This document shows, one piece after another, positions 1-23,001 of a DNA stretch of 23,001 nucleotides (positions are counted from its first letter, which is position 1; each line of letters opens with the position of its first letter). Source of the DNA: a virus. The stretch is from the IMG/VR virus record IMGVR_UViG_3300027134_000005, positions 1 through 23,001 of that record, one strand, 5' to 3'. The notes below the pieces were generated by a model. It searched no databases, had not been told where the DNA came from, and was given only the letters and a program-made list of their open reading frames with translations. Position numbers and translations under genes: made by a program.

Positions 1-229
1 GAGGCGGAATGTTGTCTGCAGTTAGTTGCAGAGTTGTTTTGCCTAGTGGTGCGAGATGGGCAATGTCTTCAATAGGTCCGACATCACGTTTAACATCAGC
101 AGCAGAGCCAATAGGAGTGGGAGAGGGAGTATTGGCGAACGAATTTTGTGAAGCCAAAAAGCCGCCTGCAGCAGCGCTAAGCAAACCAAACCCTTTAAGA
201 AAACCACGTCTAGCATTTGTATTCTCCAT
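1..229 (-). CDS. Tat-signal exported protein, C-terminus off left edge
   Basis: The reading frame is open from the ATG at 229 to the left edge, so about 76 N-terminal residues are visible and the 3' end is missing. Residues 6-12 read ARRGFLK, a good match to the twin-arginine motif (S/T)RRxFLK. A hydrophobic stretch follows (GFGLLSAAAGGFLAS, about 13-27), then a possible signal peptidase I site after NSFA (about 30-33). The mature part starts with a Pro/Thr/Ser-rich linker (NTPSPTPIG). This predicts export of a folded protein through the host Tat system. The visible mature part (DVKRDVGPIEDIAHLAPLG) is too short to assign a function. It is the last gene of the leftmost block, just after a small membrane protein. 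The Shine-Dalgarno is weak (GGAC about 9 nt upstream). Confidence 0.75.
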   Translation of the reverse strand, partial: MENTNARRGFLKGFGLLSAAAGGFLASQNSFANTPSPTPIGSAADVKRDVGPIEDIAHLAPLGKTTLQLTADNIPP

Positions 230-232
230 TTT

Positions 233-403
233 TTAACGTCCACATACAGCTTGGATCTCTACAGCAGTCATACCTTTTTCAATAGCTGCTTTCTTGCACT
301 CCATCTGCTGTGTGCCACTATATGTAACAGCACCAAACATCATTGCAAAAAACACAATAAATCCAACTACAGCAACTAAAACATCCATGTCTACATTTCT
401 CAT
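233..403 (-). CDS. small single-pass membrane protein (56 aa)
   Basis: I chose the ATG at 403 because AAGGAG lies 6 nt upstream; a longer frame reading back to 427 has no such site and would overlap the previous gene. The product starts MRNVDMDVLVAVVGFIVFFA and has one transmembrane segment (about residues 6-24). A short polar tail follows with two cysteines (about 36 and 54) and the repeated phage-like ending AVEIQAVCGR. No family recognised. It lies 20 nt after the preceding gene and 3 nt before the Tat-signal protein, so the two membrane or export products are probably co-translated. Confidence 0.7.
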   Translation of the reverse strand: MRNVDMDVLVAVVGFIVFFAMMFGAVTYSGTQQMECKKAAIEKGMTAVEIQAVCGR

Positions 404-423
404 AATATACTCCTTGGTTAAAA

Positions 424-645
424 TCAATTGTGGTTATCGTAGTTTGAGTCACCAGGAGGAACTATTTTTAGTTTCTCTCTGTACGCAAGATAATCTGATG
501 GTGGCATGTAATAAGCGAGTAGAGTGAACGCAGCTTCAACCAAAGAATGGTCGCCGTTCCAGTTAAGTTCAACTGCTTCTTGCAGCTCATTAATTACAAT
601 CTGGTCTACTTGCTCGTAACTAAGCTCATACTGTTTGTAATTCAT
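424..645 (-). CDS. small phage protein of unknown function (73 aa)
   Basis: The start at 645 is supported by GGAGG 6 nt upstream; the stop of the upstream gene (TGA) shares one base with this ATG, which suggests translational coupling. The product begins MNYKQYELSYEQVDQIVINE and is acidic and soluble with mainly helical character. It ends in a Gly/Asp/Asn-rich tail. No motif, signal peptide or membrane segment is visible. Its helical repeat around residues 12-45 (hydrophobic residues every 3-4 positions) suggests a small helical protein. Function unknown. Confidence 0.7.
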   Translation of the reverse strand: MNYKQYELSYEQVDQIVINELQEAVELNWNGDHSLVEAAFTLLAYYMPPSDYLAYREKLKIVPPGDSNYDNHN

Positions 646-869
646 CAAGATCCTCCAGTACCAAAACAATGAAACATGAGGTAGTGTACTACTTTATCCT
701 GGTCAACGTCAACTGGGCATTTATCATCAAATGCTTTGTTTGGTGAGTTCCACCACCTCTCAATTAGCGCATCGGATCCCAACATACCCATTAGCATTCC
801 GTTTGCAGACGGCGGTGCTTCTTGCATCCACTTCATTATTTCACGTTTTCTCATTGGTAGTTTAATCAT
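645..869 (-). CDS. small phage protein of unknown function (74 aa)
   Basis: Starts MIKLPMRKREIMKWMQEAPP. The ATG at 869 sits 4 nt after the stop of the 31-residue membrane peptide upstream. A second in-frame ATG at 854 and a TTG at 890 are possible alternatives; none has a strong Shine-Dalgarno. A basic N-terminus is followed by a Met/Gly-rich middle (SANGMLMGMLGSDALIERWW) and a conserved-looking acidic end. No cysteine cluster or transmembrane helix. Function unknown; the gene is supported mainly by frame length and by tight stop/start spacing on both sides. Confidence 0.6.
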   Translation of the reverse strand: MIKLPMRKREIMKWMQEAPPSANGMLMGMLGSDALIERWWNSPNKAFDDKCPVDVDQDKVVHYLMFHCFGTGGS

Positions 870-873
870 AAAG

Positions 874-969
874 TTATTTTTTGTTACCAAGCTCTATCCA
901 TACAAAGCAAGCAACAATCAGTATGCAAAGAATCAAATCAATTATTAGGACAATATCAAGACTGCTCAT
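874..969 (-). CDS. 31-residue membrane micro-protein
   Basis: ATG at 969, stop TAA at 874-876, 31 codons. The sequence is almost all one transmembrane helix (SLDIVLIIDLILCILIVACF, residues 3-22) followed by a short charged tail ending GNKK. It overlaps the end of the upstream gene by 14 nt and ends 4 nt before the next start, exactly filling an otherwise empty gap. The ribosome site is weak (GGATGAAG). Similar single-helix peptides occur at 1186-1323, 2765-2821, 13671-13784 and 22579-22683 in this window. Role unknown. Confidence 0.5.
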   Translation of the reverse strand: MSSLDIVLIIDLILCILIVACFVWIELGNKK

Positions 970-1183
970 CTTCATCCACTATAGATCTTACAAAAATTAA
1001 TTCAGTAGCGCGTCTACCTAACTCATTATCAAATATATCTTTTGCTCGGTGCAACATTGCACAGGCAATCATAAGAAGGTCATTTCTATCATCAGTCATC
1101 ATGATTTGTTTATCGATAGGCCCCATCAACTCTCTCATTCGCTCTGCGACACCGTCATTTGATTTTTTTCTTGAAATTGCCAT
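956..1183 (-). CDS. small charged phage protein (75 aa)
   Basis: Start chosen at 1183 (MAISRKKSNDGVAERMRELM) since the previous gene stops 2 nt earlier and GAAAGAA precedes it; the frame stays open further back without a ribosome site. The product is helical and highly charged, with a Met/Arg-rich centre and an acidic C-terminus ending DEDEQS. The pattern ITxDRNDLLMIACAMLHRAK suggests an amphipathic helix that may dimerise. I do not recognise the family. No membrane segment or metal site. Confidence 0.65.
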   Translation of the reverse strand: MAISRKKSNDGVAERMRELMGPIDKQIMMTDDRNDLLMIACAMLHRAKDIFDNELGRRATELIFVRSIVDEDEQS

Positions 1184-1185
1184 TG

Positions 1186-1323
1186 TTATTCTTTCAGATG
1201 TAAGCAATCTATTGGTTCAGCATATTGCATTGCTCTGCTATGTAGTGAGTCCCAAACATCAGGCTCACCCCAGAATAAAAAGAACAAAAGAAGAATAGCT
1301 AATATTTCAAAAAACACGTTCAT
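1186..1323 (-). CDS. 45-residue membrane micro-protein
   Basis: ATG at 1323 to TAA at 1186-1188. The N-terminal half is one strongly hydrophobic helix (MNVFFEILAILLLFFLFWG, residues 1-19) and the C-terminal half is polar (PDVWDSLHSRAMQYAEPIDC). It starts 4 nt inside the end of the upstream membrane protein and stops 2 nt before the next ATG, so it fits the coupled chain precisely. An N-out or N-in single-pass inner-membrane protein is likely. Function unknown. Confidence 0.6.
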   Translation of the reverse strand: MNVFFEILAILLLFFLFWGEPDVWDSLHSRAMQYAEPIDCLHLKE

Positions 1324-1607
1324 AATTTAAAGTACTCTATAAAGAACTTGGTCCATTTCTTTTGTTCTGGAGTGTGAGCTAAACTGTACAAATCGTCAAT
1401 CATTTTTTGACGGGCGTACAGTTGCGGCCAGTATTCAGCCCAAATCCCCCAACCTGTAAGTACAATACAGGCAGTGACGGATGATATGAAGATTGCAGCA
1501 TATATGAAATCACGTAATAATATAATCAGTGCCAGAACGGCAAAAGAACCAAAAAAAGAACCAATAATAATGAGTGCTGTTTTTTTCTTTGCCTGCTCTG
1601 GTGTCAT
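1320..1607 (-). CDS. two-helix membrane protein (95 aa)
   Basis: Starts MTPEQAKKKTALIIIGSFFG directly after the TAA stop of the upstream gene (no gap). There are two predicted transmembrane helices, about residues 10-30 and 35-55, separated by RDF. A soluble C-terminal tail contains PEQKKWTKFFIEYFKL. The Lys-rich N-terminus predicts a cytoplasmic N-end and a helical hairpin with both ends inside. No family recognised. There is no clear Shine-Dalgarno, so translation probably depends on the upstream gene. Confidence 0.7.
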   Translation of the reverse strand: MTPEQAKKKTALIIIGSFFGSFAVLALIILLRDFIYAAIFISSVTACIVLTGWGIWAEYWPQLYARQKMIDDLYSLAHTPEQKKWTKFFIEYFKL

Positions 1608-1904
1608 TTACGGTTTAGTTGATAATGGGAATGGCCAATCGGCATTTGCTTTCAAAACATCATCATCTATCTCGTCTAACTCATCTACTACAGGTTCATC
1701 ATTGTAGTGATCGTGTAAGTAGTCATCGAGTTCAGCTTCGTGATCTACAATATCAACTGAACCTTCAAAATGAAATCCAACAGCGCGCAAGAAACGAGTG
1801 AACGTTTCTAATGCATCGACCAAAGATGCATGCTCATGTAATTCCATAGAGATTGATTCAATTTGAGAACCATATTCATTATTATGAATGTGAGTGAATT
1901 TCAT
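1608..1904 (-). CDS. acidic phage protein of unknown function (98 aa)
   Basis: Starts MKFTHIHNNEYGSQIESISM with AAAGGA about 7 nt upstream. The first 60 residues look like a compact alpha/beta domain. The rest is very acidic (stretch EAELDDYLHDHYNDEPVVDELDE split around residues 57-78), ending ADWPFPLSTKP. Such acidic small proteins in phage early regions are sometimes DNA mimics or enzyme inhibitors, but nothing here proves that. It follows a 44-residue gene with a double stop codon. Confidence 0.7.
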   Translation of the reverse strand: MKFTHIHNNEYGSQIESISMELHEHASLVDALETFTRFLRAVGFHFEGSVDIVDHEAELDDYLHDHYNDEPVVDELDEIDDDVLKANADWPFPLSTKP

Positions 1905-1918
1905 AATTATTTCCTTTA

Positions 1919-2053
1919 TTATTTATCTTCGTTTTCCATTGCCGTAATTACTAGATCTGCAAACCTCATGCAAAACACACTAAACCACAGCTCGCTTAAA
2001 ACATCATCTGGTGCACCAGCTTCAATCGCTATTGCTTTAAGATCTTCATTCAT
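1919..2053 (-). CDS. 44-residue phage protein
   Basis: ATG at 2053 overlaps the stop of the upstream gene as ATGA; tandem stops TAA TAA end it at 1916-1921. The product begins MNEDLKAIAIEAGAPDDVLS and ends TAMENEDK. It is a single helical domain with the pattern found in many small phage proteins (an 'EAGxP' turn followed by a helix with an aromatic face, ELWFSVFCMRFADLV). No known function. Confidence 0.6.
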   Translation of the reverse strand: MNEDLKAIAIEAGAPDDVLSELWFSVFCMRFADLVITAMENEDK

Positions 2054-2391
2054 CGACTAACCCTCAATTCTGCATCTGGATTATCCCGGCATGCGTAATA
2101 ATATTTGTATACAAAGTTACAGAGCCCATCATAGCTCCCCCAACCGTTTGGTGGATTATGATTCTTAAACTTTTCTGGATCAGCTATCAATATATTCCAA
2201 CCTTCATACAGTAGCTCAGAAATGTCTCTTGCAAACTTTAACCCATGATCCTCAGGTCTCCACAGGACCTCGTATAGTGTTAGTCCGTTAGACAGAACAA
2301 CTTCAACTGCCATAGCATTGAGGTTGTGTGTAATGTTTCCGCTATAAACGGATACAGGTTGCGTCACCATTAAATCAACATCAAGACTCAT
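2050..2391 (-). CDS. conserved phage protein of the 'MSLDVDL...' type (113 aa)
   Basis: The start at 2391 shares ATGA with the stop of the upstream gene and GAGGGAAGA precedes it. Hallmarks I recognise from many unrelated tailed phages are the MSLDVDL start, the NITHNLNAMA block (about residues 19-28), LYEVLWRPED (about 39-48) and NGWGSYDGL (about 82-90). The C-terminal YYYACRDNPDAELRVSR is also typical. The family has no established activity as far as I know. It forms a coupled pair with the zinc-binding protein upstream. Confidence 0.8.
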   Translation of the reverse strand: MSLDVDLMVTQPVSVYSGNITHNLNAMAVEVVLSNGLTLYEVLWRPEDHGLKFARDISELLYEGWNILIADPEKFKNHNPPNGWGSYDGLCNFVYKYYYACRDNPDAELRVSR

Positions 2392-2768
2392 TCTTCCCTC
2401 GCGTGTTCATCGCAAGCAGTATAAAACCATCCCTTGCCACGAAACTTGCCTGGTTTACCGCATGTCTCACAAACACGGCAAGACATATGCTCAGCCATCC
2501 AAACCATACCAGTGATAAGGTCGTCAGATCCATTTGTATAGAAACGAAGAGATCCAAACTTCTCCTTTACTTGTGAGACAGTAATCTGCGGTATGTTATT
2601 GCTATCAATGTATCCTTGAATAGATCCGCAAAGAATTTCAATTAAATCATACCAGCCATCCCCAACATCGAACCCCCAGCACATTGCAGTCTCAGTCATA
2701 GGACTGTTACGATCAGCAAATAGCTTGGGATACTTTTCACATAGTTGCTTGTCTAGTTCTTCTCTCAT
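2388..2768 (-). CDS. conserved phage zinc-ribbon-like protein (126 aa)
   Basis: Starts MREELDKQLCEKYPKLFADR. It carries the blocks CWGFDVGDGWYDLIEILC (residues 30-47) and VKEKFGSLRFY (about 67-77), which I recognise from a widespread tailed-phage family. A C-terminal metal site follows: C100-x2-C103 and C119-x2-H122, with C97 in addition. The family's function is unknown. The start overlaps the stop of an 18-residue hydrophobic micro-ORF by ATGA, and the 3' end overlaps the next gene by 4 nt. Confidence 0.82.
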   Translation of the reverse strand: MREELDKQLCEKYPKLFADRNSPMTETAMCWGFDVGDGWYDLIEILCGSIQGYIDSNNIPQITVSQVKEKFGSLRFYTNGSDDLITGMVWMAEHMSCRVCETCGKPGKFRGKGWFYTACDEHAREE

Positions 2769-2821
2769 AGCTTTGTTCCAAATTCTATAAGCAAAATTAT
2801 TGCCATTGCAAGTATATTCAT
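2765..2821 (-). CDS. 18-residue hydrophobic micro-ORF (possible leader or membrane peptide)
   Basis: ATG at 2821, stop TGA at 2765-2767; translation MNILAMAIILLIEFGTKL. It has a good ribosome site (GGAG, 6 nt spacing) formed by the last codons of the upstream gene. Its stop overlaps the start of the zinc-ribbon-like gene by ATGA, while that downstream gene has only a weak site of its own. So it may be a real membrane micropeptide, or may mainly serve to hand ribosomes to the next gene. Confidence 0.45.
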   Translation of the reverse strand: MNILAMAIILLIEFGTKL

Positions 2822-2822
2822 A

Positions 2823-3239
2823 TCAACTCCAAGTTCTGTGTACTTCGGCAATGTGTTCCATGCCGTCATATTCTTCAATTGTGTATTCAACATCATCAGG
2901 TACATCAACAACAGTTAACTCAGCAAATTGACTACTGGCAGCATCGCCCAATTCTTCAATTGCCTGAATCAGTGCTGGGTCATTGCGGGCAACCTCTCCA
3001 TCATAGAAAACTTGTTTGGAGTATGCCTCATTGTATTCCCGACGTTCTTCCATTGGAAGTTTATAAAAATCAGCACCTTCTTTGGGCTCCAAACGATCTT
3101 CCGGTGGGACTACCCAGTACGTCCAGTAATATTCTTTCCGATCTGGATATACAGTCATGCCTTTGATTTCGCAGTATCGCAGGACTGCTTCGTGGCTCAG
3201 GCCAAAGCCACCAAAACAACGATTAATTGCAACTTTCAT
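2823..3239 (-). CDS. conserved phage protein of the 'MKVAINRCFGGFGLS' type (138 aa)
   Basis: Starts MKVAINRCFGGFGLSHEAVL with GAGGTA 5 nt upstream. The opening block NRCFGGFGLS and the later AxFYKLPxEERxEYN-like segment are familiar from many tailed-phage genomes. Residues about 80-105 (ARNDPALIQAIEELGD) and the C-terminal ELTVVDVPDDVEYTIEEYDG are also typical: a beta-rich end in which 'DV' precedes 'YxIxEYDG'. No catalytic residues are known. It lies 8 nt downstream of the AAA+ ATPase. Confidence 0.82.
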   Translation of the reverse strand: MKVAINRCFGGFGLSHEAVLRYCEIKGMTVYPDRKEYYWTYWVVPPEDRLEPKEGADFYKLPMEERREYNEAYSKQVFYDGEVARNDPALIQAIEELGDAASSQFAELTVVDVPDDVEYTIEEYDGMEHIAEVHRTWS

Positions 3240-3247
3240 ATTGTACC

Positions 3248-4390
3248 TCAGAATGCATCAAAGTTAAACGGGGCAGCGTCTGATTCTTTCAACAGAACCA
3301 TTGTAACACCGTCCTTCTCAAAGATAAACTGGCCAGTTCTGTTATTGTACTTAACCAGATCTTTTTGATTGAATGTTTTATCACACCATCCAATATCTTC
3401 TTCTTTATCATCACTATCATCGTAGTTGGCCAGAGTAACAGGTTCAACGTGCGGTGCAACTGGTGAATCTATGCTAGTCCTTTTCTTTGATGTACCAAAG
3501 TAGTAGCTAACATCGATTGTCGAAGAAAGAGGAGCACCGTTATACACTTGTGGACCAACACGTTCAGCTTTACGGCCGCCTTTATAGATTTCCACCTTGT
3601 AATCAGTCATTCCGTCAAACTCGGCTCTGACGTTCAGGATCCGCAATGCTTGCTGAGGAGTCTCGTTGTAGTGGTTCATTTCCTCAATCAATGCTTTCAG
3701 CATATCAAAGTTAAACGCATAGAACACAGACGAAACGTTGATGATTGTTTCAATTGTTTTTGAGTCTGGTGTTTTCAGATTGTCGTTGCAATACTCACGA
3801 ATAAAGTCTTGGTCTAACCCTTTGAAGTCGATCATGTATAAGATACGGCCTGGACGGTTACGCATATGAGAATCAACACGCCACTTATCGTTACTAGTCA
3901 GCATGAACAATTTCTTGGTCGAATAGATTCCGTCCAGCAATGTCAGCAATGCTTCTTGTTCTTCTGTATCGTATACCTTTTCAAATTCATCAAACATGAC
4001 AATGCAGGGCTGTTCAATAGATTGAATCAATGTATTGAACTTGTCTCCGTGCCACGGTGCATTAATAACAATAGTCGGTACAGATTGCTTTGCTAGTTCA
4101 ACACAAATGTTTTTACTCAGCAATGTTTTGCCGGAACCCTTCTCACCAACAAGCATCACACCTGTTGACTTATCACGGTTCCAAAAGCTACTGATGATCC
4201 GTTCCGTATTGCGAATAGTATCGCCGTACATCTTTGCAGGGATATCGAAGTCTTCAATTTGTTCAATAAAGAAGTTCTCAAACGGATCTTGCTTGACGAC
4301 ATAGTTACCGGCAGGCAATTGATCGTGCAAGTCCATTGATTGTTTAGTAGCAATACGGAATGTATTGCCAGATTTCATGTAATAGCTCAT
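3248..4390 (-). CDS. AAA+ ATPase (380 aa)
   Basis: The ATPase core is complete: Walker A GEKGSGKT (residues 82-89), Walker B CIVMFDEF (129-136, catalytic D134/E135), sensor-1 LTSN (164-167) and a candidate arginine finger in MRNRPGR (176-182). An 80-residue N-terminal region with a KQDPFENFFIEQ segment precedes it. The C-terminal 170 residues include a linker with YYFGTSKKRTS and an acidic DDSDDKEEDIG patch. Family members assemble as rings that remodel protein or DNA partners; no helicase, protease or clamp-loader signature is seen here. It is the first gene after a sigma70-like promoter at 4421-4449 whose predicted start falls near 4414. Confidence 0.9.
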   Translation of the reverse strand: MSYYMKSGNTFRIATKQSMDLHDQLPAGNYVVKQDPFENFFIEQIEDFDIPAKMYGDTIRNTERIISSFWNRDKSTGVMLVGEKGSGKTLLSKNICVELAKQSVPTIVINAPWHGDKFNTLIQSIEQPCIVMFDEFEKVYDTEEQEALLTLLDGIYSTKKLFMLTSNDKWRVDSHMRNRPGRILYMIDFKGLDQDFIREYCNDNLKTPDSKTIETIINVSSVFYAFNFDMLKALIEEMNHYNETPQQALRILNVRAEFDGMTDYKVEIYKGGRKAERVGPQVYNGAPLSSTIDVSYYFGTSKKRTSIDSPVAPHVEPVTLANYDDSDDKEEDIGWCDKTFNQKDLVKYNNRTGQFIFEKDGVTMVLLKESDAAPFNFDAF

Positions 4391-4414
4391 TATATAATCC
4401 TGTGTGTTGTTTGT

Positions 4415-4639
4415 CTATTGATTATCCGATATCCAATCCGGCTTGTCAACCTCTACTGCCCAATTAACAACTGTCCAGTCATCAATGCAATCTTTATCGT
4501 TTACAAAGTCACCTTTGCCACCTTTAACCATCATCTCAGTCCAGTAGGGGAAGTAGGAGGCGAGGATCTGTTTCTCTGAATAAATCTCAACAACATCCTG
4601 ACCCCACTTACCGACAGAAGAGATTTTGTAGTATTTCAT
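4415..4639 (-). CDS. conserved small phage protein (74 aa)
   Basis: Starts MKYYKISSVGKWGQDVVEIY with GAAAGATG upstream. The central block YFPYWTEMM (about residues 29-37) and the segment CIDDWTVVNWAVEVD (about 50-64) are characteristic of a small, widespread tailed-phage family without known function. The 3' end of the gene (codons for VDKPDWISDNQ) contains a promoter-like sequence for the AAA+ ATPase, so coding and regulatory information overlap here. Confidence 0.78.
   Translation of the reverse strand: MKYYKISSVGKWGQDVVEIYSEKQILASYFPYWTEMMVKGGKGDFVNDKDCIDDWTVVNWAVEVDKPDWISDNQ
4421..4449 (-). promoter_or_regulatory. sigma70-type promoter P7 (TTGACA-17-GATAAT) for the 380-aa AAA+ gene
   Basis: -35 TTGACA 4444-4449, 17-bp spacer, -10 GATAAT 4421-4426. 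It lies inside the 3' end of the 74-residue gene; predicted start near 4414, leader about 24 nt. The upstream GCTAAGAAT box of the other modules is absent. Confidence 0.7.
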
Positions 4640-4661
4640 TATTCATCTTTCGATTCCTAGA

Positions 4662-5003
4662 TTAAACATCCATTGCACATTGATATGTCCGCTCTTCATC
4701 ACAATCACACAGTGTTTCATAGTCTCCGTTAATTTCTGCTGCATACGGGCAATAGTGGAGATTGGAAACTTGAACAGGATCTTCACGCTCTGCTATTCCG
4801 AAATGATCAAGAACATATCGACCAATAGAGTCGTGCGCATGGTTCTGTTGATGGATTGTTGCAATGTCAGCACATTCCCGAACAATCAACGCGGCAAATT
4901 TTTGTTCGAACTCTTCAGGAGAAGTATAACACCAGCTATCTCCCATAGGCTTTTTTCTTGCCTCATCTGCAAGTTGTTTAATTCGTTGCTTCGCTTCGTT
5001 CAT
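4662..5003 (-). CDS. phage protein with 'KQRIKQLA...FAALIVREC' domain (113 aa)
   Basis: Residues 1-60 (MNEAKQRIKQLADEARKKPM ... EEFEQKFAALIVRECADI) form a domain common in tailed-phage hypotheticals. A Cys/Asp-rich end follows (ETLCDCDEERTYQCAMDV). The same N-terminal domain recurs as the C-terminal half of the protein at 5511-5924, and a 25-base segment of the two genes is 24/25 identical. The ribosome site is poor (TGAGGTAATTAAAA). The cysteines could bind metal but the spacing fits no standard motif. Function unknown. Confidence 0.75.
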   Translation of the reverse strand: MNEAKQRIKQLADEARKKPMGDSWCYTSPEEFEQKFAALIVRECADIATIHQQNHAHDSIGRYVLDHFGIAEREDPVQVSNLHYCPYAAEINGDYETLCDCDEERTYQCAMDV

Positions 5004-5014
5004 TTTTAATTACC

Positions 5015-5326
5015 TCAATTGCAGTTCTTTAGGTACTTGTAATAATCTTCATCAGTCTGATAGGTGTATGCAGTGCCTTCGGCAGTAATGCAATGAGGAC
5101 CAGGAGACTTACCTGGTTCAAACTCATACAAGAACCACTTTACATCTTCCGCCATATCACCGAATAAAGATTCAATTAATATATTCTTTTGCATATCTAA
5201 TCCGTTGACGTATATGTTATCAAACAATACTGAATTGATGTCACTGGGAATTGTCTGGATATATTTGTCACCTTGATTATCCAGCTCTCTTAGTTTGCGG
5301 ACAACGTTGATTAATTGTTCGTTCAT
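5015..5326 (-). CDS. phage protein of unknown function (103 aa)
   Basis: Starts MNEQLINVVRKLRELDNQGD; the ATG shares ATGA with the upstream stop. Mixed alpha/beta, acidic, no signal or membrane segment. The middle contains SLFGDMAEDVKWFLYEFEPG (about residues 49-68), and the C-terminus (HCITAEGTAYTYQTDEDYYK) is rich in aromatic residues. I do not recognise the family beyond its phage-like size and context. Confidence 0.7.
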   Translation of the reverse strand: MNEQLINVVRKLRELDNQGDKYIQTIPSDINSVLFDNIYVNGLDMQKNILIESLFGDMAEDVKWFLYEFEPGKSPGPHCITAEGTAYTYQTDEDYYKYLKNCN

Positions 5327-5514
5327 GGGTTATTGGTCCTATCGCAAATTACTTTGTATTCAATCATTTTCAAGACCAACTTAAATTCTATTGAATTGAT
5401 TCCAATTGGCTCAGAAACTTTTTCTTTGATTAGTTCGTGTCGTCCTTCGGTATTTGTTCTACCAAGCAAGACACCATCATAATACACTTCCCATTCGTAT
5501 CTATCGTCAATCAT
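5323..5514 (-). CDS. small phage protein (63 aa)
   Basis: Starts MIDDRYEWEVYYDGVLLGRT; GGAG lies 8 nt upstream and the start shares ATGA with the gene before it. The N-terminal 25 residues look like two beta strands joined by a DG turn (WEVYYDGVLLGR), followed by a helix and another strand. The size and pattern suggest a single small beta domain. Both ends overlap neighbours by 4 nt, so it is firmly placed in the coupled chain. Function unknown. Confidence 0.7.
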   Translation of the reverse strand: MIDDRYEWEVYYDGVLLGRTNTEGRHELIKEKVSEPIGINSIEFKLVLKMIEYKVICDRTNNP

Positions 5515-5924
5515 TCTTCAACTCCGAAATGTTGTTTGATAGCAGTAACATATAAATTGCTTTGATACGCTCCGGCTGCTTTTTCTTCGTATGATGCCCC
5601 TTCGTTCATACACGCCTGGAAACATTCCTGAAGTATCAACTCGGCAAACTTTTCCATCCAAGCCATACTAACAAGTGGAAATGCTTCCTTTGATGCCTGT
5701 TCGGCAAGTTGTTTGATTCGTTGCTTCGCCTGCTTGGCTTCATTCATGCATTCTTCTCTTTCAGCTTGGCTTTCCAAGTCTGCAATGGTTTGCTTACCTG
5801 CTTGGATAGCGGCATCACCTTTTGTTATTTCCCCATCCCAAGCACCCTCTAATAGATAAGTTTCTCGATGCTTATCACCATAAGTTTGCAACGCATCCAC
5901 CAACTGATTCAATACTTCAATCAT
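5511..5924 (-). CDS. two-module phage protein (137 aa)
   Basis: Two modules are visible. Residues 1-60 (MIEVLNQLVDALQTYGDKHR ... DAAIQAGKQTIADLESQ) match the common phage module containing 'EG...GDAxxAGKQ'. Residues 61-137 (MNEAKQAKQRIKQLAEQASK ... FAELILQECFQAC) repeat the domain of the 113-residue protein at 4662-5003. An internal in-frame ATG at the module boundary (about 5744) could give the second half alone. GGGAG lies upstream of the start. It looks like a fusion by duplication and recombination. No enzymatic motif. Confidence 0.75.
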   Translation of the reverse strand: MIEVLNQLVDALQTYGDKHRETYLLEGAWDGEITKGDAAIQAGKQTIADLESQAEREECMNEAKQAKQRIKQLAEQASKEAFPLVSMAWMEKFAELILQECFQACMNEGASYEEKAAGAYQSNLYVTAIKQHFGVEE

Positions 5925-5925
5925 A

Positions 5926-6198
5926 TCATCTCTCCCTTGACCTTGACATTATCATTGACGTTTGTTGTTCAGTCAACTCGCACGTCTCATCTATTATAAC
6001 CTGATGATAGGTGCGCCCCATTATTCTATCCGGACTTACTTGTGATGACGACATAAACTGATATATTGTACCTTCTAATTCAATAGTCAGTTCATTCAAG
6101 GACGCTCTTGCAATTGCATTACCGTAGAGCTCTATCATATCACGGAACTGCCTTTTGGCAGATTCAAAGTTATGACATACTGTTAGAACACGGTTCAT
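5926..6198 (-). CDS. small protein with Walker-B-like motif (90 aa)
   Basis: Starts MNRVLTVCHNFESAKRQFRD immediately after tandem stops of the upstream gene; no good ribosome site. A first beta-alpha unit (VLTVCHNFESAKRQFRDMI) is followed by a central beta pair and then YHQVIIDETCEL (residues about 64-75), which resembles a Walker B/DExx strand of helicases and terminases. There is no Walker A, so it cannot be a working ATPase alone. It may be a remnant or a stand-alone domain of the kind that small phage proteins keep. Assignment is tentative. Confidence 0.6.
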   Translation of the reverse strand: MNRVLTVCHNFESAKRQFRDMIELYGNAIARASLNELTIELEGTIYQFMSSSQVSPDRIMGRTYHQVIIDETCELTEQQTSMIMSRSRER

Positions 6199-6201
6199 TT
6201 A

Positions 6202-6411
6202 CTATGATATCTTACTAATCAAGAATTGCTTATAGGAAGAAGGGACACTTGTCTCATAGCCAGACTTACCAGCATTGTACCGGTGAACTGTCCTTTCCTT
6301 TACAGGACGCAATCCGCTTTCTTCTCTGTACTGATTAAACTTTGTTGTCAGTAATCTGAGGCCGTAGTACCGCTCAAAGTACCTGCCTACAAAACGTGGA
6401 TGAAATCTCAT
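6202..6411 (-). CDS. small basic protein, possibly DNA-binding (69 aa)
   Basis: Start chosen at 6411 (MRFHPRFVGRYFERYYGLRL) because AAGGAG lies 6 nt upstream and the ATG overlaps the stop of the membrane gene before it. It is very basic (about a dozen Arg/Lys in 69 residues) and aromatic. The order helix - LLTTKFNQYREESGLRP - VKERTVHRYNAGKSGYE resembles a winged or helix-turn-helix layout, with the second part as recognition helix. That reading is an inference from charge and spacing only. Confidence 0.65.
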   Translation of the reverse strand: MRFHPRFVGRYFERYYGLRLLTTKFNQYREESGLRPVKERTVHRYNAGKSGYETSVPSSYKQFLISKIS

Positions 6412-6581
6412 ATTAACTCCTTTGCTTCTATACACTTCCAACCAGTAGGCGTATTGACGAGCACTCCACCTTGCTGATCACATTTATCTGTCTTATCGCC
6501 CCCCACATACCCGTACACAACAGACATCATCAATAAAAATGCTGCAGGTAACAGCATCCACATATTATCTCTGGTAAACAT
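6408..6581 (-). CDS. small membrane-anchored protein (57 aa)
   Basis: ATG at 6581 has AAGGG about 7 nt upstream; the stop overlaps the next ATG. The first 27 residues (MFTRDNMWMLLPAAFLLMMS, then VVYGYVG) are a signal anchor. The remaining part, DKCDQQGGVLVNTPTGWKCIE, resembles a family of short phage proteins with two cysteines flanking a GGVLVxTPxGWKC loop, which could form a periplasmic disulfide. Head gene of the block that runs down to about 4415. Confidence 0.7.
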   Translation of the reverse strand: MFTRDNMWMLLPAAFLLMMSVVYGYVGGDKTDKCDQQGGVLVNTPTGWKCIEAKELI

Positions 6582-6824
6582 ATCGACCCTTTTACGTAGT
6601 TTTTTGCTAAAAATAATTTTTTGTGAGAATGGATTTAGAATCGTTCAGGGTAAATTGGCCCCCGGCAGCATTATTATTGCGGTGCAGAGGCGTTCTATAC
6701 CCTTTCGAATACTAGGCCGTAGTTGATTAGGGCCAACCGGAACCAAAAGGCCCCCCGGCCCCTGTGCTTAGGGGCTAGGAAGGCTGCAGTGGGCCTCAGC
6801 GAGAGGCCTTACTGCGCAAGGGCC
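6582..6824. other. 243-bp non-coding, GC-rich intergenic stretch
   Basis: No convincing gene on either strand. The right part (about 6655-6824) is far more GC-rich than the neighbouring genes and holds a terminator-like hairpin, a second perfect hairpin and a direct repeat, each listed separately. The left part (6582-6650) is AT-rich, with a run TTTTTT and the ribosome site of the 57-residue gene. I found no sigma70-like promoter here for that gene, so its transcripts may come by read-through or from an unrecognised promoter. A structured RNA is possible. Confidence 0.5.
6745..6779 (-). terminator. terminator-like hairpin with T run
   Basis: Read on the minus strand: arms CCTAGCCCCT and AGGGGCCGGG pair at 9 of 10 positions (including one G-T pair) around a 6-base loop (6764-6769), and TTTT (6748-6745) follows after GGCC. 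It lies about 45 bp after the stop of the 45-residue gene. The four intervening bases before the T run and its short length make it a weak rho-independent terminator at best. Confidence 0.45.
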
Positions 6825-6830
6825 TCAGCG
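6791..6830. repeat. 11-bp direct repeat plus perfect hairpin
   Basis: GGGCCTCAGCG occurs at 6791-6801 and 6820-6830 (29 bp period). The first copy also forms a hairpin: GGCCTC (6792-6797), loop AGCGA, GAGGCC (6803-6808). A second repeated word, CTGCGCAA, is at 6812-6819 and 6837-6844. The right copy overlaps the 3' end of the 45-residue gene. Confidence 0.6.
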
Positions 6831-6962
6831 TGTAAGCTGCGCAACCATGCTAGCAAAGACTGCACACTTAGTGCTCATCTTAGGTGGGTTAACCAGCAAC
6901 TGTATAGCTATCCGGGTCATGGCGTATGTCTCAGTGTCCGGTGTTAGTACTTCTGTGTTCAT
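6825..6962 (-). CDS. 45-residue phage protein
   Basis: ATG at 6962 overlaps the stop of the upstream gene as ATGA; TGA at 6825-6827. Starts MNTEVLTPDTETYAMTRIAI and continues QLLVNPPKMSTKCAVFASMV. Composition is that of a small helical soluble protein. Its end lies in the GC-rich repeat region, and its GC content is higher than that of surrounding genes. No family recognised; support comes from the coupled start and the shared promoter at 7123-7151. Confidence 0.55.
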   Translation of the reverse strand: MNTEVLTPDTETYAMTRIAIQLLVNPPKMSTKCAVFASMVAQLTR

Positions 6963-7084
6963 TGTGCTTCCTTAACGATTGTTTGTACCTTCTCTACGCC
7001 TCTGTCAGCAATGCTAGCTACTCCACTGAAGCCAACAGTAGCTACTATTACTCCTGATATGAATGCAATCAAATGTGTTAACAT
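6959..7084 (-). CDS. 41-residue membrane protein, common phage type
   Basis: AGGAG precedes the ATG at 7084 by 7 nt. Starts MLTHLIAFISGVIVATVGFS and continues GVASIADRGVEKVQTIVKEA. The layout - one membrane helix with GVIVATVGFSG, then 'ADRGVEKV' and a charged helix - is one I recognise from short proteins in many tailed phages. It is the first gene behind the perfect-consensus promoter at 7123-7151. Function unknown; a single-pass membrane location is likely. Confidence 0.7.
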   Translation of the reverse strand: MLTHLIAFISGVIVATVGFSGVASIADRGVEKVQTIVKEAQ

Positions 7085-7122
7085 ACTGTGCTCCTAATAG
7101 CTTATCGGTTGCCCACAACGGG

Positions 7123-7151
7123 ATTATATAGAGACCACCTGCTGATGTCAA
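7123..7151 (-). promoter_or_regulatory. perfect sigma70-type promoter (TTGACA-17-TATAAT)
   Basis: -35 TTGACA at 7146-7151, 17-bp spacer, -10 TATAAT at 7123-7128, both exact consensus. Predicted start near 7116, giving a leader of about 32 nt before the 41-residue membrane gene. An 18-bp near-perfect dyad (7138-7155, CCTG.TGA..TCA.CAGG) covers the -35 element and may be an operator. Confidence 0.85.
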
Positions 7152-7155
7152 CAGG
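7138..7155. promoter_or_regulatory. 18-bp dyad covering a -35 element (possible operator)
   Basis: CCTGCTGATGTCAACAGG: arms CCTG.TGA / TCA.CAGG pair at 7 of 9 positions. The site contains the whole -35 hexamer of the promoter at 7123-7151, a typical place for a repressor. No other copy of this dyad was noticed in the window. Confidence 0.5.
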
Positions 7156-7166
7156 GGCCTTCTATG

Positions 7167-7598
7167 TCACTTCGCTAACTTCTTAGCGTTGTAGAAGTAA
7201 GTAGTAGCTCCTGCATCACTCATGGACAGTTCGTCCTTGATAGCTGCAATCACTGCTGCTTTGTCACCACCCAAGCGCTTGAAGATCTCCAGCGCACGGT
7301 CAGCCTTAGTAGGGCCAGAAGCACGTGGTGCCTTGGGTTCCTTGGCTACCTTAGGTGCCTTCTCAGCCTTGGCTACTGATGAGCTTGCTGCACGGCGCTG
7401 TGCCACATCGTACTCGTTTTGTTGAAAAGCGTTCATTGTCTGCATGTTCTTCATCCTAAATTTAACAGGGCGTGCCTGCTTGTCTTCCGGAAACCCCGGA
7501 TACGGTTTGCCGGCTTCCCGGCTATTATCGACCAGCCACACATTGTAGTGAGCCAGTTTACGATCCAAATAAGCGTTGTAGGTGTTGTGATCCATCAT
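7167..7598 (-). CDS. Lys/Ala-rich phage protein, possibly nucleic-acid-binding (143 aa)
   Basis: The start at 7598 overlaps the upstream stop by ATGA; a second ATG at 7595 has better spacing from GGAG. There are three parts: residues 1-65, a conserved phage domain (NTYNAYLDRKLAHYNVWLVD ... FQQNEYDVAQRR); 66-100, a flexible Ala/Lys/Pro-rich linker (KAPKVAKEPKAPRAS) like histone H1 tails; and 101-143, a helical domain (RALEIFKRLGGDKAAVIAAI ... GATTYFYNAKKLAK) of a type frequent at phage protein C-termini. DNA or RNA binding is inferred from charge only. Confidence 0.78.
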   Translation of the reverse strand: MMDHNTYNAYLDRKLAHYNVWLVDNSREAGKPYPGFPEDKQARPVKFRMKNMQTMNAFQQNEYDVAQRRAASSSVAKAEKAPKVAKEPKAPRASGPTKADRALEIFKRLGGDKAAVIAAIKDELSMSDAGATTYFYNAKKLAK

Positions 7599-7780
7599 GA
7601 CTCCATTATCTCCTGGTCTTGGTCAGAAGTCAACATGTACGACACCTGATTGACCAACTTTAAACTCTCTGCACGGGAGAGGCCATACATGTCCTGCATC
7701 CCGTCAATGATGCTGGAGATATCACAGCCTGCGAACAATGCTTGTTCAATATCCAGTGCTAAGTCAGACATTTTGCTCAT
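7595..7780 (-). CDS. small phage protein (61 aa)
   Basis: I prefer the ATG at 7780 (MSKMSDLALDIEQALFAGCD) because GAGG is then 8-9 nt upstream; the alternative ATG at 7786 touches its ribosome site. An all-helical acidic protein: AGCDISSIIDGMQDMYGLSR followed by AESLKLVNQVSYML. Both ends overlap neighbours by a few nt. Function unknown. Confidence 0.68.
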   Translation of the reverse strand: MSKMSDLALDIEQALFAGCDISSIIDGMQDMYGLSRAESLKLVNQVSYMLTSDQDQEIMES

Positions 7781-7782
7781 TT

Positions 7783-7947
7783 TCATTCCTCTATTAGTTT
7801 CAAAATTGTTGATCGTTCTTGTACTACGAAAGAGCCAGTCAGCCCCTCACGGGTTAACACAACCTTGCCGTCTACTGGATCACTTACCACAACGTATTGC
7901 TTACCGTTGTATGTCACAGCTGCCCCTGCAACGAATTCAGTAGACAT
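7783..7947 (-). CDS. small beta-barrel-like phage protein (54 aa)
   Basis: Start set at 7947 (MSTEFVAGAAVTYNGKQYVV). The frame runs further back, but that part overlaps the upstream gene and has no ribosome site. The pattern of alternating strands (AAVTYNGKQYVVVSDPVDGKVVLTR, split over residues 8-32) with YNGxxYxV looks like a small SH3/KOW-type fold. The C-terminal part FVVQERSTILKLIEE is a strand-helix. No specific family. It overlaps the gene before it by 11 nt. Confidence 0.65.
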   Translation of the reverse strand: MSTEFVAGAAVTYNGKQYVVVSDPVDGKVVLTREGLTGSFVVQERSTILKLIEE

Positions 7948-8191
7948 ACATCTGCAGGGAGGGGTCAAGCTGCAACAGCTGCGCAACAGCCTTGTTCAGG
8001 AACTTCAAGCGTTCAAGCACTTGCGCACGGGGAAGTTCACCATCACAAGTCAGGTTCTCCGGCGACAAGTCAGCGTCGAGTGCCTCAGCAATACGCTGAC
8101 GGTCTGCAGCAGACTCCAGATCATAGCAGGGGTTGTTGAAAATTAAGTTCCAACGATTCTTGTTTTCAACGTACTGTTTCAGGTCTTTCAT
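7937..8191 (-). CDS. phage protein of unknown function (84 aa)
   Basis: Starts MKDLKQYVENKNRWNLIFNN at an ATGA overlap with the gene upstream. Helical and soluble. It contains the segments NPCYDLESAADRQRIAEALD and ELPRAQVLERLKFLNKAVAQ (residues about 20-75). The first half resembles small proteins seen in several tailed phages; no role known. Second gene of the five-gene unit behind the promoter at 8478-8537. Confidence 0.7.
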   Translation of the reverse strand: MKDLKQYVENKNRWNLIFNNPCYDLESAADRQRIAEALDADLSPENLTCDGELPRAQVLERLKFLNKAVAQLLQLDPSLQMYVY

Positions 8192-8451
8192 GCCATCACC
8201 TCATCAGCCAACAGCTCAGCAGACTGACGTTGATCCATCATCTCGGACAGTATATACTTGGCGATGTTCATATTCTGGCGACTTTGGTCCAAAGCCTGAG
8301 CATTGCCAAAGCTCTGCAGCTCCTGTGCATCAGACAACAAGCTCATCACAACCATCTCCAAGCCGCAGCGCTTTGCAGTCATCGATTGCAAATACTGGAC
8401 ACGAATGTCTGCAGTAGACATTCCGTAGCAGTTCTTTTCAAATTCAGTCAT
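8188..8451 (-). CDS. phage protein of unknown function (87 aa)
   Basis: Starts MTEFEKNCYGMSTADIRVQY with GGAG 9 nt upstream. First gene behind the boxed promoter module at 8478-8537, with a leader of about 20 nt. Helical, rich in Met, Gln and Ser. The central region (AKRCGLEMVVMSLLSDAQEL) and the later DQSRQNMNIAKYILSEMMDQ look like a helical bundle that could oligomerise. No family recognised. Confidence 0.72.
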   Translation of the reverse strand: MTEFEKNCYGMSTADIRVQYLQSMTAKRCGLEMVVMSLLSDAQELQSFGNAQALDQSRQNMNIAKYILSEMMDQRQSAELLADEVMA

Positions 8452-8477
8452 TGTGTTCTCCGTTGTTGTATGACCCC

Positions 8478-8537
8478 ATTATCTCTCCAATCAGACCTTT
8501 GGTCAACGATATAATATAGCACTTTCAGCTAAGAATT
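8478..8537 (-). promoter_or_regulatory. boxed promoter module P1 for 8188-8451
   Basis: -10 GATAAT at 8478-8483, 17-bp spacer, -35 TTGACC at 8501-8506, then exactly 21 bp to the upstream box, which reads AATTCTTAGC on the minus strand (8528-8537). GGGGTCAT follows the -10. Predicted start near 8471. One of five copies of the same 60-bp arrangement. Confidence 0.8.
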
Positions 8538-8545
8538 GCGCAATA

Positions 8546-8890
8546 TTATATCCCACTTTTACTCTCTGCAATGGCTATATGTTTGCACTCTCCTCTGTAC
8601 TTGAACCCGGTGCAGCTACATTGTTTCCTGAATAGATCAACAAAGTACACATCACCCTTACTTCCTGCAACCTCAACAACCTTACTGGAAACATCTGCAT
8701 CACTACCTAAGTCATCTACTAGCTTGAATGTCCGACCTCTGATATCTAACCGCAGCGGTGTACGGAATCTAGTCACAGGTCCTACAGAGAACTTACGCAT
8801 TCCTATCGCTATTCCTGTATCATTCAGCAAGTAACTATGATTAGGCATCTTTGCACCAGCAAATTCAGTCGTCTCCATCACTAGCTTCAT
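8546..8890 (-). CDS. SWIM zinc-finger protein (114 aa)
   Basis: The C-terminus carries C91-x-C93-x8-C102-x-H104 (KQCSCTGFKYRGECKHI), the SWIM metal-binding signature CxCx(n)CxH. Residues 20-85 are beta-rich (RFRTPLRLDIRGRTFKLV and VEVAGSKGDVYFVDLF) and probably position the finger. SWIM domains bind DNA or proteins, e.g. in recombination mediators, transposases and bacterial SNF2 ATPases. Here the domain stands alone. AAGGAC lies 7-8 nt upstream of the start. A nested AT-rich palindrome (8920-8959) sits just before it. Confidence 0.82.
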   Translation of the reverse strand: MKLVMETTEFAGAKMPNHSYLLNDTGIAIGMRKFSVGPVTRFRTPLRLDIRGRTFKLVDDLGSDADVSSKVVEVAGSKGDVYFVDLFRKQCSCTGFKYRGECKHIAIAESKSGI

Positions 8891-8919
8891 ATTCCAGTCC
8901 TTTTTTCTAGGTGCGGTTG

Positions 8920-8959
8920 TATAAAATATCGCGAATTCGCTATTCTACGCTATTTTATA
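8920..8959. repeat. nested palindrome in the gap upstream of the SWIM gene
   Basis: Outer inverted repeat TATAAAATA (8920-8928) / TATTTTATA (8951-8959). Inside it lies a perfect 10-bp palindrome GCGAATTCGC (8931-8940). It fills most of the 71-bp gap between two minus-strand genes, so it could be an operator, an RNA hairpin in the leader of the SWIM gene, or a weak terminator. Confidence 0.6.
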
Positions 8960-8961
8960 TC

Positions 8962-9363
8962 TCAATTCTCTGACATTACGATATTTGTAGGCACAGTCTT
9001 ATCGGCTGGCTTGATACGGTTACCATCTATGTCAATTCTTGGCTCATAGAACCTAATGAACCCTTCATATTCCAACTGAGACTGCTCAAACTGAGACATA
9101 TAGTCGTCATCTTCAATAGCAAAGTTGATGATTGTCTCTGTCATATAATCTGAGATTGACTCAATATTAGGCAGCATTGATTCAACGATCATACGAACCT
9201 TCTTAGTAAAGAAGTCATCGTTAGGGGAGAGATAGTGTTCCAGGTCATCTAGAATGTACTCGGAACCACCCTTATTCTTCCAGTATTGTGGTACTGAACC
9301 AACACCGTTCCAATCATGTGCACCGTAGTTCTCTCTTACCTGTGTGATAATAACTAATTTCAT
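8962..9363 (-). CDS. conserved phage protein of the 'MKLVIITQVRENYGAHDW' type (133 aa)
   Basis: The opening block MKLVIITQVRENYGAHDWNG followed by SVPQYWKNKGGSEYIL (residues about 23-38) is highly recognisable from many tailed phages. The middle has acidic segments (EDDDYMSQFEQSQLEYEGF) and the C-terminus is a short proline-containing tail. No activity is known for the family. The start shares ATGA with the stop of a 32-residue basic peptide gene. Confidence 0.82.
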   Translation of the reverse strand: MKLVIITQVRENYGAHDWNGVGSVPQYWKNKGGSEYILDDLEHYLSPNDDFFTKKVRMIVESMLPNIESISDYMTETIINFAIEDDDYMSQFEQSQLEYEGFIRFYEPRIDIDGNRIKPADKTVPTNIVMSEN

Positions 9364-9458
9364 TTTAAACGCTCTCTGGTTAAAGTAAGACGAATACGGC
9401 CATTAACGATACGGCGTATAGTTAGTAGGTTTGAAGTGATGCGAAAGACTCTAATCAT
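9360..9458 (-). CDS. 32-residue strongly basic peptide
   Basis: ATG at 9458 follows the stop of the upstream gene by 2 nt and has GGGAG 7-8 nt upstream; the stop overlaps the next start by ATGA. The sequence starts MIRVFRITSNLLTIRRIVNG and contains eight arginines and one lysine with no acidic residue except a single Glu near the end. It could be nucleic-acid-binding or membrane-active. It is not merely a gap: both ends are coupled and it has a good ribosome site. Confidence 0.55.
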   Translation of the reverse strand: MIRVFRITSNLLTIRRIVNGRIRLTLTRERLK

Positions 9459-9460
9459 AA

Positions 9461-9613
9461 TTACTCTCCCATTGCAGCAATGTAACGAATTACTGGATTC
9501 CAGCCAATATCTCTACCCAAAGATGCCATCATTAACGCATGGTTGAGTGCCTTCTTCTGACCGATTTCAGCGACGAGTTGTTCGCAGTACATTGAAATTT
9601 GTTGTGATGTCAT
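9461..9613 (-). CDS. 50-residue phage protein
   Basis: ATG at 9613 with TTGGAG about 7 nt upstream; TAA at 9461-9463. Starts MTSQQISMYCEQLVAEIGQK and ends GWNPVIRYIAAMGE. A small helical protein; no motif. It lies 12 nt after the gene before it and 2 nt before the basic peptide gene. Confidence 0.62.
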   Translation of the reverse strand: MTSQQISMYCEQLVAEIGQKKALNHALMMASLGRDIGWNPVIRYIAAMGE

Positions 9614-9625
9614 CTTATTCTCCAA

Positions 9626-9811
9626 TTAACCGAAATAACATTCAACAGCATCGTCAATATTCTCAGAGAATACATCGTCGTACAAACCAGTAACGTCCTG
9701 TAAGAAGAACTTCTGCAATTCTTTCTTAGATGGCTCTTTTCCAGATACTTCCAATGCTAATTCCTTGACCAAGTTAATAGCTTCTGCTGAAATTTCAATC
9801 GTGATCTTCAT
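9626..9811 (-). CDS. small phage protein (61 aa)
   Basis: Start chosen at 9811 (MKITIEISAEAINLVKELAL) because AAAGGAG lies 7 nt upstream and the previous gene stops 1 nt before; the frame stays open further back into that membrane gene. An N-terminal strand KITIEIS is followed by helices and an acidic end (DVFSENIDDAVECYFG). The N-terminus resembles the ribbon part of ribbon-helix-helix-like small proteins, but no family is certain. Confidence 0.68.
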   Translation of the reverse strand: MKITIEISAEAINLVKELALEVSGKEPSKKELQKFFLQDVTGLYDDVFSENIDDAVECYFG

Positions 9812-9812
9812 A

Positions 9813-10055
9813 TCATGCTCCTTTGAATGCATTAACCAAACCAGCAAACCCGATAACCAACGAAATAACATTAACAAATGCCTGTGGGTAGTTTGTTACC
9901 CTCATCGACCAGACCAGGAATAGTATTGCGCCAATCGCAAATACTACAATATTGTACGGATACATCGCTGGTCCAATTGCATTAAGAATATGACCTGTCA
10001 CAATAGTAACAGCTCCTACCCACTGAATAATGTTGTTTGTCTTTTCTGTTGTCAT
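9813..10055 (-). CDS. three-helix membrane protein (80 aa), probable leaderless mRNA
   Basis: Starts MTTEKTNNIIQWVGAVTIVT. There are three transmembrane helices (about 11-29, 34-51 and 58-77), with the YPYN motif between helices 1 and 2. This layout resembles small three-helix proteins related to half-transporters, though transport is not shown. The A of its only plausible ATG (10055) falls exactly at the predicted transcription start of the promoter at 10062-10121, and no Shine-Dalgarno exists. The mRNA is therefore probably leaderless. Confidence 0.75.
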   Translation of the reverse strand: MTTEKTNNIIQWVGAVTIVTGHILNAIGPAMYPYNIVVFAIGAILFLVWSMRVTNYPQAFVNVISLVIGFAGLVNAFKGA

Positions 10056-10061
10056 GTCCCC

Positions 10062-10121
10062 ATTATCCCGTCAATCTGGTCTTTGGACAACGGTCTAATG
10101 TAGGACAATTGGCTAAGAATT
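10062..10121 (-). promoter_or_regulatory. boxed promoter module P2 for 9813-10055
   Basis: -10 GATAAT 10062-10067, 17-bp spacer, -35 TTGTCC 10085-10090, 21 bp, then box AATTCTTAGC (minus strand; 10112-10121). GGGGACATG follows the -10, so the predicted +1 coincides with the start codon. The word AATTGTCCT occurs on both sides of the box. Confidence 0.8.
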
Positions 10122-10132
10122 GATAAGGACAA

Positions 10133-10405
10133 TTACTTAGGAATCCGAATGATGATAGCACCACGGCGGTAGTTTGATGGATCATTGGTCAAGTGCGAAG
10201 TGATACCTTTGTATCCATTGTCTTGTAGTAACTTAACAATAGATGACTTGATCTCGACGTCGCCTCCGTTTCCTGTACGGTATGCCTTAACAGTATGACA
10301 ATCGTTGTAACTGTTAGTGTACACAGTCTTACGGCCTAATGCATAGAATGCACGGCGAGCCAACAAAGTTGCAGGAATCATTGCCTGTAATGCTACTTCT
10401 CTCAT
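10133..10405 (-). CDS. basic phage protein of unknown function (90 aa)
   Basis: Starts MREVALQAMIPATLLARRAF with GAGGAG 6 nt upstream and an ATGA overlap with the zinc-ribbon gene. A helical basic N-terminus is followed by an alpha/beta part: TVKAYRTGNGGDVEIKSSIV and the C-terminal RRGAIIIRIPK. It may be a small nucleic-acid-binding protein, but no motif confirms this. Confidence 0.7.
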   Translation of the reverse strand: MREVALQAMIPATLLARRAFYALGRKTVYTNSYNDCHTVKAYRTGNGGDVEIKSSIVKLLQDNGYKGITSHLTNDPSNYRRGAIIIRIPK

Positions 10406-10581
10406 ACTGACTCCTCATTCAATTCATCTTGACAATCCTGACACATCTCTTCCCCATCAAGCATGCGAAAAAGGTTCTTTGGTTTCTGCGTCTTGCAAAA
10501 TAGACACACTTTTACTGTGCCCAAGTAAGCCTGAGTAGAACTGTACCCAGAATTAATAGTACTGTAGACTAATTGTGCCAC
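10402..10581 (-). CDS. small zinc-ribbon protein (59 aa, GTG start)
   Basis: Reads from a GTG at 10581 to TGA at 10402-10404. It contains C26-x2-C29 (VCLFCKTQKPKNLF) and C47-x2-C50 (EEMCQDCQDE), a clean four-cysteine zinc ribbon with a 17-residue loop, like the treble or ribbon fingers in phage transcription-related proteins. The upstream half (AQLVYSTINSGYSSTQAYLG) is polar. GGACG sits about 9 nt upstream. The stop overlaps the next ATG by 4 nt. Role unknown; protein or nucleic-acid binding is likely. Confidence 0.65.
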   Translation of the reverse strand: MAQLVYSTINSGYSSTQAYLGTVKVCLFCKTQKPKNLFRMLDGEEMCQDCQDELNEESV

Positions 10582-10583
10582 GA

Positions 10584-10763
10584 TTAAGCGTCCAATACAT
10601 TTATAAGTTCTGATGAGAGAAAGATGGCACTCTCGTACACTTCCAATGCCTCATCATAGTCAAATTCGTACTTGTCAATCAATTTGTCCATGATCATATC
10701 AGCAGGGACACCATTGAGGTAGTCCTCAACTATCTCCATAACTAAATCTTTCATCGCACTCAT
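10584..10763 (-). CDS. small acidic phage protein (59 aa)
   Basis: I chose the ATG at 10763 (MSAMKDLVMEIVEDYLNGVP) on AAGGAG with 7 nt spacing. An in-frame ATG nine codons earlier, at 10790, lies exactly at the predicted transcription start, so a second, leaderless start adding MTNENKENI is possible. Helical and acidic: DKLIDKYEFDYDEALEVYES. The repeat of Y/F and D/E along the helix is typical of small adaptor proteins. Function unknown. Confidence 0.7.
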   Translation of the reverse strand: MSAMKDLVMEIVEDYLNGVPADMIMDKLIDKYEFDYDEALEVYESAIFLSSELINVLDA

Positions 10764-10796
10764 GATATTCTCCTTGTTTTCGTTTGTCATGACCCC

Positions 10797-10856
10797 ATTA
10801 TCATATCAAATTGGACTTTGTACAACGGTTTCAAGTAGGACTATCAGCTAAGAATT
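10797..10856 (-). promoter_or_regulatory. boxed promoter module P3 for 10584-10763
   Basis: -10 GATAAT 10797-10802, 17-bp spacer, -35 TTGTAC 10820-10825, 21 bp, box AATTCTTAGC (minus strand; 10847-10856). Predicted +1 is the A of an ATG at 10790. Similarity to P4 extends upstream of the box (ATTGCTA) and beyond. Confidence 0.8.
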
Positions 10857-10878
10857 TGTAGCAATTCAGTGCTAGTTT

Positions 10879-11073
10879 CTACATTCCTCTGGAAACCTGT
10901 GCTTCCAACTTGTGAGCAGAGATCTTAGTCAATTCAGCGAACTGTTTGCGTAATTGGTAATTACTTTGCTTCTCATTGATCCTGCTGGGGAGGTTAAGCG
11001 ATAATTGAATCTGACTGATGAACTTAATCAGCTTCTCCTTCTCTACACGCTCGTACTCCTCACGGTCAATCAC
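10879..11073 (-). CDS. small charged phage protein (64 aa, GTG start)
   Basis: Starts at a GTG (11073), with AGGAG 6 nt upstream; the start lies 8 nt inside the end of the previous gene. Sequence MIDREEYERVEKEKLIKFIS then QIQLSLNLPSRINEKQSNYQ. It is predicted to be nearly all helical and coiled-coil-like, basic toward the end (KISAHKLEAQVSRGM). Last gene of the unit started at the promoter 12245-12304. No family recognised. Confidence 0.68.
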   Translation of the reverse strand: MIDREEYERVEKEKLIKFISQIQLSLNLPSRINEKQSNYQLRKQFAELTKISAHKLEAQVSRGM

Positions 11074-11440
11074 AAGTAACTCCTGCAGGAATCTCTACGT
11101 GGCGAAGTACATCAGGCTTGACATATCCGTCTCGTGCATAACATTCCCAGCTATTCTCATGAAAATTATACAAATACAGATAGTCATACCCCTGTATTGC
11201 ATCGATCATTGAATCATTGACTTCGTGATCATCAGGCGTTCCGTCTCCGAACCGTACACACATTCCGTCATGATCGAAGTTACGAATTTGAGGGCCGTGA
11301 ACAAGCTGTTCGGCTTTGTCTGGAGAAGCATAGTGCTCCTGCAAAATCTTTCCTGTATGGCTTGGATAACCATCATAATGACTGTAGATTGTAAAGATCC
11401 TCTGACCTACTCTATAACCAATCGCTGCTCTTGTACTCAT
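11066..11440 (-). CDS. conserved phage protein of the 'MSTRAAIGY' type (124 aa)
   Basis: Starts MSTRAAIGYRVGQRIFTIYS, then HYDGYPSHTGKILQEHYASP (residues about 21-40). The sequence 'STR(A/S)xI..., I-Y-x-HxDGYxSHxGxIL' is a signature I recognise from a widespread tailed-phage and prophage family. A beta-rich middle with FGDGTPDDHEVN and a C-terminal tail ending EIPAGVTCD follow. Activity unknown. Confidence 0.82.
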   Translation of the reverse strand: MSTRAAIGYRVGQRIFTIYSHYDGYPSHTGKILQEHYASPDKAEQLVHGPQIRNFDHDGMCVRFGDGTPDDHEVNDSMIDAIQGYDYLYLYNFHENSWECYARDGYVKPDVLRHVEIPAGVTCD

Positions 11441-11441
11441 A

Positions 11442-11618
11442 TCAACGTCCTAACACAACATAGTCAATAATTCTGTATACGGCAGCCATGCAAGTAAGAA
11501 TGAACGCTATGAACAAACCTACTTGCGGCACCAAACACAAAAACACAATGTAACTTATCAGTAAAAATATTACAGACAGTTTCACTCCAAACGGCATTGC
11601 TTTAATTCGTTCAATCAT
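11442..11618 (-). CDS. two-helix membrane protein (58 aa)
   Basis: Start set at 11618, where ATG shares a base with the TAA stop of the gene before it and AAGGG lies about 9 nt upstream; a GTG three codons earlier is possible. Sequence MIERIKAMPFGVKLSVIFLL, then ISYIVFLCLVPQVGLFIAFI. Two membrane helices (about 13-29 and 32-50), basic N-terminus inside. Function unknown. Confidence 0.68.
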   Translation of the reverse strand: MIERIKAMPFGVKLSVIFLLISYIVFLCLVPQVGLFIAFILTCMAAVYRIIDYVVLGR

Positions 11619-11827
11619 TATACACACCCTTCAACAATATTTTTGAAATTTAATTTAGTGAACCCTTGATTGTACGCCCACACAGCACACTTATCTTTGA
11701 GCTCACTCTCATCATCGCCACCAAAAGAAACGAGGCAGTTACGACGATACATCACTTGCACACAACGTGCAGTCTCTGCTGCTCCGAAAGGGCGATATGT
11801 CAAAATAGTAGCAGTCTTCTGTTTCAT
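11618..11827 (-). CDS. small phage protein (69 aa)
   Basis: Starts MKQKTATILTYRPFGAAETA with GGAG 7-8 nt upstream and an ATGA overlap with the previous gene. An alternating strand-helix pattern: a first strand ATILTYRPF, a helix AAETARCVQVMYRR, then LVSFGGDDESELKDKCAVWA and a final strand LNFKNI. Mixed alpha/beta, soluble. I do not recognise it. Confidence 0.7.
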   Translation of the reverse strand: MKQKTATILTYRPFGAAETARCVQVMYRRNCLVSFGGDDESELKDKCAVWAYNQGFTKLNFKNIVEGCV

Positions 11828-12012
11828 TCTGATTCTCCGAGTAAAATCTTCTCAATCAAACTAAATTGGTCAGCAGTAATGTTCAACCAATTAGAAGCAC
11901 CACGATCAGACTGCATCTTCAACATGATCTGACCATTTTCTTTCAAGCTGTCCTCACCGAGTGGCAAAGGAGCAACAACTATTAGCTGATTTGCAATATA
12001 TTCTGTACTCAT
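11824..12012 (-). CDS. small phage protein (62 aa)
   Basis: Starts MSTEYIANQLIVVAPLPLGE with GGAGG 6-7 nt upstream. A hydrophobic strand NQLIVVAPLPLG is followed by a polar part and ends in a helix (ITADQFSLIEKILLGESE). No motif, no membrane helix long enough to span. Overlaps the next gene by 4 nt. Confidence 0.68.
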   Translation of the reverse strand: MSTEYIANQLIVVAPLPLGEDSLKENGQIMLKMQSDRGASNWLNITADQFSLIEKILLGESE

Positions 12013-12013
12013 C

Positions 12014-12217
12014 TTAGTCCTCCAATGAACGCTGAATCAACAAATTAATTACTTCCATCTGCTTGGCAGCAGGAGCATCAACTAACATCGCAGCTAACTG
12101 CGACTGGAAAAAGCCTGCAGCATAAGCTAGTCCACTAGTCATACCATGACGTTTCTGTGCACTGTAAACCAGCGTACCCAAAAATACATCTATCTGCTCA
12201 CGTTTCATCTTAGCCAT
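12014..12217 (-). CDS. small phage protein (67 aa)
   Basis: The start at 12217 (MAKMKREQIDVFLGTLVYSA) follows AAGGAG by 6 nt. In-frame ATGs at 12220 and 12238 also exist, and the latter sits exactly at the predicted transcription start. The product is helical and Ala-rich (GLAYAAGFFQSQLAAMLVDA), ending in QMEVINLLIQRSLED. It looks like a small oligomerising helical bundle. First gene of a six-gene unit. Function unknown. Confidence 0.7.
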   Translation of the reverse strand: MAKMKREQIDVFLGTLVYSAQKRHGMTSGLAYAAGFFQSQLAAMLVDAPAAKQMEVINLLIQRSLED

Positions 12218-12244
12218 CATGATCTCCTTTGTTTGCATGTCCCC

Positions 12245-12304
12245 ATTATCTCTCTGTTTAGACCAAAGAACAACAGTTTTGGTTAGTACTATCAGCTAAG
12301 AATC
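12245..12304 (-). promoter_or_regulatory. boxed promoter module P4 for 12014-12217
   Basis: -10 GATAAT 12245-12250, 17-bp spacer, -35 TTGTTC 12268-12273, 21 bp, box GATTCTTAGC (minus strand; 12295-12304). AGTACTA occurs on both sides of the box as direct repeats with a 31-bp period (plus-strand TAGTACT at 12284-12290 and 12315-12321). Predicted +1 is the A of an ATG at 12238. Confidence 0.8.
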
Positions 12305-12340
12305 TATAGCAATCTAGTACTAACTTCAAACCGTTTGATA

Positions 12341-13219
12341 TCAATTAACGAGCATGTATGTTGCCAGGTCTTTCCAGCTACTTCCACCGTCTGTACGGAT
12401 CTTGGTCACATTGATCAATGTTCTAAGATTGATCTCTTTTGCAATGTCCTTATTGACTTTCAAGAATTCGAACGCATCCAACTTCTGGATAGAAGAAACA
12501 GATGGAAGAAAATTAGCCTCTTTCAGAATGTGCTCCATACGGTCTATCTTCTGATCAGTAGTCATAGACAGGTCAATACACATCGAACGACTGCGCAAAG
12601 CTTGGCTAATCTTGTCCTGTGTCAGGTTACTGATGAATACTACTCCACCTGTAAACTGAAAAGTACGTGGTAAGTTGTCATCTACGCTGTTTGTATTCCA
12701 TGAGATGAAACGCTTATCGTATGAGTCCAAAGCACCCTTCAACAAGTTGAGAGCATCAGGATCTTTGAGAATAGAGTCGCAATCATCGAAGACGACAATG
12801 CTATCTTTGTTCTCGTAAAGTAACTTAAAAAGGCCTTTCGCTGTCGAAAACCCCTTAATTACTACGAAAGTCTTGTTTCTTTGAACAACTGTACCGTCAT
12901 CAGCATCTGCAACCATCTCGGTTACATCTTTCAGACCAACACTCTTCAGCGAGTTGATTACGGTGTGAGTCTTACCAAGGCCACCTTCGCCAGTAATAAC
13001 TACGGAAGGAGTAACACGACGAGCAATCATAGACACGATCTGCTCAACGAATTGGAAACGCTGATTGATAGGGAATTCCATCGCTTTGTTCTCAGATTGA
13101 GGAGCTTCCTCGTAGCCATCGATCTTCTGCTTGAGATAGTATTTGTTCTTAGAACGAGCAACTTCTTTGCCTGCAGCGTTGAAAGCGACAAATACACCGT
13201 TGATGTTGCGAATTTCCAT
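12341..13219 (-). CDS. AAA+ ATPase (292 aa)
   Basis: Walker A GEGGLGKT (77-84), Walker B IVVFDDCD (141-148), sensor-1 FISN (195-198) and candidate arginine fingers in ALRSRSMC (207-214) are all present, with a helical C-terminal lid. Residues 1-50 form a small N-terminal domain (NGVFVAFNAAGKEVARSKNK). The Walker B reads DDCD rather than DE, so the usual catalytic Glu is absent and hydrolysis may be slow or use another residue. The overall type resembles phage stand-alone AAA+ remodelling ATPases; substrate unknown. AGGAG lies upstream of the start. It is the only gene of its unit behind promoter P5. Confidence 0.88.
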   Translation of the reverse strand: MEIRNINGVFVAFNAAGKEVARSKNKYYLKQKIDGYEEAPQSENKAMEFPINQRFQFVEQIVSMIARRVTPSVVITGEGGLGKTHTVINSLKSVGLKDVTEMVADADDGTVVQRNKTFVVIKGFSTAKGLFKLLYENKDSIVVFDDCDSILKDPDALNLLKGALDSYDKRFISWNTNSVDDNLPRTFQFTGGVVFISNLTQDKISQALRSRSMCIDLSMTTDQKIDRMEHILKEANFLPSVSSIQKLDAFEFLKVNKDIAKEINLRTLINVTKIRTDGGSSWKDLATYMLVN

Positions 13220-13245
13220 GTTAGCTCCTGTTGTTCAATGACCCC

Positions 13246-13305
13246 AGTATACTATGAAACATCGCACCTTACAACGGTGTTTTGTACAACTTATGGCTAA
13301 GAATT
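13246..13305 (-). promoter_or_regulatory. boxed promoter module P5 for the 292-aa AAA+ gene
   Basis: -10 TATACT 13246-13251, 17-bp spacer, -35 TTGTAA 13269-13274, 21 bp, box AATTCTTAGC (minus strand; 13296-13305). GGGGTCAT follows the -10; predicted start near 13239, leader about 20 nt with AGGAG. Confidence 0.78.
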
Positions 13306-13320
13306 TATAAGGAAAAAGTG

Positions 13321-13515
13321 CTATTTCCTCTTGGACCTCTTAGCAGGTATGGTTTCAACAACAGGAGTCTCGAGCGCAACTACCCATTGCTTGTGTTCCT
13401 CAATCAGATCATTGTACTGCTGCTCAGTTACAATCTCATCGTTCCAGCGGAATATTGGTATATCGGCTGAGTACTTGTCGAGCTTCGGTAAGACCGTTTT
13501 CTTCTGTGCTTTCAT
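13321..13515 (-). CDS. small basic phage protein (64 aa)
   Basis: Starts MKAQKKTVLPKLDKYSADIP with GGAG about 8 nt upstream. Its first 80 nt overlap the end of the gene before it in another frame. The segment FRWNDEIVTEQQYNDLIEEH is a strand-turn-helix often found in small phage proteins ('W.dg..vteeqYn.LI.eH'), and the C-terminus is a basic tail (AKRSKRK). A nucleic-acid contact through the tail is possible. Last gene before promoter P5. Confidence 0.68.
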   Translation of the reverse strand: MKAQKKTVLPKLDKYSADIPIFRWNDEIVTEQQYNDLIEEHKQWVVALETPVVETIPAKRSKRK

Positions 13516-13681
13516 CTAACAGCTCCATCTCTGCAACATCCAGTTCGGACTTTGCTTCTCTAATTAATTTCAAAGCATAATCAAGATCATCAGATGTTGC
13601 CCACGAATAAAAGTCTTCCAACGTCTCATCGTCTGAGTCCAATAAGAAATGCAAATTGTTTCGGTCCCAATCATTCATCAT
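13436..13681 (-). CDS. small acidic phage protein (81 aa)
   Basis: I place the start at 13681 (MMNDWDRNNLHFLLDSDDET) on AGGA 5 nt upstream; an ATG one codon later is equally possible. Very acidic and helical: LEDFYSWATSDDLDYALKLI followed by REAKSELDVAEMELLDESTE. The central part looks like a helix-turn-helix bundle with the 'FYxWATxDDLDYAL' pattern familiar in small T4-like phage proteins. Its 3' end overlaps the next gene by 80 nt. Confidence 0.7.
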   Translation of the reverse strand: MMNDWDRNNLHFLLDSDDETLEDFYSWATSDDLDYALKLIREAKSELDVAEMELLDESTEENGLTEARQVLSRYTNIPLER

Positions 13682-13784
13682 TACCGTCCTTTTGAATATA
13701 TTCAATAACGTAATCTAATATCACAGCAAGCACGAGCACGGACGCAAGGCATACAAGACCAAAGTAAATGTCACTCGGTTCCAT
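13671..13784 (-). CDS. 37-residue membrane micro-protein
   Basis: ATG at 13784, which lies 14 nt inside the end of the preceding gene; TGA at 13671-13673. One membrane helix (YFGLVCLASVLVLAVILDYV, residues 7-26) and a short charged tail ending QKDGNDE. It overlaps the next start by 11 nt. The AGGAG about 7 nt upstream of the ATG supports translation. Confidence 0.58.
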   Translation of the reverse strand: MEPSDIYFGLVCLASVLVLAVILDYVIEYIQKDGNDE

Positions 13785-14259
13785 CTTGATTCTCCTCTTG
13801 CCATTGAATAAGATTCTCAATTAGATTAAAGCATTGCTCGATGTCACTCGGAATATACTCTTCAATAGCTTCTACCGTCTCCGGGATCTCGTAGCAGTCG
13901 TCACCGTTCTCGTCCCACTTACCAACAAAATTCATTCCTGGTTCGTAGTAATATCCTTCGACTGTGAATCCAAGATGCTCGAGCGCAATATAGAATTCTA
14001 GAGGAGGAGACCAAGCAGTATCAAAGTATAGAGTAATCTCATTCTCTTTGATATCGACAACTCCATCATCGGAACCACTTACATCCCACTTCGTACCCCA
14101 GTTCTCAATACACCAATGAAACCATCCTTCACCAAGATCTGCTGGAGCAGGAGCGAACTCAGTGAATAGCTTATCCTCGAGGAAAGCAGTCTTCAGTCGA
14201 GTAATTAGCTCGGGATCTTCGTGTTTGAATGTTGTTGAATTAGCACACCAGTTTGGCAT
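13771..14259 (-). CDS. Api92-like / DUF1281-type phage protein (162 aa)
   Basis: The start MPNWCANSTTFKHEDPELIT is the familiar 'MPNWCxNxxxxxG' beginning of phage and plasmid proteins related to Api92/DUF1281. Later blocks fit too: FTEFAPAPADLGEGWFHWCI, ENWGTKWDVSG (residues about 53-63), TLYFDTAWSPPLEFYIALEH and the tail with PSDIEQCFNLIENL. The fold is predicted to be ferredoxin-like; biological role unknown. It lies 1 nt after the previous gene's stop. Confidence 0.85.
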   Translation of the reverse strand: MPNWCANSTTFKHEDPELITRLKTAFLEDKLFTEFAPAPADLGEGWFHWCIENWGTKWDVSGSDDGVVDIKENEITLYFDTAWSPPLEFYIALEHLGFTVEGYYYEPGMNFVGKWDENGDDCYEIPETVEAIEEYIPSDIEQCFNLIENLIQWQEENQDGTE

Positions 14260-14260
14260 A

Positions 14261-14740
14261 TCAGCTCCCTGTACCTAAAAGAATGATCTTAGGATTAATT
14301 GAAGATTGGGTCAACGACTCAATAAAAATATGATCGCCACCAACAGCAACAATTGCTTCATCTGCAGCTCTCCACATTTGAAACCATGTAACTGGCCCAA
14401 CTGGAAGAGGAACAGAAAAGTTATCATGTACTAGAACAGAACCTTCTTCTAATTGAAAAGCATTCTCAAATAAATCCTCTATCTCATACATTGACCAAAA
14501 AGATGTGAAGTTATTATTGTCTCTTAGTTGAGAGTAGTATTCGTTTCGTTCATCCCATTGTTTGTCTTTCTGAGTCTGCACTGCATTGAAGCCCTTCTGA
14601 ATAAGAGATTTTGACTTGCGCAGCTCCACAATTATAAAAGGACTGAGAGTGTCTTCCAGTTTATCAATAGCGTTTCTGAGATATACAAGACCATTATGAA
14701 TGTCTGTCATATCTTCTGATGTGATTTCAAATTTACTCAT
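14261..14740 (-). CDS. phage protein of unknown function (159 aa)
   Basis: Starts MSKFEITSEDMTDIHNGLVY with GAGG about 7 nt upstream. Helical first 80 residues (IDKLEDTLSPFIIVELRKSK ... QTQKDKQWDERNEYYSQ) with coiled-coil potential, then a beta-rich second half (SVLVHDNFSVPLPVGPVTWF) and a C-terminal IILLGTGS. No catalytic motif or transmembrane helix. No family recognised; placed among the early small genes. Confidence 0.75.
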   Translation of the reverse strand: MSKFEITSEDMTDIHNGLVYLRNAIDKLEDTLSPFIIVELRKSKSLIQKGFNAVQTQKDKQWDERNEYYSQLRDNNNFTSFWSMYEIEDLFENAFQLEEGSVLVHDNFSVPLPVGPVTWFQMWRAADEAIVAVGGDHIFIESLTQSSINPKIILLGTGS

Positions 14741-14741
14741 A

Positions 14742-14942
14742 TCATTCCTCTATAAATTCTGCAGCAAGTTCACGATAACGAACAATGTACTCTTGACATT
14801 GCTCATACAGCATACGGAAAGCCGCTTGCTCATACTGATTCAAATCAAGACCTTCAATATCCCCAGTGACAGCCATCTTATTAAGACACATATTCATATC
14901 ACTAGAAGTATTCTCAAACACACAATAAGACATGCTAGGCAT
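14742..14942 (-). CDS. small phage protein (66 aa)
   Basis: Starts MPSMSYCVFENTSSDMNMCL with AAGGAG 6 nt upstream. The beginning 'SYCxFENTSSDMNxCL' and the later MAVTGDIEGLDLNQYEQAAF recall a small-protein family of aquatic T4-like phages. Helical end EYIVRYRELAAEFIEE. Function unknown. Confidence 0.74.
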   Translation of the reverse strand: MPSMSYCVFENTSSDMNMCLNKMAVTGDIEGLDLNQYEQAAFRMLYEQCQEYIVRYRELAAEFIEE

Positions 14943-14952
14943 ACAGTTCTCC

Positions 14953-15171
14953 TTAAATTACAACACCAAGTGCATCACAAATCAATTTATTCAGCTCATT
15001 CTCATACGGTTTACCCATGCGACGAAGCTGATAGATCTCAGTCAGAGCTTCTTTGAATTCAAGTTCACAGTCAGTACTAAAACCTCGACTCTTGTACTCT
15101 TCAATGATATCATCATCATCAAAGTCTTCCAAACCGACATCTACCTCGACTTCAGTTGTTATATACGGCAT
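14953..15171 (-). CDS. small acidic phage protein (72 aa)
   Basis: Starts MPYITTEVEVDVGLEDFDDD with AAGGACG upstream. The sequence 'VEVDVxLxDFDDDDIIEEYxSRG' (residues 7-30) resembles a short conserved segment of phage proteins of unknown role, followed by a helical Leu/Lys-rich part. Its start overlaps the preceding gene by 20 nt. Confidence 0.74.
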   Translation of the reverse strand: MPYITTEVEVDVGLEDFDDDDIIEEYKSRGFSTDCELEFKEALTEIYQLRRMGKPYENELNKLICDALGVVI

Positions 15172-15331
15172 TCTCGTCCTTCACTAGTTTATGACATAGA
15201 TTGAGCGTCATCATTACATGATTGTAGACGAGAGCTCGTTGTAGGGTTGGAAGATTCTGAATCATCTCATCCAACTGATCCAAACTATCTGGAGTGTTCC
15301 AGATCTCACATTTCGGAATAGGATTGATCAT
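15152..15331 (-). CDS. 59-residue phage protein
   Basis: ATG at 15331 overlaps the stop of the upstream gene (ATGA). Starts MINPIPKCEIWNTPDSLDQL and contains DEMIQNLPTLQRALVYNHVM. An all-helical protein with no motif. It has no independent Shine-Dalgarno, so translation must be coupled. Confidence 0.6.
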   Translation of the reverse strand: MINPIPKCEIWNTPDSLDQLDEMIQNLPTLQRALVYNHVMMTLNLCHKLVKDENAVYNN

Positions 15332-15459
15332 CGGTCGAACTCACATTCTGTCTCATACTGGCTTTCCAACCAGTTCAAGTATTGAGGATCATTGTCCAGA
15401 ATTAGAATCTCGATCTGATCAATCATCGCATTCATCTCTTCAACAAATTCCAGTTCCAT
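15328..15459 (-). CDS. 43-residue acidic phage protein
   Basis: ATG at 15459 with AAGGAG 6 nt upstream; first gene behind the promoter at 15486-15514. Starts MELEFVEEMNAMIDQIEILI and ends YETECEFDR. Strongly acidic, helical. Function unknown. Confidence 0.65.
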   Translation of the reverse strand: MELEFVEEMNAMIDQIEILILDNDPQYLNWLESQYETECEFDR

Positions 15460-15485
15460 ATTGACTCCTTGTTTGCTATGAGTCC

Positions 15486-15514
15486 AGTATACAACGGTTT
15501 GAAGTTCGGCACAA
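15486..15514 (-). promoter_or_regulatory. sigma70-type promoter P6 for the 15328-15459 unit
   Basis: -35 TTGTGC 15509-15514, 17-bp spacer, -10 TATACT 15486-15491. It shares the CCGTTGT word, the TATACTGG context and the +1 region (TCAT) with the other modules, but the GCTAAGAAT box is missing at the usual distance. Predicted start near 15479. Confidence 0.7.
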
Positions 15515-15537
15515 CTAGAGTAAAATAGTCACATTTT

Positions 15538-15894
15538 TCAATCTACATCGAACCAGATGTCGCGACCATTTCGACGATTGGAGTAATCGTACTCATCTTC
15601 CATCGGAGGGAGAGCAGGCTCAATATCTTCCCGAGTAGGAATGACAATTGTCGCATCAGTTCTTGACGCACGAGCTGCATTGATACGCTCTGTACTTTGC
15701 CAAATGTGCATTTCAGCTTTGTCAGAGGTTTTGTAATATCTGCTAACAGATAATGATTTGTTTATCTTGTCAAGTTCGCTGTGCTCTCGCACGTTAGCAC
15801 AGCTATAACAACAGTACTTTCCTCTCTTTGTGTGCTTGGTTGAGCAACGAGGACATTCTTTTTCTACTATTGGTTTTCTTGGTCTTCCTGCCAT
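15538..15894 (-). CDS. zinc-ribbon / AT-hook-like protein (118 aa)
   Basis: The N-terminus MAGRPRKPIVEK has the AT-hook-like core GRPRKP. Then comes a metal site C14-x2-C17 and C28-C29-x2-C32 (ECPRCSTKHTKRGKYCCYSC). The remaining two thirds are polar and charged, with a helical basic stretch (TERINAARASRTDATIVIPT) and an acidic tail. DNA binding is the likely role; such proteins can be homing-nuclease-related or regulatory, but no nuclease motif is seen. It starts 2 nt after the GT2 gene's stop and lies at the 3' end of the long operon. Confidence 0.78.
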   Translation of the reverse strand: MAGRPRKPIVEKECPRCSTKHTKRGKYCCYSCANVREHSELDKINKSLSVSRYYKTSDKAEMHIWQSTERINAARASRTDATIVIPTREDIEPALPPMEDEYDYSNRRNGRDIWFDVD

Positions 15895-15896
15895 AC

Positions 15897-16616
15897 TTAC
15901 GACCAGTATCGACTATTGTCCAACCTATCCCAATATTGTTTGTTGTTACGATTAATAAAGTTCTTCAACAAATAAATTGCCATGCCAAAGTAACCCATCT
16001 TTTTAAACCTACGACTGTCCTGACCAACATAGTGATTGAGAATCTTAAACTTCCTTGCACTATACATTCTTGATAAGAAGTAATCTTCAGACGTAGAAAG
16101 GTTTTCTGGAAATCTTCCAAACTGATTAAATTTATCTCTGCGAGTGAGCATGAATGCACCGACTGCAAATGGAGAGAAGTATTTCAGGATGTTGTTGGTC
16201 AAGTTAAACAGAGTAAATCCAATCTTGGCTCGAATATCTTTATCATAACATTTGATATTCAGTCCAACCAGATCAAGGTTTTTTGATTCCAATTCAGCTA
16301 CTGCGTCTCGAATCGTATTGACATCAAAGAAACGAACATCAGCATCGATGAATAAAATGTACGGAGTAGTAACAAGAGCAGCGGCACGGTTCTTGGCAAG
16401 GCTAACTGGACCACCGTCAATAATCTCAACATTTAATCTACCCTTAGTCGTTTGAATAATATTTCGAGTATCATCTGTAGAGCAGTCTGCAATAATAATT
16501 CTGGTACTGCCAATCATTTGATTACGAAGATGTAACAACAGCCACGATATGTAATCTTCCTCGTTCTTGCAAGGGATTACAATTGTAATTTTATCGCTCA
16601 GGTTTGTTTCTTGCAT
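15897..16616 (-). CDS. family 2 glycosyltransferase (239 aa)
   Basis: A GT-A glycosyltransferase: IPCKNEEDYI (14-23), the nucleotide-site aspartate of ADCSTDDT (43-50), the DxD-type motif DADV (91-94) and the conserved acceptor/catalytic motif TSEDYFLSR (175-183). The C-terminus (GYFGMAIYLLKNF) is a hydrophobic, membrane-associating helix. Family enzymes transfer sugars from NDP-sugars to surface polysaccharide, lipid A or lipid acceptors, on the cytoplasmic side. Directly downstream of an LpxH-like enzyme, so an envelope-glycan or lipid A target is suggested. Confidence 0.88.
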   Translation of the reverse strand: MQETNLSDKITIVIPCKNEEDYISWLLLHLRNQMIGSTRIIIADCSTDDTRNIIQTTKGRLNVEIIDGGPVSLAKNRAAALVTTPYILFIDADVRFFDVNTIRDAVAELESKNLDLVGLNIKCYDKDIRAKIGFTLFNLTNNILKYFSPFAVGAFMLTRRDKFNQFGRFPENLSTSEDYFLSRMYSARKFKILNHYVGQDSRRFKKMGYFGMAIYLLKNFINRNNKQYWDRLDNSRYWS

Positions 16617-16676
16617 TCTGCCACCATCTTAAAACTCTTTGATCTTAAATTATACTTCATTGTTGATTTGGCTTCT

Positions 16677-17522
16677 TCACAACTCTGCTGAGTTGGAAAC
16701 ATCAACTCTATTCTTCCTGGTTGATCTTGCGGGTTGTTTAAGTTCACCGCTATTAATATCATTATCCACATCGTCATTCTCCTTAGTCCATGTTACTATT
16801 TCCCAATGTCCATCGTGATACTCTACCAATGCAGTACATGACTCTACCCAGTCGCCATCGTTCATGTAGGTGACTCCGTCAATTTCTTTTATTTCAGCAT
16901 GATGTATGTGTCCACATATAACTCCGTCAAATCCTCGTTTCTTACAATATTGAGCTAGATTGTGTTCAAAGTGAAATATGAAATCTACTGCTTTTTTGAC
17001 CCGGTGTTTAAGGAACAGGCTAAGGCTAAAGTACCCAAAACCAAAATGATGACGAATCCAATTAATCCCAGTATTGAGTCTAAGAATGAAATCATATGCT
17101 TTGTCTCCTAACATTGCTAACCAAGGGGCAAGACGAGTGATACCGTCAAACAAATCCCCGTGCACTACGAGGTAGCGTCGACCATCAACACCTATATGTT
17201 CTGCTTGGTTGGTCACTTCTATCATTCCAAAACCAATATCATACTGAATGAATGGTCTTAAAAACTCGTCGTGATTACCAGCCACATACACTACCCTTGT
17301 ACCGCGTTTGCTGTGACCTAGAATTCGACGAACAACATTAGTGTGGGACTGTTTCCATCGCCACTTGTTTTGTTTGATTTTCCAAGCATCAACGATATCT
17401 CCTACGAGATACAATGTATTGCATGAGTTGTGTTTAAGGAAACTATTGAGCTTGTTTGCCTGACAGTCACTGGTTCCTAGATGAACATCTGATATGAATA
17501 TTGATTTGTATTTGGTCTGCAT
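16677..17522 (-). CDS. LpxH-like calcineurin-type metallophosphatase (281 aa)
   Basis: All metallophosphoesterase motifs are present: DVH (12-14), GDIVD (41-45), GNHD (82-85), H121 in VVHGD, and GHIHH (204-208). Together with DWVES (224-228) they match the UDP-2,3-diacylglucosamine diphosphatase group (COG2908, LpxH-like), which cleaves UDP-2,3-diacylglucosamine in lipid A synthesis. The match extends over the bacterial enzyme's whole length, which suggests an acquired host gene. The last 35 residues are a charged extension. Its exact substrate in this phage is not proven; related bacterial enzymes sit beside glycosyltransferases, as here. Confidence 0.88.
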   Translation of the reverse strand: MQTKYKSIFISDVHLGTSDCQANKLNSFLKHNSCNTLYLVGDIVDAWKIKQNKWRWKQSHTNVVRRILGHSKRGTRVVYVAGNHDEFLRPFIQYDIGFGMIEVTNQAEHIGVDGRRYLVVHGDLFDGITRLAPWLAMLGDKAYDFILRLNTGINWIRHHFGFGYFSLSLFLKHRVKKAVDFIFHFEHNLAQYCKKRGFDGVICGHIHHAEIKEIDGVTYMNDGDWVESCTALVEYHDGHWEIVTWTKENDDVDNDINSGELKQPARSTRKNRVDVSNSAEL

Positions 17523-17530
17523 CCATATAT

Positions 17531-18004
17531 TTATCTTCTATAACCAGAAGTTATAAATGATGGAAGAAGTTTACCAACGACACCATCTAAACCTTTAAAG
17601 AAGTTAGCATCGACATCATAATATTGATTTGGAGGAGGATTGTGGTGGAAGTCATTATTTTTAGATGAAGAGACTGTCGATGTGCTTTTACTCGTACTGC
17701 TACTGCTGTTGTTGTTGATCTGCTGTTGATTAACTACTACAACCTTTGTTGAATTGTCTACTACTGCACCGGGAGAATTGACAATGATCGTTCCAATATT
17801 AATATTATCCCCACTGATGTAAACTCCACCACCACTTGGTTTTGGCTTCGGATTCTGAGTAGTTGAGCGAACAGTTGTTCTTTCAACAATAACATCTTCC
17901 ATTAGTATGCTGCTGTTATCTTCTCTAGGAACAGTACTGCAGCCAACCATAGCAATCACACTAGTAAGTATCGAATACTTCAATAGTTCTCTTAACATAA
18001 TCAT
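17531..18004 (-). CDS. phage lipoprotein, Ser/Asn-rich (157 aa)
   Basis: A signal peptide (MIMLRELLKYSILTSVIAMV) ends in a lipobox MVGC with Cys 22 as lipidation site. The mature part is Ser/Thr/Asn/Pro-rich and low in complexity, with strands GGGVYISGDNINIGTIIVN, a QQQINNNSSSSTSKSTSTVS linker and a final block (FFKGLDGVVGKLLPSFITSG). It resembles a membrane-anchored stalk. The first codons overlap the end of the exonuclease gene by 44 nt; an ATG at 17998 is a possible start. It could alter the envelope of the infected cell, but no family is identified. Confidence 0.75.
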   Translation of the reverse strand: MIMLRELLKYSILTSVIAMVGCSTVPREDNSSILMEDVIVERTTVRSTTQNPKPKPSGGGVYISGDNINIGTIIVNSPGAVVDNSTKVVVVNQQQINNNSSSSTSKSTSTVSSSKNNDFHHNPPPNQYYDVDANFFKGLDGVVGKLLPSFITSGYRR

Positions 18005-18617
18005 TTGGATCTTTCACAAATACCTGAGGCAGGTCACCATCAACAGCAATCAGAATTACTATTTGCTCAATATCGAGATCGTACCTCTCCTTGCACATAA
18101 GAGCATAGGCAGTCGACTGGATGAAATAATTCTCAATCCACTTCTCCTGCTTCCGTTTACCGGATGTCTTATAGTCTAGGATCGTGTATTTGCCTGCATA
18201 TTTACAAATCAGATCCGATGTACCAGCAGACCTCAATCTATCGGAATACAGCGGATATTCGATACCATACACCTCTTCTACGTTCTGGTCAACATAAGGC
18301 TGAATGTCTAAGAACAGAGATGTTGTTGTTGGTAGTTTGGCAAGAGCAAAGTCTTCTACGTTGGCGACGTAGTCCTCCATCATTGTATGGAGCTTTGTTC
18401 CTCTGCGTGATGCTGTTGATGAAATCCTATTTGCTTCTGCTTCTCCGACCTTCTCTCTCCACGCAGTTATCCCGTCCTTGGATAGCTGTGAGAGGATTGT
18501 CGTTACAGACCGGTACTTGTCACCGTTTGGTGTGACATAGTATCTCTTGCCATCTATCTCGGTTCTTGGAATCTCAAGACGAGGAAGTGGCTTATGCTCA
18601 AAGTATTTGTTTCTCAA
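17961..18617 (-). CDS. PD-(D/E)XK exonuclease (218 aa)
   Basis: Core motifs: RGTKLHTMME (72-81), YGIEYPLYS (117-125), GTSDLI (132-137, D135), the central LDYKTS (147-152; D148 and K150) and IQSTAYA (166-172). These mark a MGME1/RecB-like PD-(D/E)XK nuclease of the kind annotated as exonuclease in T4-like phages of aquatic bacteria. It would degrade or process DNA ends during replication, recombination or host-DNA breakdown. No ATG precedes residue 79; the start is TTG at 18617, 1 nt after the stop of the upstream gene. Confidence 0.86.
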   Translation of the reverse strand: MRNKYFEHKPLPRLEIPRTEIDGKRYYVTPNGDKYRSVTTILSQLSKDGITAWREKVGEAEANRISSTASRRGTKLHTMMEDYVANVEDFALAKLPTTTSLFLDIQPYVDQNVEEVYGIEYPLYSDRLRSAGTSDLICKYAGKYTILDYKTSGKRKQEKWIENYFIQSTAYALMCKERYDLDIEQIVILIAVDGDLPQVFVKDPNDYVKRTIEVFDTY

Positions 18618-18618
18618 T

Positions 18619-18915
18619 TTATGATCTGTATTTGTTTACAACTCTATCAACTTGGGATTCTCTTACAGATCTCGATAAGGTCCTACTAGCTAGTTCGCTA
18701 TTAGGATGAGCTTCCGCAACCTTGGACAATACTTCTTTGAATCCACTGTCAGTTTTGATACCACCAACGTTGGAAACAATATTGATTGCATCACTCGGTT
18801 CGTAGTACCGCTCGATCATTGGCTGACTTTCCATATACGAATCATAATCTGACATTCTCATTGAATGGTCAAACACTTCATTCGTTTCTTTATTTCGAAA
18901 CGTGTATGTTGCCAT
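18619..18915 (-). CDS. conserved T4-like phage protein (98 aa)
   Basis: Starts MATYTFRNKETNEVFDHSMR. It resembles the short 'xTYxFxNxxTxExF' proteins of T4-like aquatic phages: an N-terminal beta hairpin related in shape to zinc ribbons of the FmdB type but without cysteines, then a central linker. The conserved block KTDSGFKEVLSKVAEAHPNS (residues about 54-73) and a basic C-terminus VDRVVNKYRS follow. Probably co-produced with the exonuclease, immediately downstream. Function unknown. Confidence 0.78.
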   Translation of the reverse strand: MATYTFRNKETNEVFDHSMRMSDYDSYMESQPMIERYYEPSDAINIVSNVGGIKTDSGFKEVLSKVAEAHPNSELASRTLSRSVRESQVDRVVNKYRS

Positions 18916-18918
18916 ATA

Positions 18919-19188
18919 TTATTTTGTAGGTCCTTTTACATTCCACTCATTACCTTTGGGAGCTTTAGGAGCTCTCTTTACTGCAGGCTTTTTTACTGGA
19001 CGTGCAGGCTCAGCAACGATGTTCTTAGAATCTTCCTCTGTGATTACCATATTAGGTTCTATCTTAGGAATATATTCTATCTCTGAAGATTCGTGGCGCT
19101 TAGCCCAAACCCAGTGTGTCAAATTAAGAAGTTGTTTCTCAATAACATCCATCAACCCACTATTCCAAAACCAATGACCTTTATCCAT
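18919..19188 (-). CDS. phage protein with Lys/Pro-rich tail (89 aa)
   Basis: Starts MDKGHWFWNSGLMDVIEKQL with AAGGAG about 7 nt upstream. Aromatic/helical first 30 residues, an acidic middle (SSEIEYIPKIEPNMVITEED), then a basic tail rich in Lys, Pro and Ala (RPVKKPAVKRAPKAPKGNEW). It looks like a small adaptor with a disordered tail for DNA, RNA or a partner. Overlaps the preceding gene by 8 nt. Family not recognised. Confidence 0.72.
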   Translation of the reverse strand: MDKGHWFWNSGLMDVIEKQLLNLTHWVWAKRHESSEIEYIPKIEPNMVITEEDSKNIVAEPARPVKKPAVKRAPKAPKGNEWNVKGPTK

Positions 19189-19369
19189 GTCTAGTCTCCT
19201 TTTCTTGTTTAGTATCTATATCCTCATAATAGAAGTGATCATACTTCTTGTTCTGCAGAGCTCTGTCGATATCTCTTACAGACCGATCAAAATGTTCTTT
19301 TTTGATTGCCTTAATTACGTGATGCTGTTTCTCGTCCAACGTACGAAACTGTTTATTCGTCTTGCCCAT
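19181..19369 (-). CDS. small charged phage protein (62 aa)
   Basis: Starts MGKTNKQFRTLDEKQHHVIK; GAGGG about 6 nt upstream. Almost wholly Lys/Glu/Asp/His-rich helix: AIKKEHFDRSVRDIDRALQN, followed by KKYDHFYYEDIDTKQEKE. Probably a small nucleic-acid or replication-protein partner. It sits between DUF6433 and the next small gene. Not recognised. Confidence 0.74.
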   Translation of the reverse strand: MGKTNKQFRTLDEKQHHVIKAIKKEHFDRSVRDIDRALQNKKYDHFYYEDIDTKQEKETRHG

Positions 19370-19786
19370 TTAGCCCTCTAGTAGTCCTGGATACATCTCT
19401 TCAACAAACTTCTTTGTAATTCCCTTATAAGGAAGTTTCTTGTCCTTAATTGTCGCAATCAATTCAGCATCTTCTTTATCAAGATTCTCTAGAAATTGAA
19501 TGAACAAGTACTCGCGTCTTGTTTGCTTCAATGTCGGATGTCCACCATCAAGAAACAAATACATCTTACGAAGTTCACTATACAAAACGCTTTGAAGGTC
19601 AGGTAAGTCATTTAATTTAAAAGGAGGCTTACCTTCTGGTAGAAGGAATTTGATTCTAGGATCATATGCTAGCTTGAGTACGGTTCTCAATGCAACAGAG
19701 TCCCATTTATTTAACCAGTCAATCTTGTCCTGCTTCTTCTCAAATTCAGAAGCCTTCTTCAGTATCTCAGCTAGACCAATTTTCAT
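19370..19786 (-). CDS. DUF6433-family T4-like phage protein (138 aa)
   Basis: Recognised from its order of blocks: SVALRTVLKLAYDPRIKFLL (about residues 30-49), LPEGKPPFKLNDLPD (49-63), ELRKMYLFLDGGHPTLKQTR (about 71-90), EYLFIQFLENLDKEDAELI (about 92-110) and LPYKGITKKFVEEMYPGL. This is a family found in T4-like phages of marine and freshwater bacteria. The length fits. Molecular function is unknown, but it is regularly placed among DNA-metabolism genes; here it follows RNase H. AGGA lies about 6-7 nt before the ATG. Confidence 0.85.
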   Translation of the reverse strand: MKIGLAEILKKASEFEKKQDKIDWLNKWDSVALRTVLKLAYDPRIKFLLPEGKPPFKLNDLPDLQSVLYSELRKMYLFLDGGHPTLKQTRREYLFIQFLENLDKEDAELIATIKDKKLPYKGITKKFVEEMYPGLLEG

Positions 19787-19797
19787 TGTAGTTCCTA

Positions 19798-20643
19798 TTA
19801 AAAGTCATTTGCGCTCTCCATTAATGAAGATAATTTATGTTGCTGGAAGTAATTTATAATATTTGTTTTCTTAGGAGTATTGAGAGCTGCGTAGTATTGA
19901 TCAAGGATTTGATTAGTTATTCTATCAGGTATCTCAGATAGATCAATTAACTTTTTGTTCCTCACAATACCAATTTTGAATTCTGGAATATCATACAATG
20001 TATCCCAATCCAGCTTGACCCATTCATCTAACTTTGTTTTCATTATCTTTTTTTGTCTAACACCGTCAACCAATGAAGCATCTGGTGACATAGCATTAGG
20101 CACTCCGTCTCCGCTGTCTCCTCGGATCACCAACTCTTTCAAATATAGATCTGGTCGCTCTACTTTGATATTCTTTTTACGAATAGGATCAAACTGAATC
20201 ACTTTTGAATTGTGTAACTGAATAAAGTCTTTGTCTGCAGATAGAATAAGAACATCCTCGTTTGATTCTTTTGCAAGAGTCGCAATGATATCATCAGCTT
20301 CTGCAGTTTCGACATGCAGTACGATATATGGTAGATTGTCTTTGATCTCTTGTCTGATCTTGTTAAGTATCTCAAACAATGCAGACCAGTCGATATTGCT
20401 TTCTTCTCTCATCTTCTTGCGACCAGCTTTGTAGTAAGGGAACAGAGCTTTGCGCCAGTAATTCTTATCATCACAGGCAATAATCATGTCCCCGTACACT
20501 GCTCCAAACTTCTGTTTATATAGACGGAGCGAGTTGAGGATCATGTGTCGAACAAGACCCTCCTCTACAGCTAGATCAGTATGGTTTCCGATCTGCGCCA
20601 TCAAGTTAGATATACAGACCTGATTAAAATCTACGAGAATCAT
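19798..20643 (-). CDS. rnh: RNase H / 5'-3' flap exonuclease, T4 Rnh type (281 aa)
   Basis: The FEN-1/T4 RNase H fold is evident. Metal-binding acidic residues: D5 (LVDFN), D58/D59 (ACDDK), E115, D117 and D118 (TAEADDIIA), D137 and D139 (SADKDF), then D176 and D179 in the helix-hairpin part GDSGDGVPN (175-183). In T4 this enzyme removes RNA primers from lagging-strand fragments and has 5'-3' exonuclease and flap activity. T4's version is about 305 residues. The ATG overlaps the stop of the glycosyltransferase by ATGA. Confidence 0.92.
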   Translation of the reverse strand: MILVDFNQVCISNLMAQIGNHTDLAVEEGLVRHMILNSLRLYKQKFGAVYGDMIIACDDKNYWRKALFPYYKAGRKKMREESNIDWSALFEILNKIRQEIKDNLPYIVLHVETAEADDIIATLAKESNEDVLILSADKDFIQLHNSKVIQFDPIRKKNIKVERPDLYLKELVIRGDSGDGVPNAMSPDASLVDGVRQKKIMKTKLDEWVKLDWDTLYDIPEFKIGIVRNKKLIDLSEIPDRITNQILDQYYAALNTPKKTNIINYFQQHKLSSLMESANDF

Positions 20644-21602
20644 TTTAGTGGATATTCAATTCGTTTATGTTCTTGCAACATTGATACAAGTAGGTTCTGC
20701 CATTGGTTCTTTCTATTTTGCCAACCGTAGAATGCATCTATGTAAGCCTTCTGAGCTTGCAATGTCTTTGTTGTATCATTATGATTGTACATCCGAATTG
20801 CATTAGAAGTCAACTCATAGAACATCTTGGCATGGTCTCTTGCATTATCCTGCCATTGATACATCCAAGTCCAGTTAGCAGCAGTCTCGTACAATGCACC
20901 GTAGTTAGGATGAACACAGAATAAACCAGCTGACATTGCTTCTAGTAAACTAATACAAGAAGTCTCTAGCCATGTATTTGGATATGCGTAAATGTGAGCT
21001 TGTTGTAATGCTGCTCTGACTTCACTGTTTGGAACAGCACCGTGATAGTTGATCTTTGGATGTGCTTTACAAAAGTCAAACAACTCTTGATACGGTTCAT
21101 CTCGTTGTTCCCAACCATAGATCTTGAAGCTGGAATAGACATCGAGTTCAATATTATCAAACTCTTTGCATAGATTATCGAATGCAGAAATAAGAATGTT
21201 TAGGCCACGGTGCGGTGTTGTATGATAGATCAGCTTGATCTTATCTTTTGGTTTCTCGACGTACGGTATTGGCTCGATTGCATTGTGAAGGACAACACAC
21301 TTATACCAAGGTAATCCGTAATGCTTCTGATATGCCTGCATCTGCCAGTTAGATACAAATACGAGCTTATCAAACCGGTTCCATCCACCAGCTTTTAGAT
21401 GATCTGATTCTGGATCACCAGGTAAGTCATGCAACCAGTATATTTTAATCTTGCTGTCATCAACTTCTCTGACACGAGAAGGAATGATTTGAAAATATTG
21501 TAAGAGATCTGCAGGAAGGTTGTTGTACAGCGCTTCTTGCATCAATTCAGTGCCACCCTTTGCGTTCTGGGCAAGCTCATTAGTTTCCATTGTAAGTTCC
21601 AT
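20640..21602 (-). CDS. family 4 glycosyltransferase (320 aa)
   Basis: A GT-B fold enzyme of the GT4 kind: the N-terminal AKGGTEL (14-20), FVSNW (82-86) at the domain boundary, HRGLN (131-135), and the conserved nucleotide-sugar site E213-x7-E221 in LETSCISLLEAMSAG, followed by HPNYGALYE. It transfers a sugar from an NDP-sugar to an unknown acceptor. Related enzymes occur in T4-like aquatic phages, where they may modify DNA, phage proteins or surface glycans. First gene behind the perfect promoter at 21679-21707. A second start, METNELAQN at 21590, is possible. Confidence 0.88.
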   Translation of the reverse strand: MELTMETNELAQNAKGGTELMQEALYNNLPADLLQYFQIIPSRVREVDDSKIKIYWLHDLPGDPESDHLKAGGWNRFDKLVFVSNWQMQAYQKHYGLPWYKCVVLHNAIEPIPYVEKPKDKIKLIYHTTPHRGLNILISAFDNLCKEFDNIELDVYSSFKIYGWEQRDEPYQELFDFCKAHPKINYHGAVPNSEVRAALQQAHIYAYPNTWLETSCISLLEAMSAGLFCVHPNYGALYETAANWTWMYQWQDNARDHAKMFYELTSNAIRMYNHNDTTKTLQAQKAYIDAFYGWQNRKNQWQNLLVSMLQEHKRIEYPLK

Positions 21603-21651
21603 GTTAGTTCAATAATAAGATCAACGTTAATTATATATGCGTTTTTGAATG

Positions 21652-21659
21652 CATAAATA
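21652..21659 (+). promoter_or_regulatory. T4-type late-promoter-like motif (CATAAATA)
   Basis: CATAAATA matches the T4-family late promoter TATAAATA at seven of eight positions. It lies on the plus strand about 110 bp upstream of the 269-residue gene, which is expected to be a late gene. Such short motifs arise by chance in AT-rich DNA, so it is only suggestive. Confidence 0.35.
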
Positions 21660-21678
21660 TCAGGAAATTGAAGTTTTT

Positions 21679-21707
21679 ATTATATATCATATTCTTCTTA
21701 ATGTCAA
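21679..21707 (-). promoter_or_regulatory. perfect sigma70-type promoter (TTGACA-17-TATAAT)
   Basis: -35 TTGACA 21702-21707, 17-bp spacer, -10 TATAAT 21679-21684, all exact consensus. Predicted start near 21672, giving a leader of about 70 nt before the GT4 gene. The leader holds a small TATGC / GCATA inverted repeat. Likely to drive the operon 21602-15538. Confidence 0.85.
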
Positions 21708-21725
21708 CAATATTGGAGATATTTA

Positions 21726-21767
21726 ATGGTTAGTTTGAATTTGTCATGGGAACTGCTCATGACCTAA
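21726..21767 (+). CDS. 13-codon upstream ORF before the virion-type gene
   Basis: ATG at 21726 with GGAG 8 nt upstream; translation MVSLNLSWELLMT, stop TAA at 21765-21767, one base before the ATG of the 269-residue gene, which has no good ribosome site of its own. It may couple or regulate translation. It contains an inverted repeat (21743-21763). Confidence 0.35.
   Translation: MVSLNLSWELLMT
21743..21763 (+). repeat. inverted repeat before the start of the 269-aa gene
   Basis: GTCATG (21743-21748), 9-base loop, CATGAC (21758-21763), perfect 6-bp arms, five bases before the ATG at 21769. In mRNA it would place a hairpin over the ribosome-binding region. Confidence 0.55.
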
Positions 21768-21768
21768 A

Positions 21769-22578
21769 ATGGATCCGTTCACCCTCTTTGCTCTGGCGAA
21801 CGGCGCAGTTGCTGCAGTCAAAAAAGGATGTCAACTATACAAAGACATTAAAAGTGCTGCTGGCGATGTCAAGGGCGTCTTAAAAGATCTAGATGCACAA
21901 TTCGCCAAGGCACACCCTCCTGATAAGCCAGCAAGCTCAGCAGCTGTCAAACAACTCAACGAAGAAAAAGCTCGTGTTGTAGATCTCAATAAACGCAGCG
22001 AAGAAGCCCCTAACCTTTACACTGAAATTGGTGAATATCTTGGCCAGTACTATGATAACTACTTTAAATGTGTTGCTGTCTTAGAGGAAGAAGAAAAGAA
22101 AAGTAAAACTGTAGTATATACAGGTGGAGATAGTCTTGCTAAGAGGGCACTGAAGCGTGTTCTGATGAAAAAGCAATTGGAGCAGATGGGAACAGAGCTC
22201 AGAGAGCTAATGACATATCAAAGCCCTCCAGAGCTAGGTGCACTGTTCTCAGAAGTCGAAGCAATGACAAAGGAACTTGGTAAGCAGCAACGGTATCTTA
22301 TTGTACAGCAAATGGAGCGAGAGGCTGTTGAGGCTAAGAGAAGAGCTGTAAGGAGGAAGCACCACGAAATTGATTTTGCACTTGGTGTTGCTTTTTTGGT
22401 TATAGTTATTGTGATAATGTTTTTGTTCATGTACATATCACACGACGCTCAAAAGAGATGGCCTCAGCTAAATACTTCTAGCGGCCAAGAGTACAGAAGA
22501 AAACTAGAATTGCTTGAGATACAAGAGACTCAGCAAAAACTACAAAAAAGAAAGAAAGAATTAGAAAGAGAACAATAA
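21769..22578 (+). CDS. membrane-anchored coiled-coil protein, probably virion-associated (269 aa)
   Basis: The N-terminus MDPFTLFALANGAVAAVKKG with QLYKDIKSAAGDVKGVLKDL resembles the 'MDPxTxxALAxGA...AAVKxGxxLYK' proteins found near tail and baseplate genes of T4-like aquatic phages. A long helical, coiled-coil-prone region follows (about residues 57-200). One transmembrane helix spans about 203-223 (ALGVAFLVIVIVIMFLFMYI). The C-terminal coiled coil is very charged (QETQQKLQKRKKELEREQ). A membrane helix in a virion protein would suit a tail-tape or ejection role; this is inferred. It is the only sizeable plus-strand gene, and GGAG is far upstream (before the 13-codon ORF). Confidence 0.72.
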   Translation: MDPFTLFALANGAVAAVKKGCQLYKDIKSAAGDVKGVLKDLDAQFAKAHPPDKPASSAAVKQLNEEKARVVDLNKRSEEAPNLYTEIGEYLGQYYDNYFKCVAVLEEEEKKSKTVVYTGGDSLAKRALKRVLMKKQLEQMGTELRELMTYQSPPELGALFSEVEAMTKELGKQQRYLIVQQMEREAVEAKRRAVRRKHHEIDFALGVAFLVIVIVIMFLFMYISHDAQKRWPQLNTSSGQEYRRKLELLEIQETQQKLQKRKKELEREQ

Positions 22579-22683
22579 ATGACCATAGAGATCATCTTCT
22601 TGATGGTCTTAGTTGCATTTGATACCCTACTAGCTTTGATATTTCTTTTCTACCTACTAAGACAACTGTTGCGTTCTTTATGA
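22579..22683 (+). CDS. 34-residue membrane micro-protein
   Basis: ATG directly follows the TAA stop of the 269-residue gene; TGA at 22681-22683. Starts MTIEIIFLMVLVAFDTLLAL and ends RQLLRSL. One transmembrane helix; basic C-terminus. AAAGAG about 8 nt upstream of the ATG acts as the ribosome site. It ends 1 nt before the convergent FkbM gene. A small inner-membrane protein, e.g. lysis-related or partner of the larger membrane protein, is possible but unproven. Confidence 0.55.
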   Translation: MTIEIIFLMVLVAFDTLLALIFLFYLLRQLLRSL

Positions 22684-22684
22684 T

Positions 22685-23001
22685 TTACAACAATGCTGCT
22701 TCAAATAGTTGCTTGGTGATACTATCGCCCATCTGAATTTGTTTTAATCCAACAGGTATGTCAGATTCTTTTGGAACACAGAAAGCATTCCCCTCATATT
22801 TTAAATCTAGATTTTCTTCGTTAATAATATATCCTTCTGGCTCCCAAATATTTCTCATTTGTTTATTATGATTATTTGGATTGTATTTTGTGTATATGTG
22901 CCAAAAAGGAATATATCCTAGCTTATAAATCTTTTCCAATAGCTGATCATTACCCTTTTTGTTATTGAACTCAATATACAACAACGGCTTATGTTTCTTT
23001 A
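22685..23001 (-). CDS. FkbM-family methyltransferase, C-terminal part (cut at right edge)
   Basis: The frame is open to the right edge (residues read ...KKHKPLLYIEFNNKKGND), so about 105 C-terminal residues are visible. The blocks KPLLYIEF, YKLGYIPFWHIYTKYNPNNH and AFCVPKESD match the C-terminus of FkbM-type SAM-dependent methyltransferases (Methyltransf_21), which O-methylate sugars or polyketides. The SAM-binding N-terminal part lies outside the window. Such genes are frequent in phages of aquatic bacteria, presumably altering surface or capsid glycans. It is convergent with the plus-strand genes. Confidence 0.75.
   Translation of the reverse strand, partial: KKHKPLLYIEFNNKKGNDQLLEKIYKLGYIPFWHIYTKYNPNNHNKQMRNIWEPEGYIINEENLDLKYEGNAFCVPKESDIPVGLKQIQMGDSITKQLFEAALL

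Follow-up and report, generated by a model that had tools for sequence, protein, structure and literature searches.

The open frame at the left end of the window, which is the whole 23,001-base virus contig record, belongs to a hitherto unnamed family of small Tat-signal proteins of uncultured T4-like phages. In the account that we favor as a whole, with a probability of about two in three, a small T4-like phage protein is exported by the Tat pathway and forms an envelope module with a two-span membrane peptide nested in the same DNA.

Tat signal of the window gene and its conservation

The minus-strand frame at positions 229–2 comprises 76 codons, begins with MENTNARRGFLKGFGLLSAAAGGFLASQNSFANT and reads MENTNARRGFLKGFGLLSAAAGGFLASQNSFANTPSPTPIGSAADVKRDVGPIEDIAHLAPLGKTTLQLTADNIPP before running off the contig end, there being no sequence left of position 1. 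The family alignment identifies it as the 5' part of the Tat-signal protein gene (positions 2–229, minus strand), the remainder lying beyond the contig end. The mature domain thus extends outside the window, as the first-pass annotation had stated, and, as the gene is truncated, the mature part of the window protein was inferred from relatives. The Tat signal proposed in the same annotation is borne out by its parts. The twin-arginine box RRGFLK (positions 194–211, minus strand) agrees with the RR/KR-x-F-[LIF]-[KR] pattern conserved in the N-termini of the family, and is followed by a modestly hydrophobic h-region with an AxA-like site (GFGLLSAAAGGFLASQNSFANT; positions 128–193, minus strand). 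The h-region itself, GFGLLSAAAGGFLASQNS, carries no charge, and the AxA-like site reads SFA/NT. The family motif EDIAHLAP (positions 47–70, minus strand) marks the beginning of the conserved mature part. With the NCBIfam Tat-signal model TIGR01409, the window protein scored 16.3 bits at a cut-off of 16.7, two relatives scored above the cut-off (L016, 17.4; L023, 19.1), and L005 and L041 gave no match. With the Pfam Tat-signal model, the window protein fell under the gathering score, and the best family member reached E=0.0017.

Conservation of the twin arginines in relatives had been set beforehand as the test by which the signal could be refuted. The sample was collected by patterns of the mature part only and could not select for RR, so the presence of the pair in all 75 complete N-termini (70 RR and five KR) is not due to chance, and the outcome speaks for a Tat signal. 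After the pair, x-F-[LIF]-[KR] is followed by an uncharged, modestly hydrophobic stretch and then by an AxA-like site. Of the 53 distinct signals, 52 have the phenylalanine of the box, 45 have a following K or R, and 47 have an h-region without charged residues. A loose pattern detected an AxA-like site in all 75 N-termini, 46 of which have a strict A-x-A. In the lineage of L033–L036 and L041, the Tat box occurs naturally as a variant with KR instead of RR (NTKRSFLRG).

The conserved twin arginine in an S/T-RR-x-F-L-K context is that of Tat substrates, with which (TIGR01409/PF10518) the family also shares the weakly hydrophobic, uncharged h-region and the AxA-like site. Unlike those substrates, the family proteins are phage-encoded, have a tiny mature part without a cofactor motif, and lie below the Pfam gathering score. 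The strict conservation of the box in the aligned N-termini supports targeting to the Tat pathway, and the proteins are predicted Tat substrates.

Distribution of the family

Relatives were collected in successive scans, the first of which yielded L002 and the second L005 and L006, while an alignment scan yielded 46 loci and the scan by mature-part patterns 136 loci, of which 80 were kept. The family therefore comprises at least 136 IMG/VR loci. Complete relatives include L002 (139 aa) and L008 (142 aa), the latter with the full gene and, upstream of it, the small membrane protein that also precedes the window gene. None of the 50,697 named phage records was matched by five family queries in tblastn; the neighboring clamp loader gene, gp44, used as a control, matched 2,518 records. 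In the GTDB genomes, a family gene was detected on a single MAG contig (L055). The Tat gene was single-copy in all 32 records tested. The remark of the first-pass annotation that such a signal is rare on phage proteins accordingly stands for named phages but fails for uncultured T4-like phages, in which the gene is common.

Gene setting

In 18 of 37 contexts, a count that includes near-identical contigs, the Tat gene is located between the genes of the sliding clamp (gp45) and the clamp loader (gp44), with gp62 and RegA coming next in most cases. In another nine of these 37, near-identical contigs again included, it comes after an AAA ATPase gene, with PhoH and exonuclease genes nearby. Since the gene often lies within the replisome cluster, its protein is probably made early and is probably not part of the virion; the replication-gene neighbors suggest both. 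The RNase H gene of the window is also T4-like. Among named T4-like phages, gp44 directly follows gp45 in Melnitz and Mosig; DLP6 has one small hypothetical gene of 57-aa size between the two, and C48C1 has several genes and a tRNA, none of which matched the family queries.

In the window-type context, a small membrane protein gene precedes the Tat gene, and small genes, a 5'-3' deoxyribonucleotidase gene and a gene for a protein of an unnamed PHROG are found downstream. The upstream gene, already pointed out in the first-pass annotation, is present at positions 233–403 on the minus strand, directly before the Tat gene, and encodes a single-span membrane protein of 56 aa (beginning MRNVDMDVLVAVVGFIVFFAMMFGAV), a homolog of which lies before the Tat gene in both L002 and L008. 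It has a conserved tail, MTAxEIQAVCGR, and a weak spanin-like PHROG match (E=9e-4).

Elsewhere in the window, an 81-codon frame at 645–890 on the minus strand gave a sub-threshold match to an Xre/MbcA/ParS toxin-binding domain (E=2e-4). A putative lipoprotein with a low-complexity Ser/Asn-rich body and a lipobox recognized by eye (MVGCSTV) is encoded at 17531–18004 on the minus strand, adjoining a calcineurin-like phosphoesterase gene (16677–17522).

Anatomy of the mature part

The family proteins are laid out as a signal, a spacer, the motif EDI[SA]HLAP, a variable and often proline-rich linker, and a C-terminal block with the consensus NxVxMSVGKDNRLWIKVxxxWxRVALE. The suggestion of a folded, perhaps cofactor-containing protein did not hold with respect to the cofactor: the mature part is about 70–105 residues long, lacks both a conserved cofactor ligand and a known cofactor fold, and shows no evident cofactor site, given that none of its Cys residues is invariant. 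For L026, the mature part was predicted (mean pLDDT 82) to comprise one short helix and four strands, of which the final three form a meander; the AlphaFold model at full length was poor (pLDDT 61). Fold searches against the PDB and viral folds found no convincing match for the mature part, and neither sequence nor fold searches returned a match that gives a function.

In L010 (6001–6366) and L117 (2508–2963), the variable linker carries the tail-fiber-like sequences SDGAWGIG and SNGNLGIG, respectively, as if fiber repeats had been captured. In L118 and L119 (both at 2851–3225), KEMATEHKDISH is duplicated in frame immediately before the HLAP motif.

A probable membrane peptide nested in the +1 frame

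In the window lineage, the stretch encoding the signal very probably codes, in another frame, for a second protein, a tiny membrane protein. The candidate, which the first-pass annotation does not mention, is a +1-frame ORF of 57 aa at positions 43–216 on the minus strand, with an ATG at 216–214, a GGAG 7 nt upstream, and two TM-like segments (MLDVVFLKGLVCLALLQAAFWLHKIRSPILPLPLLLALLLMLNVMSDLLKTLPISHH). Between the window and L002, the frame-0 differences at codon positions 1, 2, and 3 number 12, 4, and 2 in the first 60 codons and 6, 5, and 12 thereafter, where the third position is in excess. Across 79 distinct members, the openness of the +1 frame is bimodal, with at least 43 codons open in 16 members (the window included) and at most 24 in the other 63. 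The nested ORF of the carriers spans about 45–69 codons, lies over the signal and the spacer, and has its stop near the spacer end. In 14 of the 16 carriers, it has its start codon in a shared position or close to it, together with a Shine–Dalgarno-like site and two TM segments, while L037 and L068 have neither a proper start nor the second TM segment.

Conservation of the nested peptide was assessed against a recoding null, in which the frame-0 proteins were fixed, the codons were redrawn, and the similarity of the +1 peptides between deep lineages was compared. The similarity reached a mean z of 3.84, vs. 0.9–1.9 in the other frames and 0.68 in ORF-less members, and with the null forced open, the +1 similarity sum exceeded all 300 replicates. 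Synonymous changes are suppressed where the two frames overlap, with three synonymous and 14 non-synonymous changes between the window and L008 and three and 16 between L009 and L005, whereas ORF-less controls show 117 and 73; the pair L011–L022 shows no such suppression. Both reading frames are thus constrained there in the lineages of the window and of L005. The spacer averages 48.8 residues in carriers vs. 37.0 in the others (P=4e-8, with near-relatives counted). These patterns in the aligned genes make translation of the nested ORF probable. A tblastn search with the nested peptide against named phages gave no match. The tree does not support a single-clade origin, as the carriers do not form one clade and four changes are needed, which implies that loss or recombination of the nested ORF was involved.

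Alternative explanations

The N-terminus could be an uncleaved membrane anchor or an RR-bearing Sec signal, in which case the protein would stay in the inner membrane or be exported by Sec. Such a role would agree with the fairly hydrophobic h-region of some members (mean Kyte–Doolittle 1.3–1.7), with scores of the Tat models just around the cut-off, and with the KR of one lineage. It is nevertheless considered unlikely, since what is kept over the 53 distinct signals is the entire box RR-x-F-[LIF]-[KR] and not its charge alone, the loose AxA-like pattern is found throughout, and many h-regions are as weak (mean of about 1) as those of Tat signals. A still less probable alternative is that of a small virion- or fiber-associated protein, with its C-terminal meander and DGxxGIG-like inserts derived from tail-fiber repeats. 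Besides the inserts of L010 and L117, weak tail-fiber PHROG matches in two members (best E=0.004) and a BFVD match to a tail-fiber protein (E=0.8) point in this direction. However, about half of the contexts place the gene with replication genes, the C-terminal domain was sought in the other ORFs of the fetched loci and found in none, and what purpose a Tat signal would serve on a virion protein is not obvious.

As for the nested ORF, a Gly/Ala/Leu-rich frame 0 tends to read as hydrophobic and stop-poor in the +1 frame, so the ORF might be a by-product. The openness of individual genes is consistent with this: given the protein and the local codon usage, P values were 0.04–0.45 per gene, and within-gene shuffles were mostly not significant. 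The by-product explanation appears doubtful in view of the cross-lineage +1 conservation beyond the recoding null, which is absent in the control frames and in ORF-less members, the synonymous suppression confined to the overlap in two lineages, and the spacer length tied to the nested ORF.

The nested arrangement was also compared with that of spanins. In the embedded spanins Rz/Rz1, a single segment of phage DNA encodes two envelope proteins, with the +1 frame used for the second (PMC6139136), and the family shares with them the +1 nesting of an envelope protein and a proline-rich stretch. Unlike in Rz/Rz1, the nested peptide has two TM segments and no lipobox, the outer protein has no coiled coil, and the genes are not in a lysis cassette. 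An embedded two-component spanin was rejected, as the fully read nested peptides have two TM segments instead of a lipobox Cys. An i-spanin with a TM segment and a coiled coil was likewise rejected, the mature part being a linker and a beta meander.

Proposed role in the host envelope

In the proposed Tat-export account, the small phage protein would cross the host inner membrane through the host Tat translocase, and its signal would be cleaved at the AxA-like site. About 70–105 residues would be left in the periplasm, with the EDIxHLAP motif, a flexible, often proline-rich linker, and a C-terminal beta meander. The gene, often in the cluster gp45–Tat gene–gp44–gp62–regA, would probably be expressed early and yield a non-virion protein. 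In the window lineage, a two-span membrane peptide of about 45–69 residues would be translated in the +1 frame, starting at an ATG of its own, and the two products may together form a module in the envelope of the infected cell. That this dual-coded module, a periplasmic Tat protein and a nested two-span inner-membrane protein, alters the envelope, e.g., in superinfection exclusion, is a tentative proposal to which we give slightly less than an even chance.

Superinfection exclusion is the leading guess for the module, but a speculative one with odds well below even, and the link of either protein to it consists of location and size only. The guess is based on an analogy with T4 Spackle (gp61.3), an early periplasmic protein whose mature form has 75 residues and which acts alongside Imm (PMC7677548). 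Spackle, in the periplasm, and Imm, in the membrane, are likewise small, made early by the phage and directed to the envelope. They differ from the present pair, which is marked by a Tat-type export signal and by a predicted membrane peptide nested in the same DNA, and no similarity of the family to Spackle or Imm was found in PHROG matches or PDB folds. Other envelope roles remain, such as lysis timing and envelope stabilization.

A literature search found no report of a dedicated phage family using the host Tat pathway. If the account is true, lytic phages would use this pathway during infection through a dedicated, widespread protein family, and Rz/Rz1 would be joined by a further solution to encoding two envelope proteins in one stretch of DNA, namely a Tat signal overprinted with a membrane-protein gene.

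What the first reader, a model, noticed from the sequence alone, without database searches (positions are those of the whole stretch)
8478..13305. Five promoters share a 60-bp module with a GCTAAGAAT box at an identical distance
Modules at 8478-8537, 10062-10121, 10797-10856, 12245-12304 and 13246-13305 each have a -10, a 17-bp spacer, a -35, exactly 21 bp, then GCTAAGAAT(T/C) (plus-strand reading). The invariant spacing, with weak -35 sequences (TTGTxx) in four of five, points to a bound factor or an UP-like contact centred near -61. The word AGTNCTA in the 21-bp gap is also partly conserved. In the module at 12245-12304, AGTACTA is repeated with a 31-bp period. Promoters at 4421, 7123, 15486 and 21679 lack the box, and two of those have perfect consensus, so two promoter classes may exist. 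I know of no described regulator for this box.
Basis: partly seen in the sequence, partly recalled or inferred. Interest (0 to 1): 0.78.

Follow-up and report, generated by a model that had tools for sequence, protein, structure and literature searches.

The report
Conserved upstream box of phage promoters
Five neighbouring early promoters of an uncultured T4-type phage carry the same 20-base DNA element at exactly the same place upstream; it is conserved as strongly as the promoter itself in five related viral contigs and is probably the landing site of an unidentified activator protein, built into shuffled promoter cassettes of a partly known kind.

Summary
Five minus-strand modules read ATTCTTAGC-N21-TTGNNN-N17-NATANT-GGGG(T/A)CA; in 200 shuffles no 8-mer sat at one offset from more than two promoters. 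The window is a 23-kb fragment of an uncultured T4-superfamily phage. Twelve orthologous modules occur in five related contigs; under the patterns used the module was found nowhere else in IMG/VR, in no bacterial or archaeal genome held, and not in more distant relatives. Across orthologues 6 of 100 element sites change, against 54 of 130 in the neighbouring gap and spacer. The -35 keeps only GTTG; its second half drifts. At one orthologous site a relative has lost the element and has TTGACT instead. Upstream flanks are swapped between modules with the break at the box, and the genes behind them differ. This resembles the PeSL cassettes of T4-type phages, but the defining terminator stem-loop is absent. 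Best reading: a shuffled early-promoter cassette whose upstream element binds a class-I-type activator, from phage or host, not identified. Binding, transcript starts and timing are not shown.

The parts
13285..13304 (-). Module A: upstream element ATTCTTAGC-CATAA-GTTGTA (-65 to -46)
   Evidence: conserved in 4 relatives
13246..13274 (-). Module A: -35 TTGTAA, 17 bp, -10 TATACT; in front of the NrdC.10-like AAA ATPase (12341-13219)
12284..12303 (-). Module B: upstream element ATTCTTAGC-TGATA-GTACTA, inside an inverted repeat TTAGTACTA/TAGTACTAA that is not conserved in L128
12245..12273 (-). Module B: -35 TTGTTC, -10 GATAAT; in front of small ORFs 12014-12238 down to 10879-11073
10836..10855 (-). 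Module C: upstream element ATTCTTAGC-TGATA-GTCCTA
10797..10825 (-). Module C: -35 TTGTAC, -10 GATAAT; in front of 10584-10790 and following ORFs
10101..10120 (-). Module D: upstream element ATTCTTAGC-CAATT-GTCCTA
10062..10090 (-). Module D: -35 TTGTCC, -10 GATAAT; in front of 9813-10055 down to 8546-8890
8517..8536 (-). Module E: upstream element ATTCTTAGC-TGAAA-GTGCTA
8478..8506 (-). Module E: -35 TTGACC, -10 GATAAT; in front of 8188-8451 down to 7595-7786
7605..7633 (-). Boxless promoter for comparison: TTGACT-17-GATAAT-GGAGTCAT
15486..15514 (-). Boxless promoter with weak -35, TTGTGC-17-TATACT-GGACTCAT; its -35 and -10 hexamers are identical in 5 contigs

Best explanation
The five sites are sigma-70-type, probably early, promoters of an uncultured T4-superfamily phage, organised as mobile promoter cassettes. 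Each cassette carries a 20-bp DNA element, ATTCTTAGC-YRWWN-GTNSTA, at -65 to -46. Most likely a sequence-specific protein, phage-encoded or from the host, binds there and recruits RNA polymerase through the alpha-CTD (class I geometry, box centred at -61), which compensates for a -35 reduced to GTTG. Shown: the element, its fixed position, its conservation, its restriction to this clade under the searches made, and the exchange of flanks and downstream genes around it. Inferred: a bound protein, activation, early timing. Not identified: the protein.
For: 17 modules in 5 orthologous families: substitutions per site 0.019 in the box, 0.030 at -56..-46, 0.157 at -45..-37, 0.000 in GTTG, 0.528 at -32..-30, 0.436 in the spacer, 0.028 in the -10. 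Family-collapsed, 6/100 element sites change against 54/130 in gap plus spacer (Fisher 2e-10) and 52/150 in the upstream flank (4e-8). At -32/-31, box promoters changed at 10/24 sites and boxless ones at 0/16 (p=0.003; comparisons are not independent). In L132 the promoter at the place of module B has no element and has TTGACT. Relatives with 71-76% identical NrdC.10 (G006-G010) lack the element, and their early-type promoters are mostly TTGACT/TTGACC. Element in promoter context only in this clade. No common RNA fold.
Against: No regulator was identified. The candidate HTH-like protein 7167-7598 has only non-significant fold matches and has a 43% homologue in G020, where no box was found in the 19.8 kb read. 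The -35 association is not significant by family (p=0.14 and 0.21). Boxless promoters with weak -35s exist (15486; L306). The fixed 21-bp gap is weak evidence alone: at 0.03 indels per substitution in noncoding DNA about one indel or fewer would be expected in it.
Confidence: 0.5

Rival explanations
1. The box is the crossover segment of a PeSL-like cassette: its sequence is kept similar mainly by recombination among copies, and it has little role in initiation.
For: Upstream flanks are exchanged between orthologues with the break at the box: L128 module B and L129/L132 module C share TGACACTTTCTCCTTATARA, whereas the window's B and C share another flank type. Genes behind the modules differ between relatives. 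Relatives have stem-loop plus promoter cassettes.
Against: Gene conversion would be expected to homogenise the flanking gap and spacer too, yet these have diverged widely while 20 bp stay nearly fixed. GTNSTA lies inside the divergent gap.
Confidence: 0.2
2. A protein bound at the element is a roadblock or insulator that stops transcription from the unit upstream, doing the job of the missing terminator.
For: The element lies about 9-37 nt after the preceding stop codon in all five cases. No intrinsic terminator was found on the minus strand of 7000-16000. PeSL-like relatives have a hairpin at this place.
Against: Does not explain the drift of the -35 second half or the promoter swap in L132. 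Position just after a stop codon is forced by short intergenic regions.
Confidence: 0.13
3. The conserved sequence acts as RNA in the 3' end of the upstream transcript (hairpin, processing site, boxA-like signal).
For: Several modules fold better than shuffles: module B z=-3.7 (window) and -5.2 (L129).
Against: Orthologues L128 B, L132 D and L132 E show little or no excess structure (z -0.6 to +0.2 in the longer region), and arms differ between modules. No Rfam match in the window.
Confidence: 0.08
4. Ordinary recent duplication of a promoter, with no function for the box.
For: The copies are obviously related.
Against: Gap and spacer have diverged to the noncoding background or beyond while the element has not.
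Confidence: 0.05

Closest known systems
PeSL cassettes (promoter early stem-loop) of T4-type phages (Arbiol et al. 2010, doi 10.1093/gbe/evq006; Comeau et al. 2014, doi 10.1093/gbe/evu129; papers not held, known here through PMC4503421 and own knowledge)
   Same: Sigma-70-like early promoter in a short intergenic gap of a region rich in small genes, present in several copies, with exchange of flanks and genes between relatives; a conserved upstream part in the zone where relatives have the stem-loop.
   Different: No intrinsic terminator; hairpins are variable or absent; the invariant part is a linear 20-bp sequence. Relatives (L129:19021, L132:9519, L142, L171) do have hairpin versions.
T4 early promoters (UP/-35/TGn/-10), PMC2988021 and PMC1524935
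   Same: Sigma-70 -10 and -35, extended conservation upstream.
   Different: Upstream conservation there is A-rich UP-like sequence around -40 to -44; here it is a specific mixed sequence at -65 to -46, with a degenerate -35 and a GGGG discriminator.
T4 middle promoters with MotA box (WWWTGCTTTA), PMC2988021
   Same: The box AAATTCTTAG resembles the MotA box, with CTT at the centre, and the -35 is weak.
   Different: MotA boxes lie 12+/-1 bp from the -10; here the box is 44 bp from it and a -35 is present. No MotCF match in relatives, but the control search was also silent.
Class I activator promoters (e.g. CRP at -61.5 at lac; own knowledge)
   Same: Site centred near -61 with fixed phasing, degenerate -35.
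   Different: No known regulator site recognised; factor unknown.

Membership tests
PeSL cassette | Sigma-70-like early promoter in an intergenic gap, in many copies | tested here: met
   (promoter sequence and copies; early timing itself not tested)
PeSL cassette | Adjacent stem-loop acting as transcription terminator | tested here: not met
   No minus-strand intrinsic terminator in 7000-16000; no conserved fold
PeSL cassette | Modular shuffling of flanks and genes between relatives | tested here: met
T4 middle (MotA) promoter | MotA box 12+/-1 bp upstream of the -10, no -35 | tested here: not met
   Box lies 44 bp upstream of the -10; TTG of the -35 invariant
T4 middle (MotA) promoter | MotA encoded | tested here: inconclusive
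   No MotCF match, controls also silent, records incomplete
Class I activator-dependent promoter | Conserved site centred near -61, at fixed distance from the promoter | tested here: met
   Position and footprint only; binding not tested
Class I activator-dependent promoter | Activator that contacts alpha-CTD | not testable with these tools
   Needs protein and transcription assays
UP element | A/T-tracts at -59 to -38 | tested here: not met
   Invariant TAGC at -60..-57 and GT at -51/-50; only about -44..-39 is A-rich

The most novel reading that the evidence does not exclude
A previously undescribed activator, carried by the phage or taken from its host, controls a separate class of early promoters in a T4-type lineage through a 20-bp site at -65 to -46, and early-promoter cassettes can carry an activator site where relatives carry a terminator hairpin.
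Probability: 0.35. Interest if true: 0.7.

Novelty: new variant of a known kind. Interest (0 to 1): 0.5.

Why it matters
T4 early promoters are described as strong promoters that win host polymerase by themselves (PMC2988021). A conserved activator site in a whole class of early promoters would mean that some T4-type phages time or condition their first wave of genes, and the 20-bp footprint gives a ready bait for the factor. It would also extend the idea of shuffled promoter cassettes to versions without a terminator.

Tried and rejected
UP element at the box (sequence and position do not fit). MotA-type middle promoter (spacing; a -10-like hexamer at MotA distance is seen only in module E). 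IHF and other common host sites (by eye; the conserved bases fall in the unconstrained part of the IHF consensus). RNA hairpin as the common feature. Host regulon: 0 matches to element plus TTG in 84,980 genomes, which does not exclude a host factor with other spacing. The first loose pattern scan and the element-only scan gave mostly chance matches. Constancy of the 21-bp gap as proof of function: dropped after measuring the indel rate. Search for a regulator among neighbouring proteins: no assignable early regulator. AlphaFold of 7167-7598 shows a confident three-helix C-terminus but no significant PDB match. No paper on this box was found.

Full report
What the window is. The window is a whole 23,001-base IMG/VR record. 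It encodes T4-superfamily proteins: an RNase H/exonuclease and a NrdC.10-like AAA ATPase (12341-13219) among others, while the window and related contigs together also match gp32, gp59, a late-transcription co-activator, UvsX, DnaB-like helicase and DNA polymerase families. No cultured phage is close: blastn of 8000-14000 finds nothing in 50,697 phage records; one protein of a relative is 57% identical to Methylophilales phage Melnitz. The host is unknown.

Observation. The five modules are exactly as described. Five promoter-like sites sharing one 8-mer at one offset is far outside 200 shuffles (maximum 2). Each module lies just after the stop codon of one minus-strand unit and in front of the next.

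Relatives. A strict pattern (box-N21-TTG-N20-NATANTGGG) found five contigs in IMG/VR. They were read in full and hold 12 further orthologous modules, including two with TTCATAGC. A variant pattern found the same five contigs only. An element-only pattern found 66 stretches; outside these contigs the sequences show no comparable promoter context. The pattern is absent from G006-G018; a looser one gave only two chance-like hits among cultured and uncultured relatives; and element plus TTG is absent from 84,980 bacterial and archaeal genomes.

Footprint. The 17 modules form five orthologous families. Substitution rates are very low at -65..-46, in GTTG, in the -10 and in the GGGGNCA after it, and high in the spacer and at -32..-30. 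Collapsed by family, 6 of 100 element sites vary against 54 of 130 in gap plus spacer and 52 of 150 upstream. The noncoding background between these genomes is about 0.23 substitutions per site (1,757 in 7,780 aligned). The conserved unit is therefore ATTCTTAGC-YRWWN-GTNSTA, followed by A-rich sequence near -44..-39. Constant spacing alone is weak evidence, because indels are rare (53 against 1,757 substitutions).

Link to the -35. Box promoters mostly have TTGT (14 of 17 modules). Boxless promoters found without using the -35 are TTGAC in the 7610 family, 13966 and 19044, but TTGTGC in the 15491 family. At -32/-31 orthologues change at 10 of 24 sites in box promoters and at none of 16 in boxless ones (p=0.003, non-independent; by family p=0.14). 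One site is a natural swap: after the ATPase gene, window module B has box plus TTGTTC, whereas L132:19465 has no box and TTGACT. In a more distant relative, L306, two promoters with TTGACC share a different upstream sequence with an inverted repeat across the -35, and a third has TTGTCC and no box. So the correlation is suggestive, not strict.

Cassette behaviour. Upstream flanks come in types that have been exchanged between orthologous modules, with the break at the box. Genes behind the modules turn over: 10584-10790, 9813-10055, 9626-9877 and 9461-9625 have no homologue in the related loci held, and in L129 and L132 the gene after module D is the homologue of 8962-9363. Hairpin-plus-promoter arrangements occur in relatives in the same zone, for example AAAACCCGCA(GAAA)TGCGGGTTTT in L132 and AACCCTAC(N5)GTAGGGTT in L171, L183 and L185. 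These fit the published PeSL cassettes (Arbiol 2010, Comeau 2014; not held, known through PMC4503421, and own knowledge). The five window modules lack the terminator and have no shared fold, so they fail a defining feature: they are PeSL-like, not PeSLs.

Mechanism. A sequence-specific site at -65..-46, a class I distance, next to a reduced -35, is best explained by an activator that contacts the alpha-CTD. This step is inferred. No regulator was found. Protein 7167-7598, encoded just after the cluster, has a confident three-helix C-terminus with only non-significant PDB matches, many of them homeodomains and the FtsK gamma domain; it is a lead only. Recombination alone, a roadblock, or an RNA function are less likely for the reasons given under the rivals.

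Limits. Most genomes compared, and all that carry the element, are fragments. Early timing, starts, binding and host are unknown. The number of independent families is five.

Noticed in passing
L306 (reverse strand, -35 at 780 and 1753): In a more distant relative two promoters share AACCTTAC...TTGGTCA and an inverted repeat (TTTTGGTCAA-N7-TTGACCAAAA at 780) that covers the -35; an alternative upstream cassette.
   Followed up: partly
L171, L178, L183, L185 and others: Many early-type promoters preceded by AACCCTAC(N5)GTAGGGTT hairpins, the hairpin sometimes reading the same on both strands: apparently PeSL-like cassettes in uncultured phages.
   Followed up: partly
window 7167-7598 (-): 143-aa protein with a basic linker and a predicted three-helix C-terminal domain, encoded right after the box cluster behind a boxless promoter; possible DNA-binding protein.
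   Followed up: partly
window 15486-15514 (-): Boxless promoter with weak -35 TTGTGC; both hexamers identical in five contigs and the spacer nearly so.
   Followed up: no
window 16677-17522 (-): LpxH-like (UDP-2,3-diacylglucosamine hydrolase) phosphoesterase gene in a phage, 48% identical to a gene of Pelagibacter phage Mosig.
   Followed up: no
window 21769-22578 (+): Lone plus-strand gene, 269 aa with a hydrophobic segment near the C-terminus, no PHROG match, with homologues in related contigs.
   Followed up: no
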